Assembly: GCF_001021385.1 (NCBI RefSeq)
Contig: NZ_CP011773.1
Location: 2,170,001 to 2,234,000 of the forward strand
Direction of reading: 5' to 3'
Source of the DNA: Mycobacterium sp. EPa45
GTDB taxonomy: Bacteria; Actinomycetota; Actinomycetes; Mycobacteriales; Mycobacteriaceae
DNA: 64,000 nt
The notes below the pieces were generated by a model, which saw only the letters and a program-made list of their open reading frames with translations, had not been told where the DNA came from and made no database searches. The position numbers were made by a program, and so were the translations under genes. This document shows positions 1 to 64,000 of the stretch, one piece after another; positions within the stretch are counted from its first letter, which is position 1, and each line of letters opens with the position of its first letter.

Positions 1-221
1 CACGCGGCGTCGAGCATGCCCAGCCCGACGAAGCCGCCGTGCATCGGTTCGTGGCCAGAGCCACCGCCCGACACCAGACCGACCTTGCCGGCCACAGGCG
101 CGTCACCGCGGAATACCACCCGATTGGCTTGGTCGACGCGTAACCGGTCGCCGTGCGCGGCCGCAAGGCCCAGAAGCGCTTCCTCGACGACGTCCGCGGG
201 CTCATTGATGAGCTTCTTCAC
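1..221 (-). CDS. dhaK: dihydroxyacetone kinase, DhaK subunit (5' end only)
   Basis: DhaK binds dihydroxyacetone covalently for phosphorylation in the cytosol. Only the first 73 codons lie in the window; the rest continues beyond base 1. The translation opens [20 protein letters not shown] and contains the glycine-rich segment [18 protein letters not shown], the DhaK phosphate/substrate loop. The GTG at 221 is chosen because no ATG lies in frame just upstream. The substrate-binding His and the C-terminus are outside the window, so I cannot tell a PTS/DhaM-dependent subunit from an ATP-dependent fusion. It is divergent from gatB; in M. tuberculosis pfkA and gatA flank gatB instead. Confidence 0.85.
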
Positions 222-370
222 GCAGCCATCTGAGCACGCGGGCGGGACGCCCACAACCATCACGAGCCGCGACCTGGCGCGCCCTACCGTCGGCGAGCAG
301 TCGCAAAATCGCATGATTGGCGCCGTGTGCGTGCGACTCTGCGTCTGTTCGCGCCCGAAGTTGCGCCCAC

Positions 371-376
371 TAGGAT
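371..376 (+). promoter_or_regulatory. -10 box TAGGAT of a leaderless gatB promoter
   Basis: TAGGAT ends 7 nt before the gatB ATG at 384 and no Shine-Dalgarno sequence precedes that ATG. In mycobacteria TSS lie about 6-7 nt after TANNNT, so transcription would start at or next to the start codon. This favours 384 over an upstream in-frame start at 327. Confidence 0.55.
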
Positions 377-383
377 TGACCGC

Positions 384-1895
384 ATGACTGCTGCTGCGCA
401 GGCTGACCTGCTCGACTACGACGACGTCATCGCCCGCTTCGACCCGGTGCTCGGGCTCGAGGTGCACGTCGAGCTGTCGACGGCCACCAAGATGTTCTGC
501 CCCTGCGCGACGACGTTCGGCGCCGAGCCCAACACCCAGGTGTGCCCGGTCTGCCTGGGCATGCCGGGTGCGTTGCCGGTACTCAATGAGGCCGCCGTCG
601 AGTCGGCCATCCGCATCGGCCTGGCGCTGAACTGCGGCATTGCGCCGTGGTCGCGCTTCGCGCGGAAGAATTACTTCTATCCCGACCAGCCGAAGAACTA
701 CCAGATCTCGCAGTACGACGAACCGATCGCATTCGACGGTTACCTCGACGTGCCGCTCGACGATGGCAGCACCTTCCGCGTCGCCATCGAGCGCGCGCAC
801 ATGGAAGAGGACACCGGCAAGCTCACCCATGTCGGCGGTGACACCGGCCGCATCCACGGCGCGACCACCTCGCTGCTGGACGTCAACCGGGCCGGGGTTC
901 CGCTGATCGAGATCGTCACCAAGCCGATCGAGGGTGCCGGCGATCGGGCCCCCGAGGTGGCCCGCGCGTATGTCACCGCGTTGCGGGATCTGCTGCGGGC
1001 CCTGGGTGTCTCCGATGTGCGGATGGACCAGGGGTCGCTGCGCTGCGACGCCAACGTGTCGCTGCGCCCGATCGGGCAGGTCGAGTTCGGCACCCGCACC
1101 GAGACCAAGAACGTCAACTCGCTCAAAAGCGTGGAGATCGCGGTCCGCTACGAAATGCGCCGTCAGGCAGCCATTCTCGTCGAGGGCGGCAAGATCCACC
1201 AGGAGACCCGGCACTTCAACGAGGCGGGCTTCACCTCGCCCGGCCGCGATAAGGAGACCGCCGAGGACTACCGGTACTTCCCGGAGCCCGATCTTGAGCC
1301 GGTCGCTCCGAGCGACGAACTGGTGGCGCGGCTTCGGGCCACCATCCCCGAGCTTCCGTGGTTGTCGCGCAAGCGAATTCAGGACGACTGGGGTGTCTCC
1401 GACGAGGTCATGCGTGATCTGGTGAACAACGGTGCGGTCGAGTTGGTTACGGCCACGGTGGCTGCCGGAGCGTCCACCGAGCAGGCCCGCGCGTGGTGGG
1501 GAAACTTCTTGGTGCAGAAGGCCAATGAGACCGGCGTGGAGCTCGCCGCTTTGCCGATCACGCCTGGTCAGGTCGCCAAGGTCGTCGCGTTGGTCGACGA
1601 GGGCAAGCTGTCGAACAAGCTGGCCCGTCAGGTCATCGAGGGTGTGCTGGCCGGCGAGGGTGAGCCCGAGCAGGTCATGGCCGACCGCGGACTGGCGCTG
1701 GTCCGCGACGACTCACTGATCCAGACCGCCATCAATGAAGCGCTCGAGGCTCATCCCGATATCGCCGAGAAGATCCGTGGCGGCAAGGTGCAGGCCGCGG
1801 GCGCGATCGTCGGTGCGGTCATGAAGGCGACAAAGGGTCAGGCCGACGCCGCGCGGGTGCGGGAACTCGTCATGGCCGCATGCGGGCAGACCTAG
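384..1895 (+). CDS. gatB: Asp-tRNA(Asn)/Glu-tRNA(Gln) amidotransferase subunit B
   Basis: GatB is the tRNA-binding and kinase subunit of GatCAB, which amidates Glu-tRNA(Gln) and Asp-tRNA(Asn). The 503-residue product carries the GatB signatures [17 protein letters not shown] near the N-terminus, the CPVCLGMPG zinc-site region, [20 protein letters not shown], and a C-terminal YqeY-like tRNA-binding domain (about residues 340-500, ending in [21 protein letters not shown]). Length matches the M. tuberculosis protein. An upstream GTG-type extension from 327 is not conserved and is rejected. Its stop (1893-1895) abuts the stop of the convergent HAD gene with no gap. gatA and gatC are not in the window. 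Confidence 0.97.
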
Positions 1896-2465
1896 TCAGG
1901 CGCTGAGCCGGCTGCGGTTGATCCACCACTGCTCGTGCAGCCGCCGGCAGAGGGCGGCCGAGAGCGGTTGGTCGCTGTCGTAGCGATCCAGGACGGCGGC
2001 GGCGCCGGCGAAGTCCCGGTTGCGGATGCCCAGCGTGGTGACGACCATCGTCGCGAGCCCTGCCGAGCAGGCGGTGTGGAAGCCGGCCGGAGAATGCTCG
2101 ACGGCCATCGCGGCCTCCGGTCCGACTCCGAGCTCGAACAGCGCCCGGTGATACACCTCCGGGTCGGGCTTGGGCCGCACCACGTCATCTGCGGTGATCA
2201 GCACCTCGACCACGCCGTCCCCGATCAGTTCGCGGACCAGTGGTTCGACCCGGTCGCGGGGACCTCCGGCGGTGACCCCGACCCGGATATCACCGCAGTG
2301 CAGGCTCCAGATCAATTCGCGAAACACCTGGGCGTCGCGCTCGGTGGCAGCCAGCGGGGCGTCGAAGTCGAAGATGACGGCCTCGAGTTTCGGTGCGTCG
2401 TCATGCGCGCACCGCGCCCGGTCCCACCAGAAGGATCGATTCCGGCTGACCGTGTCCAAAAGCAT
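1896..2465 (-). CDS. HAD-superfamily protein lacking the cap domain and part of motif I
   Basis: The protein resembles beta-phosphoglucomutase/CbbY-like HAD hydrolases. Motif I reads VIFDFDAPLAATE where the family has DxDGT(L/V). Both Asp are present, but Gly-Thr is Ala-Pro. The usual 70-80 residue helical cap between motif I and motif II is missing; only about 20 residues separate them from VGVTAGGPRD. The Lys motif (KPDPEVYHRAL) is present, and motif IV is EHS rather than EDS. It may be a deletion derivative with altered or no activity. The start is uncertain: ATG 2465 gives 189 residues, an ATG at 2510 gives 204. The gene is convergent with gatB with no intergenic base. Confidence 0.7.
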   Translation of the reverse strand: MLLDTVSRNRSFWWDRARCAHDDAPKLEAVIFDFDAPLAATERDAQVFRELIWSLHCGDIRVGVTAGGPRDRVEPLVRELIGDGVVEVLITADDVVRPKPDPEVYHRALFELGVGPEAAMAVEHSPAGFHTACSAGLATMVVTTLGIRNRDFAGAAAVLDRYDSDQPLSAALCRRLHEQWWINRSRLSA

Positions 2466-2673
2466 CGTGGCCACGGTCGAAGTATCGTCCCGCCGATATG
2501 CCGCCAGCATCCCCCGACCGGGGGAGCGGAGGGTGGAGCCTCACCCGGGCCGGCTGCCGGGACACGGCCTGGACTTCGGCCGTTTCCGGATGTAATCATC
2601 TGCGGCCGTGGCCTTTCGACACATTTGACAGGTGTCGAGTGCGATTGCCGTCCGATGGGGGTGCTCGCCCCAC

Positions 2674-2679
2674 TACGGT
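2674..2679 (+). promoter_or_regulatory. -10 box TACGGT of the response-regulator gene
   Basis: TACGGT ends 7 nt before ATG 2687. A second ATG at 2681 is only 1 nt downstream of the box, so the box selects 2687 (product beginning MTVRVVLVDDHE). The layout suggests a leaderless transcript for the two-component operon. Confidence 0.5.
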
Positions 2680-2686
2680 GATGTTC

Positions 2687-3337
2687 ATGACGGTGCGGGT
2701 GGTGCTGGTCGATGACCATGAAATGGTCATCGAGGGCCTCAAGGCGATGCTCGCGCCGTTCGCCGAACGCGTCGAGGTGGTGGGCGAGGCCGTCGGGGCC
2801 GAGAAGGCCATGCCGGTCATCGCCGATCTGCAGCCCGACATCGTGTTGTGCGATGTGCGGATGCAGGGCGCCAGTGGCCTGGACCTGTGCCGGGAGATCC
2901 GGGAACGCGATCCCGGCCGCAAAGTCATCCTGTTGTCGGTGTACGACGACGAGCAGTACCTGTTCCAGGCCATGCGGGTCGGGGCGTCGGGCTACCTGCT
3001 CAAAGGCATCAGCAGCGACGAGCTGGTGCGCCAGCTGGAGGGTGTGCATGCCGGCTCGACGGCCATCGACGCCGGCCTTGCCGCGCGAGCCGCTGAGACC
3101 GCGGCGCGGCTGCAGAGTGATCAGTTCTGGCCCGGCGCCCGGCACGGGCTCACTCAGCGTGAGAGCGAGATCCTGTCGCTGGTGGTGACCGGGCTGTCGA
3201 ACCGCGGGATCGCCGCCAAGCTGGTGATCGGCGAGGAGACGGTCAAGACCCACCTGAGCTCGATCTACCGCAAGTTGGGTGTCAGCGACCGAACCAGCGC
3301 CGCAGCCACCGCCCTGCGGGAAGGCATCTTCCGATGA
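2687..3337 (+). CDS. NarL/LuxR-family response regulator
   Basis: This 216-residue DNA-binding regulator is phosphorylated by the histidine kinase encoded downstream. The receiver domain (about 1-120) has acidic pocket VDDHE at 8-12, phospho-acceptor Asp56 in DIVLCDVRMQ and conserved Lys106 in GYLLKG. A LuxR-type helix-turn-helix occupies about 154-216 (LTQRESEILSLVVTGLSN, then EETVKTHLSSIYRKLGVSDR). The stop overlaps the kinase start by 4 nt (ATGA), so the two are co-transcribed and translationally coupled. The regulon is not evident; the downstream P450 is a candidate target only by position. Confidence 0.93.
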   Translation: MTVRVVLVDDHEMVIEGLKAMLAPFAERVEVVGEAVGAEKAMPVIADLQPDIVLCDVRMQGASGLDLCREIRERDPGRKVILLSVYDDEQYLFQAMRVGASGYLLKGISSDELVRQLEGVHAGSTAIDAGLAARAAETAARLQSDQFWPGARHGLTQRESEILSLVVTGLSNRGIAAKLVIGEETVKTHLSSIYRKLGVSDRTSAAATALREGIFR

Positions 3338-4542
3338 GTCCCGCGAAAGGTGTGAGTCCGCATGCCGTCCACGGCCTCGTCGACGCGGACCGCGAAGTCG
3401 CCCTGCTGCTGGACATCATCGCCGCGACGTCGAGCGGCCCCGGCGTCGAGCCGATGGCCGCCGCGGTAGCCCGAATGATCACCGCGGCAACGGCTTCCGA
3501 CGTCTGCTTCGTCCACGTTCTCGACGACACCGACCAGTCGTTGACACTGGCCGGTGCCACGCCGCCGTTCGACGAACAGGTGGGCCGCATCCGGATGCCG
3601 TTGGGTTCCGGGGTATCCGGGTGGGTAGCCAGCCACCGCGAGCCCGTGGTGATCGTCAGCGACAAGGAGGCCGACCCGCGGTATGTCCCGATTGCGGCGT
3701 TGCGCGGCAGGGACTTCGCGTCGATGGCGTCGGTACCGATGCAGACCGAACCGGGTGGGCTCGTCGGCGTGCTCAACGTGCACACCATCGAGCGACGCGA
3801 TTTCACCCCCCGCGACATCGAGCTCCTTCTCGTCATCGGCCGGCTGATCGCCGGCGCGCTGCACCAGGCCCGGCTGCACCGTCAGTTGTCCGCACGTGAA
3901 CGTGCGCACGAGAACTTCGCCGAGCAGGTGATCGCCGCGCAGGAAAGTGAGCGCCGCCGACTGGCCGGTGACATCCACGACGGCATCTCCCAGCGGCTCG
4001 TCGGCTTGACCTATCGGCTGGACGCCGCGGCGCGCGCGGTCGACGACGCCGACCAGGCCTCGGCGGCCGTGCAACTCGAGAAGGCTCGCGATCTGGTGGA
4101 CCTCACGCTGGCCGAGGCGCGTTCGGCCATCAGCGGTCTGCGCCCGCCCGTGCTCGATGACCTCGGCCTCGCCGGTGGCCTGGCCAGCCTGGCCACCTCG
4201 ATTCCCGAAGTCGATCTCGATCTCCACCTGGTCGACGAGCGGCTGCCGGAGCACATCGAAGTCGCGTTGTATCGCATTGCGCAAGAAGGACTTCAGAATG
4301 TCGTCAAACATTCCCGGGCGATGGTGGCCACTGTCCGGTTCGCCGTCAACGACGGGGTGGCGCTGCTGGAGGTGGCGGACAACGGGGTAGGGTTCGAGGC
4401 CGCGCCGGGGACGCCGTCGTCCGCCGGATACGGCATGTTGTCGATGGCCGAGCGGGCCGAGCTGGTGGGCGGGACGTTGACCGTCACCTCTGCGCCGGGA
4501 TCGGGAACGACTGTCGCGGTCCGAATTCCGCTCGAGGGCTAG
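3334..4542 (+). CDS. cytosolic GAF-domain sensor histidine kinase (HisKA_3 type)
   Basis: The 402-residue kinase has no transmembrane segment. A GAF sensor domain spans about 25-180, with the typical motif MPLGSGVSGWVASHREPVVI. A HisKA_3 dimerisation helix follows with phospho-acceptor His215 in ESERRRLAGDIHDGISQRL. The HATPase_c domain has an N-box around 318-327 (EGLQNVVKHS), G1 DNGVGF (349-354) and GYGMLSMAERAELVGG. This is the NarX/DevS-like architecture that pairs with NarL-type regulators. The GAF ligand (heme, cyclic nucleotide or small molecule) cannot be read from sequence. Distinct from DosS/DosT, which carry two GAF domains. Confidence 0.92.
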   Translation: MSPAKGVSPHAVHGLVDADREVALLLDIIAATSSGPGVEPMAAAVARMITAATASDVCFVHVLDDTDQSLTLAGATPPFDEQVGRIRMPLGSGVSGWVASHREPVVIVSDKEADPRYVPIAALRGRDFASMASVPMQTEPGGLVGVLNVHTIERRDFTPRDIELLLVIGRLIAGALHQARLHRQLSARERAHENFAEQVIAAQESERRRLAGDIHDGISQRLVGLTYRLDAAARAVDDADQASAAVQLEKARDLVDLTLAEARSAISGLRPPVLDDLGLAGGLASLATSIPEVDLDLHLVDERLPEHIEVALYRIAQEGLQNVVKHSRAMVATVRFAVNDGVALLEVADNGVGFEAAPGTPSSAGYGMLSMAERAELVGGTLTVTSAPGSGTTVAVRIPLEG

Positions 4543-4586
4543 TGCCGAGCTCGACGTAACGGTGCGATCGTCTCGCCACTTTTCGC

Positions 4587-4616
4587 CGATATGTCGGTTT
4601 GGGCGCTGACGCGCCC
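4587..4616 (+). terminator. short hairpins in the kinase-P450 gap, including a copy of a repeated motif
   Basis: Bases 4591-4605 read ATGTCGGTTTGGGCG, identical to bases 4-18 of the element downstream of rpmB (50351-50365) and similar to 48270-48280. A second perfect 6-bp stem with a 4-nt loop (GGGCGC TGAC GCGCCC) occupies 4601-4616. The site lies downstream of the kinase stop and may end that transcript; there is no U-tract. Confidence 0.35.
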
Positions 4617-4618
4617 TC

Positions 4619-4624
4619 TACCAT
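4619..4624 (+). promoter_or_regulatory. -10 box TACCAT of the first P450 gene
   Basis: TACCAT ends 6 nt before ATG 4631, again a leaderless-type arrangement. It supports ATG 4631 over the TTG at 4628. Confidence 0.45.
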
Positions 4625-4630
4625 CGGTTG

Positions 4631-5839
4631 ATGCTGCTGGACCCGGCCGAGTTCTTCGGTGACAAGGCGATTCAGGACCCTTATCCGCTATATGCCCGGC
4701 TGCGTGCCGCCGGGCCGGTCCACCAGGTCGGCGATTCCGGGTTCTACGTGGTGTGCAACTGGGCCGCGATCAACGAGGTCGCTACCCGGCCGGAGGATTT
4801 TTCGTCGAACCTCACCGCGACGATGACCTATACCCCGGATGGCGGCGTGGCGCGCTTCGACATGGACCGGGTCGGCGGGCCGACGCATATCCTGGTTACC
4901 GCCGACGATCCCGTGCACGCGATCCACCGCAAATTGGTGCTATCGCAGTTCACGGCGAAACGGGTCAGAGGCTTCGAGCAGCTGATCGTCGACATCTTCG
5001 AAAAGCTCTGGGTACAGGGAGTTGTCGGCGGCCGGATCGAGTGGATGGCCGAGGTGGCCAATCGGCTGCCGATGATGATCGTCGCCCGGATGATCGGTGT
5101 TCCCGACGCTGACGTCGACCGGCTGGCGCACTGGGGCTATGCCACAACTCAGCTTCTCGACGGCTTGATGTCGGCCGACGAACTCGCAGCGTCGATGACG
5201 GCGATCACCGAACTCAACGGCTACATCGACCAACATCTGCGGCAGGCCATCGCCGACCCGCAGGACGACCTGATCGGTGATCTGGCCCGGGCGTGCTCCG
5301 ATGGCCGGCTGGACCACTTCACCGCGCAGCTCATCCTGGTGTCACTGTTCAGTGCTGGTGGCGAGTCCACGGCATCGCTGCTGGGGACCACGGTGTGGTT
5401 GCTGGCAACCAATCCCGGACTGCAGCAACAGCTTCGCGCGCACCCGGAGTTGCTGGGCGCCTTCATCGAGGAGACGCTGCGGTTGGAGCCGCCGTTCCGG
5501 GCCCACTACCGTCATGTGCTGCACGACACGCAGCTCTGCGGCGTCGAGCTGCCCGCGGGTTCCTTGGTCCTGCTTCTGTGGGGCGCGGCCAACCGTGATC
5601 CCGAGTATATCGACCGACCGAACGACCTGCGGCTCGACCGACGAAACATCAAGGGGCACCTGACCTTCGGCAAGGGCGCCCATTTCTGTCTGGGCGCACC
5701 GCTGGCGAGGCTGGAGGCTACGACCGTCCTGACGCTGCTGCTGGGGCGCACGACGTCGGTCACAGCTGTCGATGTGGGGCCGTGGTTGCCCAGCGTGCTC
5801 GCGCGTCGACATGAGTATCTCGAACTGATCGTGGACTGA
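4631..5839 (+). CDS. cytochrome P450
   Basis: Heme-thiolate monooxygenase of the soluble bacterial class, 402 residues. Visible motifs: I-helix oxygen-binding segment SAGGESTASL (241-250), K-helix ExxR (E281-R284, EETLR), and heme-binding loop FGKGAHFCLGAPLARLE with Cys353 as axial ligand. No ferredoxin or ferredoxin reductase gene is adjacent, so electrons must come from elsewhere. The substrate is unknown. It stands alone between the two-component pair and a convergent secreted-protein gene, with its own promoter-like -10 box. It is not a close copy of the second P450 (16574-17788). Confidence 0.93.
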   Translation: MLLDPAEFFGDKAIQDPYPLYARLRAAGPVHQVGDSGFYVVCNWAAINEVATRPEDFSSNLTATMTYTPDGGVARFDMDRVGGPTHILVTADDPVHAIHRKLVLSQFTAKRVRGFEQLIVDIFEKLWVQGVVGGRIEWMAEVANRLPMMIVARMIGVPDADVDRLAHWGYATTQLLDGLMSADELAASMTAITELNGYIDQHLRQAIADPQDDLIGDLARACSDGRLDHFTAQLILVSLFSAGGESTASLLGTTVWLLATNPGLQQQLRAHPELLGAFIEETLRLEPPFRAHYRHVLHDTQLCGVELPAGSLVLLLWGAANRDPEYIDRPNDLRLDRRNIKGHLTFGKGAHFCLGAPLARLEATTVLTLLLGRTTSVTAVDVGPWLPSVLARRHEYLELIVD

Positions 5840-5848
5840 TCGGGGTGT

Positions 5849-5870
5849 CCGCGATCCGTCAGGATCGCGG
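5849..5870. terminator. bidirectional hairpin between convergent genes
   Basis: A 9-bp perfect stem CCGCGATCC / GGATCGCGG with loop GTCA lies 9 bases after the P450 stop and just before the stop of the convergent Ala/Pro-rich gene at 5873. There is no U-tract, as is common for mycobacterial terminators. Confidence 0.55.
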
Positions 5871-5872
5871 GA

Positions 5873-7045
5873 CTACGGCGAGTCAGCCCACCGCGGTGGC
5901 CGTGCGACGTGCTGGGGTTGGGTCCCGTTCTTCGGCCTCGTTGCCGACCACGCAGTGCCTTCACAGATCAAGTCGTGCGGCATCGGAATCTGGGCGGGTA
6001 GCAGCGGACCGCCGGGGATCGCGTCGACGAGCGCCTGGACCGGCATCGGGGGTGCCAATGCCGCGGCATCGGGCAGTGTGGTGAGTCCGGCCGGAACCGG
6101 TGCTGCCGGTACGGGTGCGGCAGGAGCCGCAGCGACGGGAACCGGAGCGCCGAGGGGGAGCGGTGCTGGTGGCACCACGACCGGCACCGCGGCGGGCGGG
6201 ACCGGAGCCGGGATCGCGGCCGCCGAGTCGGCGACCGGAGCGGCCACGGCCGCTGGGGCGGAGTCAGGGATCGGAGCCGCCGCGGCTTCGGGAACGGGCG
6301 CGGTGGCCACTGCGGGTGCCGGAGCGCCGTCCGCGGTCAAGGAGAACAGTTCCGGGCCAGGCGCGGGTACGGCCGCCGGTGGTTCCGGCGCCGCGGGCAC
6401 CGCCGCGGCCTCTGCGACGGGTGCGGCTTGCGCAGCGGGTGCGGCGATCGGCGGCGCGGGCGAGATGTCGGCCACCGGAGTGACATCGGTGATCGGCGGC
6501 GCGACTACGGACGACGCCGTGGCGGCCGGCGGTGCGAGTGCCTCAACGGGTGCGACCGGTAGAACCGGAGCCGCTATCGGAACCGGAGCCGCCGCTGGGA
6601 CCGGGGCGGCGACCGGCGCAGCGGGGACGACCACCGGAGCGGGCACGACCGGCACCGGCAGCGCTGCCACCGGGATGACGGGCACCGCGGCCGGCGGTGC
6701 CGGGGCCAGGGCGCTGTCAACGATCGGCGCGGCCGCCACCGGTGGAGCAGCGACGGGAGCCGAAGCTGCAACCGGCGCCGCCGCGGCGGGTGCTGCGACG
6801 GGGGCGGCCGGCGCAGGAGCGGCGTCGGGCAGCGCACTGGTGAGCATTTCCGGCAGCGCTTCCGGCGAGGACGCGAGCTGCTCAATGATGTTGCCGCAGG
6901 GCACTCCTGGGGTCACCGCCGGATCGGCTCCGGCCAGCGGGCTGGCACACCAGCCCGACAAGATCAACGCGGCGATGCCAGCCGATACCGGTCGTTGGAT
7001 GATCGGTGACAACGCTTCCCCGTCCGTGTCGATCTTGATTGCCAT
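5873..7045 (-). CDS. secreted Ala/Pro-rich low-complexity protein
   Basis: The 390-residue product begins with MAIKIDTDGE, a hydrophobic segment AGIAALILSGWCASPLAGA and a cleavage-like ALAGA/D site, consistent with Sec export. A short ordered part with a Cys follows (GVPCGNIIEQLASSPEALPE). Then come about 270 residues of (P/A)VAAP-type low complexity, and a short C-terminal tail with a second Cys (IPMPHDLICEGTAW). The composition recalls mycobacterial Ala/Pro-rich cell-wall proteins such as Apa, but I see no assignable domain. ATG 7045 is preferred over the ATG at 7072 because it places the signal peptide at the usual distance. The opposite strand is open too but is a Gly/Ala-rich shadow. Confidence 0.7.
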   Translation of the reverse strand: MAIKIDTDGEALSPIIQRPVSAGIAALILSGWCASPLAGADPAVTPGVPCGNIIEQLASSPEALPEMLTSALPDAAPAPAAPVAAPAAAAPVAASAPVAAPPVAAAPIVDSALAPAPPAAVPVIPVAALPVPVVPAPVVVPAAPVAAPVPAAAPVPIAAPVLPVAPVEALAPPAATASSVVAPPITDVTPVADISPAPPIAAPAAQAAPVAEAAAVPAAPEPPAAVPAPGPELFSLTADGAPAPAVATAPVPEAAAAPIPDSAPAAVAAPVADSAAAIPAPVPPAAVPVVVPPAPLPLGAPVPVAAAPAAPVPAAPVPAGLTTLPDAAALAPPMPVQALVDAIPGGPLLPAQIPMPHDLICEGTAWSATRPKNGTQPQHVARPPRWADSP

Positions 7046-7093
7046 CAAGACCGTATCGGGTGGCGGGGTCAAATCAAGGCCGTGTCGATTCCT

Positions 7094-7621
7094 TTATGAA
7101 ATCGATAGCGGGCGGTCATAGGACGGATCCGTCCGGTCATGAGTTGCCGGACGCATCGTCGGCACCATCGCGATGACCTGTTCGGTCAGTTGCGATGTCG
7201 ACTCGGTGTTCCATTCCACGACGCACACCCGCGTGACGATCGCCCAACGCCCGTCGCGGCACTCGAGCCGGTCGACGTAGCGTCCGCCGGACCACGTCAT
7301 GTGGTCGGCAGGTTGTCTGTCGGTGCCGACGAACAGGTAGTAGGTCTCTGAGTGGGCGGTCTTGCCGTCGATCTCCGCGAAGTGGTTCAGCAGATAGTGT
7401 TGGTAGCGAGTCTGCGTCGAGTGGTAGGCGAACGCCCAATCGATGAAATCATCGACGTCCCCGACGAATCCGACGTGATCGTCGATCGCGCCATCGTGGT
7501 ACGCCGACCGCAGCAGCGCGCGGTCCTGTCTGTCCATCCCGCGGGCGTAACGCTGCATGCAGTCATGAATGTCAGCGCGGTCCTTCATCTCCCGAAGGTG
7601 GGGGAGCAGATCATCGATCAT
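7094..7621 (-). CDS. SnoaL/NTF2-like protein
   Basis: A 175-residue small alpha+beta-barrel protein of the SnoaL_4/NTF2 type. The N-terminal helix reads IHDCMQRYARGMDRQDRALL, followed by AYHDGAIDDHVGFVGDVDDF, a layout seen in ring-hydroxylating dioxygenase beta-like and SnoaL-like isomerase/dehydratase proteins of mycobacterial catabolic clusters. It is the last gene of the minus operon; its ATG overlaps the nitroreductase stop by 4 nt (7618-7621). Possible role as an isomerase, dehydratase or small binding partner for the pathway substrate; no catalytic claim can be made. Confidence 0.8.
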   Translation of the reverse strand: MIDDLLPHLREMKDRADIHDCMQRYARGMDRQDRALLRSAYHDGAIDDHVGFVGDVDDFIDWAFAYHSTQTRYQHYLLNHFAEIDGKTAHSETYYLFVGTDRQPADHMTWSGGRYVDRLECRDGRWAIVTRVCVVEWNTESTSQLTEQVIAMVPTMRPATHDRTDPSYDRPLSIS

Positions 7622-8265
7622 CTGGAGGCTCCGTTCCAGCCATTGAGGCCGATGACCTCGTCAAGTGGTCTTCGCGGGGCCGGACGGAACTCACGACCCG
7701 CGCGCAGCTTGGCCACCGGTAGCAGGCAGCCTTGGACGTAGGTATCCGGTATCCCCAACAACTCCCGCACCGCCGCTTCGTGGTGCAGATGCAGTGTGGT
7801 GATACAGGTGCCGTAGCCCCGGGTACGCAGTGCCAGTTGGAAATTCCACACCGCCGGAAAGATCGACCCGTACAGCGTCGCCAGGTAGAACGACTCGTCG
7901 CCGTGTGCACGCGGATACGTCGGCTCGTAGCAGGGGATCACCAGTACCGGCACCTGAGCCAGGTTCTCCACCAGCCACTCGGTCGAACTCATCAATGCGG
8001 CACCGGGCGTGCCGGCCGGGACGAGGTCCGCGATGAACTGACCGCCTACCTTGTCGAGGTAGGCCTTTCGGTAGAGGTCGGCGATCGCGGCCCGCAGCGC
8101 TTGATCGGTGATGACCAGCCACTGCCAGGCCTGCTGGTTGGATCCGTTGGCTGCCTGCAGCGCGATGCCCAGGCACTCGCGGATCTGGCCTACATCGACC
8201 GGCTCGCCGAGATCGAGCGCCTTGCGCGCCGATCTGGTTGTGGTGAGCAGGGTTTCGGTATCCAC
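7618..8265 (-). CDS. nitroreductase-family flavoprotein
   Basis: FMN-dependent oxidoreductase of the nitroreductase fold, 215 residues. N-terminal TTRSARKALDLGEPV gives the phosphate-binding Arg region; AANGSNQQAWQWLVI is the flavin-contacting segment; the C-terminal half has LGIPDTYVQGCLLPVAKLR, typical of the family. The GTG at 8265 is chosen because the longer open frame (to 8754) only shadows the amidohydrolase gene; this GTG starts 4 nt past that gene's stop. The natural substrate is likely a conjugated carbonyl or quinone-like intermediate rather than a nitro compound, but this is inference. Translationally coupled to the SnoaL gene. Confidence 0.87.
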   Translation of the reverse strand: MDTETLLTTTRSARKALDLGEPVDVGQIRECLGIALQAANGSNQQAWQWLVITDQALRAAIADLYRKAYLDKVGGQFIADLVPAGTPGAALMSSTEWLVENLAQVPVLVIPCYEPTYPRAHGDESFYLATLYGSIFPAVWNFQLALRTRGYGTCITTLHLHHEAAVRELLGIPDTYVQGCLLPVAKLRAGREFRPAPRRPLDEVIGLNGWNGASR

Positions 8266-8269
8266 GGCG

Positions 8270-9550
8270 TTACGTCGGGAGCTTGGCGGCAAGGTCGAGG
8301 ACCGTGACGGTGTCGGTGCCGGTCTTGCGCAACCGTTCCGACGACCGGAAGCCGAGGTCGACGTCGGTGGCCTGGGCTCGCAGTGCCCCCACGGTGAGTT
8401 GTTCCTTGGGGATGTGAGAGAACATGTCGAACGAGTACAGCCGCATCGCATTCTCGTGGGTGATTCGGTTGGTTTCGTCATCGCTGACGCCGTCGAGGTA
8501 GATCGCCAGCGTTTCGGGTGCCAAGGGCCAGGTCGAATCCGAGTGGGGGTAGTCGCATTCCCAGGTGACCATGTCGAGGTTGAGCTTGTCGCGACTCGCC
8601 ACACCGAACTCGTCGTCGATGAAGCACAGCGCGACTCGATCCAGGAACACCTCGCTGGGTAGCTTGTCGCCGAAGTCCTGATGGGTCCAGGCGCGGTGCA
8701 TTTTGTACACCCGGTCGATCCGTTCCAAAAAGTAGGGCACCCAGCCGATCCCACCCTCCGAGAGCGCGAACGTGAGATCGGGGAATCGACGGAGCATCGG
8801 TGACCAGATCAGGTCGGCCGCGGCTTGCACGATGCTCATCGGCTGCAACGTGATCATGGTGTCCACCGGTGCGTCGATCGACGTGATCACCACCGATGAC
8901 GACGACCCGATGTGCAGGTTCACCACGGTGTTCTCATCGCTGCAGGCCTGCCAGAACGGATCCCAGTGCGGGTCGTGCAGCGACGGGTAGTCGATCTTGG
9001 TCGGGTTCTCCGAGAAGGAGACCGCATGGCAGCCCTTCTTGGCGACCCGGCGCACTTCGTCGGCCATCAGCTGCGGATCCCAAATCGGCGGCAGCGCTTG
9101 TGGAATCATCCGCCCCGGATAGGTGCCGCACCACTCGTCGATGTGCCAGTCGTTATAGGCGCGCAACACCGCCAGCCCGAGTTCCTTGTCCTTCGCCCGG
9201 GCAAAGTACTGGCCACAGAACTGCGGGTAGGACGGAAAGTTCAATGCCGCGGCGACACCGTTGGCGTTCATATCGCGGATGCGTTCGTGAATGTTGTAGC
9301 AGCCCTCGCGAATCTCACTGAGCTTGGTCGGTTCGGCCCCGTACTCGTCGGGTGGGCGACCGGCTACCGCGTTGAGCCCGACGTTGGTGGCCTCCTGGCC
9401 CTCGAAGACCCAGGCATCGGTACCGTCGGCGCGCTGGATCAGTTTCGGGACGTCGTCGGAGTACTTGGCGGGGATGTGCTTGTCGAACATATCCGGCGGC
9501 TCGACCATGTGGTCGTCGACGGAAATCAGGACCATATCGTTCATATCCAT
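8270..9550 (-). CDS. amidohydrolase-2 family metal-dependent hydrolase
   Basis: A 426-residue TIM-barrel protein of the amidohydrolase_2 (ACMSD-related) family. The N-terminal metal motif reads ISVDDHMVEPPDMF, the form found in many actinobacterial paralogues. Further probable metal ligands are His in VVNLHIGSSS and Asp/His in WECDYPHSDSTWP. Members hydrolyse or decarboxylate cyclic acids and lactones. It sits 2 nt downstream of the SDR stop and 4 nt upstream of the nitroreductase start, so it is part of one operon with a divergent AAA+/VWA pair. It is a plausible metalloenzyme client of that pair, although this is inference. Confidence 0.9.
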   Translation of the reverse strand: MDMNDMVLISVDDHMVEPPDMFDKHIPAKYSDDVPKLIQRADGTDAWVFEGQEATNVGLNAVAGRPPDEYGAEPTKLSEIREGCYNIHERIRDMNANGVAAALNFPSYPQFCGQYFARAKDKELGLAVLRAYNDWHIDEWCGTYPGRMIPQALPPIWDPQLMADEVRRVAKKGCHAVSFSENPTKIDYPSLHDPHWDPFWQACSDENTVVNLHIGSSSSVVITSIDAPVDTMITLQPMSIVQAAADLIWSPMLRRFPDLTFALSEGGIGWVPYFLERIDRVYKMHRAWTHQDFGDKLPSEVFLDRVALCFIDDEFGVASRDKLNLDMVTWECDYPHSDSTWPLAPETLAIYLDGVSDDETNRITHENAMRLYSFDMFSHIPKEQLTVGALRAQATDVDLGFRSSERLRKTGTDTVTVLDLAAKLPT

Positions 9551-9552
9551 GC

Positions 9553-10527
9553 TCAGCTCCGTTGCGGCTCGGGGAATTCGACGTCGGCGCCGCCCGGCAT
9601 GGGGCTCACACCGAGGCGATCGCAGACCTCCAGGACTTCATCGACGATCGAGGTCGGCACGATGAACTTCTCGGTGGCGGATATCTGGTCAAGATGTGCG
9701 GCAATGTCTTCGGCGGACGGCTCGGTGTCGGCATCGGCGAGCCAGCCCTCACTGAGCCCGATGAATGCACGGGCGAAGCGCCCTGCGCACGCCGAGTAGT
9801 TGCGATGGCTGAACGTGCAGGCCGCACTCGCCAGGTACACCACGAGTGGAACCACCAGTTCGGGCCGGATGGCGCGCATGAAGCCGGATTCGGCGAGGAA
9901 TTTCTCGTCCCCGACGGTCTCGGTCACCATCCGCGAGAAGCCGGTTGGCAGTACCGCATTGGCCTGGATGCCGTGCGCTTCGCCTTCGATCGCAATGACA
10001 TTCGTCAAGCCGATCAGGCCCGCCTTGGCCGCCGCATAGTGTGCCTCCATCGGCTGGCCGAAGACACCTGCCGAGGAGGAGATGAACACGAACCGGCCGC
10101 CGCCACCCGTCTTCATGGCCCGGTAGGCGGGCTGGGACAGGTGGAAGCCGCCGTCGAGGTGCACGCGCAGCATCCGGGTCCAGTCGTCGTGCGAGAGATC
10201 TTCGAAGGCGACGCTGCCGAAGATGCCCGCGTTGCTGATCACCGCATCGAGGCGGCCGAACGCATCGACCGCCGTCTCGACGATCGCCGCTCCGCCCTCC
10301 GCGGTGTCGACCGAGTCGTGCGAGGCGACCGCGCGCCCGCCGGCGGCGGTGATCTCGTCCACCACCGAGTCTGCGACGGCGGCGTCCACGCCGTCCCCGC
10401 GCATGGTCGACCCGATGTCGTTGACAACGACGGCCGCGCCGCGCTTGGCCAGGTCGAGTGCATACAACCGGCCGAGCCCACGCCCGGCTCCTGTCACGAT
10501 CACCGATTGGTCCGTGAAATCGACCAT
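9553..10527 (-). CDS. short-chain dehydrogenase/reductase
   Basis: NAD(P)-dependent oxidoreductase, 324 residues. Rossmann motif TGAGRGLG at about 12-19, Asp-containing second strand VVVNDIG, NAG motif (SNAGIFG), catalytic Ser in FISSSAGVFG and YxxxK in HYAAAKAG. The Asp after the second strand favours NAD(H). The C-terminal extension of about 70 residues (ADTEPSAEDIAAHLDQIS) resembles the (3R)-hydroxyacyl-CoA dehydrogenase/HSD17B4-like SDRs common in mycobacterial lipid catabolism. It is the first gene of the minus operon; the divergent plus operon starts 148 bp away with an operator-like motif between them. Confidence 0.9.
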   Translation of the reverse strand: MVDFTDQSVIVTGAGRGLGRLYALDLAKRGAAVVVNDIGSTMRGDGVDAAVADSVVDEITAAGGRAVASHDSVDTAEGGAAIVETAVDAFGRLDAVISNAGIFGSVAFEDLSHDDWTRMLRVHLDGGFHLSQPAYRAMKTGGGGRFVFISSSAGVFGQPMEAHYAAAKAGLIGLTNVIAIEGEAHGIQANAVLPTGFSRMVTETVGDEKFLAESGFMRAIRPELVVPLVVYLASAACTFSHRNYSACAGRFARAFIGLSEGWLADADTEPSAEDIAAHLDQISATEKFIVPTSIVDEVLEVCDRLGVSPMPGGADVEFPEPQRS

Positions 10528-10617
10528 GTCGTCACCCTTGTCATTTCGGTTCAGATAACCGCGACCCCCGACACCGCAACGCGGTCAGTTGACTGCCGCA
10601 TGGCCGAACTCTACGGT

Positions 10618-10646
10618 GGAACAGATATTTGGTCAACAAATTCTGG
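10618..10646. promoter_or_regulatory. operator-like motif in the divergent SDR/VWA intergenic region
   Basis: The sequence GGAACAGATATTTGGTCAAC continues to an imperfect inverted half (CAAATTCTGG); its core is ATTTG-GTCAA-CAAAT. The block GGAACAGAT(A/G)TTTG recurs inverted at 12368-12385, and ATATTTGGT recurs in the palindrome in front of the tandem TetR gene (19113-19143). It is placed to control both divergent operons. Assignment to the TetR protein is inferred. Confidence 0.45.
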
Positions 10647-10674
10647 CGCGGGTCGGCGAGGGTGGAGGTGCTCG

Positions 10675-12369
10675 ATGGTCGACGACGACGAGCGGCTTGC
10701 CCGCCTTGCCGTGGTCGCCTCGGCGCTGGCCGGGCACCCGGTGGTCGTCGTGCCCGCGGAGCCGGGGTCACCGGCATGGACCGACGGGCAGAACATCTAC
10801 GTCGATCCCGCTGCGACGCACCGCGCAACCGTCGAGGCGATCGCCCTTCAAGCGTCCCTGATCGCGGCGGGCAGTCTGGATCCCGACATCGTCAGAGCCC
10901 TGAGTCGGAAGGGCCGGGTGGCGGCTCGGTACCTGGCTGTCGAGGGGCATCGCGCGCTGCTGGCCAATGCCGACGTGCTGCCCGGGATGCTGGCGTCGTT
11001 GGCAGATGCCGATGTGGCGCGTCGCAGCCACTCGGCGGCAGAGTCATTGGCGATCGCGAAGAGCCCGACGCCGATCCCTGCAGCGCCCGCACAATTCGGC
11101 GAGATCCGGCCGAAGCGGGTGCTCGAGATGATCGGACGCAGGGGCACAGTCACCGATCACGACACTGTCGGTCACATCCCGCGACGCAACGGCAAAGCCG
11201 AATTGGAAGAGCTCGACGACGGTGAAATGCCGACGGACGGAAACGATCCCGATCTGTTCAGCAGTCCGGTCGGTGGCGGCGGGTTCATCGGGAAGTGGCT
11301 CAAGAAGATGCTGTCATCCACCCGTGCGGGCAGTTCGGGCGGCGGCCCACCGGGTGCGGACTCACCGACGCACCGCACCAACGCGGCCACTCGTGGTGCC
11401 AGCGCAGTCTCGTCGACCGCCTCAGCGGGTATCGAGGACGGGACCGACGCCAAAGCCGGCGGCGTGACATACCCGGAATGGGACGTCAACCAGCGACGAT
11501 ACCGCCCGGACTGGTGCACCGTACGCGAGGTCGAACCACTGGTCGAGCCGGCAGCGTCGGCCGTCATCGACGACGCCATCGCATTTCGCCGGCCGCTGGC
11601 ACGCCTGGGGATGGGCCTGCACCGTCGGCACCGACAGCCACAGGGCGACGACATCGACATCGACGCCGCCGTGAGCGCCCGGGTGGAGGTGCGGGCCGGC
11701 TCGGTGCCGGATGAATCGGTCTACCTGGACAGTCTGCGCCGACGTCGGGACCTGTCGGTGCTGGTGCTGCTCGATGTGTCGGGATCGTCGGCCGAGGCCG
11801 GCACCGTCGGCAAGACGGTCCACGAACAGCAGCGGATCGCCGCCGCCAATCTCGTGGTTGCGCTGAACGACCTCGGCGATCGCGTCGCGCTGTACGCGTA
11901 CAACTCACAGGGCCGGACGGCCGTGAACGTCATGCCGATCAAGCGCATGGATGATCATCTGGACAGCCAGGTATTGCGCAAACTCAACAGTGTGCAACCG
12001 GTTGCCTACTCGCGCCTCGGGGCCGCCATCCGGCACGGAACCAGGGTGCTGGAGGAGCGCGGCGGCACGTCGCGGCGACTCCTCGTCGTCTTGTCGGACG
12101 GCCTTGCCTACGACCACGGCTACGAGCGCGGCTACGGCGCGGCCGACGCACGCCGAGCGTTGACCGAGGCGCGCAGGCGCGGCACCGGCTGTGTGTGCCT
12201 GACCGTCGGCGCGAGCGTCGATTCCGCCGACCTCCGCAATGTCTTCGGTACCGCCGCATATGCGGTCGTGGGCCGTCCTGAGCAGCTCACGGGCGTCATC
12301 GGGCCGCTGTTCCGATCGGCAGTCCGGGCCGCTGAAGTCCGCCGCCGCGTGTCGGCAACCCGCGCTTGA
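10675..12369 (+). CDS. VWA-domain protein, NorD/CbbO-like
   Basis: A 564-residue cytosolic protein with a variable N-terminal half and a C-terminal von Willebrand A domain. The MIDAS motif DVSGS lies at 367-371, with LSDG about 100 residues later. The combination with an adjacent NorQ/CbbQ-type ATPase is that of NorD-NorQ and CbbO-CbbQ, which remodel or insert metal into nitric oxide reductase or Rubisco; neither client is present here. Start ATG 10675 has GGAGG at 10664-10668, 6 nt upstream. The frame stays open to 9562, but that part only shadows the SDR gene. First gene of the plus operon. Confidence 0.85.
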   Translation: MVDDDERLARLAVVASALAGHPVVVVPAEPGSPAWTDGQNIYVDPAATHRATVEAIALQASLIAAGSLDPDIVRALSRKGRVAARYLAVEGHRALLANADVLPGMLASLADADVARRSHSAAESLAIAKSPTPIPAAPAQFGEIRPKRVLEMIGRRGTVTDHDTVGHIPRRNGKAELEELDDGEMPTDGNDPDLFSSPVGGGGFIGKWLKKMLSSTRAGSSGGGPPGADSPTHRTNAATRGASAVSSTASAGIEDGTDAKAGGVTYPEWDVNQRRYRPDWCTVREVEPLVEPAASAVIDDAIAFRRPLARLGMGLHRRHRQPQGDDIDIDAAVSARVEVRAGSVPDESVYLDSLRRRRDLSVLVLLDVSGSSAEAGTVGKTVHEQQRIAAANLVVALNDLGDRVALYAYNSQGRTAVNVMPIKRMDDHLDSQVLRKLNSVQPVAYSRLGAAIRHGTRVLEERGGTSRRLLVVLSDGLAYDHGYERGYGAADARRALTEARRRGTGCVCLTVGASVDSADLRNVFGTAAYAVVGRPEQLTGVIGPLFRSAVRAAEVRRRVSATRA

Positions 12370-12385
12370 AACAAACATCTGTTCC
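12368..12385. promoter_or_regulatory. inverted copy of the operator-like motif between VWA and AAA+ genes
   Basis: GAAACAAACATCTGTTCC, read on the other strand, is GGAACAGATGTTTG plus TTTC and matches 13 of 14 bases of the motif at 10618. It straddles the VWA stop codon and lies about 50 nt upstream of the AAA+ gene, so a second regulated promoter inside the operon is possible. Confidence 0.35.
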
Positions 12386-12434
12386 GCGATAGGGTGTCAA
12401 TCACCGCAGCGATGCGGGGAAGGGAAAGATAGTC

Positions 12435-13277
12435 ATGCCACAGCTCCCGGGCGAGCTCGAGCACCAGAACGGGGCTACCTACCTTCCCGTTGGGGAGCGT
12501 CCCTACTACCGGGCCGTCGGAAACGAAGAAGCCGTCTTCAAGGCGGCTTACCGACAAGGTCTTTCGCTGGTACTCAAGGGACCCACCGGCTGTGGCAAGA
12601 CCCGGTTCGTCGAGGCGATGGCCCACGATCTGGGCCGCCCGCTGATCACCGTGGCGTGCCACGACGACCTGACCACCGCAGACCTGGTCGGCCGCTACCT
12701 GCTGCGAGGCGACGAGACCGTCTGGGTCGACGGGCCGCTGACCCGAGCGGTCCGCGAAGGCTCGATCTGTTACCTCGACGAGGTCGTCGAGGCCCGCCAG
12801 GACACGACTGTGGTCCTGCACCCGCTGGCCGACTACCGCCGCCAACTGCCGATCGAGCGGCTCGGTGTGACGTTGGATGCCGCGCCCGGCTTCGGCCTGG
12901 TCGTCTCGTACAACCCCGGTTACCAGAGTGTGTTGAAGGACCTCAAGGACTCCACCCGTCAGCGCATGGTGGCCATCGAGTTCGGTTTCCCCGCAGCCGA
13001 AATCGAGGAAGGCATCGTGGCGCACGAGGCGGGCATCGACCCCGCGGTGGCCGCCGAACTGGTGCGCTTCGGCCAGGCGGTGCGCCGGCTGGAGACCGGC
13101 GGACTTCGCGAGGTGGCCTCGACGCGTGTGTTGATCGCGGCGGGCCGGCTGACCGCCGAGGGCTTGTCGATGCGCGAGGCGGCGCTCGCGGCGATCGCAG
13201 GTCCGCTGACCGACGATGCGGCCGTCTTCCGCGGACTCGCCGAGATGATCGACGTCTACCTCTGTGCACCCCACTAG
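12435..13277 (+). CDS. MoxR-type AAA+ ATPase, NorQ/CbbQ-like
   Basis: A 280-residue AAA+ ATPase with Walker A GPTGCGKT (49-56), Walker B ICYLDEV (111-117), sensor-1 region VVSYNPGYQS and the CbbQ/NorQ C-terminal domain. The N-terminal YYRAVGNEEAVFKAAY is typical of the NirQ/NorQ/CbbQ/GvpN branch. The protein would form a hexamer that works with the VWA partner as an adaptor to activate or insert metal into a client enzyme. The client is unknown here; the operon's amidohydrolase, AveC-like membrane protein and P450 are candidates. It is 65 nt after the VWA stop and 17 nt before the binding-protein gene. Confidence 0.9.
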   Translation: MPQLPGELEHQNGATYLPVGERPYYRAVGNEEAVFKAAYRQGLSLVLKGPTGCGKTRFVEAMAHDLGRPLITVACHDDLTTADLVGRYLLRGDETVWVDGPLTRAVREGSICYLDEVVEARQDTTVVLHPLADYRRQLPIERLGVTLDAAPGFGLVVSYNPGYQSVLKDLKDSTRQRMVAIEFGFPAAEIEEGIVAHEAGIDPAVAAELVRFGQAVRRLETGGLREVASTRVLIAAGRLTAEGLSMREAALAAIAGPLTDDAAVFRGLAEMIDVYLCAPH

Positions 13278-13294
13278 ACGACCCAGGAGATCGA

Positions 13295-14413
13295 ATGTCT
13301 TACGAGAGCAGCGCTGAGCCGATCAAAGTCGGCTATCTGATGGACTTCACGCTGCCGCCCGGCTTTCCCGAAGAGCTCCTGTCGTCGTTCACCCGGTGCT
13401 TCGACCTGGTCTTCGAGGAGGCCATGGCCGACGGCCTCATCGACCGGCCGGTACAGATGATCTACAAAGAGGTCGAGGGGTTGCCCAAAGGCAGCGTCAA
13501 GGCCGTGATCGACGCCTACGGCGAACTCGTCGACGAGGGCGCTCTGGTGGTGTTCGGTCCGAACATCACCGACAACTGCGTGCCGCTGCGTGAGGCGATC
13601 GAGGAACGCTTCAGAGTTCCCGCGATCAGCGTGACCGGCACCGACGACTGGCTCGGCGAGTGGACGTTCTCGTTTCCGCAGGGCTCGATGACCGACGAGC
13701 CGATCTTCCTCGCCGACTTGATCGCAAAGCGCGGATTGAGCCAGATCGGTGTGCTGGTCGAACAGAGCCTGATCGGCGAAAGCTATCTGAAGAACCTGCG
13801 AAGTGCCTGCCGGCACAAGGGCATTCGGATCGTCGCCGAGGCGGCCATCGCCCAGACCGCGCAGGACATCGACGACGCAGTCCGCTCGCTGCACGAGGCC
13901 AAAGCAGAGGCGATCGTGCACTTGGGCTTCGGCTTCGGCATCGTCTTCGTCAATCCGGTGCTGGACGCGCTCAACTGGGATCCGCCGCGGTTCACCACGA
14001 CCGCCTTCCAGAACGCCTGGGTCAATCCGATCATGTGGAACGCGTTCATGGGCTGGGTCGGCGTCGACCAGTACGACGAGGGCAATCCGATCGGGCAGGC
14101 GTGGCTCGACCGCTACGCCGAGCGCTACGACGGCAGCCGGCCCGAGTACTGCGTGACGGTGGTCAACCACGACGTGGCCGCCACGCTGGTGCGCGCGTTC
14201 GCGGACTCACACCCGCTCAGCCCGCGCGGAGTCAAAGAGGCGTTGGAGCGCGTGAAGATGATGCCCGCCGCGTCCGGCGCCCCGGGAACCCGTGTGTCGC
14301 TGGGCAAATGGACGCGACGGGCGTGGATGGGGGCCGGATATCTGGTGGCGCGCAGGCTCGACGCCGACGGCGTCAATTCGCATCTGGTCGATCGCTTTGG
14401 AGAGGAAGGCTGA
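13295..14413 (+). CDS. ABC-type (Peripla_BP_6) ligand-binding protein without a signal peptide
   Basis: The 372-residue product has the type I periplasmic-binding fold of branched-chain amino-acid/amide binding proteins: KVGYLMDFTLPPG at the start, VVFGPNITDNCVPLREAIEE, VPAISVTGTDDW and IGVLVEQSLIGESYLKNLR. It starts at ATG 13295 with MSYESSAEPI and has neither a signal peptide nor a lipobox. No permease or ABC ATPase genes are adjacent. A cytosolic, AmiC-like sensor or carrier of a pathway compound is therefore more likely than an uptake component. It is embedded in the operon, 17 nt after the AAA+ gene and 4 nt before the AveC-like gene. Confidence 0.82.
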   Translation: MSYESSAEPIKVGYLMDFTLPPGFPEELLSSFTRCFDLVFEEAMADGLIDRPVQMIYKEVEGLPKGSVKAVIDAYGELVDEGALVVFGPNITDNCVPLREAIEERFRVPAISVTGTDDWLGEWTFSFPQGSMTDEPIFLADLIAKRGLSQIGVLVEQSLIGESYLKNLRSACRHKGIRIVAEAAIAQTAQDIDDAVRSLHEAKAEAIVHLGFGFGIVFVNPVLDALNWDPPRFTTTAFQNAWVNPIMWNAFMGWVGVDQYDEGNPIGQAWLDRYAERYDGSRPEYCVTVVNHDVAATLVRAFADSHPLSPRGVKEALERVKMMPAASGAPGTRVSLGKWTRRAWMGAGYLVARRLDADGVNSHLVDRFGEEG

Positions 14414-14417
14414 CTCG

Positions 14418-15551
14418 ATGACAACGCAGGAATCCGCCCCGGCACCGTTACCCACCGAGTCGAAGCGCTCCGGCCCCAACTGGGGGCGGGTGATCTCGCT
14501 GGTCGCCTGGCTGGCCTTCCTCGGGCTGTTCGTCGCCGTCGGCCGCACCGACGTCGATCCTCGGGTGGCCAACCCGAACGTCGAGGGGCGGCCCCGTCCG
14601 GTCGAGTTCCTCACCGGGTGGGATCACTGGCAGCTGGTGCCGCAGATCGGCGCCGCGATCATGGTCGCGGCGCTCACCATCGTGTTCATCCGGGGCTGGC
14701 GCAAGAATCCGGGCAGCCCCGTATTGCTGATGGTGCTCTGCACGACGCTCATCGTGTGGCAGGACCCGATCATGAACTGGTCGCCGTATGCGGTGTACAA
14801 CCCGATGTTGTTGCACTGGCCGGAATCCTGGTACCTGATCATGATGTCGCCGACGGTCGAACCGTTCATCGTATTCGGCTACGTGACGTTCTACTTCGGT
14901 CCGTACTTCCCGGCGATCTGGATTCTGCGCAAGCTGCAGGCCAAGTACGGCCCGGAATCCTTCGTCACCCGGCATCCGCTGATCAGCCTCGGTGGGTTGG
15001 TACTGGTCATCGGGTTCATCTTCGATGCCATCCTGGAGATCAGCCTGGTCCGCACCGGCCTCTACATCTACGCTCAGGCGATACCGTTCGGAACTCTGTT
15101 CCCCGGCAGCACGTTCCAGTTCCCGCTGCTCTGGGAGTCGCTGTCGGTGACGTTCGTGATGATCCCGGCGGCCATCCTCGTCTACCGCGATGACACCGGG
15201 AAGTCGGTGGCGGAGAAACTCGCAGCGAAAGCCAAGCTCTTCCCGACCAAGCCGGTACTGGGCACCTTCCTCGTGATGTTCGCGATCATCAACGTGTCGT
15301 ACTTCGTTTATGGCGGCTGGTTCTGGGTGATCAAGGCCAGCGGCGCCGCCACCTCGGTGGCTTGCCCGTGGCCGTATCCGGAGGCCAAGGTGTACGACCC
15401 GCAGGGCAACTACGAGAAGGCCGGTGCGCAAGGACCGTTCTCGGTCGGCAAGTGGTCGACGTGGCAGCAAGGTCTGCCGGACGGTCGCCCCGACGTGACG
15501 CCGCCACCGCCTGGCGAAGGCACCTGCGCACCCGGTGCCGCGAATGGCTAA
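14418..15551 (+). CDS. AveC-like polytopic membrane protein (spirocyclase family)
   Basis: A 377-residue integral membrane protein with about 7-8 hydrophobic helices (for example ISLVAWLAFLGLFVAV, LISLGGLVLVIGFIFD, TFLVMFAIINVSYFV). Conserved polar stretches include WQDPIMNWSPYAVYNPMLLH and FPGSTFQFPLLWESL, and the C-terminus is Pro-rich. Such proteins are annotated in mycobacteria after AveC, the dehydratase/spirocyclase of avermectin biosynthesis. No polyketide synthase is present, so the substrate here must be different, perhaps a lipid or terpenoid. The 3' end overlaps the next SDR start by 8 nt. The family call is from recalled family character; enzymatic role is inference. Confidence 0.75.
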   Translation: MTTQESAPAPLPTESKRSGPNWGRVISLVAWLAFLGLFVAVGRTDVDPRVANPNVEGRPRPVEFLTGWDHWQLVPQIGAAIMVAALTIVFIRGWRKNPGSPVLLMVLCTTLIVWQDPIMNWSPYAVYNPMLLHWPESWYLIMMSPTVEPFIVFGYVTFYFGPYFPAIWILRKLQAKYGPESFVTRHPLISLGGLVLVIGFIFDAILEISLVRTGLYIYAQAIPFGTLFPGSTFQFPLLWESLSVTFVMIPAAILVYRDDTGKSVAEKLAAKAKLFPTKPVLGTFLVMFAIINVSYFVYGGWFWVIKASGAATSVACPWPYPEAKVYDPQGNYEKAGAQGPFSVGKWSTWQQGLPDGRPDVTPPPPGEGTCAPGAANG

Positions 15552-16551
15552 CGGACGCACGGTCGTCATCACCGGCGCGGCACGCGGTTTGGGGTTCGCC
15601 TCGGCGGTGCGGCTGTACCGAGAGGGTTGGCAGGTAGTGGCCGCTATGCGGACTCCGGACCGCGGCATGCCGCTGCTCCGCGAAGCGACCGGTGCAGCCG
15701 AGGACGACGATCGTCTCATCGGGGTGGCCCTCGACCTGATGGACCTGGACTCGGTTGCCAACGCCGCCAAGTCAATCGAGGAACGTGTCGGAGCGCCGTA
15801 CGCCCTCGTGCACAACGCAGGCATCTCCTCGGCCGGGATGGCCGAGGAGACAGACGTCGAGCTGTGGCAACGGATGTTCGCCACCCACGTGGTCGGTCCG
15901 GTGGCGTTGACCAACGCGCTGCTGCCGTCGATGCGGGCCGCGGGGGAGGGCCGGATCGTTCTGGTATGTAGCTCGGCCGGGGTGCGCGGGCAGCCTGCCA
16001 CCGCGCCGTACTCGGCGAGCAAGGGCGCCATGGAACGCTGGGGCGAATCGTTGGCATCCGAGATCGCACCCTTCGGTCTCGGAGTGACAGTTCTGATCAC
16101 CGGAACCTACGACACCGAGATCATCACCGACGCCGGCACCACGGACGACCGTGACTTCGGTGGCCCCTACGCGCGGCTTCACCAGACGATGAACACCCGT
16201 GGCCGCTTCGCCATGAAACTGGCCAGGTCGCCGGAGCGGTTCGCCGACGGGTTGGTCAAAGCGCTGGCCGACCGTGGCCCGTTCCGCCGCCATGGGGTCG
16301 GCCCGGATGCGTCGATGTTGTTGGTGGCCAACAGAGTTCTGCCGCCTGCAGCGATGCACCAGATGTCGCGGATCGTGCTGGGCATCCCCAGGCAAGGTTC
16401 GATGCGCAACGGCGCGTACCCCCTGACCGCGGCCCAGAAAGCGATGGTGCTCGGCATGAAAGTCATTCCGCAGCCGGTGATGCAACGCATCGTCGCGATG
16501 GCGGCCACACGTTCCACTGCCAAACAGCCACCGCAGCAACCGACTGACTGA
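15544..16551 (+). CDS. short-chain dehydrogenase/reductase
   Basis: A 335-residue SDR with TGAARGLGFA at the N-terminus, Asp-containing LDLMDLDS, NAG motif (HNAGISSAG), catalytic Ser in VCSSAGVRGQ and YxxxK in APYSASKGAM. A C-terminal extension with basic and hydrophobic character (about 60 residues) may associate with membrane or partner proteins. The ATG at 15544 overlaps the end of the AveC-like gene; a GTG 9 nt upstream is the alternative. It is followed after 22 nt by the P450 gene, suggesting alcohol/ketone chemistry on the same substrate that the P450 hydroxylates. Confidence 0.9.
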   Translation: MANGRTVVITGAARGLGFASAVRLYREGWQVVAAMRTPDRGMPLLREATGAAEDDDRLIGVALDLMDLDSVANAAKSIEERVGAPYALVHNAGISSAGMAEETDVELWQRMFATHVVGPVALTNALLPSMRAAGEGRIVLVCSSAGVRGQPATAPYSASKGAMERWGESLASEIAPFGLGVTVLITGTYDTEIITDAGTTDDRDFGGPYARLHQTMNTRGRFAMKLARSPERFADGLVKALADRGPFRRHGVGPDASMLLVANRVLPPAAMHQMSRIVLGIPRQGSMRNGAYPLTAAQKAMVLGMKVIPQPVMQRIVAMAATRSTAKQPPQQPTD

Positions 16552-16573
16552 TCACGAATCTCAAGGAGCAGTA

Positions 16574-17788
16574 ATGGAACAACTTTTCGATGACCTCGAC
16601 GACTTCGGCTCGTTCGACGACGTCGTGTCCGGCAATGTGCGCGACCCGTTCCCGGAACTGGCCCGGTTGCGCCGAGAGGAGCCGGTACAGCGCATCGAAG
16701 GTTCCGCCATGCCGGGAGAGGCCGGTCTACCCGTTTTCATCGTGTACCGGTTCGAGGAGGCGCAGCAGATGTTGCGTGACAACGAGACGTTCTCGTCGTC
16801 GGGCGTCATCGCCGCCTTCGGGCCGGTTCTGGGCGAGCGCGTGATGCTCGGCATGGATGAACCAGTGCACGGCCGGTTGCGGGCGCTCATCTCGAAAGCT
16901 TTCTCGCAGAAGTCACTTGCGCGTTGGCAGGACGAACTGGTTGCGCGGGTGGGCAACGAGCTGATCGACTCCTTCGCCGCCAACGGTAAGGCCGACTTGG
17001 TGAAGGAGTTCACCTTCGCCTATCCGAGCCGGATCATCGCGGGATTGTTGGGGTTACCGGAGGAGGACTACCCGCAGTTCCAGCGCTGGTCGATCTCGCT
17101 GTTGAGCTGGATCATGAATCCCGAACGCGGCCTGGCCGCTTCGGCGGCATTGGTCGAGTACTTCAAGCCGATCCTGGCGGCCCGGCGGATCGAGCCCCGC
17201 GACGACCTGATCAGTCTGCTGGCCGCCGCGGAGATCGACGGCGAGAAGCTCGAGGACGAGGAGATCTTCTCGTTCCTGCGGCTGCTGCTTCCCGCCGGCG
17301 TGGAAACCACGTACCGGTCGCTGGGCAATCTGCTGTTCGCACTGTTGTCGGATCCCGCGCAGTTGGAGGCGGTGCGCAACGATCGCTCGCTGCTCCCGCA
17401 GGCGATCGAGGAAGGCGTGCGGTGGAATCCGCCGCTGCTGACCATCACCCGGGTCGCCACCCGGGACACCGAATTGGGCGGTGTGCCGATTCCCGCCGGG
17501 GCGTCGGTGATGCCGATGCTGGGTGCGGCGAACCGGCAGGAGGACCGCTTTCCGGACCCGGACGAGTTCGACATCTTCCGCGAGCCGCGCAGCAACCTCG
17601 GCTGGGGGTACGGCGTGCACGTGTGCCTCGGGATGCATCTGGCGCGACTCGAGATGCGCACCGCCGTGAACCTGCTCCTGGACCGTCTGCCCAACCTGCG
17701 GATGGACCCCGACGGCGACGACCCCCACATCCGCGGCCAGGTCTTCCGTTCTCCGACGTCGTTGCCGGTGCTGTTCGACCCTCAGTAG
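16574..17788 (+). CDS. cytochrome P450
   Basis: Soluble bacterial P450, 404 residues, last gene of the plus operon. Motifs: I-helix AGVETT (241-246), ExxR E280-R283 and heme loop GWGYGVHVCLGMHLARLE with Cys351 as thiolate ligand. The leader AGGAGCAGTA gives a good ribosome-binding site in front of ATG 16574. No redox partner is encoded nearby. Its position behind the AveC-like protein and SDR suggests hydroxylation of the cluster substrate. Its stop abuts the stop of the convergent TetR gene with no gap. Confidence 0.94.
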   Translation: MEQLFDDLDDFGSFDDVVSGNVRDPFPELARLRREEPVQRIEGSAMPGEAGLPVFIVYRFEEAQQMLRDNETFSSSGVIAAFGPVLGERVMLGMDEPVHGRLRALISKAFSQKSLARWQDELVARVGNELIDSFAANGKADLVKEFTFAYPSRIIAGLLGLPEEDYPQFQRWSISLLSWIMNPERGLAASAALVEYFKPILAARRIEPRDDLISLLAAAEIDGEKLEDEEIFSFLRLLLPAGVETTYRSLGNLLFALLSDPAQLEAVRNDRSLLPQAIEEGVRWNPPLLTITRVATRDTELGGVPIPAGASVMPMLGAANRQEDRFPDPDEFDIFREPRSNLGWGYGVHVCLGMHLARLEMRTAVNLLLDRLPNLRMDPDGDDPHIRGQVFRSPTSLPVLFDPQ

Positions 17789-19078
17789 CTAGGGTCGTTT
17801 GACGACGACGCCGCGCAGCATTGTGTCGCGGACGCACAGCAGCGACGCGCGGGTGCCCACCTGCCGCAAGATGCTTTCAGGAATCCAGCCGACACCGATG
17901 ACCGCGCGTGCCAACAGATCATTCGATGGACTGTCGATGCTGATCTCGCCGGACTGGATGCCTTCGGACAGCAGGGTTTTCATCTGACGTACCCGCTTGG
18001 TGAACAGCCATCCGGGATTGGGCGTGTCCGGCGGAGACTGCCGCATCCACGCCAGCTGGATCCGGAACTCGTCGGCGAAGCGGTCCATTGCGTTGGTGTT
18101 GATCCAGCTGAGCGCATCCAGCTTCTCCACGATCGAGGACTCCGCCGCGAGCACCTCGGACCAGCCCATGGCGACCTTCTCGCCGAACGACTGCATGATC
18201 GCCGCCAGCAGCTGGTCTTTCGATCCGATCAACCGGTACACGGTGCCGGTGCCCATTCCCGCGGCCGATGCGATGTCACGCACCGTCGTGACTTCGTAGC
18301 CCTTCTTGCCGAATTCAGCTCTGGCGATGGCGCGTACGTGGGCAGCTTTGTCGCCGGATTCGGCGTCGGCGTCATCGGTCCAGGACCGCACGACGGCGTC
18401 GGCGGCCCTGAATGCCGCGGATGAGTCCAGTTGTTCGTCGGTGGGGAAGCCGGTGGCCAGGCCCTCGAGAAGGATGTGGCACAGCAGGACTGCTGATTTG
18501 TCCGGACCGGCGTTGCCGCGGATGACGTCGAGCCCGATCTGCAGCATCGTCTGCACGATGCGCTCCGCGAGAACGGCCAAGTCGACATCTGACCGCAGGT
18601 AGCCGCTCCAGCGCGCCGCCCGAAGGGTTTCCAGCATCGACTGCAGCAGGGCAGTGGGGCGGCGCGCCGCCAGGGTGGTCAGCTCGTGGTTCGAACTCGG
18701 TCCCTCGTAGAACGACATCTGCAAGGCGGCGCGATGGGTGACCGAGCAGTGCGCGATTGCCCTGCACAGGTCGGCGATCTGGTTGAACGCCGGCCGGAAC
18801 TCCGGGTCGTTGAGCCGGCCCTGCGCCTCGTTGGCGATTCGGTCCAGGTCCTCGTGGTAGCGGAGGAGCAGCTCGACGAGGATCGCTTCTTTGGAGTCGA
18901 AATGGTGATAGAGACTGCCGGGGAGAATGCCTGCGGCGTCAGCGATTTCCTGCAGCGAGGTCCGCAGCCCGGACGTCGCGATGATCGAGGCCGCAGTCTG
19001 GAGGATCTCCGTGCGACGGGTGCCGTCGTCGTAGGCATTGCCGGTGCCCAGCTTCGGCGTCATGCGCGACCGACCCAC
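17789..19078 (-). CDS. tandem (double) TetR-family regulator
   Basis: The 429-residue protein contains two complete TetR units in one chain. The first helix-turn-helix is TSLQEIADAAGILPGSLYHHF (split here as TSLQEIADAAG and GSLYHHF) near residues 40-62. The second is TTVRDIASAAGMGTGTVYRL near 270-290, each followed by a ligand-binding domain. Such a fusion would give a pseudo-dimer that binds an operator as a single chain. It closes the AveC/P450 cluster, convergent with the P450 gene. A palindrome upstream (19113-19143) is a likely autoregulatory site. The start is GTG 19078 behind GGAGG; ATG 19063 is the alternative. Confidence 0.88.
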   Translation of the reverse strand: MGRSRMTPKLGTGNAYDDGTRRTEILQTAASIIATSGLRTSLQEIADAAGILPGSLYHHFDSKEAILVELLLRYHEDLDRIANEAQGRLNDPEFRPAFNQIADLCRAIAHCSVTHRAALQMSFYEGPSSNHELTTLAARRPTALLQSMLETLRAARWSGYLRSDVDLAVLAERIVQTMLQIGLDVIRGNAGPDKSAVLLCHILLEGLATGFPTDEQLDSSAAFRAADAVVRSWTDDADAESGDKAAHVRAIARAEFGKKGYEVTTVRDIASAAGMGTGTVYRLIGSKDQLLAAIMQSFGEKVAMGWSEVLAAESSIVEKLDALSWINTNAMDRFADEFRIQLAWMRQSPPDTPNPGWLFTKRVRQMKTLLSEGIQSGEISIDSPSNDLLARAVIGVGWIPESILRQVGTRASLLCVRDTMLRGVVVKRP

Positions 19079-19112
19079 GACTCCTCCAAGCTGACTCCGG
19101 TACCCAGCTGAC

Positions 19113-19143
19113 CCAATATTTGGTAGACGCTACCAGAAATTGG
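19113..19143. promoter_or_regulatory. palindromic operator upstream of the tandem TetR gene
   Basis: Arms of 14 nt, CCAATATTTGGTAG and CTACCAGAAATTGG, are separated by ACG and match at 12 of 14 positions. It lies 35 nt upstream of the GTG start of the TetR gene, where autorepression is usual. It shares ATATTTGGT with the motif at 10618 and a TTTGGTAGA half-site recurs at 19205. Binding by this TetR is inferred. Confidence 0.55.
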
Positions 19144-19217
19144 CCGGCTGACAGGGCCGCCACCTGCGGTTGTCGGTGAGCAACGACCGGCGATAGGAGA
19201 CCCGTTTGGTAGATAGG

Positions 19218-20348
19218 TCAGGTGTTGTCGGCGTTGCTGCGGGGGAAGCCGCCGCCCTGCGGGAATAGCGGGAAGACCACGTCGTCGAGCTTCTCGGCAT
19301 CGCCGGCGGTGCGGTTGATCGTTGCGCCCCAGATGTTTCCGTCCGGAGCGACCTGCAGCGCCCAGGCGTGGCCGTGGGTGTCCTGGCGTACCACCTCGGG
19401 CTCGCCGGTCACCGAGCCCGTGCCCTTGGCCAGGCGCACCGCCACCGTCTGCTTGGCGTTCACCAGGTTCACCAGGATCGTGCCGTCCAGCGCCGCGCAG
19501 CCCGCGACGCCGGGACGATCCGGCCACGTCCACACCGTCGTCGTCTTGGCGTCCGGTGCGATGCGCTGCAGGCGGTCACCGGCCGGCGAGCGGTCGGTGA
19601 TGTAGAGCGACTTGTCGGTCGGGTCGATGCACATACCGCCGGCCGGGCCCATCCCCGACAGCGCGGTGGTAGGCGGCGCGGGGCGCACCGTTGTCGGCTG
19701 CTCGAGTCGGACTACCTTGCCTGCCAACGACTTCGGATCCGCGGCCAGGGCCGGGTTACCCGCGTCGCCGGTCTGGACGACCAGTGTCGTCGGGCTGGTG
19801 AAGATCAGCGAACCACTGTTGCCGGCGGCGCCCTTGGGAATCCCGGTCAAGATCGGCTTGGGGATGTCGCCGTCCGCCACCCGGATCACTTCGTTGTCGC
19901 TCGGCGTACTGATGTAGGCGTACATCAGTCGGTCCTGGCTGTAGGTGGGCGAGAGCACGATGTCCATCAGGCCGCCGTCTCCGCTCGGGTCGACCGGGAT
20001 GACCGTGCGGACCTTCGGCTCGGCGCTCACCGACACGTCCTTGACGGCGCCGGTCGTGCGTTCGGCCACGATGGCCGTCTTGCTGTCGGGGCCCATGATC
20101 AGACCGCTGGTGCTCTCCAAGCAGCCCTGCATCACGCCGGGCGCGGGGCAGGCTTTGGGGAAAGGCTTGGGTGGCAGGGGAGGCGGGGGCGGTGGTGTCG
20201 AGGACGGTCCTGGTGCCAGCTCCGGCGCCGTGGTGAAGGGCTGCGAAATGTCGTTGTTGAACTTCGCGCAACCCGCCGAGGACCCCGCCACGACCGTCGC
20301 TGCACAGAGCCCGGCCAGCACTACGCGAACCGACCGGCGTACCTGCAT
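19218..20348 (-). CDS. lppZ: lipoprotein LppZ, sorbosone/glucose-dehydrogenase-like beta-propeller
   Basis: A 376-residue exported lipoprotein: signal peptide MQVRRSVRVVLAGLCAATVV followed by lipobox SSAGC, then a Pro-rich linker (about 45-65) and a six-bladed quinoprotein-type propeller (for example GLIMGPDSKTAIVAERTTGA and TGDAGNPALAADPKSLAGKV). This is the Rv3006 family, surface-exposed in M. tuberculosis and of unknown substrate. ATG 20348 is used; the open frame upstream is a shadow. It is divergent from doxX, the same neighbour pair as in M. tuberculosis. Confidence 0.9.
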   Translation of the reverse strand: MQVRRSVRVVLAGLCAATVVAGSSAGCAKFNNDISQPFTTAPELAPGPSSTPPPPPPLPPKPFPKACPAPGVMQGCLESTSGLIMGPDSKTAIVAERTTGAVKDVSVSAEPKVRTVIPVDPSGDGGLMDIVLSPTYSQDRLMYAYISTPSDNEVIRVADGDIPKPILTGIPKGAAGNSGSLIFTSPTTLVVQTGDAGNPALAADPKSLAGKVVRLEQPTTVRPAPPTTALSGMGPAGGMCIDPTDKSLYITDRSPAGDRLQRIAPDAKTTTVWTWPDRPGVAGCAALDGTILVNLVNAKQTVAVRLAKGTGSVTGEPEVVRQDTHGHAWALQVAPDGNIWGATINRTAGDAEKLDDVVFPLFPQGGGFPRSNADNT

Positions 20349-20470
20349 GCCCGCCAGATTACGGATATGGCGCCGATGTTCGCCACGACGGCCCGGTCGC
20401 GACGCTAATTCCAGGCAATATTGCCCGCTAGAAGCGCCGCTCAAATCCCCGATTTGCGGCGAACTGCACT

Positions 20471-20476
20471 TACTCT
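20471..20476 (+). promoter_or_regulatory. -10 box TACTCT of doxX
   Basis: TACTCT ends 7 nt before GTG 20484 with no Shine-Dalgarno in between, a leaderless-type promoter that selects this GTG among several in-frame codons. Confidence 0.5.
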
Positions 20477-20483
20477 GACTTCC

Positions 20484-21314
20484 GTGACGAGTCAAGGCCC
20501 CGATCCGCACTGGCAGCGCCCCGACGACTCCTCGGCCCGACCGGCGTCCGCCAAGCTGGTCGACCCGGAGGATGATCTGCCCTCGGCCACTTACGGTGGC
20601 GATTTCGAGACCACGACGATCCCGCACTACACCTCGGGAATGCCGGGTTCGGCGTCAACCGGTTACGGCCTGCTGCACGACCCTGAGCCGTTGCCGTACG
20701 TGCAGCCGCATCCGGATCCGACGCCCTCGCAGGCCACGCCGATGGAGATCGAACCCATCGATGCCGAGGAACGCGCGAAGGCCGCGGGTCGCCGCGGCAC
20801 CCAGGATCTCGGCCTGTTGCTGCTGCGCGTCGTGATCGGCGCGGCGTTCATCGGCCACGGACTTCAGAAGGCGTTCGGCTGGTGGGGCGGGCAGGGCCTG
20901 GACGGGTTCAAGACCGCGCTCGCCGATGCCGGGTATCAGCACGCCAGCTTGCTGACCTATGTCGGCGCCGGCGCCCAGATCCTGGTGGGTGTCCTGCTGG
21001 TGCTCGGTCTGTTCACGCCGATCGCTGCCGCCGGCGGGATCGCGTACCTGGTGAACAGCCTGCTGACGATCGTCTCGGCGCAACGCCAGGACGGCTACCT
21101 CGCGGTTTTCGGACCCGACGGCATCGAGTACCTGCTGGTGCTGATCGCCGCGCTCTCGGCGGTGATCCTGGTCGGTCCCGGCCGCTACGGATTCGACGGC
21201 GGACGTGGCTGGGCCAGACGGCCGTTCATCGGCTCGTTCATCGCATTGCTGCTCGGTATCGGTGGCGGCATCGCGGCGTGGATTCTGCTGCACGGCAACA
21301 ACCCACTCGCCTAA
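20484..21314 (+). CDS. doxX: DoxX-family membrane protein
   Basis: A 276-residue protein with a cytosolic N-terminal half of about 100 residues (acidic and Pro-rich) and four predicted membrane helices in the C-terminal DoxX domain (LGLLLLRVVIGAAFIGHGLQ, ILVGVLLVLGLFTPIAAAGG, LLVLIAALSAVILVG, FIALLLGIGGGIAAWIL). The Rv3005c homologue forms the membrane-associated oxidoreductase complex with SodA and the thiosulfate sulfurtransferase SseA, linking superoxide defence to thiol balance; sodA and sseA are not in this window. Convergent with the cfp6 homologue, whose stop abuts at 21315. Confidence 0.9.
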   Translation: MTSQGPDPHWQRPDDSSARPASAKLVDPEDDLPSATYGGDFETTTIPHYTSGMPGSASTGYGLLHDPEPLPYVQPHPDPTPSQATPMEIEPIDAEERAKAAGRRGTQDLGLLLLRVVIGAAFIGHGLQKAFGWWGGQGLDGFKTALADAGYQHASLLTYVGAGAQILVGVLLVLGLFTPIAAAGGIAYLVNSLLTIVSAQRQDGYLAVFGPDGIEYLLVLIAALSAVILVGPGRYGFDGGRGWARRPFIGSFIALLLGIGGGIAAWILLHGNNPLA

Positions 21315-21719
21315 CTACTCGTACGGGTTCGGAACCCGTCCGCCGCTGGCCTCGGCCAGCAACGGCAGCGTCGTGAATGTCACCGCGGGCAGCAGCATGT
21401 CCGAACCATCCCGCAGATGCGCGCGCGCCCACGACGTGCGGTCGAAGCGCAGACCGTCGACCTCATCCCAGCCGACCGTGCGGCTGCCCAACAGCGTGCG
21501 GGCCGTCAGTGTGTTGCGGTCGGCCACCGTGCGCAGACGCACGATCGCCACCGACGCCAGAACCGGCAGCACCATGGACGCCGCACCCCAGGTGGGGAAC
21601 ACGGTGATCATCACGAGCAGCCCCAGTGCGAGGAACCCGGACGCGAAATGCGCCATCGGCGACATCCGGATCACCACGGGTTTGGTGGTCGATTCGTCAG
21701 GTGCACGACGGGAGGGCAT
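21315..21719 (-). CDS. cfp6: PH-like domain membrane protein (Cfp6 family)
   Basis: About 134 residues. Two adjacent membrane helices (HFASGFLALGLLVMITVFP and MVLPVLASVAIVRL) precede a small bPH domain ending in LLAEASGGRVPNPYE, as in Rv3004/Cfp6, described as a secreted T-cell antigen. The start is uncertain: ATG 21719 is used, ATG 21728 and 21731 are in frame, and the M. tuberculosis annotation begins at the internal Met of MAHFASG. The first strand (KPVVIRMSP) fits the domain, so a longer form is preferred. It lies between doxX and ilvB in conserved order. Confidence 0.8.
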   Translation of the reverse strand: MPSRRAPDESTTKPVVIRMSPMAHFASGFLALGLLVMITVFPTWGAASMVLPVLASVAIVRLRTVADRNTLTARTLLGSRTVGWDEVDGLRFDRTSWARAHLRDGSDMLLPAVTFTTLPLLAEASGGRVPNPYE

Positions 21720-21810
21720 AACTGCCATCATCCCACCATCTGGGGGCCCGCCTCGCCGGACCGCATCGGGATTTGACGCTTGACCAGTGCGGAGGCTACC
21801 GTCGCAGGTT

Positions 21811-21882
21811 ATGAAGACCGGCGGAATGCTCGTAGTAATTGGCCAGCGCGTTGGTGCCGCGCTTGCCCCGACACGGGCATAG
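21811..21882 (+). CDS. ilvB leader peptide
   Basis: A 23-codon [23 protein letters not shown] followed by TRA, lies 96 bp before the ilvB start. It has a run Leu-Val-Val-Ile encoded CTC GTA GTA ATT; GTA and ATT are rare codons in this G+C-rich genome, which would sharpen ribosome stalling when branched-chain aminoacyl-tRNAs are scarce. It is followed by alternative hairpins and a true U-tract terminator. Leader-peptide attenuators of this kind have been described for ilvB in Actinobacteria. Confidence 0.8.
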
Positions 21883-21937
21883 CCACACGCACCAGCGCGC
21901 AACCCTCGATCAGCCGCCGAGCTGACGGGGGTTTTTT
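21846..21937 (+). promoter_or_regulatory. ilvB transcription attenuator
   Basis: GCGCGTTGGTGC (21846-21857, inside the leader ORF) can pair with GCACCAGCGCGC (21889-21900) with one G-U wobble. A terminator follows: CCCTCG, bulged A, TCAGC (21903-21914), loop CGCCGA, GCTGACGGGGG (21921-21931), then TTTTTT (21932-21937). A ribosome stalled on the Leu-Val-Val-Ile codons would alter the upstream pairing. An additional antiterminator pairing must exist for classical control; I did not resolve it fully. Confidence 0.7.
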
Positions 21938-21977
21938 CTTGCCCGAAGAAACGAACAGGATCGAAAAGGACGACATC

Positions 21978-23840
21978 GTGAGCGCACCCACCACGCGACC
22001 ACCCGAGCCGTCGGCCACCGCCGGCAGCCCGGGCGCAGCCCATTCCGCCGGTAAGAACGGCACCACTGCGGCCAAGCGCGTCGCCCCGCAGCAGCTCACC
22101 GGCGCCCAGGCGGTGGTCCGCTCGCTGGAGGAGATCGGCGTCGACACCATCTTCGGGATCCCCGGCGGCGCGGTGCTGCCGGTCTATGACCCGCTCTACG
22201 ACTCCCAGAAGCTGCGCCACGTGCTGGTCCGCCACGAGCAGGGTGCCGGCCACGCCGCCAGCGGCTACGCCCACGCCACCGGCAAGGTCGGCGTCATGAT
22301 GGCCACGTCGGGCCCCGGTGCCACCAACCTGGTCACCCCACTGGCCGACGCGCAGATGGACTCCATCCCGGTGGTCGCGATCACCGGCCAGGTCGGTCGC
22401 ACCCTGATCGGTACCGATGCCTTTCAGGAAGCCGACATTTCCGGCATCACGATGCCGATCACCAAGCACAATTTCCTGGTGCGCAACGGCGACGACATAC
22501 CGCGGGTGATCGCCGAGGCATTCCACATCGCTGAGAGTGGCCGTCCCGGCGCGGTCTTGGTGGACATTCCCAAGGACATCCTGCAGGGGCCGTGCACCTT
22601 CTCGTGGCCGCCGCAGATCGATCTGCCGGGTTACAAGCCCAACACCAAGCCGCACAGCCGGCAGATCCGGGAGGCCGCCAAGCTGATCGCCGCGGCGCGC
22701 AAGCCGGTCCTGTACGTCGGCGGCGGCGTGATCCGCGGGGACGCCACGGACGAGTTGCGGACGCTGGCCGAGATGACCGGAATCCCGGTGGTCACCACGC
22801 TGATGGCCCGCGGCGCATTCCCGGACAGCCACCCGCAGAACCTGGGCATGCCGGGCATGCACGGCACGGTTGCCGCGGTGGCCGCCCTGCAGAAGAGTGA
22901 TTTGCTGATCGCCCTCGGTGCGCGGTTCGACGACCGGGTCACCGGCAAGCTGGATTCCTTTGCGCCCGAGGCGAAGGTGATCCACGTCGACATCGACCCG
23001 GCCGAGATCGGCAAGAACCGCAACGCCGACGTGCCGATCGTGGGTGACGTGAAGCTGGCGATCAGGGATCTGATCGAGGCGCTACGGAAACTCGGTGCCG
23101 CGCCGCGGGAGAATCAGGACAACTGGTGGGAGTACCTCAACGAGATCCAGGCCACCTACCCGCTGAGCTACGACCCGCAGCACGACGGCAGCTTGAGCCC
23201 GGAATACGTGATCTCCCAATTGGGCAAGATCGCCGGACCGGACGCCATCTACGTCGCCGGCGTCGGCCAGCACCAGATGTGGGCGGCGCAGTTCATCTCC
23301 TATGAAAACCCGCGTACCTGGCTGAATTCCGGTGGTCTGGGCACCATGGGTTACGCCGTCCCGGCGGCCATGGGCGCCAAGATGGCGCGGCCGGAGGCCG
23401 AGGTGTGGGCGATCGACGGTGACGGTTGCTTCCAGATGACGAATCAGGAGCTGGCCACCTGCGCGGTCGAAGGCGTGCCGATCAAGGTCGCGCTGATCAA
23501 CAACGGCAACCTGGGCATGGTGCGTCAATGGCAGACGCTGTTCTACGAAGAGCGGTACAGCCAAACGGATCTGGGCACCCACAGCCGCCGCATTCCGGAC
23601 TTTCTCAAGCTGGCCGAAGCTCTCGGCTGCGTCGGATTGCGTTGTGAGCGTGAGGAAGACGTTGTCGACGTGATCAACCAGGCGCGGGCCATCAACGACC
23701 GTCCGGTGGTGATCGACTTCATCGTCGGCGCCGACGCCCAGGTGTGGCCGATGGTGGCCGCGGGCTGCGGCAACGACGAGATCATGGCGGCGCGCAACAT
23801 CCGCCCGCTGTTCGACGACAACGAGGAGGGACGGGCCTGA
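21978..23840 (+). CDS. ilvB: acetolactate synthase large (catalytic) subunit
   Basis: TPP- and FAD-dependent enzyme, 620 residues, that makes acetolactate and acetohydroxybutyrate in the first common step of Val/Leu/Ile synthesis. The TPP-activating Glu lies in [22 protein letters not shown] region in the middle domain ([20 protein letters not shown]), and the TPP-Mg motif [15 protein letters not shown] with downstream NNGNLGMV. Start GTG 21978 has AAGGA 7 nt upstream and gives a product beginning like the M. tuberculosis IlvB1; the open frame from 21780 is the leader region and is not translated as part of IlvB. Overlaps ilvN by 1 nt (TGATG). Regulated by the upstream attenuator. Confidence 0.97.
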
Positions 23841-24352
23841 TGGCGGGAAACACGGTCACCCACACCCTTTCGGTGCTGGTCGAAGACAAACCCGGTGTCC
23901 TGGCCCGCGTGGCTGCGCTGTTCTCTCGGCGTGGTTTCAACATCGAGTCGCTGGCGGTCGGTGCCACCGAGCAGAAGAACATGTCGCGGATGACGATCGT
24001 GGTCACCGCGGAGGAGACGCCGCTCGAGCAGATCACCAAGCAGCTCAACAAGCTGATCAACGTCATCAAGATCGTTGAGCAGGACGCCGAGCATTCGGTG
24101 GCCCGTGAACTCGCGCTGATCAAGATCCGCGCCGATGCCGGTACCCGGAGCCAGGTGATCGAAGCGGTGAACCTGTTCCGCGCCAAGGTGATCGACGTGT
24201 CCACCGAGTCGCTGACCATCGAGGCGACCGGCACACAGGAGAAGATCGAGGCGCTGCTGCGGGTGCTCGAGCCCTATGGCGTTCGCGAGATCGTGCAATC
24301 CGGCGTGGTGTCACTGTCGCGCGGTCCGCGCGGGATGACGACCACCAAGTAA
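23840..24352 (+). CDS. ilvN: acetolactate synthase small (regulatory) subunit
   Basis: A 170-residue ACT-domain subunit that binds valine and confers feedback inhibition on IlvB. The N-terminal ACT domain contains HTLSVLVEDKPGVLARVAAL and FSRRGFNIESLAVG; the C-terminal half has the AHAS small-subunit domain (RELALIKIRADAGTRSQVI). Start ATG 23840 overlaps the ilvB stop (TGATG), ensuring stoichiometric coupling. ilvC follows after 39 bp, giving the ilvBNC operon. Confidence 0.97.
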   Translation: MAGNTVTHTLSVLVEDKPGVLARVAALFSRRGFNIESLAVGATEQKNMSRMTIVVTAEETPLEQITKQLNKLINVIKIVEQDAEHSVARELALIKIRADAGTRSQVIEAVNLFRAKVIDVSTESLTIEATGTQEKIEALLRVLEPYGVREIVQSGVVSLSRGPRGMTTTK

Positions 24353-25414
<1,062 letters not shown>

Positions 25415-25427
25415 TTTCTCTCGGCTT

Positions 25428-25470
25428 TTCGGCGCGCTAACTGTCGCTCAGCGGCGGTTAGCGCGCCGAA
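25428..25470. terminator. 14-bp perfect hairpin after ilvC, bidirectional
   Basis: TTCGGCGCGCTAAC (25428-25441) pairs perfectly with GTTAGCGCGCCGAA (25457-25470) around a 15-nt loop. It ends ilvBNC, and its right arm encodes the last codons and stop (GCG CGC TAA) of the convergent membrane-protein gene. Confidence 0.8.
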
Positions 25471-25946
25471 GTCGTGTCTAGGGGTCGCGTGAACGGATGG
25501 GCTCCCCACATCCGTGCGGTGAGCAGGATCGGCACGACGATGTACGGGAGGTTGTAGGCCAGCGCCTTGGGCACATTGGTGAATGTGTAGTCGTAGGCCG
25601 TCCCGCAGACCGCCTGGAAAAGGCTCGCGTCCCCGGCGACTCCGACCATCACCACGGTGAACGTGGTCTGCACGACCATCCCGGTGTAGATGAACGACGG
25701 TTTCCGGATCCATTCGCGGCCCCGGACGAAGGCGTAAACGAACAGCACATAGAACGTGCCGAACACGACGGCGGACACACTCGCGCTCACCTGGAGGAAC
25801 CGCGGGTTGGCGATCAACAACGGGTCCGTGCCGTCGGCGTACACGTAATACACCACGCGAGCGAGGAAGAAGTCCGAGTCGGGTGGGCCGATTCCCGAAC
25901 TTACAACAGTAAGGACTTCCGTATCAGCCGCCGCGCGGCTGTTCAC
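25458..25946 (-). CDS. EXPERA-like small membrane protein
   Basis: A product of about 162 residues with four hydrophobic segments (VSAVVFGTFYVLFVYAFV, FIYTGMVVQTTFTVVMVGVA and others). Sequence features WIRKPSFIY after FYVLFVYAFVRGRE, and a preceding NPRFLQV, recall EXPERA-domain proteins (emopamil-binding/TMEM97 type sterol isomerase relatives). Start is uncertain: GTG 25946 overlaps the upstream oxidoreductase gene by 23 nt; GTG 25856 would give 132 residues. It is co-directional with and downstream of a phytoene-desaturase-like gene, so a joint role in lipid or isoprenoid chemistry is possible but unproven. Confidence 0.6.
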   Translation of the reverse strand: MNSRAAADTEVLTVVSSGIGPPDSDFFLARVVYYVYADGTDPLLIANPRFLQVSASVSAVVFGTFYVLFVYAFVRGREWIRKPSFIYTGMVVQTTFTVVMVGVAGDASLFQAVCGTAYDYTFTNVPKALAYNLPYIVVPILLTARMWGAHPFTRPLDTTSAR

Positions 25947-27399
25947 CCAGGTGTCGTGACGAATCGTCGACCTCCGGCACCAGCGACGGCAGCGGCAGGC
26001 CGAATTCGCGCTTGAGCACGGTGCGCGCGGCGTAGTAACCGGACATGCCGTGCACGCCGGTGCCCGGCGGGGTCGCCGAGGAACAGAGATATGCCTTCGG
26101 AATCGGTGTGGTCCACGGATTCCAGCGCAGCGTGGGGCCGACCATCGCGGCGAACAATGTTGCCCCGCCGACGATAATGTCTCCGCCCACATAGTTGGCG
26201 TTGTGAGCCGACATCTGCGCCGCGGTCGTGCAGTGCGACGCCAGCACCAGATCCCGGAACCCCGGTGCGGCTTTCTCGAACAGCCCGACGATGGTGTCGG
26301 TCACGTCCTCGGTCGAGTTCGCGGGGACGTGGGCGTAGGTCCACAACGGTCGCCGTCCCGCGGAGTCGATGCGCGACGGATCGGACAGATGCGGCAGCGA
26401 GGCCAGTGTCATCGGCCACTCGGCGTGGCGGCCCGACGCGATCTCTTTCTCGCACAGCGCCATCTGCGCCCGGGACCCGCCCATGTGCACGGTGGGGGAG
26501 GCCGCCAAGCGGTCGTCGCGCCACGGAATGTCACCGGACAGCACGAAGTCCACCTTGCAGACGCCGGGTCCGAAACGATAGCGCCGCAACGACTTTGCAT
26601 ACCTGTCCGGCATCCGGGATCCGTAGATGTCGAGCAGCGCGGTCGGTGCCGTGTCGTAGATGACCACGCCGGGGGGAGGTGACGTCACCGGTTCGCCGAC
26701 GACGAGCTCGCCACCGTGGGCCCGCAGATCGGTGAGCATGGCATCGACGATCGCCTGGCTGCCACCGATCGGCACCGGCCAGCCGGCGGTGTGCGCCAGT
26801 GTCCCGAGCATGATGCCCGCGCCACTGTTCACCGGCGATGGCATCGTCGAAATGGCGTGCGCGCCAACACCGGTGAACAACGCCCGGGCATCGTCGCCGC
26901 GCAGCACTCCCCAGGCCGGGCTGCCCTGCGCGAGCACCCGAAGGCCGGACCGCACAGTGGTGATCAGATCGGGCGGCAATGAACGCTTGTCGCCGAGAAA
27001 GAAACCGACGACACCGTCCGGATGCTCGGCGAGCGGTCCGAACAACCGGCGCCAGGAGTTGCCGTCGCCGAGCTCGGCGCAGGTGCGTTCCAGCGAGTGG
27101 TAGGCGATCGCGGCGGGATGGTTCGGCAGCGGGTTGGCGTACGAAATCTCCGGCACCACGAGCCGGACTCCGCGGGCGGCGAGGTTGTACTCGGCGAAGA
27201 ACGGCGACGCCAATGCCAGCGGGTGCACCGCCGAGCAGACGTCGTGACGGATGTCGCCGTACTCCGGGTCGGCGGCGGTGCGGGCACCACCGCCGAACGT
27301 CGGCTGGCCCTCGATGACGCGCACCTTCAAACCGGCTCGCGCGCAGATGACGGCAGCGGCCATCCCGTTGGGACCACTGCCGACGACGGTGACGTCCAC
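25924..27399 (-). CDS. phytoene desaturase-like FAD-dependent oxidoreductase (Rv2997 family)
   Basis: A 491-residue flavoprotein beginning MDVTVVGSGPNGMAAAVICA, the GxGxxG dinucleotide-binding motif of CrtI/RetSat-like amine-oxidase-fold enzymes. EGQPTFGGGARTA follows, and the C-terminal FAD motif is PPGTGVHGMSGYYAARTVLK. The GTG at 27399 puts the first strand directly at the N-terminus; 18 nt upstream another in-frame start exists. The substrate is unknown; no phytoene synthase is nearby. Divergent from serA, conserved order with M. tuberculosis (serA1-Rv2997). Confidence 0.87.
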   Translation of the reverse strand: MDVTVVGSGPNGMAAAVICARAGLKVRVIEGQPTFGGGARTAADPEYGDIRHDVCSAVHPLALASPFFAEYNLAARGVRLVVPEISYANPLPNHPAAIAYHSLERTCAELGDGNSWRRLFGPLAEHPDGVVGFFLGDKRSLPPDLITTVRSGLRVLAQGSPAWGVLRGDDARALFTGVGAHAISTMPSPVNSGAGIMLGTLAHTAGWPVPIGGSQAIVDAMLTDLRAHGGELVVGEPVTSPPPGVVIYDTAPTALLDIYGSRMPDRYAKSLRRYRFGPGVCKVDFVLSGDIPWRDDRLAASPTVHMGGSRAQMALCEKEIASGRHAEWPMTLASLPHLSDPSRIDSAGRRPLWTYAHVPANSTEDVTDTIVGLFEKAAPGFRDLVLASHCTTAAQMSAHNANYVGGDIIVGGATLFAAMVGPTLRWNPWTTPIPKAYLCSSATPPGTGVHGMSGYYAARTVLKREFGLPLPSLVPEVDDSSRHLGEQPRGG

Positions 27400-27462
27400 G
27401 GCACAAGTAGACCGCACCCGCTCCGACGGCTGGCCGATGGTCGTCTAGTGACCGGGACACAT

Positions 27463-27468
27463 TAGGCT
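27463..27468 (+). promoter_or_regulatory. -10 box TAGGCT of serA
   Basis: TAGGCT ends 7 nt before GTG 27476, with no Shine-Dalgarno, a leaderless-type promoter for serA-leuB. Confidence 0.55.
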
Positions 27469-27475
27469 GACCGGC

Positions 27476-29062
27476 GTGAATCTGCCCGTTGTACTCATTG
27501 CGGACAAGCTTGCCGAGTCGACCGTCGCAGCCCTGGGTGACCAGGTCGAGGTGCGCTGGGTCGACGGCCCGGACCGGCCGAAGCTGCTGGCCGCCGTCGG
27601 CGAGGCCGACGCGCTGCTGGTGCGCTCGGCCACCACGGTCGATGCCGAGGTGATCGCCGCTGCGCCCAAGCTGAAGATCGTCGCCCGCGCCGGTGTCGGG
27701 CTGGACAACGTCGACGTCGATGCCGCCACGGCGGCCGGGGTGCTGGTCGTCAACGCGCCCACGTCGAACATCCACAGCGCCGCCGAGCATGCGCTGGCCC
27801 TGATGCTGTCGGCTGCCCGTCAGATTCCCGCCGCCGACGCGACCCTGCGTGAGCACACCTGGAAGCGCTCGTCGTTCTCCGGCACTGAGATATTCGGCAA
27901 GACCGTCGGTGTGGTGGGCCTGGGCCGGATCGGACAGCTTGTCGCCCAGCGGCTGGCCGCGTTCGGCACTCACGTCATCGCCTACGACCCGTATGTGCCG
28001 GCGGCCCGCGCCGCCCAGCTGGGCATCGAGCTACTCCCGCTCGACGAACTGCTCGAGCGCGCCGACTTCATCTCTGTGCACCTGCCCAAGACGCCGGAGA
28101 CCGCCGGCCTGCTGGGCAAGGAGGCACTGGCCAAGACCAAGAAGGGCGTGATCATCGTCAACGCGGCCCGCGGCGGCCTGATCGACGAGCATGCCCTGGC
28201 CGATGCGGTCCGCAGCGGCCAGGTGGCCGCCGCCGGACTCGACGTGTTCAGCACCGAACCCTGCACCGACAGCCCACTGTTCGAATTACCGCAGGTGGTC
28301 GTCACGCCGCACCTGGGTGCCTCTACGGCGGAAGCTCAGGATCGGGCGGGCACCGATGTTGCGGCGAGCGTCAAGCTTGCGCTGGCCGGCGAGTTCGTGC
28401 CGGATGCGGTCAACGTGGGCGGCGGTGCGGTCAGTGAAGAGGTAGCGCCCTGGCTGGATCTGGCCCGCAAGCTCGGTCTGCTCGTCGGGGTGCTGTCCAC
28501 CGGTGCAGCGTCGAATTTGTCGGTTCGGGTCTCCGGCGAGATCGCCTCGGAAGATGTTGAGGTGCTCAAGCTTTCGGCGCTGCGCGGCTTCTTCTCGACG
28601 GTGACCGATCAGCAGGTGACCTTCGTCAACGCGCCGAACCTCGCCGCCGAGCGCGGACTGCAGAGCGAGCTCAGCACGGCCAGCGAAAGCCCCAACCACC
28701 GCAGCCTGGTCGACGTGCGGGTGGTGGGTCCGGACGGCACCGCGACCAACGTGTCCGGCACGCTGTCCGGGCCGCAGCAAGTCGAGAAGGTCGTCCAAAT
28801 CAACGGGCGCAACTTCGATCTGCGGGCCGAGGGCGTGAACCTGGTGCTGCACTACTCCGATCAGCCCGGCGCGCTCGGCAAGATCGGCACCCTGCTCGGC
28901 AACGCCGACGTGAACATCCTGGCCGCTCAGCTCAGCCAGGACACCAGTGGTACGGCCGCGACCCTGATGCTGCGGTTGGACCGCGATGTCTCCGACGACG
29001 TCCGGTCGGCGATCCGCGACGCCGTCGGTGCGACGACGCTGGAAGTGGTGGACCTGTCATGA
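27476..29062 (+). CDS. serA: D-3-phosphoglycerate dehydrogenase
   Basis: First enzyme of serine synthesis, 528 residues as in M. tuberculosis SerA1 (type I PGDH with an extra intervening ASB domain and a C-terminal ACT domain). NAD motif [17 protein letters not shown], catalytic Arg in [11 protein letters not shown], Glu in [12 protein letters not shown] and His in [13 protein letters not shown]. The ACT domain (about 455-528; [19 protein letters not shown]) binds serine for feedback control. GTG start fixed by the -10 box. Overlaps leuB by 4 nt. Confidence 0.97.
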
Positions 29063-30069
29063 AATTGGCGGTGATCGCGGGCGACGGCATCGGCCCGGAA
29101 GTGATCGGCGAAGCCCTGCAGGTTCTCGATGTGGTGCTGCCAGGTGTGGAGCGCACCGAGTACGACCTGGGCGCCCGCCGCTACCACGCGACCGGCGAGC
29201 TGCTCACCACCGAAACCATCGAGGAGCTGAAGGGCTACGACGCGATCCTGCTCGGTGCGATCGGCGACCCGTCGGTGCCCAGCGGTGTACTCGAGCGCGG
29301 CCTGCTGCTCAAACTGCGGTTCGCCCTGGACCATCACGTCAACCTGCGGCCGGGCCGGCTGTACCCGGGTGTAGAAAGTCCGTTGTCCGGCGTGACGGGG
29401 ATCGACTTCGTCGTGGTGCGCGAAGGGACCGAGGGTCCGTACACCGGCAACGGCGGAGCACTGCGCGTCGGCACCCCGCACGAGGTGGCCACCGAAGTCA
29501 GCGTGAACACCGCGTTCGGTGTAGAGCGGGTCGTGCGTGATGCGTTCGCCCGCGCGCAGTCGCGGCGTAAGCATCTGACGCTGGTGCACAAGACGAATGT
29601 GCTGACATTCGCGGGCAGCCTGTGGTCTCGAGTGGTCGGCGAGGTCGGCTCCGAATTCCCCGATGTCGAAGTGGCTTATCAGCACATCGACGCCGCGACC
29701 ATCCACATGGTGACCGATCCGGGCCGGTTCGACGTCATCGTCACCGACAACCTGTTCGGCGACATCATCACCGACTTGTCGGCGGCGGTCTGCGGCGGAA
29801 TCGGCCTGGCCGCCAGCGGCAATATCGATGCCACGCGGACGAATCCGTCGATGTTCGAACCGGTTCACGGCAGCGCGCCCGATATCGCGGGCCAGGGCAT
29901 CGCGGATCCGACGGCGGCGGTGATGTCGGTGGCCCTGTTGCTGGGTCACGTTGGCGAGGACGCCGCGGCCGCGCGCGTCGACAAGGCCGTCGCCAATCAT
30001 CTGGCGACGCGCGGCGACACGACGTTGTCGACGCGCGAAGTCGGCGACCGGATCCGCGCGGCGCTCTAG
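29059..30069 (+). CDS. leuB: 3-isopropylmalate dehydrogenase
   Basis: NAD- and metal-dependent oxidative decarboxylation in leucine synthesis, 336 residues. N-terminal [19 protein letters not shown], substrate Arg motifs ([20 protein letters not shown]), metal-ligand Asp in [20 protein letters not shown] and [23 protein letters not shown] 29059 overlaps the serA stop (ATGA). The stop overlaps the stop of the convergent MFS gene by 4 nt. leuC-leuD are 5.3 kb downstream behind other genes, so leucine genes are split here. Confidence 0.97.
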
Positions 30070-31253
30070 TCGCGGCTGGGTGGGTCGGCCGGAACCAACG
30101 GCACCGCGACGACAGGGAACAGCGCGCATACCGCAAACGCGATCGGAAAACCCACCACACCGATCAGTGCGCCGAACAACGGCGGGGCGAGCCCGCACGT
30201 CAGCAGCTGACTGGTGTTCTGTGCACCCAGCGCCCGTCCGCTCCAGAACGGTCCGGCGATCTCGGCGATCGCGGTGAACGCCAAGCCGTTGTCGCTGACC
30301 GTGATCACCGATGCGGCGACCATCACGGCGATGCTCAGCGGGGAGTGCAAGGCGTCCGTCAGCGCCAGCAGGAACATCGACGATGCCGCGGCGATCGCGA
30401 TCGTGCGGATCGGCCGCAGCCGCAACCCCAGCCGGTCCGACCAGCGGCCCGCGCCGACGCGGCCCAGCGCTCCGAGTACCTGCGCGAATGTCACCATCAG
30501 GCCGGCGGACTCGGCGGACCAGCCGCGGTCGACGATCAGCCACACCAGGGTGAATGTCCACACCACGCACTGCGGCACCACCAACAGCACCGACACGGCG
30601 TGGATGCGCCACAGCAGAGCCGAGCCGCGGTACGGGTTGGCCAGGTGTTCGGCGGGCGCCTCGGCGCGCGGCGGGCGAGGTGGATCGGCCACGGCCACGG
30701 CGCACACGACCGCCGCCACCGCGCACACGATCGCGGGAAACAGCAGCGCCACGCCGACCCCGTGGGACTGTGCCAGCCGGGGAATCACCAACGCGCCGAA
30801 CGCCACTCCCAGCGGCTGGGCGGTCTGGCGGATACCCATCACCAGCCCGCGTTGATGTGGCGGAAACCACCCGACCACCAGACGCCCGCTGGCCGAATTG
30901 CTGCTCGCGGCCGCCATTCCGCCGAGGAACAGGAAGACGCTCACGAGGATCAGCGAATGCGCCGAAGCCGCTGCCAGGGCCGCCGCCGCGGTCAGCGCGG
31001 AGCCGACGCTCAACACGAAGCGCTCGCCGACTCGGTCGACGACGTAACCCCATGCGATCAGGGTGACCACCATGCCGAAGCTCGGCATCGCCGACACCAG
31101 ACCGGATTTGGCCAGGTCGAGACCCATCGTGGTGTGCAGGGTCGGGATGAGGAACGCCGCACCGTTGATGAAAACATTGGCGGACAACGTGGCGAACAAC
31201 GCGATCACGAGCATCATCCAGCGCCGCACGGTGCTGATCGTGTCGGCGGCCAT
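30066..31253 (-). CDS. major facilitator superfamily transporter (Rv2994-like)
   Basis: A 395-residue polytopic protein with 12 hydrophobic segments. MFS features include [20 protein letters not shown] between helices 2 and 3, and [20 protein letters not shown] in the second half. Start chosen at ATG 31253 ([12 protein letters not shown]); ATG 31283 adds ten residues and cannot be excluded. Cargo is unknown. It occupies the Rv2994 position between leuB and the Rv2993c homologue. A 10-bp-arm palindrome lies in the upstream region. Confidence 0.85.
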
Positions 31254-31308
31254 GCGCCCATGATTCCACGCATGTCCCACCATGCTGAATAACTATCCCG
31301 ATATATGA

Positions 31309-31331
31309 GATCGCTCACCGAGTGAGCGGTC
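31309..31331. promoter_or_regulatory. palindrome in the MFS / FAH-family divergent region
   Basis: GATCGCTCAC CGA GTGAGCGGTC has 10-nt arms with 9 of 10 matches. It lies 56 nt upstream of the MFS ATG 31253 and about 100 nt upstream of the divergent gene. The form fits a TetR- or GntR-type operator for the transporter; the regulator is not in the immediate vicinity. Confidence 0.4.
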
Positions 31332-31415
31332 ACGCACGAGAAGTGTGAGATGGGACGCGCGTGGTTTCCCGCTCAACGCCGGTCGGGGCGTTTCGGCCGC
31401 CCGTAGTCGCAGCAC

Positions 31416-31421
31416 TAGGCT
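31416..31421 (+). promoter_or_regulatory. -10 box TAGGCT of the FAH-family/gltX operon
   Basis: TAGGCT ends 6 nt before ATG 31428, leaderless-type arrangement; no ribosome-binding site precedes the ATG. Confidence 0.55.
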
Positions 31422-31427
31422 GTTCAC

Positions 31428-32204
31428 ATGCGCCTGGGTCGAATCGCCAGCCCTGATGGGGTCGCCTTCGTGAGCATCGAAGGGGACCGCGGGAGCGAAA
31501 CCGTTCGTGAAATCGCCGAGCACCCCTTCGGCACGCCGACGTTCACCGGCCGGACCTGGCCGCTGGCCGATGTCCGCCTGCTGGCACCGATCCTGGCCAG
31601 CAAGGTGGTCTGCATGGGCAAGAACTACGCGGCCCACATCGAGGAGATGGGCGGCGAGGCCCCGGAAGATCCCGTCATCTTCCTCAAGCCGAACACCGCG
31701 ATCATCGGCCCTGGTGTGCCAATTCAGTTGCCCGCCAACGCTTCACCGGTGCACCACGAGGGTGAGCTCGCCGTGGTGATCGGCCGCCCCTGCAAGGACG
31801 TTCCGGCGGCCCGCGCCGCGGAGAACATCCTTGGCTACACGATCGCCAACGACGTGTCCGCTCGCGATCAGCAGAAGGCCGACGGTCAGTGGATGCGCGC
31901 CAAGGGGCATGACACGTTCTGTCCCACCGGCCCATGGATCGTCACCGACCTCGATCCCTCCGATCTTGAAATCCGCACCGAGGTCAACGGCCAGGTGCGC
32001 CAACTGAGCCGAACGTCGATGATGATCCACGATATCGGGGCCATCATCGAGTGGATTTCGGCGGTGATGACGTTGCTGCCCGGCGATCTCATTCTCACCG
32101 GTACGCCCGAAGGGGTGGGGCCCATCGAGAACGGCGACACGGTCAGCGTCAGCATCGAGGGCATCGGAACGCTGACGAATCCTGTGATCCGGAAGGGCAA
32201 TTGA
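31428..32204 (+). CDS. fumarylacetoacetate hydrolase family protein (Rv2993c type)
   Basis: A 258-residue protein of the FAH/HpcE family (hydrolases, isomerases or decarboxylases of beta-keto acids). Metal-binding motif [17 protein letters not shown] supplies the conserved Glu pair; [22 protein letters not shown] and [10 protein letters not shown] are family signatures. The reaction cannot be told from sequence; oxaloacetate decarboxylase or acylpyruvate hydrolase activities are known in close relatives. ATG 31428 is fixed by the -10 box. The stop overlaps gltX start by 1 nt (TGATG). Confidence 0.92.
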
Positions 32205-33685
32205 TGACCGCGACCGCCAACGAGTCGGTGCGCGTACGGTTCTGCCCGTCGCCGACCGGCATCCCGCATGTCGGCATGGTGCGCACCGCGTTGTTCAACT
32301 GGGCCTACGCCAGGCACACCGGTGGCACGTTCGTTTTCCGCATCGAGGACACCGACGCCGCGCGCGACTCCGAGGAAAGTTACGCCGCGCTGCTGGAGGC
32401 GCTGCGCTGGCTGGGCCTGGACTGGGACGAGGGCCCGGAGATCGGTGGCCCCCATGAGCCCTACCGGCAGTCGCAGCGCACCGACCTCTATCGGGACGTG
32501 CTGGCGCGTCTGCTCGACGCCGGTGAGGCCTACCTCGCCTACTCCACTCCCGAGGAGGTGGAGGCGCGGCACGTGGCGGCCGGACGCAATCCCAAACTGG
32601 GCTATGACAATTACGACCGCGACCTGACCGACGAGCAGCGCGCGGCCTACGAGGACGAAGGCCGTAATGCGGTGGTGCGGCTGCGGATGCCCGGCGAGGA
32701 CATCAGCTGGCATGATCTGGTCCGCGGCACGACGACGTTCACCGCCGGAACGGTTCCCGATTTCGCCCTCACCCGGGCGACCGGAGAACCGTTGTACACG
32801 TTGGTCAATCCGGTCGATGACGCACTGATGAAGATCACCCACGTGTTGCGGGGTGAGGACCTGTTGCCGTCGACACCGCGTCAGATCGCGCTGTATCAGG
32901 CGCTGATTCGTATCGGAGTGGCCGATCGGGTACCCGAATTCGCACACCTGCCACCGGTGTTGGGCGAGGGCACCAAGAAGCTTTCGAAGCGTGACCCGGA
33001 GTCCAACCTGTTCCTGCATCGCGACCGGGGATTCCTGCCCGAGGGGCTGCTCAACTATCTTGCGCTGCTGGGCTGGGGGATCGCCGAGGATCGTGACATC
33101 TTCACCCTCGGCGAGATGGTGGCCGCCTTCGATGTCGTCGACGTCAACTCCAACCCGGCCCGGTTCGACCAGAAGAAGGCCGATGCCATCAACGCCGAAC
33201 ACATTCGCCGTCTTGACGAAGCGGATTTCGCCGCACGGTTGCGGGCGTACTTCGAGGCGCATGGGCACGACACCGGCCTAGACGATGCTGGTTTCGCCAC
33301 TGCTGCACAGCTGGTGCAGACCCGCATCGTCGTGCTCTCCGACGGGTGGGCACTGCTGAAGTTCTTCGACGACAACGCCTACGAGCTCGATCCCAAGGCC
33401 GCCGCCAAGGAACTCGGCCCGGATTCGGTGCCGGTACTGGAGGCGGCGATCGCCGCCCTCGACGGGGTGGCGCAGTGGTCCACGCCGGCCATCGAGGAAG
33501 CGCTGAAGGTCGCGCTGCTCGACGGCCTCGAACTCAAGCCGCGCAAGGCGTTCGGGCCGATCCGGGTGGCCGCCACCGGAGCCACCATCAGCCCGCCGCT
33601 GTTCGAATCGCTGGAGCTGCTGGGACGCGACCGGAGCCTGCAGCGACTGCGCGGGGCGCGCGACCATACCGGGGCCGTGGAATAG
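32204..33685 (+). CDS. gltX: glutamyl-tRNA synthetase
   Basis: Class I aminoacyl-tRNA synthetase, 493 residues, discriminating or non-discriminating GluRS; with GatCAB present it should also charge tRNA(Gln), to be amidated. HIGH-like motif reads [25 protein letters not shown]-like motif is [10 protein letters not shown]-terminal anticodon-binding cage about 330-490. Coupled to the FAH gene. Remarkably, tRNA-Gln(CUG) and tRNA-Glu(CUC), its two presumed substrates, follow directly downstream. No glnS is seen in the window. Confidence 0.97.
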
Positions 33686-33798
33686 ACACCACGAAATCTT
33701 TGGTAGTCTGCTCGTCGGCCCGCAACCACAGCGCAGCCGCCGTGTTTATCTCGCCGAGCCGGGATAAAGGCGTCTGACCAGCGGTTATAGGCAGCCAA

Positions 33799-33870
33799 TG
33801 GGGTATGGTGTAATTGGCAACACAGCTGATTCTGGTTCAGCCATTCTAGGTTCGAGTCCTGGTACCCCAG
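33799..33870 (+). tRNA. tRNA-Gln (anticodon CUG)
   Basis: Cloverleaf: acceptor TGGGGTA / TACCCCA with discriminator G33870; anticodon stem GCTGA / TCAGC around loop TTCTGGT, anticodon CTG at 33832-33834; T-loop GTTCGAGTCC. CCA is not encoded. Length 72. In organisms with GatCAB it is charged via misacylated Glu-tRNA(Gln). Confidence 0.95.
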
Positions 33871-33945
33871 CAATTATGTCGGCAACGGCTCCTGAGCTAT
33901 GCTGGCTACCCGGTACGCCACGAGGCGTGCCACAGTTTTGGTTCT

Positions 33946-34018
33946 GGCCCCGTCGTCTAGCGGCCTAGGACGCCGCCCTCTCACGGCGGTAGCGTGGGTT
34001 CGAATCCCATCGGGGCTA
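33946..34018 (+). tRNA. tRNA-Glu (anticodon CUC)
   Basis: Acceptor GGCCCCG pairs with CGGGGCT (first pair G-U), discriminator A34018, and CCA encoded at 34019-34021. Anticodon stem CCGCC / GGCGG with loop CTCTCAC, anticodon CTC; T-loop GTTCGAATCC. Followed at once by a terminator hairpin. Confidence 0.95.
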
Positions 34019-34025
34019 CCAAACG

Positions 34026-34054
34026 AAATCGCCCGGTCATCGACCGGGCGATTT
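34026..34054. terminator. terminator after tRNA-Glu
   Basis: AAATCGCCCGGTC / GACCGGGCGATTT is a perfect 13-bp stem with loop ATC, 5 nt after the encoded CCA. It also precedes the stop of the convergent Rv2991-like gene at 34071. Confidence 0.85.
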
Positions 34055-34070
34055 GTCGTCTCGGGTGGGT

Positions 34071-34568
34071 CTACTCGGTGGGCGCGGTGGAACCGGCCAG
34101 CGGCATCGACGGCAGGCCGAGCTTGCCGTGATCCCAGGACCTGGTGCGCTTGGCGACAATGCGCACCGCCACGCGCTTGTTCATCATCATGTCGACGGCC
34201 GGCTTGAGGTCGTCGGTGTAGGGACCGTTGTAGCGCTCCCAGACGCTGACGCCGACCTTGAAGATGGTGTCGGGATCCTCGACGATCTCGGCCACACCTT
34301 CGAAGGAGACGCCGCGCAGCGAGTCGTAGGTCATCCCGTCCTCGATGAGGAAGCTCACCCGTGGGTCGCGCCGGAGATTGACCGCCTTCTGCGATTTGGC
34401 CTTGGTCTCGACCCAGATCTCACCGTCGAGCACGCCGTACCACATGGCCACGAGATGCGGCTGGCCGTCGGCCCCGATCGTTGCCATCGTGCCGGTGCGG
34501 CTGCGTGCCACGAAATCGGCGATCTCGGCGTCCGACATGACGATCTGATTGCGCTGATTGGTTCCCAT
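34071..34568 (-). CDS. F420-binding split beta-barrel protein (Rv2991 family)
   Basis: A 165-residue protein of the PNPOx-like/FDOR fold. Motifs: FVARSRTGTMATIGADGQPH at the N-terminus, MWYGVLDGEIWVETKAKSQK with the phosphate-contacting Lys, and NLRRDPRVSFLIEDG. The Rv2991 homologue binds coenzyme F420 in structural work. F420 biosynthesis gene fbiD lies about 7.7 kb away. Substrate is unknown. It is followed in the same direction by no gene, and upstream (42 bp) lies the IclR gene, also on the minus strand. Confidence 0.87.
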   Translation of the reverse strand: MGTNQRNQIVMSDAEIADFVARSRTGTMATIGADGQPHLVAMWYGVLDGEIWVETKAKSQKAVNLRRDPRVSFLIEDGMTYDSLRGVSFEGVAEIVEDPDTIFKVGVSVWERYNGPYTDDLKPAVDMMMNKRVAVRIVAKRTRSWDHGKLGLPSMPLAGSTAPTE

Positions 34569-34610
34569 GGCGTCAGTTTGTCAGGCCATCGCGCGCGGCT
34601 GTCGCGGGGA

Positions 34611-35312
34611 TCACAGTCGACGGGTGAGCGCGTCGGCGGCGGCCACCAGATCGGCTGCCCAGCGGGCGCCGGGCCGGCGTCCCATCCGGTCGATCGGGCC
34701 AGATACCGACACGGCCGCCACCACCGCGCCGGTGCGATCCCGCACCGGCGCCGACACACTGGCCACCCCGGGCTCGCGTTCGGCAGCGCTCTGCGCCCAG
34801 CCGCGGCGGCGGACCTCGGCCAGCGTGCGTTCGGTGAATTTCGCTGTCGGCAGCACGGCCTGCTGGGTGGCGTTATCGCTGAAGGCCAGCAGCACCTTGG
34901 CCCCGGACCCCGCCGTCATCGGCAGGCGCGTTCCGACGGGCACGGTATCGCGAAGTCCGGCAGGGGGTTCCAGCGCGGCCACACAGATCCGGGAGGTGCC
35001 TTCGCGGCGGTACAGCTGCACGCTCTCGCCTGTGATCTCCCGCAGCCGGGGCAACACCGTTGCGCCCGCCGCCAGCAGCGGATCGTTGACGTGGGCGGCC
35101 AATTCGGAGATCGCCGGTCCCAGGCGCCACCGGCCCGCCGTGTCGCGGGCGAGCAGGCGGTGGACTTCCAGGCCGGCGGCGAGCCGGTGCGCGGTGGCGC
35201 GCGGGAGACCGGTCCGCTCGCAGAGTTCGGCCAATCCGCAGGGTGAGTCGGCGATCGAGTGCAGTACGCCCACGGCTTTGTCGAGCACGCCGATGCCGCT
35301 ATCCTGTCTCAT
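34611..35312 (-). CDS. IclR-family regulator of leuCD (LtbR/NdgR type)
   Basis: A 233-residue regulator divergent from leuC. Winged helix-turn-helix at about 8-70 (GLAELCERTGLPRATAHRLA), IclR effector domain in the rest (GESVQLYRREGTSRICVAAL, GSGAKVLLAFSD, GVASVSAPVRDRTGAVVAAV). The Rv2989 homologue in the same place matches Corynebacterium LtbR and Streptomyces NdgR, which control leuCD and related genes. ATG 35312 is preceded by TAGTAT 6 nt upstream on its strand (leaderless). A TCTCATA/TATGAGA pair flanks that promoter. Confidence 0.9.
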   Translation of the reverse strand: MRQDSGIGVLDKAVGVLHSIADSPCGLAELCERTGLPRATAHRLAAGLEVHRLLARDTAGRWRLGPAISELAAHVNDPLLAAGATVLPRLREITGESVQLYRREGTSRICVAALEPPAGLRDTVPVGTRLPMTAGSGAKVLLAFSDNATQQAVLPTAKFTERTLAEVRRRGWAQSAAEREPGVASVSAPVRDRTGAVVAAVSVSGPIDRMGRRPGARWAADLVAAADALTRRL

Positions 35313-35342
35313 AGAGAGATACTAGCGTCCCGAAATATGAGA
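35307..35342. promoter_or_regulatory. iclR-leuC intergenic operator and iclR promoter
   Basis: Inverted 7-mers TCTCATA (35307-35313) and TATGAGA (35336-35342) lie 22 bp apart. Between them, on the minus strand, TAGTAT (35324-35319) stands 6 nt before the iclR ATG. The left arm overlaps the iclR start codon and the right arm lies 46 nt before leuC, so IclR-type binding would control both. Confidence 0.5.
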
Positions 35343-35387
35343 TTTCCAGACTTGTGTTCCGGGCGTCGAAAAGTGAAGTGAGAACTC

Positions 35388-36821
35388 ATGGCTCAGTCCG
35401 ACAAGCCCAGGACACTGCCCGAGAAGGTGTGGGCCGACCACGTCGTGGTCGCCGGAACCGGCACCGGAGCATCGCGTGAACCCGATCTGATCTACATCGA
35501 TCTGCACCTCGTCCACGAGGTGACCAGCCCGCAGGCGTTCGACGGGCTGCGGCTGGCCGGCCGTCCGGTGCACCGTCCGGACCTCACGATCGCCACCGAA
35601 GATCACAACGTTCCGACCGTCGACATCGACAAGCCGATCGCCGACCCGATCTCCCGGACCCAGGTCGAGACGTTGCGGCGTAACTGCGCCGAGTTCGGCG
35701 TGCGACTGCACCCGATGGGCGACGCGGAGCAGGGGATCGTCCACGTGATGGGACCGCAACTGGGCCTGACCCAGCCCGGCATGACAATCGTGTGCGGTGA
35801 CAGCCACACCTCCACGCACGGCGCGTTCGGTTCGATCGCGATGGGGATCGGCACCTCCGAAGTCGAGCATGTGCTTGCCACTCAGACGCTTCCGCTGCGG
35901 CCGTTCAAGACGATGGCGGTCAACGTCGATGGGGCACTGCCGCCCGGTGTGAGCGCCAAAGACATCATCTTGGCGGTGATCGCCAAGATCGGCACCGGCG
36001 GCGGCCAGGGCTATGTCATCGAATACCGGGGCAGCACCATCGAATCGCTGTCGATGGAAAGCCGGATGACGATCTGCAATATGAGCATCGAGGCCGGCGC
36101 CCGCGCCGGAATGGTCGCGCCGGACGAGACGACGTATGAATTCCTGCGCGGCCGTCCCTACGCGCCGACGGGCGCGGACTGGGACGCGGCAGTGACCGCG
36201 TGGGAGGCGCTGAAGACCGACGAGGGTGCCGAATTCGACACCGAGGTCTACATCGACGCGACGACGCTGAGCCCGTTCGTGACGTGGGGTACCAATCCCG
36301 GCCAGGGCATTCCGCTGTCCGAGTCGGTGCCGGACCCCGAGTTGATGACCGGCGATGACGAGCGTCAGGCCGCCGAGAAGGCGTTGGCATACATGGACCT
36401 TCGGGCGGGCACTCCGATGCGGGAGGTCGGCGTCGACGCCGTCTTCGTCGGCTCGTGCACCAATGGGCGCATCGAGGATCTGCGGGTGGTGGCCGACGTG
36501 CTGCGTGGCCGCAAGGTCGCCGACGGGGTGCGGATGCTGATCGTGCCGGGCTCGATGCGAGTGCGCGCGCAGGCCGAAAGCGAAGGGCTGGGCGAGATCT
36601 TCACCGCCGCCGGCGCCGACTGGCGGCAGGCCGGCTGCTCAATGTGCCTGGGAATGAACCCCGATCAGCTGGCGCCGGGTGAGCGCTGCGCCTCGACGTC
36701 CAACCGGAACTTCGAAGGCCGGCAGGGCAAGGGCGGCCGCACGCATCTGGTTTCGCCTGCTGTCGCGGCCGCGACCGCGGTCCGCGGAACGCTGTCCTCA
36801 CCTGCCGATCTCGAAAACTAG
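35388..36821 (+). CDS. leuC: 3-isopropylmalate dehydratase large subunit
   Basis: [4Fe-4S] aconitase-family enzyme, 477 residues, isomerising 2- to 3-isopropylmalate with LeuD. Cluster-ligand cysteines lie in [14 protein letters not shown] and [13 protein letters not shown]; other signatures: [20 protein letters not shown] and [20 protein letters not shown]. Start ATG 35388 behind AAGTGAG. leuD follows after 19 bp. Likely controlled by the divergent IclR protein. Confidence 0.97.
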
Positions 36822-36840
36822 ACCTGCTAAGGAGAACACG

Positions 36841-37437
36841 ATGGATGCCTTTCACACCCACACCGGCATCGGCGTTCCATTGCGTCGATCCAATGTCGAC
36901 ACCGACCAGATCATTCCGGCGGTGTATTTGAAACGGGTCACGCGAACGGGTTTCGAGGACGGATTGTTCGCCGCATGGCGCAACGATCCCTCGTTCGTTC
37001 TGAATCTCAGCCCCTTCGACCGGGGTTCGGTGTTGGTCGCCGGACCCGATTTCGGCACCGGCTCATCGCGCGAGCATGCGGTCTGGGCGCTCATGGACTT
37101 CGGATTCCGGGTCGTCATCTCATCTCGCTTCGCCGACATCTTTCGGGGCAACGCCGGCAAGGCCGGGCTGTTGGCGGCCGAAGTCGCTCAAGATGATGTT
37201 GAACTTCTCTGGAAGCTCATCGAGCAGAATCCGGGGCTGGAAATCACTGTCAATCTTCAAGATCGAAATATCACCGCGGGAACAGCCGTGGTGCCGTTCA
37301 CGATTGACGACTACACAGCTTGGAGACTGCTGGAAGGTCTCGACGATATCGGCCTTACGCTGCGGAAACGCGACGAAATCCGAGCTTTCGAGGCGGCCCG
37401 CCCGAGTTGGAAACCGCGCATTCCGACGACCTCCTGA
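36841..37437 (+). CDS. leuD: 3-isopropylmalate dehydratase small subunit
   Basis: A 198-residue swivel-domain subunit. [20 protein letters not shown] at the N-terminus and [20 protein letters not shown] with the substrate-binding loop are diagnostic. ATG 36841 has AAGGAG 6-7 nt upstream. The frame upstream is a shadow of leuC. The last gene before hupB; a 199-bp gap follows. Confidence 0.97.
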
Positions 37438-37469
37438 ACGCGGCGGGACGCCGAATTCCCGCCCCAGAA

Positions 37470-37487
37470 AGGGGGTTCAGACCCCCT
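37470..37487. terminator. weak hairpin in the leuD-hupB gap
   Basis: AGGGGG TTCAGA CCCCCT forms a 6-bp stem in the 199-bp gap between leuD and hupB. It could end the leuCD transcript. The rest of the gap shows no gene; hupB has its own ribosome-binding site and probably its own promoter. Confidence 0.35.
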
Positions 37488-37636
37488 CGAATCACCGCCC
37501 TAGGGCGGCAAGCGGATTGCTGAAATCCTCCTAAGTAAAGCCTGAAATTGGGCGTGGCTCTTGGAAATATGCAGCTCTTGGGTTTACCGTGTTCTGCAGT
37601 CGGTCCAAAGTGGACCACTGGCTTCGGAGGAATTGA

Positions 37637-38287
37637 ATGAACAAAGCAGAGCTCATCGACGTACTCACGGAGAAACTGGGCTCAGATCGTCGGCAGGCAA
37701 CTCTGGCGGTGGAGAACGTTGTTGACACCATTGTGCGCGCGGTGCACAAGGGCGACAGTGTGACCATCACCGGCTTCGGCGTTTTCGAGCAGCGGCGTCG
37801 TGCCGCTCGTGTGGCGCGTAACCCGCGCACCGGCGAAACCGTCAAAGTAAAGCCGACTTCCGTTCCCGCTTTCCGTCCCGGCGCTCAATTCAAGGCCGTC
37901 GTCTCTGGTTCACAGAAGCTTCCGTCGGAAGGCCCCGCGGTCAAGCGCGGTGCTGTCGGCGGCGCCGTCAAGAAAGCTGCGGCCAAGAAGGCCGTTCGCA
38001 AGGCGGTCGTGAAGAAGGCTGCGGCCAAGGCTCCGGCTAAGAAGGCGGCACCGGCCAAGAAGGCTGCACCGGCGAAGAAGGCTCCGGCTAAGAAGGCTGC
38101 ACCGGCTAAGAAGGCTGCACCGGCCAAGAAGGCTCCGGCTAAGAAGGCTCCGGCCAAGAAGGCCGCGCCCGCCAAGAAGGCTCCGGCTAAGAAGGCTCCG
38201 GCCAAGAAGGCCGCGCCCGCCAAGAAGGCTGCACCGGCCAAAAAGGCTGCCGCCAAGAAGGCTCCGGCCAAAAAGGGCCGTCGCTAA
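37637..38287 (+). CDS. hupB: histone-like nucleoid protein HupB (HU with Lys/Ala/Pro tail)
   Basis: A 216-residue nucleoid-associated protein. Residues 1-90 are a bacterial HU domain ([54 protein letters not shown]). The rest is a histone-H1-like tail of [11 protein letters not shown] repeats, typical of mycobacterial HupB/Hlp/MDP1, which binds DNA and is modified by acetylation and methylation. Start ATG 37637 has GGAGG 7 nt upstream. Followed by a strong hairpin shared with the convergent mutT1 gene. Confidence 0.97.
37970..38280 (+). repeat. tandem codon repeats of the HupB tail
   Basis: Imperfect units such as AAGAAGGCTGCACCGGCC and AAGAAGGCTCCGGCT are repeated about 15-20 times, encoding KKAAPA and KKAPA. 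Near-identical units make this region prone to length change by slippage or recombination. These are coding repeats, not CRISPR. Confidence 0.9.
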
Positions 38288-38298
38288 ACACAGAAGTT

Positions 38299-38333
38299 GA
38301 ATACGCCGCGGGCTCAACGCCCGCGGCGTATTC
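38299..38333. terminator. 15-bp perfect bidirectional terminator hairpin
   Basis: GAATACGCCGCGGGC / GCCCGCGGCGTATTC with loop TCAAC, 11 nt after the hupB stop and 5 nt before the mutT1 stop on the opposite strand. Confidence 0.85.
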
Positions 38334-38338
38334 GCGTG

Positions 38339-39304
38339 TCAGGGCCTTGTCGCGAGCGGGCTGTCGATGTAGTCGGCGGCCACCACCTGGTCCCCGGCCA
38401 ACGACAGCACCCAGGTGCTGCCTTTGCGATTTCGCGACTTGTCCGGCTTATCGGTGCCGCGCCACCACGCCAGCAGGTACGGAATGACCTTGCCCTGTGT
38501 GCAGATGACCGGTGTGCCACCCTGCGCGGCGATCTTGATGATGCGGTTGTGCGCGGCGTCCGGATCGTCGGCGTACGCCTCTTCGGTGAGGCTGGTCTCG
38601 GCGGAGATCGTCACTCCGAGTTCCTGTGCCAGTGGTTCGACTGTCTGGATGCACCGCGCTCGGTCGGCCGCGTAGACCTCGGTGGCCCCGAACGCCATCA
38701 GTTGGCCGGCCAGTGATTCCGCTTGTGCGCGACCGTTCTTGTCCAGCGGCCGGCTCCGGTCGTCGCCCTTGTAGCGCGACTTGATACCCGCCGTTCCGTG
38801 CCGGACGATCAACACCGTCGTGGTGTCCGCCGGTTGTTTGGTGAAAGCCTTGAGCACCGCGCGGTCGTGTGGGTAGGTCAGACGCTGTGCCGCATCGTCG
38901 ACGGGCAGCCATTCCAGCAGGTCGACTTCTGCGTTGGGCGTGAAATCGCCGCCCAGCGCCCGCGCCGCCCAGTAGTGAACGATCTTGGTGCCCTGCGGGA
39001 TCGGATAGTGGGTCTGGATCAGGCGCCGGCCCAGCTGGGAGCGCTGACCGGTCTCCTCCCAGATCTCGCGTACCGCGGCGACCGGTTCGTTCTCTCCGGG
39101 ATCGACTTTGCCCTTGGGTAGGGACCAGTCGTCGTATCGAGGCCGATGAATCAGCGCGACGTGCAGCTCGCCGGTGTCGGGGTCGGGTCGCCACAACGCC
39201 GCGCCGGCCGCAATGACCCGTCGCTGAAGCGTCTTGCCCTTCTTGGTCGCTGACTTCTTGGTCGATTTGGTCCTCGAGCTGTCACGTGACGCTCTCTTGG
39301 CCAC
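38339..39304 (-). CDS. mutT1: MutT1: Nudix hydrolase fused to a histidine phosphatase domain
   Basis: A 321-residue two-domain sanitising enzyme. Nudix box [22 protein letters not shown] lies at about 64-85 (shown as [13 protein letters not shown] then REIWEETG). The C-terminal half is a histidine phosphatase with LIVRHGTAG and downstream [14 protein letters not shown]. Characterised mycobacterial MutT1 hydrolyses 8-oxo-dGTP/GTP and diadenosine polyphosphates. Lys/Ser-rich N-terminal 25 residues. The GTG start at 39304 has GGGAG upstream. Last gene of the fbiD-ppk-mutT1 run. Confidence 0.94.
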
Positions 39305-39375
39305 CTCAACTCCCGCAAATCAATTCGGGCCCCTGCCCGGGACCGGATCCGGTGGGTCGCATCGAGGGGTGCAAC

Positions 39376-41547
39376 TCAGTGCTGCCGATGCCGTTCCATC
39401 AGCCACACCTGATGGTCGCGGACCTGCCTGCCGTCCTGCGGCGCCGCAGTCCAGTGGCCGTCGGGGCCCAGTTCCCAGCATCGCGTCGAGGGATCCATCG
39501 CCGATTCGAAGATCTCGTCGAGATGGGCGGTGAGCCGTGGGTCTTTCACCTGAGCCAGCACCTCGACGCGGCGATCGAGATTGCGGTGCATCATGTCGGC
39601 GCTCCCGATGAAGAATTCGTTGATCGCGTTGAAATGGAAAATCCGCGAATGCTCCAAGAACCGGCCGAGAATCGAGCGCACGACGATGTTCTCGGAGAAG
39701 CCGTCCGCACCCGGTTTGAGGGCGCAGATGCCGCGCACGACCACCTCGACACGCACCCCGGACTGCGATGCGCGGTAGAGCGCGTCGATGACCTGTTCGT
39801 CGACAAGGGCGTTGGCCTTCAGCCGAATCCGGCCATCGCCACGTGTGCGATGCGCTTCGATCTCACGTTCGATGCGCTCGATGATTCCCTTGCGCACGCC
39901 GTGCGGGGCGACCAGAAGGTTGCGGTAGCTGACCTTGCGGGAGTAGCCGGTCAGCGAGTTGAACAGGTCTGTGAGGTCCGCGCCGATATCAGGTGCGGCG
40001 GTGATCAAGCCGACGTCCTCATAAAGTCGCGCGGTCTTCGGGTTGTAATTGCCGGTGCCGATATGGCAGTAGCGCCGGATCGTCGATCCTTCGCGGCGCA
40101 CGACCAGACAGGTCTTGCAGTGGGTCTTCAGCCCGATCAGCCCGTAAACGACATGCACGCCCGCATCTTCCAGGGTCCGGGCCCACTTGATGTTGGCCTG
40201 CTCATCGAAGCGCGCCTTGAGTTCCACCAGGGCGACCACCTGCTTGCCCGCTTGGGCCGCGTCGATGAGCGCGTTGACGATCGGGGAGTCACCGGAGGTT
40301 CGGTACAGCGTCTGCTTGATTGCCAACACATTCGGATCCGCGGCCGCCTGCTCGATGAAGCGCTGCACGCTCGTCGAGAACGAGTCGTAGGGATGGTGCA
40401 GCAGTACATCGCCGTCGCGCAGGGTCGAGAAGATGCTCTTCGGCGTCTCGCGCTCCGCGAAGGCCGGATGGGTGGCCGGTACGAACGGGCGGTCCTTGAG
40501 GGCCGGGCGGTCCACGTCGTAGACCTGCCACAACGACGAAAGATCCAGCAGCCCCGGCACCTGGACCACATCACCGGGATGCACGTCGAGCTCACGCAGC
40601 AGGAGTTCGAGCATGTGCTCCGTCATGTCGTCGGCGACCTCGAGGCGCACCGGAGACCCGAATCGCCGTCGCGCGAGTTCACGTTCCAGCGCCTGGAGCA
40701 GATCCTCGTCGCGGTCTTCCTCGACCTGCATGTCGGCGTTGCGGGTGATGCGGAAGACGTGATGCTCCACGATCTCCATGCCCGGGAACAACACGGGCAG
40801 GAACGCTGCGATGAGTTCCTCGGTCGGCAGGAACCGGACGACGTCGCTGTCACCGTTGGTGCCCTTGAGAACTACGAACCGGTCGACGTTGTCGGGAACC
40901 TTGATGCGGGCGAAGTGCTCGCCACCGTCGTCGGGGGACTTGACGGTGATCGCCATGTTGAGGCTCAGCCCGCTGACGAACGGGAAGGGGTGCGCGGGGT
41001 CGACGGCGAGGGGAGTGAGAACGGGGAAGACCTGTTCGTGAAAGTACGTCGACAACTCGCTGCGTTCGGCGTCGGTGAGGTCGGCCCACGTGACAATGTG
41101 AATGCCCTCGTCCGCCAACGCGGGGCGCACCGACTGGATGAAGACCTCGGCTTGGCGCAATGAGATCTGGCGTGTGCGTTCGCCGATCCGGCGCAATTGT
41201 TCGCGGGGGGACAGCCCGTCGGCCGACCGCACCGACAACCCCATCTCGTCGCGACGTTTCAGCCCGGCCACGCGGACCATGTAGAACTCATCGAGATTAG
41301 AAGCGAAGATCGCCAGGAACTTCGCGCGCTCGAGCAAGGGCAGCGAGGTGTCGGCCGCCAGGGCCAGCACCCGGGCATTGAAATCCAGCCAGCTCAGCTC
41401 GCGGTTGAGGTACCGGTCTTCGGGCAGTTCGCTTTCGACCGCGGTCGCTGTAGCCGCGGGAGGCGCCTCCGGCGCGGCGTCACCCGGCTGCCAGTCGTCT
41501 TCCGTCGATCGCGTTTCGGCTTCCGTCTCCGTCACGTTTCCGATCAT
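39376..41547 (-). CDS. ppk: polyphosphate kinase 1
   Basis: PPK1 polymerises ATP gamma-phosphate into polyphosphate, reversible, 723 residues. Domain order N, head, C1, C2: [20 protein letters not shown] near 45-65; catalytic-His region [20 protein letters not shown] in C1; [20 protein letters not shown] in C2. The N-terminal 45 residues are acidic and disordered. ATG 41547 is used; GTG 41535 is possible. Lies 50 nt after fbiD and 71 nt before mutT1, an arrangement linking polyphosphate to nucleotide-pool cleansing, conserved with M. tuberculosis. Confidence 0.97.
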
Positions 41548-41597
41548 CCCTCATCGGCGGGGCATGCGGACCGGCGCGGCTCAAAGTCGCTGCCCGT

Positions 41598-42322
<725 letters not shown>

Positions 42323-42329
42323 AATGACC

Positions 42330-43340
42330 ATGACCAGCACGGTGGGCACCGCGGCGGTGATGGGGGCGGGCGCCTGGGGAACCGCGTTGGCCAAGGTGCT
42401 GGCCGATGCGGGGTCTGAGGTCCGGCTGTGGTCACGTCGGGCCGAAGTCGCCGAGGCGATCAACACCACGCACACCAACAGCGGGTACCTACCCGGTATC
42501 GCGCTGCCCACCGCGATCCGCGCAACCACCGATGCGGCCGAGGCCCTCGACGGACTCACCACGGTGCTGCTTGCGGTTCCCGCGCAGACCTTGCGCGCCA
42601 ATCTCGAACAGTGGCGCGGTCTGATCGCCGATGGCGCCACCCTGGTCAGCCTTGCCAAGGGCATCGAGCTGGGCAGCCTGATGAGGATGAGCCAGGTCAT
42701 CGTCCAGGCCTGCGGAGTCGACCCCAGTCAGGTCGCCGTGGTGTCGGGCCCCAACCTGGCCGACGAGATCGCACAGGGGCAGCCCGCTGCGACCGTGGTC
42801 GCCGCCACCGACTCCGGCCGCGCGATCACCCTGCAGCGCTCACTGAGCACCGGCTACTTCCGCCCCTACACGAACGCCGACGTCATCGGCACCGAGATCG
42901 GCGGCGCGTGCAAGAACGTGATCGCCCTGGCCTGTGGCATGGCGGCCGGTGTGGGTCTCGGCGAGAACACCGCGGCCGCGATCATCACCCGAGGGCTGGC
43001 CGAGATCATGCGCCTCGGAATCGCCGTCGGCGCCAAGCCCGCGACGCTGGCCGGTCTTGCAGGAGTCGGCGACCTGGTCGCGACCTGCACGTCACCGCAT
43101 TCGCGCAACCGCAGCTTCGGCGAACGACTGGGGCGCGGCGGCACCATGGAAGCAGCTCAGCTGGCCGCCGGCGGCCACGTCGCCGAGGGTGTGACCTCCT
43201 GCGAGTCGATCCTGGCGCTGGCTTCGAGCTACGACGTCGAGATGCCGCTCACCGATGCGGTTCACCAGGTGTGCCACAAGGGTTTATCGGTCGACCAGGC
43301 GGTGGCGCTGCTGCTGGGTCGCAGCACCAAACCGGAATGA
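42330..43340 (+). CDS. gpsA: NAD(P)-dependent glycerol-3-phosphate dehydrogenase
   Basis: Reduces dihydroxyacetone phosphate to sn-glycerol-3-phosphate for phospholipid synthesis; 336 residues. Rossmann motif [19 protein letters not shown]; catalytic Lys region [17 protein letters not shown] and SLAKGIEL; C-terminal domain [20 protein letters not shown]. This is the GpdA2-like gene (Rv2982c position). Its stop overlaps the downstream PLP-enzyme start by 4 nt. Confidence 0.95.
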
Positions 43341-44446
43341 GTGACCGCTACGGCGACTCGACCCGCGCCGTCAAAGCTGTGAGTTCGCTGCCGATTCCGG
43401 GTGATCCGGTGGGCCCGGGACCGGTCTTCGCCTCCGCCTACCACCTCTCCGACGACGAGGGCAGCGAGCAGAACACCTACGGCCGGGGCTCCAACCCGAC
43501 GTGGCGGCAGCTCGAGTCGGCGCTGGCACAGCTCGAAGGCGCCGCGGCCGCATTGGCTTTCAGTTCTGGGATGGCGGCGATCACTGCCGCGCTGCGGGTG
43601 ACGGCCAGACCCGGTTCGGTGCTGGTGGTTCCGGCGGACGGCTACTACCAGGTGCGGCGCTATGCCGCTGAAAGCCTTGTCCCACACGGGATCACTGTCC
43701 GGGAAGCAACCGCCGACCGGATCTACCAGGCCGCCGAGGGCGCCGATGTGGTGCTGGCCGAAACCCCGACGAACCCCGCGCTGGATGTCGTAGATCTGCG
43801 GCGGCTGGCCCAAGCCTGCCGGCGCAGCGGTGCGCGGCTGCTGGTGGACAACACCACCGCCACCCCCCTGGGGCAGCAACCGCTGTCGCTGGGCGCCGAC
43901 CTCGTGGTGGCCAGCGCCACCAAGGCCCTGGCCGGGCACAGTGACATGCTGGCGGGCTACATCGCAGGCAGCGACGCCGAGCTGATCGCCGCTGCGGAAC
44001 GCGAGCGGCTGCTGTCCGGGGCGATCCTCGGTTCGTTCGAGGCCTGGCTGGTGCTGCGCAGCCTCGGCAGCATCGGACTCCGGTTCGAGCGGCAATGCCA
44101 GAACGCTTTCGCGCTGGCGACCGCGCTGCAAAGCCACGCCAGCGTCCGTTCGCTGCGCTACCCGGGACTGCCCGACGACCCGGCACACCCGGTGGCCGCC
44201 GAGCAGATGCGGCGCTTCGGGGGACTGGTGTCGATCGAACTCGCCGACGAGGCCGCAGTACACGCCCTGGTGCGACGCAGCGAGCTGCTGGTGGCTGCCA
44301 CCAGCTTCGGCGGCATCCACACCTCCGTGGACCGTCGTGCCAGGTGGGGTGACCCGGTCTCGAACGGATTCGCCCGGATTTCGGCCGGTATCGAGGACAC
44401 CGAGGACCTGGTGTCCGACGTCGTCGCGGCCCTCGACGCCGAATAG
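43337..44446 (+). CDS. Cys/Met metabolism PLP-dependent enzyme (cystathionine lyase-like)
   Basis: A 369-residue fold-type I PLP enzyme of the cystathionine gamma-synthase/lyase family. PLP Lys is K196 in [15 protein letters not shown]; substrate/PLP contacts [33 protein letters not shown] and [10 protein letters not shown]. The N-terminal YGRGSNPT fits cystathionine lyase, methionine gamma-lyase and sulfhydrylases alike. ATG 43337 overlaps the gpsA stop (ATGA). M. tuberculosis has gpdA2 and ddlA adjacent with no such gene, so this is an insertion in the block or a loss in the tubercle bacilli. Confidence 0.9.
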
Positions 44447-44504
44447 TTGCTGCTCACGGCGCCAGATCGTGCTGATAACGGCTGGGCTGTAGCCTCTCTA
44501 GTTT

Positions 44505-45608
44505 GTGACTTCTCGTATTCGCGTCGCCGTCGTCTACGGGGGCCGCAGCTCCGAGCACGCGATCTCCTGCGTGTCGGCCGGAAGCATCCTGCGGAACCTT
44601 GATCCGGAACGCTTCGAGGTCGTCGCCGTGGGCATCACCCCGGAGGGTTCCTGGGTTCTGACCGACGGCAAGCCCGAGACCCTGGCCATCACCGATCGCA
44701 GACTGCCGGAGGTCAGGGGTGAGTCGGGTACCGCACTGGCGTTGCCGGCCGATCCGCAGCGGCGCGGGGAGCTGGTGTCGTTGGGCCAGGCCGCAGGCGA
44801 GGTGCTGGCCGCGGTCGACGTCGTCTTCCCGATCCTGCACGGGCCCTACGGCGAGGATGGCACCATTCAGGGCCTACTCGAGTTGGCCGGGGTGCCATAC
44901 GTGGGTGCGGGCGTGCTGGCCAGCGCCGCGGGCATGGACAAGGAATTCACCAAGAAGCTGCTGGCGGCCGACGGCCTGCCAATCGGCGATCACGTCGTGC
45001 TGCGGCCGCAGGAGAAGGCACCCACGCTGGATGCCATCATGCGCCTTGGCTTTCCGATGTTCGTCAAACCTGCGCGCGGGGGTTCGTCGATCGGGGTGAA
45101 CCGAGTGATGAGCCCCGACGAGCTGCCTGCGGCGATCGCCGATGCCCGCCAACATGACCCCAAGGTGATCATCGAAGCCGCCATCGAAGGCCGCGAACTC
45201 GAGTGCGGTGTCCTCGAATTCCCGGACGGCTCAGTGCAAGCCAGTGCGATCGGTGAGATTCGGGTGACCGGAATCGGCGGTCGTGATGACGGCTTCTATG
45301 ACTTCGCCACCAAGTATCTCGACGACGGCGCCGAGCTCGACGTGCCCGCGAAAGTCGATGACGATGTCGCAGAAGAACTGCGGCACTTGGCAATTCGCAC
45401 CTTCAAGGCACTGGACTGCCAGGGCTTGGCGCGGGTCGATTTCTTCCTCACCGAGGAGGGGCCGGTGGTCAACGAGATCAACACCATGCCAGGCTTCACC
45501 ACGATCTCGATGTATCCCCGCATGTGGGCCGCCAGCGGCATCGACTATCCGACGCTGGTCGGCACCATGGTGGAGACCGCGCTGGCCCGGGGAACCGGTC
45601 TGCGCTGA
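44505..45608 (+). CDS. ddl: D-alanine-D-alanine ligase
   Basis: ATP-grasp ligase making the peptidoglycan dipeptide D-Ala-D-Ala, target of cycloserine; 367 residues. [17 protein letters not shown] at the N-terminus, [33 protein letters not shown], and [20 protein letters not shown] with metal-ligand Glu and Asn. GTG 44505; a TAGCCT box 9 nt upstream (44490-44495) is a possible -10. Stop is one base from the convergent DUF3515 gene. Confidence 0.97.
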
Positions 45609-45609
45609 A

Positions 45610-46176
45610 TCAGCGCGGCGGGTTCGGCTCGATCGGAACCGCGGGCATGGTGCGCGCGATCACGTCCGACAACGCTTGAATGGGCGTCGGCCCTGACTCT
45701 TTCGGCAGGGTGAGGGCAAGGTAGACCGGGCGGTCCACGGTGACCCAGGTGCTGCGGTCGGTGCCGGGCTCGGTGATCTGGAACCACTGCACCGCGTTGA
45801 CCACCTGGATGGGGGAGCCGACCACGAACTCGGCCGGCCGGTCGACGCCACAGCGCAGAATGACCGGGTAGTTATCGGCGGCGCCACGCCACGCCGCGGT
45901 GCCGGCCGGTACCGGCTCGGCCGCCGCCACCCGATGGAATTCGCCGAGGTTGTCGGGCAGCGCGTTGATCACTTCGCGGCACACCGACGACTCGGCCTTC
46001 GGTGCCGGCGCGGCGGCGATGACCACCGGCTGAACCGGAGCCTTCCGAGTGGCCGCGATGCCGAGGACGGCGCCGATCGCCACGATCGCCACGATCACCC
46101 CGGCGATCAGCAACGCGCGTGGAGGACCGTCCGCCAGGCTGTCTTCGGTGATCGCGGGGAGGGGCTCAGTCGGCAT
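45610..46176 (-). CDS. DUF3515 single-pass membrane protein (Rv2980 family)
   Basis: A 188-residue protein with an N-terminal cytosolic stretch, one membrane helix (ALLIAGVIVAIVAIGAVLGI, about 22-43) and an extracytoplasmic domain with two cysteines (SSVCREVINALP and ILRCGVDRPAEF) that could form a disulfide. Function unknown. ATG 46176 rather than the TTG 6 nt earlier. It overlaps the end of the Lrp-type gene by 11 nt, so the two are co-expressed. Confidence 0.85.
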   Translation of the reverse strand: MPTEPLPAITEDSLADGPPRALLIAGVIVAIVAIGAVLGIAATRKAPVQPVVIAAAPAPKAESSVCREVINALPDNLGEFHRVAAAEPVPAGTAAWRGAADNYPVILRCGVDRPAEFVVGSPIQVVNAVQWFQITEPGTDRSTWVTVDRPVYLALTLPKESGPTPIQALSDVIARTMPAVPIEPNPPR

Positions 46177-46402
46177 CGGCAATCGGGCAGGTCAAAGTTC
46201 GGGTGATTCCGGCGACCTGTTGAACGCTGGGCACCACGGAGGTGGTCAGCTCGTCTTTCGTGACCGAGCCGACTCGCGCCACCACGTCGTAGGGTCCGGT
46301 CACGTATTCCGACGACAGCACGCCGGGCAGCGTGGCCACCTGCTTGGCGACGACTTGGGCGCGGCCGACCTCGGTCTGGATGAGTATGTAGGCCTCCACC
46401 AC
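46166..46402 (-). CDS. stand-alone Lrp/AsnC ligand-binding (RAM) domain protein
   Basis: A 78-residue alpha/beta-sandwich (MVEAYILIQTEVGRAQVVAK ... VTGPYDVVARVGSVTKDEL) matching only the effector domain of Lrp/AsnC regulators, with no DNA-binding helix-turn-helix. Such small proteins may modulate other regulators or bind amino acids. GTG 46402 has GGAGG at 6-nt spacing. Downstream DUF3515 overlaps. Confidence 0.85.
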   Translation of the reverse strand: MVEAYILIQTEVGRAQVVAKQVATLPGVLSSEYVTGPYDVVARVGSVTKDELTTSVVPSVQQVAGITRTLTCPIADAD

Positions 46403-46536
46403 CCGTCGCCTCCTCGTTCACTAGCCGCCCACGCGCGCCGCCGACCTAGACTGGCATGTCCGGGTGCCGGCAAGGCCCCAACGTACCGCAGGTTGCCGTG
46501 CCGATCAGCCTGGGCGACAACAGGAGGGCAGACCTC

Positions 46537-47493
46537 GTGGCCGACGGTGGCGAACCCACTTTGCGCCAGCTCGGCGAGTTCCCGATGATCGACCGGCTGG
46601 TGGCCGGGCGCCGTCAACCAGCCGAAGTCACCGTCGGGCCCGGCGACGACGCCGCGGTGGTGAACATGCCCGACGGGCGGGTGGTGGTCACCACCGACAT
46701 GCTTGTCGAAGGGCGTCACTTCCGGCTGGACTGGTCGTCACCGCACGAAGTCGGTCGAAAAGCCATCGCGCAGAACGCCGCCGACGTCGAGTCGATGGGG
46801 GCGCGGCCGAGCGCGTTCGTCGTCGCGTTCGGGGCCCCGCCCGACACGCCGGCGTCGCGGGCCCAGGAACTGGCCGATGGGATGTGGCAGGAGGCCGGCG
46901 CGCTGGGCGCCGGGATCGTCGGCGGTGATCTGGTAGCCAGCCCGCAGTGGGTGGTGTCGGTGACCGCGTTCGGTGATCTCGGCGGACGCGCCCCCGTGCT
47001 GCGCACCGGGGCGCGTCCCGGATCGGTGGTGGCCATCGCCGGCGAGCTCGGTCGGTCGGCTGCCGGATATTTGTTGTGTCACAACAAAATCGACGGTTTC
47101 GACGAGCTGCGCGGGCGTCACCTCGTGCCCCGCCCGCCGTATGGGCAGGGTGTGGTGGCGGCTGACGCCGGCGCGCAGGCGATGACCGATGTCTCCGACG
47201 GCCTGATCGCCGATCTCGGCCACGTCGCCCGCGGCTCCGGAGTTGTCGTCGATCTCGCCGCCGACGCGCTGCGGCCCGACGTCGAGGCCGTCACCGCCGC
47301 GGCCGCTGCCGCCGGTGTTGACCCGCTTGCGCTGGTGCTCTCCGGTGGTGAAGATCACGCCCTCGTCGCGTGCTTCCCCGACACGGTGCCACCCGGCTGG
47401 CGGGTGATCGGTGCGGTGCGAGACGGTTCGCCCGACGTGCTGGTCGACGGGCAGGGGTGGGCCGGTCCGGCGGGTTGGCAATCCTTCGACTGA
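46537..47493 (+). CDS. thiL: thiamine-monophosphate kinase
   Basis: Phosphorylates thiamine phosphate to thiamine diphosphate, the cofactor of IlvB among others; 318 residues, AIRS/PurM-like fold. Motifs LGEFPMIDRLVAGRRQ, VGPGDDAAVV (metal), VTTDMLVEGRHFRLDW, and DVSDGLIADLGHVA, LSGGEDHALVACF. GTG 46537 follows GGAGG by 9 nt; an open frame from 46456 is upstream leader, where a TAGACT box (46447-46452) could be the promoter. ung follows after 22 bp. Confidence 0.94.
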   Translation: MADGGEPTLRQLGEFPMIDRLVAGRRQPAEVTVGPGDDAAVVNMPDGRVVVTTDMLVEGRHFRLDWSSPHEVGRKAIAQNAADVESMGARPSAFVVAFGAPPDTPASRAQELADGMWQEAGALGAGIVGGDLVASPQWVVSVTAFGDLGGRAPVLRTGARPGSVVAIAGELGRSAAGYLLCHNKIDGFDELRGRHLVPRPPYGQGVVAADAGAQAMTDVSDGLIADLGHVARGSGVVVDLAADALRPDVEAVTAAAAAAGVDPLALVLSGGEDHALVACFPDTVPPGWRVIGAVRDGSPDVLVDGQGWAGPAGWQSFD

Positions 47494-47503
47494 CGGCGCG
47501 CGT

Positions 47504-47509
47504 TAGGTT
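47504..47509 (+). promoter_or_regulatory. -10 box TAGGTT of ung
   Basis: TAGGTT ends 6 nt before GTG 47516, a leaderless-type promoter in the short thiL-ung gap; ung can thus be expressed apart from thiL. Confidence 0.5.
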
Positions 47510-47515
47510 ACGTCG

Positions 47516-48217
47516 GTGACGACCACCGCCCGGCCGCTTACCGAACTCGTCGAGGATGGCTGGGCGCAGGCGCTCGCCCCGGTCAGCGACCAGGTCACCC
47601 AGATGGGCCAGTTCCTGCGCGACGAGATCGCCGCGGGCCGGCGTTATCTGCCCGCCGGTCCGAACGTGTTGCGCGCCTTCACCTTCCCCTTCAGTGACGT
47701 TCGGGTGCTGATCGTCGGTCAAGACCCGTACCCGACGCCGGGACATGCGGTGGGCCTGAGCTTTTCGGTGGCGCCCGATGTGCGGCCGCTGCCGCGGAGT
47801 CTGGCCAACATTTTCAGCGAATACACCGCGGACCTCGGCTACCCACAGCCGTCGACCGGCGACCTCACACCATGGTCGCAGCGCGGCGTCATGCTGCTCA
47901 ACAGGGTGCTGACCGTGCAGCCCGGCTCCCCGGCGTCACATCGGGGGAAGGGCTGGGAGACCGTCACCGAATGCGCCATCCGCGCTCTGGTGGCACGCGA
48001 CCAACCGCTGGTGGCGATCCTGTGGGGGCGCGACGCATCGACGCTGAAACCCGTGCTGGAAGCCTCCGGCATTCAACACAGATGCGTGGCGATCGAGTCG
48101 CCGCATCCGTCGCCGCTGTCGGCATCACGGGGATTCTTCGGTTCGCGCCCGTTCAGCCGGGCCAACGAACTGCTGGCCGGGATGGGCGCCGAGCCGATCG
48201 ACTGGCAGCTGCCCTGA
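47516..48217 (+). CDS. ung: uracil-DNA glycosylase (family 1)
   Basis: Removes uracil from DNA, 233 residues. Catalytic water-activating loop [12 protein letters not shown] with Asp70; Leu-intercalation motif [18 protein letters not shown] near 195. GTG 47516 fixed by the -10 box. Downstream lies the decayed insertion that separates ung from rpmB/yloV, whereas in M. tuberculosis the yloV-like gene follows directly. Confidence 0.96.
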
Positions 48218-48257
48218 CCCACGCCGATATCGACGTTTTGGAGGGATCTACTCGGCG

Positions 48258-48281
48258 TTTTGCGCCCAGATGTCGGTTTTG
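48258..48281 (+). repeat. degenerate copy of the ATGTCGGTTT hairpin element
   Basis: TTTTGCGCCCAGATGTCGGT continues as TTTTGC. The core ATGTCGGTTT also occurs at 4591 and 50351. The stem here is imperfect. It is 40 nt after the ung stop and may be a relic of the ung terminator. Confidence 0.35.
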
Positions 48282-48332
48282 CCGGACTGGGAAAATGCGC
48301 GGTAGCTTCTGGCTGTGCAAAAGCTGTCCTGA

Positions 48333-49008
48333 CCAGGACTGATACCCACCTCCGAGGGCGACCCCATCCCCGATGAGGCCGAGCCTGACCTCGCCGAGGT
48401 GCTGGTCTACACCGGCAAGATCGCCCAGCTGGTTCGGATCACCAACGAACAGTAGTCCCAGGCTGGAACTGCTACTCAGCTCTCGGAGTCGGTGGCCCGG
48501 GCGATCTCCCGCCGGGCTAACACCGCATTTCATTGCCGAAGCCGCGCCGGTCGCGCCCAGCACCGGGCTGGTCAACGTCGAGCGCGTCATGGACGGCGGC
48601 ACAAGGTCGGATTCCCTTGACGTGCTCACCGACCTAGCGGTCCAGCTGCAGGACAACCTGTCGGTACCCACCCACATCCTGGTCGACCCATTGGGCTGGG
48701 GCGAGCTTCGCAAGCTTAAGGTCGGCAGCGCATACAACCAAACCTTGTTGGGCGCAGGCACATCCGATGCTGAGCAGCGACTTCTGGGCCTGTCGGTCAT
48801 CGTTGACCCAGCGGTGCCGGACTACACCGGGCTGATAATCGACAAGCGCGCTGTCGTCAGCGCCGCCGGGCCGATCAGGGTGGCGACCTCCGAACACGAG
48901 TACTTCTCGTCAGACTCGGTGCTGCTGCGGGCGACGTGGCGGCTCGGTCATGTTGTTTCGCGGCCCAACAGGATTGGGACGTTCGCGATTGTTGCGCCGG
49001 GTTCGTAA
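48333..49008 (+). pseudogene. phage major capsid protein remnant (HK97-type, C-terminal part)
   Basis: The sequence encodes a capsid-like C-terminal half with two disablements. Frame 1 reads IPTSEGDPIPDEAEPDLAEV then LVYTGKIAQLVRITNEQ, then TAG at 48453-48455 where the family has Tyr, then SQAGTATQLSESVARAISRR and ANTAF. An extra C at about 48532 then shifts to the frame reading FIAEAAPVAPSTGLVNVERV, ILVDPLGWGELRKLKVGSAY and LRATWRLGHVVSRPNRIGTF up to the stop at 49008. The order and spacing fit actinophage capsid proteins. The N-terminal half and all other phage genes are gone. The M at 48373 opens an artefactual frame. Confidence 0.75.
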
Positions 49009-49017
49009 CGACCGGCG

Positions 49018-49722
49018 TCATACCTTCTCGGCGATCTGCAACAACACGTCAGCAAGCGCCTGCGGTCTCGAAAGGAAGGGTGAGTGACTGCCCGGGAGCT
49101 CGATGATTTCAGAGCCGGGCCTGCCGTTCGCGATCTGCTTGGCCCACCTCAATCGAAGTGCCATGTCATCAGTGCAAACGATCGAAGTGCTCGACACCGA
49201 GGGGTATTCGGTCAGCGAGCATGGCACATAGGTGGGGTGGTCAGCCTGTGGTCGAAGGCGTGTGAATGCGGCCTTGGCGGTGTCCTCATCGCAGTCGGCA
49301 TAGAGCAGCTCACGCGTCAGTTCGAAGTCTGCCCACACCTGCCGTGACTGCTCGTCGGGCTGCAACGCGCCATAAACGGCTGGATTGAGCATGTCCGGCT
49401 CATCGCGCAACTGATCACCGAAGCTATGCCCGATCTTTGGCGTGTATGCGCAGAGGTACACCAGGTGGCGAACAGGCCGACGAGTAGCGACTAAAGGGAT
49501 CACCAAGCCGCCGTAGGAGTGCCCGACAGCGATCACGTCGTCGCCATGTCCGTCGATTGCGGAACAGACCGCGTCTGCGAGAGTGTCGCAAGTTGCTAGA
49601 TTGTCGTCGATGGGCAGGTCCATCGCGACAACGTCGTGTTCTGCCTGTTGCAGAAGTGGTGCCAAGCGCTCCCAGCACCACGCACCGTGCCACGCGCCGT
49701 GGACGAGGGCGAATGTCGTCAT
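49018..49722 (-). CDS. alpha/beta hydrolase (methylesterase/EstC-like)
   Basis: An intact 234-residue alpha/beta hydrolase in the decayed insertion. Oxyanion motif HGAWHGAWCW near residues 8-17, nucleophile Ser69 in VGHSYGG, and catalytic His in ELPGSHSPFLSRP near the C-terminus; the acid is probably Asp in IVCTDDMAL. Family members include plant methylesterases and bacterial EstC esterases. Substrate unknown. It starts at ATG 49722 and ends 9 nt from the capsid pseudogene. The 176 bp upstream (49723-49898) show no gene. Compared with its neighbours it uses more A/T-ending codons, in line with later acquisition. Confidence 0.85.
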   Translation of the reverse strand: MTTFALVHGAWHGAWCWERLAPLLQQAEHDVVAMDLPIDDNLATCDTLADAVCSAIDGHGDDVIAVGHSYGGLVIPLVATRRPVRHLVYLCAYTPKIGHSFGDQLRDEPDMLNPAVYGALQPDEQSRQVWADFELTRELLYADCDEDTAKAAFTRLRPQADHPTYVPCSLTEYPSVSSTSIVCTDDMALRLRWAKQIANGRPGSEIIELPGSHSPFLSRPQALADVLLQIAEKV

Positions 49723-49898
49723 GCGGATGACACTAGGAGCGATCAGGCCGCAAGAAGTGAGAAATGCAAAGGTCAGGGGGCTGGGGAGGTAATCCCCCTA
49801 CAGGCGTCGCGGACGACGACAGTCCTACGGCGTCGGTCAGCCTGCGGAGCAGCGTTGAGCCGCGAAAGCCAGAGCTGCTGCCGGGGGAATGCGACCGG

Positions 49899-50350
49899 TT
49901 AATCATCCGCGTCTAGCGGCGCCTTAGTGGCAGTTAGCCATCGTCGGATGTAGCCACGGTGAGGATCAGCTGCCTTTTCCAACACGGTCGGGTTCGCCGG
50001 AAGATAGTCGACCAGCCACCGCGACAACCCGTCCCGCTCCTCCACAGCGCCAGGCGGATGCAGCTTCCAACCGAGGTCGTCCACCGACCACTGGGCCTTA
50101 GCCTGATTGCTCAGCATCGACGCTGTGACCCAGGTCGACTCGTCGTCGCACTCACCTCGGCTGACGTGAGACCTCCAGTTCGGATGTGCCGGGAAGTCCT
50201 CCCCGAGCACAACATGGAGGAGGCGGAGAACACCGGGTTTATGAGTCGGTTGCCCGTGTAGCGGTCGATGAAGCCATCACGCATGAACAGGTTCAGCGAC
50301 TGGCGTTCCGAATACCGGCGGACGATCGTCCCTACCCGCAACCCGCCCAA
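49899..50350 (-). pseudogene. broken HNH endonuclease gene
   Basis: Two frames together encode a known actinobacterial HNH protein. From 50350, TIVRRYSERQSLNLFMRDGF and IDRYTGNRLINP; then the frame changes and VLRLLHVVLGEDFPAHPNWR continues with SRGECDDESTWVTASMLSNQ, AKAQWSVDDLGWKLHPPG and a stop at 49899. About 16 residues holding the family's DH core (between HPNW and SRGG) are missing, so the catalytic site is deleted. The 5' end stops at the rpmB terminator. It is therefore non-functional twice over. Confidence 0.7.
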
Positions 50351-50365
50351 ATGTCGGTTTGGGCG
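50344..50365. terminator. rpmB terminator with the ATGTCGGTTT motif
   Basis: CGCCCAAA TGTCGG TTTGGGCG, a perfect 8-bp stem with 6-nt loop, lies 9 bases beyond the rpmB stop on the minus strand. Its right part is identical to 4591-4605. Confidence 0.7.
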
Positions 50366-50374
50366 TGGAGGGGA

Positions 50375-50569
50375 TCAGCCGCGGCTGACCTTGCCGGCCT
50401 TCAGGCAGGAGGTGCAGACGTTCACGCGGTGCTTGTTACCGCCCGGGCGGGTGACGGCACGCACGGTCTGGATGTTCGGGTTCCACCGGCGGCTGGTCCG
50501 GCGATGGGAATGCGACACCGACTTGCCGAAGCCGGGGCCCTTTCCGCAGACGTCGCACACGGCAGCCAT
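50375..50569 (-). CDS. rpmB: 50S ribosomal protein L28 (zinc-binding, C+ form)
   Basis: A 64-residue ribosomal protein with four cysteines (C5, C8 in [10 protein letters not shown]52, C55 in [10 protein letters not shown]), the zinc-coordinating C+ form. Mycobacteria usually also have a zinc-free paralogue induced on zinc starvation. ATG 50569 has AGGAG 6 nt upstream. Divergent from yloV with 273 bp between the starts; the gap contains no other gene. Confidence 0.96.
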
Positions 50570-50842
50570 GTAGAACTCCTCTAAGTCAGTAGTCGAACTT
50601 TGTCCGGGGGCCAACGACCGCACGACGGGTGACCCGACAACCTGACTAGGATAGCCGTCCGGTGAACCGAACGCCAAAATCGGCCGGTCCCACGCTCTGA
50701 AGACCCCACCCGGGCGGCGCTGACCTGCGGCGACCCCAGTATCCCACGGTCCCGTGCGGCGCTGGCATCGCAGTGTCGGGTGGACTGGATAGGCTGTCGC
50801 GACGAAGCCGTGTGGTGGGCCAGGGATCGCGAGGAGGTGCCG

Positions 50843-52486
50843 ATGCCGGACCGGCGGCTGGACGCATCGGCCCTGCGCGACTGGGCTCACACCGCCGTCG
50901 GCGATCTGATCACCCACACCGACGAGATCAATCGGCTCAATGTTTTCCCGGTGGCAGATTCCGACACCGGGACGAATCTGCTCTTCACCATGCGGGCTGC
51001 GCTGACCGGCGCGGAGTCGGTGACCGGCGCCGGCGGTGTCAGCGAGCTGACCGCCGCAATGGCGGAAGGCGCAATGCACGGCGCCCGGGGAAATTCCGGA
51101 GTCATCCTGTCTCAGATCCTGCGCGGCCTGGCCGACGTCACCGCCGCCGCTGCCGCCGACACCGACGGGTTTCTCGCCGATATCGACGCGGTCCTGTTGG
51201 GCGCCGCGCTGCGGCACGCCGTCGGATTGGTCGTCTCGTCGATGGGCGGCCAACTGGTGGCCGGCACCATCGTGTCGGTGCTGCAGGCCGTCGCCGACAC
51301 CGTCCAGCAGTGGGCCGCCGACGGCGCCGGCCTGGCCGAGGCGCTGATGGCGGGCGCCGAGGCCGGAGTCGCGGCGTTGGAGCGCACGCCCGAGCAGTTG
51401 GACGTGCTGGCCGAGGCCGGTGTGGTGGACGCCGGCGGGCGCGGGTTTTTGGTGCTGATCGATGCGCTGATCGCCACTATGACCGGGCATACGCCGCACC
51501 GGGACGCCTATGAGCCGGGGCCGCCGCGCATCGAGAGCGTCGCCGCGGAACCGGCTCCGCCCCAATTCGAGGTGATGTATCAGCTCGCCGACTGCGATGC
51601 GGCAGCCCTCGATCCGTTGCGCACCCGGTTGGAGCAGCTCGGTGATTCGGTGGCGATCGCCGCGTCGGCCGACCGGTACTCGGTTCACGTCCACACCGAC
51701 GACGCCGGCGCCGCCGTGGAGGCCGGGATGGCGGCCGGCGCCATCAGCCGAATTCAGATCTCGGTGCTCAGCACGGGCCAGGCCCGGGTCTCCCCCGGAA
51801 GCTGGAGCCGTGACCGCGCGGTGCTGGCCGTCGTCGACGGTGACGGTGCCGCAGAGCTTTTCGAGCAGGAGGGCGCCTGCGTGCTGCGCCCGGACGCCGA
51901 GCTCACCGATCCAACCAACGGTGTCAGCGCCCACGAATTGCTGCGCGGAATCGTCGACGCCGGAGCCGCCCAGGTGATGGTGTTGCCCAATGGCTATGTG
52001 GCGGCCGAGGAGCTGGTCGCCGGATGTACGGCCGGAATCGGCTGGGGCATGGACGTTGTCGCGTTGCCGACCGGTTCGATGGTGCAGGGGCTGGCCGCGC
52101 TGGCCGTCCACGACCCGGCCCGGCAGGCCGTCGACGACGGCTACTCGATGGCAAGGGCGGCGGCCGCCGCCCGGCACGGGTCGGTGCGCACCGCCACCGA
52201 GCAGGCGCTGACATGGGCGGGCAGTTGCGAACCCGGTGACGGACTGGGCATCGCCGGCGACGAAGTGCTGGTGGTCGCCGACGATGTCACGGCTGCGGCC
52301 ACCGGGCTGATCGATCTGTTGTTGGTGGCGGGCGGCGAGATGGTGACCGTATTGATCGGCGACGGCGTCGATCCTGCGGTCGCTGAGGCGTTGGCCGCGC
52401 ATGTCCACCGGCGTCATCCCGGAATCGAATTCGCGACCTATGCCACCGGTCACCGCGGCGACGCGTTGCTGATCGGAGTGGAGTAG
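50843..52486 (+). CDS. FakA/YloV-like DAK-phosphatase-domain kinase
   Basis: A 547-residue protein with an N-terminal DhaL/DAK2 domain (about 1-200: [20 protein letters not shown] supplies the ADP/Mg-binding Asp residues; [20 protein letters not shown]) and the FakA-type C-terminal domain ([27 protein letters not shown] segment). FakA phosphorylates fatty acids bound to FakB (DegV-like); no DegV gene is in the window. ATG 50843 has GAGGAG 6 nt upstream. In M. tuberculosis the corresponding Rv2975c/Rv2974c is annotated in two pieces; here it is one intact frame. recG follows after 2 nt. Confidence 0.9.
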
Positions 52487-52488
52487 CC

Positions 52489-54705
52489 GTGGTCAACCTG
52501 ACCGACCGGCTCGACGGCATCGTCGGCGGCAAGGCCGCCGGCCTGCTCGACGACGTGTTCGGCATCCGCACCGTCGACGACCTGCTGCGGCACTATCCCC
52601 GCAAGTACATCCACGGCATGTCGGTATGGAGTGAGGACGAGGAGCCGCCGGCGGAGGGCGAACACATCACGCTGGTCGGCGAGATCGAGAAGGCCGAGGT
52701 GCGCTGGACCAATCGCCAACCCAAGCGCGAATATCTGGTGATCACGCTGGGCAAGGGCCGGCGCAAGGTCACCGCCACGTTCTTCAACGCCAAGTGGCTG
52801 AAGAACGAATTGGTGGTGGGCGTCCGCCTCATGCTGTCCGGCGAGGTCGGTTACTTCAAAGGCAATATGCAGCTGACTCACCCGGACTTTCTGGCGCTGA
52901 AATCGCCGAAGGGCCGGGTGTTCGGCAGTAAGTCACTCAAGACGATCGCCGACACGTCGACGTCGGCGGCCGGCGAGCTGACGATGTCGGCGTTCGAACG
53001 CGACTTCTTCCCGATCTACCCGGCCAGCTCCAAGCTGCAGAGTTGGGACATCTACGCCTGCGTGCAGCAGGTACTCGCAGTGTTGGACCCGATCGCCGAC
53101 CCTCTGCCGGAAAGTGTTGTGCGCGAACGTGGTCTGATCTCCGAGGACGAGGCGTTGCGCGCCATTCACGTCGCCGAGAAAGAACCCGAACGCCAGGCCG
53201 CACGCGAGCGGCTGAGGTTCGACGAAGCCGTCGGCATGCAGTGGGCGCTGGCGCTGCGCCGACATGGCGAACTCGGTGAATCCGGCCCACCCGCACCGCG
53301 CCGCGATGACGGGTTGGCCGCCGCGATGATGCAACGGCTGCCGTTCGAGTTGACCGTGGGTCAACGCGAAGTTCTCGACGTCGTCACCGCCGAGCTGGCA
53401 GCGACCAAGCCGATGAACCGGTTACTGCAGGGCGAGGTCGGCTCCGGCAAAACGATCGTTTCGGTGCTGGCCATGCTGCAGATGGTCGACGCGGGCTACC
53501 AGTGCGCGCTGTTGGCACCGACGGAAGTCCTTGCCGCCCAGCATGTCCAGTCGATCCGCAGCATCCTGGGCCCGTTGGCGATGGCCGGTCAACTCGGGGG
53601 TGAGGACGGCGCGACCCGGGTCGCGCTGCTGACCGGGTCGATGTCGGCGGCGCAGAAGCGCCAGGTGCGCGAGGAGGTTGCCTCGGGGGAGGCCGGCATT
53701 GTCGTCGGCACCCACGCGCTGCTGCAGGACGCGGTCGAATTTCACAAGCTGGGCTTCGTCGTCGTCGACGAACAGCACCGGTTCGGTGTCGAGCAGCGAG
53801 ATCGGTTGCGAGCCAAGGCGCCTGAAGGTTTGACCCCTCATCTGCTGGTGATGACCGCTACGCCGATTCCTCGCACCGTCGCGCTGACGGTGTACGGCGA
53901 TCTGGAAACGTCGACGCTGCGCGAGCTTCCGCGTGGACGTCAGCCGATCACCACCAACACGATCTTCATCAAGGACAAGCCCCAATGGCTGGCCCGGGCC
54001 TGGCAGCGGATCACCGAGGAAGTCGCCCAGGGGCGCCAGGCCTACGTCGTCGCCTCCCGCATCGACGAGGACGACAAGGCGGGCGAACAGCAGGCCGGTC
54101 CGCCCGCCGAGACCGTCATCAACCTGTTCGAGCACCTGGGTCACGGACCGCTGGCCGGCCTGCGCCTGGGCTTGATGCACGGCCGGCTGGCCGCCGACGA
54201 GAAGGACGCGGTGATGTCGGCGTTCCGCGCCGGGCAGATCGATGTCCTGGTGTGCACCACCGTGATCGAGGTCGGCGTGGACGTGCCGAACGCGACGGTG
54301 ATGGTGGTGATGGACGCCGACCGGTTCGGCATCAGCCAGCTGCACCAGCTGCGCGGGCGTATCGGACGCGGCTCGCATGCGAGCCTGTGCCTGCTGGCCA
54401 CGAAGCTTCCGGAGGGATCCAAAGCGGGTGAACGGCTGACCGCGGTTGCCAGCACGCTGGACGGCTTCGCGCTGGCCGATCTGGATTTGCAGGAGCGCCG
54501 CGAGGGGGATGTGTTGGGACTCAACCAGTCCGGGCGCCCGATCACGCTGCGGTTTCTGTCACTGGCTGAGCACCTCGAGGTCATCGTCGACGCGCGCGAG
54601 GTGGCCCAGTCGATGTACGCCCGCGATCCCGGCAACCGGGGGATGGGGGTTCTGGCCGGCCAGTTCACCGGCGGTGACCGGATCGATTATCTGGATAAGT
54701 CGTGA
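52489..54705 (+). CDS. recG: ATP-dependent DNA helicase RecG
   Basis: Branch-migration and fork-reversal helicase, 738 residues. N-terminal wedge/OB domain about 60-150; Walker [24 protein letters not shown]-like box [20 protein letters not shown]; motif [22 protein letters not shown]; motif [20 protein letters not shown]. Start GTG 52489, two bases after yloV, so translation is coupled. The stop overlaps the next gene by 4 nt. Confidence 0.97.
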
Positions 54706-55409
54706 GACGCCGGCCGCTGATCTGGTTGGCGGTGATCGCAGCGCTGTCGGTGATCGTCTCGGTGCAGGTGATGTCTTCGACGAGCCATCCCGACGCCATG
54801 ATCGCCCGCGCCGACGTCCCGACGGTGGCGCCGGGTACCGATGTGCTCGACGGCCTCGTGATCGTGCCCGTGCGAATCCGCGGCTACGACTACCGGCGCG
54901 CGGCGTTCGGCGATGCCTGGGATGATGACAATTCCGCGCCCGGTGGCCACAACGGCTGCGACACCCGCGACGACATCCTCGACCGCGATCTCGTCGACAA
55001 GACCTTCGTGTCCACCAAACGCTGCCCGCAGGCGGTGGCGACCGGTGTCTTACACGATCCCTACACCAGCGCGACCGTTCCGTTCACCCGAGGCGCGCAA
55101 GTCGGTGCCGCGGTGCAGATCGACCACCTGGTGCCGCTGGCGTACGCGTGGGACATGGGTGCCCGAAACTGGCCGGACGACATGCGAATTCGATTCGCCA
55201 ATGACCCGGCCAACCTGCTCGCGGTTGACGGTCAGGTGAATCAGGACAAAGGTGACCAACCGCCGGGCAGCTGGATGCCGCCCAACCATGCGTTCTGGTG
55301 TCAGTACGCGATTCAGTTCATCGCCGTGCTTCGCGGCTACGCACTGCCGGTGGATCAGGCGTCGGCCGACGAGTTGCGCGAGGCCGCGGCCACCTGCCCC
55401 ACCCGGTAA
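54702..55409 (+). CDS. membrane-anchored DUF1524/HNH nuclease-like protein (Rv2972c family)
   Basis: A 235-residue protein with an N-terminal membrane helix or signal anchor (PLIWLAVIAALSVIVSVQVM) and an extracytoplasmic HNH-type domain. The core VQIDHLVPLAYAWDMGARNW (Asp-His pair), NDPANLLAVDGQVNQDKGDQ and WMPPNHAFWCQYA matches the DUF1524/GmrSD nuclease motif. An exported nuclease acting on extracellular DNA is plausible. GTG 54702 overlaps the recG stop (GTGA). Cysteines around 86, 107 and 200 may form disulfides. Confidence 0.88.
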   Translation: MRRRPLIWLAVIAALSVIVSVQVMSSTSHPDAMIARADVPTVAPGTDVLDGLVIVPVRIRGYDYRRAAFGDAWDDDNSAPGGHNGCDTRDDILDRDLVDKTFVSTKRCPQAVATGVLHDPYTSATVPFTRGAQVGAAVQIDHLVPLAYAWDMGARNWPDDMRIRFANDPANLLAVDGQVNQDKGDQPPGSWMPPNHAFWCQYAIQFIAVLRGYALPVDQASADELREAAATCPTR

Positions 55410-55542
55410 GCGCGGGTGATCAGTCGGTCGCCGACAGCGCCGCGCGGGGTCACGGTCCACCATGACGCGCATCAGGCCTGTCGATCTTCGCAGGTCAAAA
55501 ATCCGAACGGATACGTGTATTCAAGCCCACATCGATTAAATG

Positions 55543-55571
55543 CGCATATCAGATGCGGAATAAACTACCGT
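55543..55571 (+). promoter_or_regulatory. nsrR promoter with candidate NsrR operator
   Basis: CGCAT ATCAG ATGCG (55543-55557) is an inverted repeat, A/T-rich flanks AAATGCGCATA/GGAATAA; TACCGT (55566-55571) ends 7 nt before the nsrR ATG. The palindrome covers the probable -35/spacer region, where NsrR would repress its own operon. Confidence 0.45.
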
Positions 55572-55578
55572 CAGATTT

Positions 55579-56010
55579 ATGCAGCTCACACGCTTTACCG
55601 ACCTAGGCCTCCGGGCCATGATGCTGCTCGCCACCGGCCACGACCGCGAGCAGCGGGTGACCACCAAGACGGTCGCCGCGGCGGCAGGCGCGTCGGAGAA
55701 CCACGTCGCCAAGGCCGTCTCGCGGCTGACCGAACTGGGGCTGGTGAATTCCCGCCGCGGCCGCACCGGTGGCCTGGAACTCACCGAAACCGGCCGCGAC
55801 GCATCGCTCGGCTGGCTGGTGCGCCGGCTCGAAGGCGATCGCGAGGTCGTCGACTGCACCGGGCAGCCGGCCTGTCCGCTGATCGCGGGCTGCCGGCTGC
55901 GACGCGTGCTCGCCGATGCCAAAGAGGCGTTCTACGCCGAGCTTGATCGCTACACCATCTCCGACCTCGTCGGCAGCCAGATGCTGCCCGTTGTTTTACA
56001 ACTGAAGTGA
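55579..56010 (+). CDS. nsrR: NsrR, Rrf2-family nitric-oxide sensor repressor
   Basis: A 143-residue Rrf2 protein. Winged helix at about 25-65 (TTKTVAAAAGASENHVAKAV). Iron-sulfur ligands C93, C99 and C105 in VDCTGQPACPLIAGC have exactly the C-x5-C-x5-C spacing and numbering of Streptomyces coelicolor NsrR, and Asp8, its fourth ligand, is also conserved (RFTDLG). The [4Fe-4S] cluster reacts with NO and releases repression. It lies 11 nt upstream of the flavohemoglobin gene, its expected target. Confidence 0.93.
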   Translation: MQLTRFTDLGLRAMMLLATGHDREQRVTTKTVAAAAGASENHVAKAVSRLTELGLVNSRRGRTGGLELTETGRDASLGWLVRRLEGDREVVDCTGQPACPLIAGCRLRRVLADAKEAFYAELDRYTISDLVGSQMLPVVLQLK

Positions 56011-56021
56011 AAGGATCCGAA

Positions 56022-57254
56022 ATGACCACCACCGCAATCGAAGCGGCCGAGGTTCACAAACTTGAGCCCGAGCACGCCGAGATCATCAAGGCGACACTGC
56101 CGCTCGTCGGCGCACATGTCGACGAGATCACGGTGGCGTTCTATCGGCGGATGTTCGGTCAACATCCCGAACTCCTGCGCAACCTGTTCAACCGCGGCAA
56201 TCAGGCGCAGGGATCGCAGCAGCGAGCGCTGGCCGCGTCGATTGCGACCTTCGCGACCCACCTAGTGAATCCGGACTTGCCGCACCCGAGCGAATTGCTC
56301 TCGCGTGTCGGCCACAAGCACGCGTCGCTGGGCGTCACCGCCGACCAGTACCCGATCGTGCATGAGCACCTGTTCGCCGCGATCGTCGAGATTCTCGGTG
56401 CCGACACGGTCACCGCCGAGGTCGCCGCGGCGTGGGACCGGGTCTACTGGATCATGGCCGACACCCTGATCGGGTTGGAGCGTGAGCTCTACACCCGCGC
56501 CGGGGTTGAGACCGGCGATGTCTTCCGCCGGCTGCGGGTCACCGCCCGTGAAGATGACCCCTCGGGTGTTGTGCTGATCACCGTGGGCGCCGAGGGAATC
56601 TCGAACAATGCTGCCGCGCAATACGTTTCGGTCGGCGTGACCTTGCCGGACGGCGCGCGCCAGCTTCGCCAGTACAGCCTGGTGAACGTTCCCGGCGCCA
56701 CCGAGTTGACCTTCGCGGTCAAGCCGGTCGACGCCGTCGGGCAGAGCCCGGCCGGGGAGGTGTCCAACTGGATCCGCTCGAACGTGCGCGTCGGCGATCT
56801 GCTGGACGTCACGGTGCCGTTCGGCGATCTGCCCGAGCCGCGCAGCGACGCTCCGGTGGTGTTGATCTCGGCAGGCATCGGCATCACGCCGATGGTCGGG
56901 ATCCTGGAATACCTTGTCGAGCATGGCTGCCGGGCGCCGGTGCAGGTTCTGCACGCCGACCGCAGCGATGTGACGCACCCGCTGCGCAAGCGGCACCGCG
57001 AACTGGTGGACATCCTGCCCGAAGCGAGCCTGGATCTCTGGTATGCCGAGGGCGTCGACGGGGACAACGTCAGGATCCACGAAGGTCTGATGAACCTCGA
57101 GGGCATCGAGATCGCCGATGGCGCCGAGATCTATCTCTGCGGCAATGACGGTTTCGTGCAGGCGGTGCGCGCTCAGCTGACTGTCCGCGGCATCGCCAAG
57201 GAGCAGGTGCACTGCGAGTTGTTCAGCCCGAACGACTGGCTGTTGGACGCCTGA
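56022..57254 (+). CDS. hmp: flavohemoglobin (NO dioxygenase)
   Basis: Converts NO to nitrate with O2 and NADPH, 410 residues. Globin domain about 10-150 with proximal His100 in VGHKHASLG and a Tyr in VAFYRRMFGQHPELL; FAD/NAD(P)H reductase domain in the second part (RQYSLVNVPG for FAD, ISAGIGITPMVGILEYL for NAD(P)H, YLCGNDGFVQAVRAQL). ATG 56022 with AAAGGA upstream. Co-transcribed with nsrR. Ends before a long hairpin shared with the convergent aldo-keto reductase gene. Confidence 0.95.
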   Translation: MTTTAIEAAEVHKLEPEHAEIIKATLPLVGAHVDEITVAFYRRMFGQHPELLRNLFNRGNQAQGSQQRALAASIATFATHLVNPDLPHPSELLSRVGHKHASLGVTADQYPIVHEHLFAAIVEILGADTVTAEVAAAWDRVYWIMADTLIGLERELYTRAGVETGDVFRRLRVTAREDDPSGVVLITVGAEGISNNAAAQYVSVGVTLPDGARQLRQYSLVNVPGATELTFAVKPVDAVGQSPAGEVSNWIRSNVRVGDLLDVTVPFGDLPEPRSDAPVVLISAGIGITPMVGILEYLVEHGCRAPVQVLHADRSDVTHPLRKRHRELVDILPEASLDLWYAEGVDGDNVRIHEGLMNLEGIEIADGAEIYLCGNDGFVQAVRAQLTVRGIAKEQVHCELFSPNDWLLDA

Positions 57255-57263
57255 CCCAAAGCG

Positions 57264-57326
57264 GCATCGACTCTGCGGTCAGTGCGGATCTCCGAATCGG
57301 AATCGCGCTCACCGCAGAGTCGATGC
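57264..57326. repeat. long hairpin, 16-bp perfect arms, between convergent hmp and akr
   Basis: GCATCGACTCTGCGGT (57264-57279) pairs perfectly with ACCGCAGAGTCGATGC (57311-57326); pairing continues partly into the loop (AGTGCG with CGCGCT). It serves as a bidirectional terminator. The core ACTCTGC...GCAGAGTCGA form is also what a dispersed mycobacterial hairpin repeat would look like. Confidence 0.7.
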
Positions 57327-57365
57327 GCTGTGCGCAGACGCGAAGCCGAATCCCCAGATACCGAT

Positions 57366-58184
57366 TCAGCCTTCTGGGTTCGGCCGGAACCGGGTCCCGT
57401 CGTCGAGCCCGTTGAGGGTCTCCACCTCCGCGGGGGTGAGCTCGAAGTCGAACACGTCGGCGTTTTCGGCGACCTGGGCTGCATTGGCGAAGGGGGTAAC
57501 GACGATGTCGCCCAGCTGCAGGCTCCAGCGGATCAGCACCTGTGCGGGCGACTTACCATGAGCCGCAGCAACTTCCGTGATCGCGGCAGTCTCGGTGAGC
57601 TTGCCTTCGTTGGTCGGGATGTACGCCTCGGTCATGATCGAACGCTCAGCGTGCACCGTGCGCAGCTCGGACTGGTTGAGCAGCGGGTGTAGTTCGACCT
57701 GATTGACCGCCGGCGGGAAGTAGCTCAGGTCGATGATGTCCGCCAAATTCTCGGGGGTGAAGTTCGCGACACCGATCGACTTGATCAGGCCGTCCTGGCG
57801 GGACCGCATGATTCCGCCCCAGGCGTCGATGTATTTGCCGTTCTGCTCGGCGGGCCAGTCCATGAGGTAGAGGTCCACATACTCCAGGCCGAGGCGCTCG
57901 ACGCTGGCCCTGATGGCGTCCTGGGCGGACTGGAACCCCTGGTCCTCGGTGGCCAGTTTGGTGGCGATGAACAGTTCGTCGCGGGGGATGCCCGACGCGG
58001 CAATGGCGCGCCCGACAGCCTCCTCATTGCCCTTGGCGGTGTCGATCAGCCGGTAACCCGCCTCCAGGGCGCTGGCCACCGCGCTCTCGGTCTCCTCGGC
58101 GGAGAGCTCGGCGACGCCGAGGCCCAGCACGGGGAGGGTGTTGTCGTCGTTGAGCGTGACGGTGGGGATCGCGGCCGCCGGCAT
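57366..58184 (-). CDS. aldo-keto reductase-like protein lacking catalytic Tyr and His
   Basis: A 272-residue homologue of Rv2971. The (beta/alpha)8 framework is retained ([46 protein letters not shown]). In the catalytic tetrad Asp48 ([14 protein letters not shown]) and Lys76 (IATKLAT) remain, but the Tyr-containing triplet of the family (IDTAxxYGNE) is deleted and the active-site His of the IHWP motif is Asp109 (LMDWPAE). The NADPH motif KSxxxxRixxN near the end is [14 protein letters not shown]. Reductase activity by the normal mechanism is unlikely; a binding or regulatory role, or decay, is inferred. Frame and start (ATG 58184) are intact. Divergent from lipN. Confidence 0.85.
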
Positions 58185-58441
58185 CGTGTCACCTGTCTGT
58201 GGAGTCGAGTGAGTCGGGGACACGACCCGTCGCAATCGGCTACGGGTCAACCGACTTCGGGTGACGATAGTACCCAGGGCGATATGTCGTCTGAGCAGGC
58301 CCGGCGCGCCGCCGCTGAAGAATGGTCGAATTGTCGGATTCGTCAACCGCCCAGCGCAGCCGGGGCTGACGGGCCGCCGGCAGTCGCGGTCCCGTACGCT
58401 GCGGCGATACCGGTACTGCACAACAGAACCGAGGAATATCG

Positions 58442-59536
58442 ATGACTGAGACCGTGTCCGGCACTGCGCGAAGCCGGTTCCTCCAGCGGGCGCTGCCGGT
58501 GGCCAACCGGGCCGGCGTCAAGCTCATTCCGCACCTACCGAGCGGGCTCAAGCGGCTGCTGTCGGGTGGCCGCGCGGTCACGATCGACGGGAATACCCTC
58601 GATCCGTCAATCCAGATGATGCTGGCCGCCCAGCGGGCGACCGGCATGAGCAGCCTCGCGGTGACCGGCGATCCGATCGCCACCCGGCGACAAAACCGGG
58701 AAGCGACGGCCAGCCTCGACGAGGCCGACATCCACGTCGCGCAGATCGGGCCGATCGAGATTCCCGGGCCGGCCGGGATCATCCCGGCTCGGCACTATCG
58801 CCCGGCCGACGCCGACGGCGCTCCACTGTTGGTCTTCTATCACGGCGGGGGATTCGTCTTCGGCGACCTCGAAACGCATGATTCAGCGTGCCGGCTCATC
58901 TGCCGTGACGCCGGCGTGCACGTCCTTTCCATCGACTACCGGCTGGCACCCGAACACAAGGCGCCCGCCGCTGTCGACGATGCCTACGCTGCCTACCTGT
59001 GGGCTGTGTTGAACGCCGCGGAGTTGGGTGCCGATCCCGACCGCATCGCTGTTGGCGGTGACAGTGCCGGCGGCTGCCTGGCAGCGGTGGTGAGCCAGCT
59101 CGCGCGCGACGGCGGCGGCCGGCAGCCAAGCCTGCAGTGGCTGATTTATCCGGTCACCGACCTGCGTGGCGGGACCCGCTCGCGCACCCTGTTCGCCGAC
59201 GGCTTCCTGCTGTCGAAGAGCAACATGGACTGGTTCGCCGACGCCTACGTCGAGGGATCTGCCGTCGACATCACCGATCCACGGGTGTCGCCCTTGCTGG
59301 CCGATGACCTCAGCGGGCTCGCACCGGCGCTCGTCATCACCGCCGGCTTCGACCCGCTGCGTGACGAGGGCGAACAATATGCGGCGAAACTGCAGGCAGC
59401 GGGGGTGCCCGTCGATCTGAGGCAGATGGGTCCGATGACCCACGCATTTCTCAATTTGAACGCGCTGGGCGGCCAAGTCAGCCAGTGCAACGCCGAGATG
59501 ATCTCGGCGCTGCGCGCTCACTTCGCCCGCGCCTGA
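58442..59536 (+). CDS. lipN: HSL-family carboxylesterase LipN
   Basis: A 364-residue alpha/beta hydrolase of the hormone-sensitive lipase family. Oxyanion motif YHGGGFVFG (HGGG 134-137), nucleophile Ser208 in GGDSAGG, acid Asp in [10 protein letters not shown] and His in MTHAFLNL. Corresponds to Rv2970c, an esterase acting on short acyl chains. ATG 58442 has GAGGAA upstream. The 257-bp gap to the divergent akr gene holds no further gene. Confidence 0.93.
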
Positions 59537-59646
59537 GTTCCGGCGGGCCGGGGCGAGGCGACCCGGGGATTGACGGGGCCCACGCGGGCCGCCGGTACTC
59601 TAGAGGCGCTAACACTCCAGTCTTGACAGCGAGGATCAGCTGACCC

Positions 59647-60432
59647 GTGGCCACCAATAAAAAAAGCACCCCCCGCTATGACCTGAAAGCTCAGGATCGT
59701 AAGCGCAACCTGGCCATCCAGCTGGGGTTGACCGCGATCGTCGTGATCTTCGCCGTTGCTCTGGTGCTCTACATCGTGATGAGCCACGACAAGAAGACCG
59801 CTGCGGCAGGCAATGCCCAGGCGGTGCGGATCACCTCGAGCCAGCTGATCAAGAAGGACGGCACCGACGAGCCCAAGGCAGTTCTGTCGCTCTACGAGGA
59901 CTTCCAGTGCCCGCACTGCCGTGATTTCGAGAAGGCCTTCGGCCCGACCATTACCAAGCTGGTCGACTCCGGCGCCGTCGCCGCCGACTACAACATGGTC
60001 GCCATCCTCAACTCGTCGGCGAACAAGAACTACTCGACGCGGGCGGCGAACGCGGCCTACTGCGTCGCCGACGAGAACAAGGACGCCTTCATCCGATTCC
60101 ACTCCGCGCTGTTCGCCCAGCAGCCCGAGGAGGGTTCGGGCGTGGCGCCGGACAACAAGGCGCTGATCGAGACCGCCCGTCAGGCTGGTGCGGCAGGCAG
60201 CGTTCCCCAGTGCATCAACTCCGGCAAACACAGCGACATGGTCGAGGGGTTGGCCGCGGCGTCGAAGATCACGGCGACGCCGACCATCCGGCTCAACGGG
60301 CAGGACATCAGCCCCGCCTCGCCGGAGGACCTGATCGCCAAGGTGAAGGCGATCGTCGGCAACGTGCCCGGCCTGGATGCCGCCCCGACACCGCCGAGCC
60401 CGACCCAGCCCACGCCGGCCCCGACGTCGTGA
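59647..60432 (+). CDS. membrane-anchored DsbA-like thiol oxidoreductase (Rv2969c)
   Basis: A 261-residue type II membrane protein: helix LTAIVVIFAVALVLYIVMS (about 28-46), then a thioredoxin-fold DsbA domain outside the membrane with active-site CPHC (C88, C91) in EDFQCPHCRDFEK and cis-Pro loop ATPTIRLNG. A second Cys pair (AYCVADEN; QCINSG) could be structural. It introduces disulfides into exported proteins and is reoxidised by the VKOR encoded next, whose start overlaps its stop by 4 nt. Pro/Thr-rich C-terminal tail. GTG 59647. Confidence 0.93.
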   Translation: MATNKKSTPRYDLKAQDRKRNLAIQLGLTAIVVIFAVALVLYIVMSHDKKTAAAGNAQAVRITSSQLIKKDGTDEPKAVLSLYEDFQCPHCRDFEKAFGPTITKLVDSGAVAADYNMVAILNSSANKNYSTRAANAAYCVADENKDAFIRFHSALFAQQPEEGSGVAPDNKALIETARQAGAAGSVPQCINSGKHSDMVEGLAAASKITATPTIRLNGQDISPASPEDLIAKVKAIVGNVPGLDAAPTPPSPTQPTPAPTS

Positions 60433-61067
60433 GCGTGGCGACCCCGGCGCCGGTCGAACCGACCGAACCCGTCGAGTCGAAAGACCCGTCGGCTGGGGTC
60501 GCCGTGCGCCAGACAAGTGCCTGGTGGGTACTGATCGCCGGCGTCATCGGCCTCATCTCCTCGGCCACCCTCACGATCGAGAAGATCGAGATCCTGGTCA
60601 ACCCGGCCTACGTGCCGAGCTGCAGCATCAACCCGGTGCTGTCGTGTGGCTCGGTGATGATCACCCCGCAGGCGTCGGCGTTCGGTTTCCCCAACCCGCT
60701 GATCGGCATTGCCGCATTCACCGTCGTGGTCGTCAGCGGCCTCCTCGCGGTGGCCAAGGTCCGGCTCCCGCGGTGGTACTGGACGGGATTGATGATCGGC
60801 ACCGCGCTGGGCGTGGTGTTCATTCACTGGCTGATCTTCCAGACGCTGTACCGCATCGGCGCGCTGTGCCCGTACTGCATGGTCGTCTGGGCGGTCACCG
60901 TCCCGCTTCTGGTCGTTGTGTGCTCGATCGCCCTTCGTCCGCTCGCGGGCAACGTTGTCGCCCGCGTCATCTACACCTGGCGGTGGTCGCTCGTGACGCT
61001 CTGGTTCACCGCGCTGCTCCTGCTGATCCTGGTTCGGTTCTGGAACTACTGGTCGACGTTGATCTAG
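60429..61067 (+). CDS. vitamin K epoxide reductase homologue (DsbB-like VKOR)
   Basis: A 212-residue polytopic membrane protein with four to five helices. Loop cysteines C65 and C73 (PSCSINPVLSCGSV) and the quinone-proximal CPYC (C147, C150) in IGALCPYCMVVW match bacterial VKOR (Rv2968c), which reoxidises the DsbA-like partner with menaquinone. GTG 60429 overlaps the previous stop (GTGA). pyc follows after 40 bp with its own promoter. Confidence 0.95.
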   Translation: MSVATPAPVEPTEPVESKDPSAGVAVRQTSAWWVLIAGVIGLISSATLTIEKIEILVNPAYVPSCSINPVLSCGSVMITPQASAFGFPNPLIGIAAFTVVVVSGLLAVAKVRLPRWYWTGLMIGTALGVVFIHWLIFQTLYRIGALCPYCMVVWAVTVPLLVVVCSIALRPLAGNVVARVIYTWRWSLVTLWFTALLLLILVRFWNYWSTLI

Positions 61068-61095
61068 TCACCAGGCGGAGGGTCGGCCCCGCGGG

Positions 61096-61101
61096 TAGGG
61101 T
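61096..61101 (+). promoter_or_regulatory. -10 box TAGGGT of pyc
   Basis: TAGGGT ends 6 nt before GTG 61108, leaderless-type; no Shine-Dalgarno between. Confidence 0.5.
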
Positions 61102-61107
61102 ATCCGG

Positions 61108-64000
61108 GTGATTTCTAAAGTCCTCGTCGCTAATCGCGGTGAGATCGCGATCCGAGCATTCCGCGCCGCTTACGAGATGGGCATCGGCACGGTCGCGGTG
61201 TTTCCGTTCGAGGACCGCAATTCTTTGCATCGGTTGAAGGCTGATGAGTCGTATCAGATCGGTGAGATCGGGCATCCGGTGCGGGCGTATCTGTCGGTGG
61301 ATGAGATCGTCGCCACCGCCGAGGCCGCCGGGGCCGATGCGATCTATCCGGGCTACGGATTCCTGTCGGAGAACCCCGAGCTGGCGGCGGCGTGTGCGGC
61401 GTCGGGCATCACGTTCATCGGTCCCGATGCCTCGATTTTGGAGTTGACGGGCAACAAGGCTCGCGCGATCGCCGCGGCCCGTGATGCCGGCCTGCCGGTG
61501 TTGGCGTCCTCGGCCCCGTCGGCGTCGGTCGAGGAACTGGTCGCCGCGGCCCAGTCGATGGATTTCCCGTTGTTCGTCAAGGCCGTCGCCGGCGGCGGCG
61601 GCCGCGGGATGCGCCGGGTCACCGAGCCGGCCGCGCTGCCCGAGGCCATCGAGGCGGCCAGTCGCGAAGCGGAGTCGGCGTTCGGCGATCCCACGGTGTT
61701 CCTCGAACAAGCTGTGGTGAATCCGCGGCATATCGAGGTGCAGATCCTGGCCGACACTTACGGCAACGTCATTCACCTGTACGAGCGTGACTGCAGCGTG
61801 CAACGCCGTCATCAGAAGGTCATCGAGCTGGCCCCGGCGCCGAATCTGGATCCCGCTCTGCGCGACCAGATCTGCGCCGACGCCGTGGCGTTCGCCCACC
61901 ACATCGGATACAGCTGCGCCGGCACGGTGGAGTTCCTGCTCGACGAGCGCGGCCGGCACGTCTTTATCGAGATGAATCCCCGGATCCAGGTGGAGCACAC
62001 CGTGACCGAGGAGATCACCGACGTCGACCTGGTGTCGGCGCAGCTGCGAATCGCCGCGGGGGAGACGCTGGCGGATCTGGGCCTGAGCCAGGACCGGATC
62101 GCCCCGCACGGCGCGGCGCTGCAATGCCGCATCACCACCGAGGACCCGGCGAATGGCTTTCGGCCCGACACCGGCCGCATCACGACCTACCGCTCACCGG
62201 GCGGGGCGGGGATCCGCCTGGACGGCGGAACCCACCTGGGCGCCGAAGTCACGGCGCACTTCGATTCGATGCTGGTCAAGCTGACCTGCCGCGGCCGTGA
62301 TTTCCCCACCGCGGTGGCCCGGGCCAAGCGGGCGGTGGCCGAATTCCGCATCCGCGGTGTGTCGACGAATATCCCGTTCCTGCAGGCGGTTCTGGACGAC
62401 CCGGACTTCCAGGCCGGCCGGATCACCACCTCGTTCATCGACGAGCGCCCGGAATTGCTGACCGCGCGCACGTCGGCTGACCGCGGAACCAAGATGTTGA
62501 AGTTCCTGGCCGAGGTGACTGTGAACTCGCCGTATCGGGACCGACCCCGGTACTACCCCCAGGACAAGCTGCCCGATATCGACATCGCGGCGAGCGCACC
62601 GCCGGGCAGCAAACAGCGCCTCGACGAACTCGGCCCACAGGGATTCGCCCAGTGGCTCAAGGATTCTCCGGCGATCGGGGTGACCGATACCACCTTCCGC
62701 GATGCCCACCAGTCGCTGTTGGCGACGCGGGTGCGGACGTCGGGTCTGCTCAAGGTCGCTCCGTACATCGCCAGGATGACCCCGGAACTGTTGTCGATCG
62801 AATGCTGGGGCGGCGCGACTTACGATGTGGCGCTTCGGTTTTTGAAGGAAGACCCGTGGGAGCGACTGGCCGCGCTTCGTGAGGCGATCCCCAACATTTG
62901 TTTGCAGATGCTGCTACGCGGCCGAAACACCGTGGGTTACACGCCTTATCCGGAGACGGTGACGCACGCCTTCGTCGACGAGGCCGCCCGCACCGGGGTG
63001 GACATCTTCCGGATCTTCGACGCGCTCAACAACGTCGATTCGATGCGCCCTGCCATCGATGCGGTACGTGCAACGGGTTCGGCGGTCGCCGAGGTCGCGA
63101 TGTCCTACACCGGGGATCTGTCCGACCCCGCCGAGACGCTGTACACCCTGGACTACTGGCTGCGGCTGGCCGAGCAGATCGTCGAGGCCGGTGCGCATGT
63201 GCTGGCGATCAAGGACATGGCCGGGCTGTTGCGCCCGCCTGCGGCGGCCACCCTGGTCTCTGCGCTGCGCAGCCGCTTCGACCTGCCGGTGCACGTGCAC
63301 ACCCATGACACCCCGGGCGGACAGCTGGCCACCTATACCGCGGCCTGGCACGCCGGGGCCAGCGCGGTCGATGGTGCCGCAGCGCCGCTGTCGGGCACCA
63401 CAAGCCAGCCGGCTCTGTCGGCGATCGTCGCCGCCGCGGCGCACACCCCCTTCGACACCGGTATCAACCTGGACGCGGTCTGCGACCTGGAACCGTACTG
63501 GGAGTTGCTGCGCCGGGTGTACGCGCCGTTCGAGTCGGGTCTGCCCGCGCCGACCGGGCGGGTGTATCACCACGAGATCCCCGGTGGCCAGTTGAGCAAC
63601 CTGCGCACCCAGGCCATCGCGCTCGGCCTGGGCGAGCGGTTCGAGGACGTCGAGAACGCCTACGCCGGCGCCGACCGGATCCTGGGTCGGCTGGTCAAGG
63701 TGACCCCGTCGAGCAAGGTGGTCGGAGATCTGGCGCTGGCCCTGGTGGGCGCCGACATCACCGCCGAGGAGTTCGCCGAGGACCCAGCCCGGCACGACAT
63801 TCCCGACTCGGTGATCGGGTTCCTGCGCGGCGAGCTGGGCGATCCCCCCGGCGGCTGGCCAGAACCGTTGCGCACCAAGGCATTAGAGGGTCGTGGGGCC
63901 GCCAAGCCTGAGCAGCCGCTGTCGGTCGAGGACGAGAAGATACTCGGCGAGCCGGGCGCGGCTCGCCAGGCCGCTTTGAACCGATTGCTGTTCCCCGGCC
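61108..64000 (+). CDS. pyc: pyruvate carboxylase (3' end outside the window)
   Basis: Biotin enzyme converting pyruvate and bicarbonate to oxaloacetate, feeding the TCA cycle. The window holds 964 of about 1,127 residues. Biotin carboxylase domain: ISKVLVANRGEIAIRAFRAA, AGGGGRGMRRV, HQKVIELAPAPNL, FIEMNPRIQVEHTVTE. Carboxyltransferase TIM barrel: TDTTFRDAHQSLLATRVR, ECWGGATYDVALRFL, and VHVHTHDTPGGQLATY with metal-binding His; catalytic Lys in AIKDMAGLL. The biotinyl domain (MKM) lies beyond 64000. No stop occurs in frame to the end. Confidence 0.97.
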   Translation, partial: MISKVLVANRGEIAIRAFRAAYEMGIGTVAVFPFEDRNSLHRLKADESYQIGEIGHPVRAYLSVDEIVATAEAAGADAIYPGYGFLSENPELAAACAASGITFIGPDASILELTGNKARAIAAARDAGLPVLASSAPSASVEELVAAAQSMDFPLFVKAVAGGGGRGMRRVTEPAALPEAIEAASREAESAFGDPTVFLEQAVVNPRHIEVQILADTYGNVIHLYERDCSVQRRHQKVIELAPAPNLDPALRDQICADAVAFAHHIGYSCAGTVEFLLDERGRHVFIEMNPRIQVEHTVTEEITDVDLVSAQLRIAAGETLADLGLSQDRIAPHGAALQCRITTEDPANGFRPDTGRITTYRSPGGAGIRLDGGTHLGAEVTAHFDSMLVKLTCRGRDFPTAVARAKRAVAEFRIRGVSTNIPFLQAVLDDPDFQAGRITTSFIDERPELLTARTSADRGTKMLKFLAEVTVNSPYRDRPRYYPQDKLPDIDIAASAPPGSKQRLDELGPQGFAQWLKDSPAIGVTDTTFRDAHQSLLATRVRTSGLLKVAPYIARMTPELLSIECWGGATYDVALRFLKEDPWERLAALREAIPNICLQMLLRGRNTVGYTPYPETVTHAFVDEAARTGVDIFRIFDALNNVDSMRPAIDAVRATGSAVAEVAMSYTGDLSDPAETLYTLDYWLRLAEQIVEAGAHVLAIKDMAGLLRPPAAATLVSALRSRFDLPVHVHTHDTPGGQLATYTAAWHAGASAVDGAAAPLSGTTSQPALSAIVAAAAHTPFDTGINLDAVCDLEPYWELLRRVYAPFESGLPAPTGRVYHHEIPGGQLSNLRTQAIALGLGERFEDVENAYAGADRILGRLVKVTPSSKVVGDLALALVGADITAEEFAEDPARHDIPDSVIGFLRGELGDPPGGWPEPLRTKALEGRGAAKPEQPLSVEDEKILGEPGAARQAALNRLLFPG

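Follow-up and report, generated by a model that had tools for sequence, protein, structure and literature searches.

A conserved mycobacterial gene module links a NorQ/NorD-type AAA+/VWA pair to an AveC-like membrane protein

The window, i.e. the whole stretch of 64,000 nucleotides analysed here, covers positions 2,170,001-2,234,000 of a 6.18 Mb genome present as a single contig. Every gene named in an earlier sequence-only reading of this DNA corresponds to an open frame by Pfam annotation. The genes are given below in window coordinates; counts out of 80 refer to the best 80 of 363 related loci, which are described further on.

7094-7621, minus strand: SnoaL_4 protein (Pfam); accessory, in 21/80 loci
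7618-8265, minus strand: nitroreductase-family protein (Pfam); accessory, in 41/80 loci
8270-9550, minus strand: Amidohydro_2 protein, candidate dinuclear oxygenase similar to DitZ and PtmU3 (Pfam, PDB matches); accessory
9553-10527, minus strand: SDR1 of the divergent operon (Pfam); semi-conserved, in 54/80 loci
10675-12369, plus strand: NorD-like protein with a C-terminal VWA domain (Pfam VWA_2/CoxE; PDB NorD)
12435-13277, plus strand: NorQ-type MoxR AAA+ ATPase (Pfam AAA_5 and CbbQ_C; PDB NorQ)
13295-14413, plus strand: signal-less Peripla_BP_6 binding protein (Pfam); in 78/80 loci
14418-15551, plus strand: AveC-like integral membrane protein (PF17198, E 6.6e-65)
15535-16551, plus strand: SDR2 oxidoreductase (Pfam); in 78/80 loci
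16574-17788, plus strand: cytochrome P450, P450b (Pfam); in 79/80 loci
17789-19078, minus strand: double TetR regulator of Mce3R-like architecture (two TetR_N stretches); in 69/80 loci

Pfam annotation and coordinates confirmed the layout described in the sequence-only reading, namely two tightly packed divergent operons, within which genes overlap or lie at most 65 bp apart, and a tandem TetR gene, which faces the right-hand operon (VWA-AAA-Peripla_BP_6-AveC_like-SDR-P450). Also in agreement with that reading, no polyketide synthase was found among the Pfam-annotated genes of the cluster. The start of the nitroreductase gene falls within a longer mechanical ORF. The PDB list for P450b is headed by CYP125MRCA (E 5.8e-66). 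The Peripla_BP_6 protein begins directly at the first residues of its domain, without a signal, and we propose that it may be a cytosolic ligand binder.

The best PDB match of the AAA protein is NorQ (9qh4, E 1.6e-91), followed by CbbQ (6l1q, E 4.3e-89), and the protein shows the features of the NorQ/CbbQ subgroup of MoxR AAA+ ATPases, i.e. AAA_5 plus CbbQ_C, Walker A and B, and sensor 1. The Walker A and B patterns are present in all 124 AAA ORFs collected (copies included; 113 distinct) and the sensor-1 pattern in 122 of them. A PDB search to E 0.1 gave two distinct matches for the VWA protein, one to NorD and the other, in the NorQ entries 9qh6/9qh8, to the von Willebrand chain. The alignment to NorD (9qhd_G, E 2.1e-38) is confined to residues 259-550, the N-terminal half being non-alignable in the PDB search. 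With these matches, the NorQ/NorD-type pair claimed in the earlier reading is borne out. The VWA protein carries a MIDAS (DVSGS and a downstream SDG), whose DxS[GA]S pattern recurs in 120/128 VWA ORFs, fragments included. The MIDAS threonine is replaced by serine in the window protein; at this position the 128 ORFs have S in 109 cases and T in 4, and the pattern was not found in 15. As serine keeps the hydroxyl, the protein may work like NorD; we do not classify it as a NorD.

According to two reports, remodelling of cNOR by NorQD allows insertion of FeB into this membrane protein, and the MIDAS of NorD probably docks on an acidic patch of the cNOR membrane subunit (PMC9976466, PMC13036017). 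The window shares with NorQ-NorD an AAA of the NorQ subgroup with CbbQ_C, a VWA protein aligned to the VWA half of NorD, and an adjoining membrane-protein gene; it differs in the N-terminal half and the MIDAS serine of the VWA protein and in its neighbour, which is AveC-like and not NorB/NorC. The AAA belongs to the same subgroup as that of the Rubisco activase CbbQ-CbbO, whereas the source genome lacks a RuBisCO large chain (no match in the whole genome). This genome has three NorQ-like genes, at 2.18, 3.06 and 5.06 Mb, and two COX1-type genes (NorB superfamily), at 1.97 and 2.12 Mb, both far from the NorQ-like genes; no NorB-type client gene was found near any NorQ-like gene in the whole genome. 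By the sequence-only reading's own criterion, its inference would be refuted if the pair occurred in many genomes without any of the enzymes of the cluster. Such pairs do exist in the NorQ family at large, one example being another pair of the source genome (L009), which has no AveC beside it, but none was seen in the AveC-linked subgroup.

The membrane protein next to the pair scores 219.2 bits with the AveC_like model PF17198 (cut-off 26.6), a family found in only 16/396 actinobacterial genomes, above the cut-off in 15. Its likeness to AveC of avermectin biosynthesis, the namesake of the family, was compared at family level only; unlike that system, the cluster has beta-oxidation-type partners and no polyketide synthase among its annotated genes. 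An AF2 model of the window protein (pLDDT 81.8, pTM 0.81) showed no clear structural relative in a fold comparison.

Using the AveC protein as query (E<=1e-10), matches were obtained in 23/61 genomes, all of the window's genus, at 35 places. Twenty stretches were analysed first as one set (L015-L034) and the others later. VWA, AAA, binding protein, AveC and P450b are all present in 17 of the 20 (L015-L030 and L032), with AveC and VWA split over frames in L032, where AAA/VWA are present. L031 and L033 lack the binding protein and P450b but have AveC, VWA and AAA, and L034 is a decayed locus. A scan of named genomes with the AAA protein yielded 363 relatives. The best 80 of these were analysed, with identity limits applied per family. 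These loci were chosen by AAA similarity (at least 83%), and some lie on the same contigs as the 20-stretch set, so that the counts below come from close relatives and are not independent.

The clusters closest to the window among the best 80 of 363 are in Mycolicibacterium, Mycobacterium and Mycolicibacter records. AAA is present in 80, VWA in 79 and AveC in 79 of these loci, and the order VWA-AAA-(x)-AveC is collinear in 77/80, which is more than chance juxtaposition. Three loci were scored as non-collinear. L091, where VWA is missing, begins only 624 bases into its contig; L075 carries an extra copy of VWA and is actually collinear; the third is L105. L105 is the sole type I locus of the 80 without an adjacent AveC; its genome has two AveC, one apparently on the same contig. 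An aldehyde dehydrogenase accompanies 64 of these best 80 of 363 loci and a second P450 38. Clustering of the flanking proteins at 40% identity, with one representative of each family named by Pfam, further revealed two acyl-CoA dehydrogenases (54 and 53 loci), a thiolase (25) and an enoyl-CoA hydratase (22). Together, these data identify the VWA-NorQ-binding protein-AveC-SDR-P450 operon plus the double TetR as a conserved mycobacterial module. On the left-hand side, the genes for the amidohydrolase, the nitroreductase and SnoaL are accessory to it. The sequence-only reading took all these genes for a single system, which is not supported, as the left-hand operon varies among the best 80 of 363 loci.

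The amidohydrolase is nevertheless a real metalloenzyme candidate. Its best PDB match is DitZ (8uyr, E 6.2e-109), followed by PtmU3 (E 6e-34), a non-heme diiron hydroxylase. In an alignment to PtmU3 and DitZ read by eye, the ligand positions D-x-H, H, E and D-x-x-H-x-D are all present (AibH2-type ligands as given in PMC7782822). They comprise three His and three carboxylates, together with the extra acid of dinuclear members, which lies two residues past the last His. With these dinuclear-oxygenase ligands in place, the protein probably works as a C-H oxygenase rather than as a hydrolase, accessory in the cluster. It keeps the ligand positions of PtmU3, AibH2, SfbO and DitZ, and there is no Rieske protein among the annotated cluster genes. 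That NorQ/VWA would load the metals of this dinuclear metal oxygenase is very unlikely: a relative of 36% identity lies near AveC-AAA-VWA in L010, but the gene is found in the flanks of just 3/80 clusters (best 80 of 363) and in 0/20 of the 20-stretch set, and four members of this family, expressed in iron-supplemented E. coli, were able to hold diiron sites (PMC10811679).

P450b is found in 79/80 clusters and SDR2 in 78/80 (best 80 of 363). A few AveC-SDR fusions also occur among database proteins by Pfam domains (P0004, P0097, P0110, P0114 and P0147), and another P450 lies near the type III locus L031. That P450b or the P450b/SDR2 pair is the client is nonetheless improbable, given the loci in which AveC, AAA and VWA stand in other gene orders. 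Neighbourhoods were taken for PF17198 matches including later ones, except for one fragment, and the weak match L144 was dropped as it had no AveC-model match. Type II loci (L010, L115-L122) have the order AveC-AAA-VWA, type III loci (L031, L033) the order AveC-VWA-AAA, and in L138, from a genome of another family, AveC-VWA is followed by AAA further on. The only families present in 9/9 type II loci are TetR, AveC, AAA and VWA, the next families occurring in 5. P450b is absent from type II and III loci, SDR2 as well is missing in L010, L031 and L033, and the type I locus L040 lacks P450b and keeps AveC. To our knowledge, no P450 needs such an AAA+/VWA pair.

The decayed locus L034 of genome G029 separates the genes in a further way. 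Here AAA is gone, VWA is a fragment and the truncated binding protein reads on into what is left of AveC, no AveC match being found anywhere in the G029 genome, while P450b, aldehyde dehydrogenase and double TetR are retained. P450b was thus kept after the loss of AAA, and AAA, VWA and AveC were lost together in this one genome. It is very unlikely that the genes merely travel together on a mobile catabolic island and stand in no chaperone-client relation. Accessory genes differ widely between loci, as passengers would, but the linkage persists in other gene orders and in lineages (type II and L135-L138) whose AveC is only 20-23% identical to that of the window, and the joint loss in G029 points the same way. 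Among the three clients considered in the sequence-only reading, AveC therefore stands as the constant companion; the amidohydrolase falls away by its rarity, and P450b by its absence from L040 and from type II and III loci and by its persistence without AAA/VWA in G029.

The window AveC has six candidate carboxylates: D116, E148, D203, E207, and D258 and D259 of an RDD loop. Their conservation was followed in 174 AveC ORFs (161 distinct), after exclusion of four pieces with fewer than 200 model positions (two from L032, one each from L034 and L162); ORFs with both AAA and VWA within 5 kb were scored as linked. D116, E148, D203, E207 and D259 are kept in 122/122 linked ORFs (111/111 distinct) and in only 3/52 unlinked ones (3/50 distinct), 27 of the 52 lying less than 3 kb from the end of their locus, so that their neighbourhood is partly unseen. 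The three unlinked keepers are L135, with AAA and VWA several kb away, L136, with VWA adjacent and no AAA seen, and L137, at a contig edge. "Short" AveC paralogues have E, V, A and N at the positions of D116, E148, D203 and E207, and the large "short" group is one clade. A tree was built from 53 less redundant rows after removal of the trait columns; on it, linkage needs 4-5 changes and gives only four independent pairs; the residues go the same way in two and show no difference in two (sign test p 0.5). The correlation of residues with linkage is thus strict but not statistically independent, resting on few independent events.

Taken together, the loci with other gene orders, from which P450b and the binding protein are missing, the joint decay in G029 and the carboxylate correlation point to AveC as the client, linkage alone being no proof of a physical client. 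We consider it moderately probable that the NorQ/VWA pair matures the AveC-like protein, which would serve an oxidation pathway with the P450 and SDR. Most likely, the AAA+ ring and its NorD-like VWA partner would remodel the AveC-like protein such that its active site is completed, the VWA partner engaging an acidic patch on this protein through its MIDAS. D116, E148, D203, E207 and the RDD loop are candidates for active site or docking patch; the acidic loop could be the patch and the other four residues the site.

By analogy, AveC may bind a metal at this site. No conserved histidine was found across 15 aligned AveC, and an all-carboxylate site could serve acid catalysis instead of metal binding. 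AveC of avermectin biosynthesis carries out a dehydration/spirocyclisation, which fits acid catalysis, and CbbQO acts on inhibited Rubisco as an activase. AAA+ machines are likewise described to repair Rubisco (PMC5437159, in the part available). The pair could then be an activase or assembly factor for AveC that inserts no metal, the carboxylates acting in a cyclase/dehydratase-like manner. The same linkage evidence fits this reading, which we hold to be rather unlikely, as the closest relatives of AAA and VWA include the metal-inserting NorQ/NorD, even if the AAA matches CbbQ almost as well. Only tentatively do we suggest that NorQ-linked AveC might form a new class of integral-membrane metalloenzymes whose carboxylate site is assembled by the pair, and that the "short" paralogues in the same genomes would have given up this site along with their dependence on the chaperone.

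Returning to maturation of AveC by the pair, the matured protein would act with the P450, the SDR and, in most genomes, an aldehyde dehydrogenase and acyl-CoA dehydrogenases on a substrate that may be a hydrophobic cyclic lipid or terpenoid, to be oxidised to acyl-CoA and degraded. The pathway is probably catabolic, and the dedicated chaperone pair and catabolic-type pathway proposed from the sequence find support here. The cluster marks a regulated oxidation pathway common to many mycobacteria, for which our literature searches found no published description. We view the system as a MoxR AAA+/VWA maturation system with an AveC-like partner. The presence of a NorQ/NorD-type pair beside AveC in many mycobacteria suggests that AveC needs the pair for activity and may be a metalloenzyme that has escaped recognition. 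Few clients are known for the widespread MoxR AAA+/VWA pairs, and AveC-like membrane proteins offer a new, testable client family. Should AveC-type enzymes fail when expressed alone, the missing pair would be a possible reason, and the short paralogues without the pair are natural controls.

The regulator announced in the sequence-only reading is present, and its double architecture is a known one. Like Mce3R, it has two TetR units per chain and a similar length (429 vs 406 residues; PMC11667970, partial text); it differs in its neighbours and in a weak sequence match, which covers residues 21-150 of the first unit only (PDB 9b7y, E 5e-10). Mce3R binds non-palindromic DNA, according to the same partial text (PMC11667970). 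Upstream of the VWA gene, a TACGGT hexamer is followed by GGAACAGATATTTGGTCAAC, and pattern matching placed the box at the following positions.

10620-10637, plus strand: putative operator just 3' of the -10-like hexamer TACGGT, before the VWA operon (exact pattern match)
12370-12383, minus strand: weaker copy of the box with 2 mismatches, between VWA and AAA (pattern match)
19107-19128, both strands matched: putative operator upstream of the double TetR gene (pattern match)

Where 0.02 pattern matches would be expected, the window has three, two of which are one site matched on either strand. The ATTTGGT core is present in 85/99 VWA upstream regions (distinct 80/92) and in 59/88 double-TetR upstream regions (45 forward, 14 reverse; distinct 57/83), compared with 2/99 binding-protein upstream regions (distinct 2/93) and with about 0.5 on shuffling. 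A common promoter box thus links the VWA operon to the double-TetR gene. The double TetR presumably binds this box; together with the signal-less binding protein it would sense the substrate and act at the AACANATATTTGGT box.

In the genome, AACANATATTTGGT occurs exactly in two places, the window and a second stretch (L164), which also holds a one-mismatch place. With up to two mismatches, 22 places are listed compared with 6 for the reversed pattern, some of them probably due to chance. The sites in L164 precede two genes, one for a WS/DGAT and one for a DGAT-like acyltransferase. The same stretch also encodes a P450 (49% identical to P450b), an SDR, CoA-transferases, an aldehyde dehydrogenase and a Rieske protein of KshA type. 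Another stretch, L014, has no NorQ/VWA and carries a binding protein (71% identical), a double TetR (69% identical), P450s and an aldehyde dehydrogenase; a two-mismatch box site lies between its binding-protein and double-TetR genes.

A third NorQ/NorD-like pair of the window's own genome was located at about 5.06 Mb of its contig G000:C1 (L009:10003-12050), flanked by the following genes:

a 233-aa and a 215-aa protein, both small, whose openings are alike
a Bestrophin-like protein
a P450 with 57% identity to P450a, the P450 left of the window's cluster

Neither the 233-aa nor the 215-aa protein gave a match in a Pfam search. The L009 pair is one more NorQ/NorD-like pair with no known client. 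At another locus, the VWA-AAA pair is tandemly duplicated (L075:874-4201 and 8176-10840), the AAA of the first copy being incomplete relative to the model.

A further group of AveC-like proteins (26-29% identity) occurs without NorQ/VWA at four loci (L150, L151, L152 and L159), and the matches in L150, from the window's own genome, and in L159 were reported as containing in-frame stops. AveC is fused to an SDR in database proteins P0004, P0097, P0110, P0114 and P0147; these fusions could be real, or could reflect sequencing frameshifts where the AveC/SDR gene pair overlaps.

At 2498-5839 of the window, a LuxR-type response regulator and a GAF histidine kinase are directly followed by P450a, possibly a two-component-controlled P450. 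Between P450a and the cluster, 5873-7072 encodes a protein consisting mostly of Pro/Ala/Val repeats, for which a Pfam search returned no match.

A related P450/SDR/aldehyde dehydrogenase set lies elsewhere in the window's genome (L164; G000:C1 5274000-5293900) and also includes:

a WS/DGAT
a DGAT-like acyltransferase
a molybdopterin oxidoreductase

L164 contains two near-exact copies of the window's promoter box, the putative operator (ATTTGGT core) before the VWA operon and the double-TetR gene.
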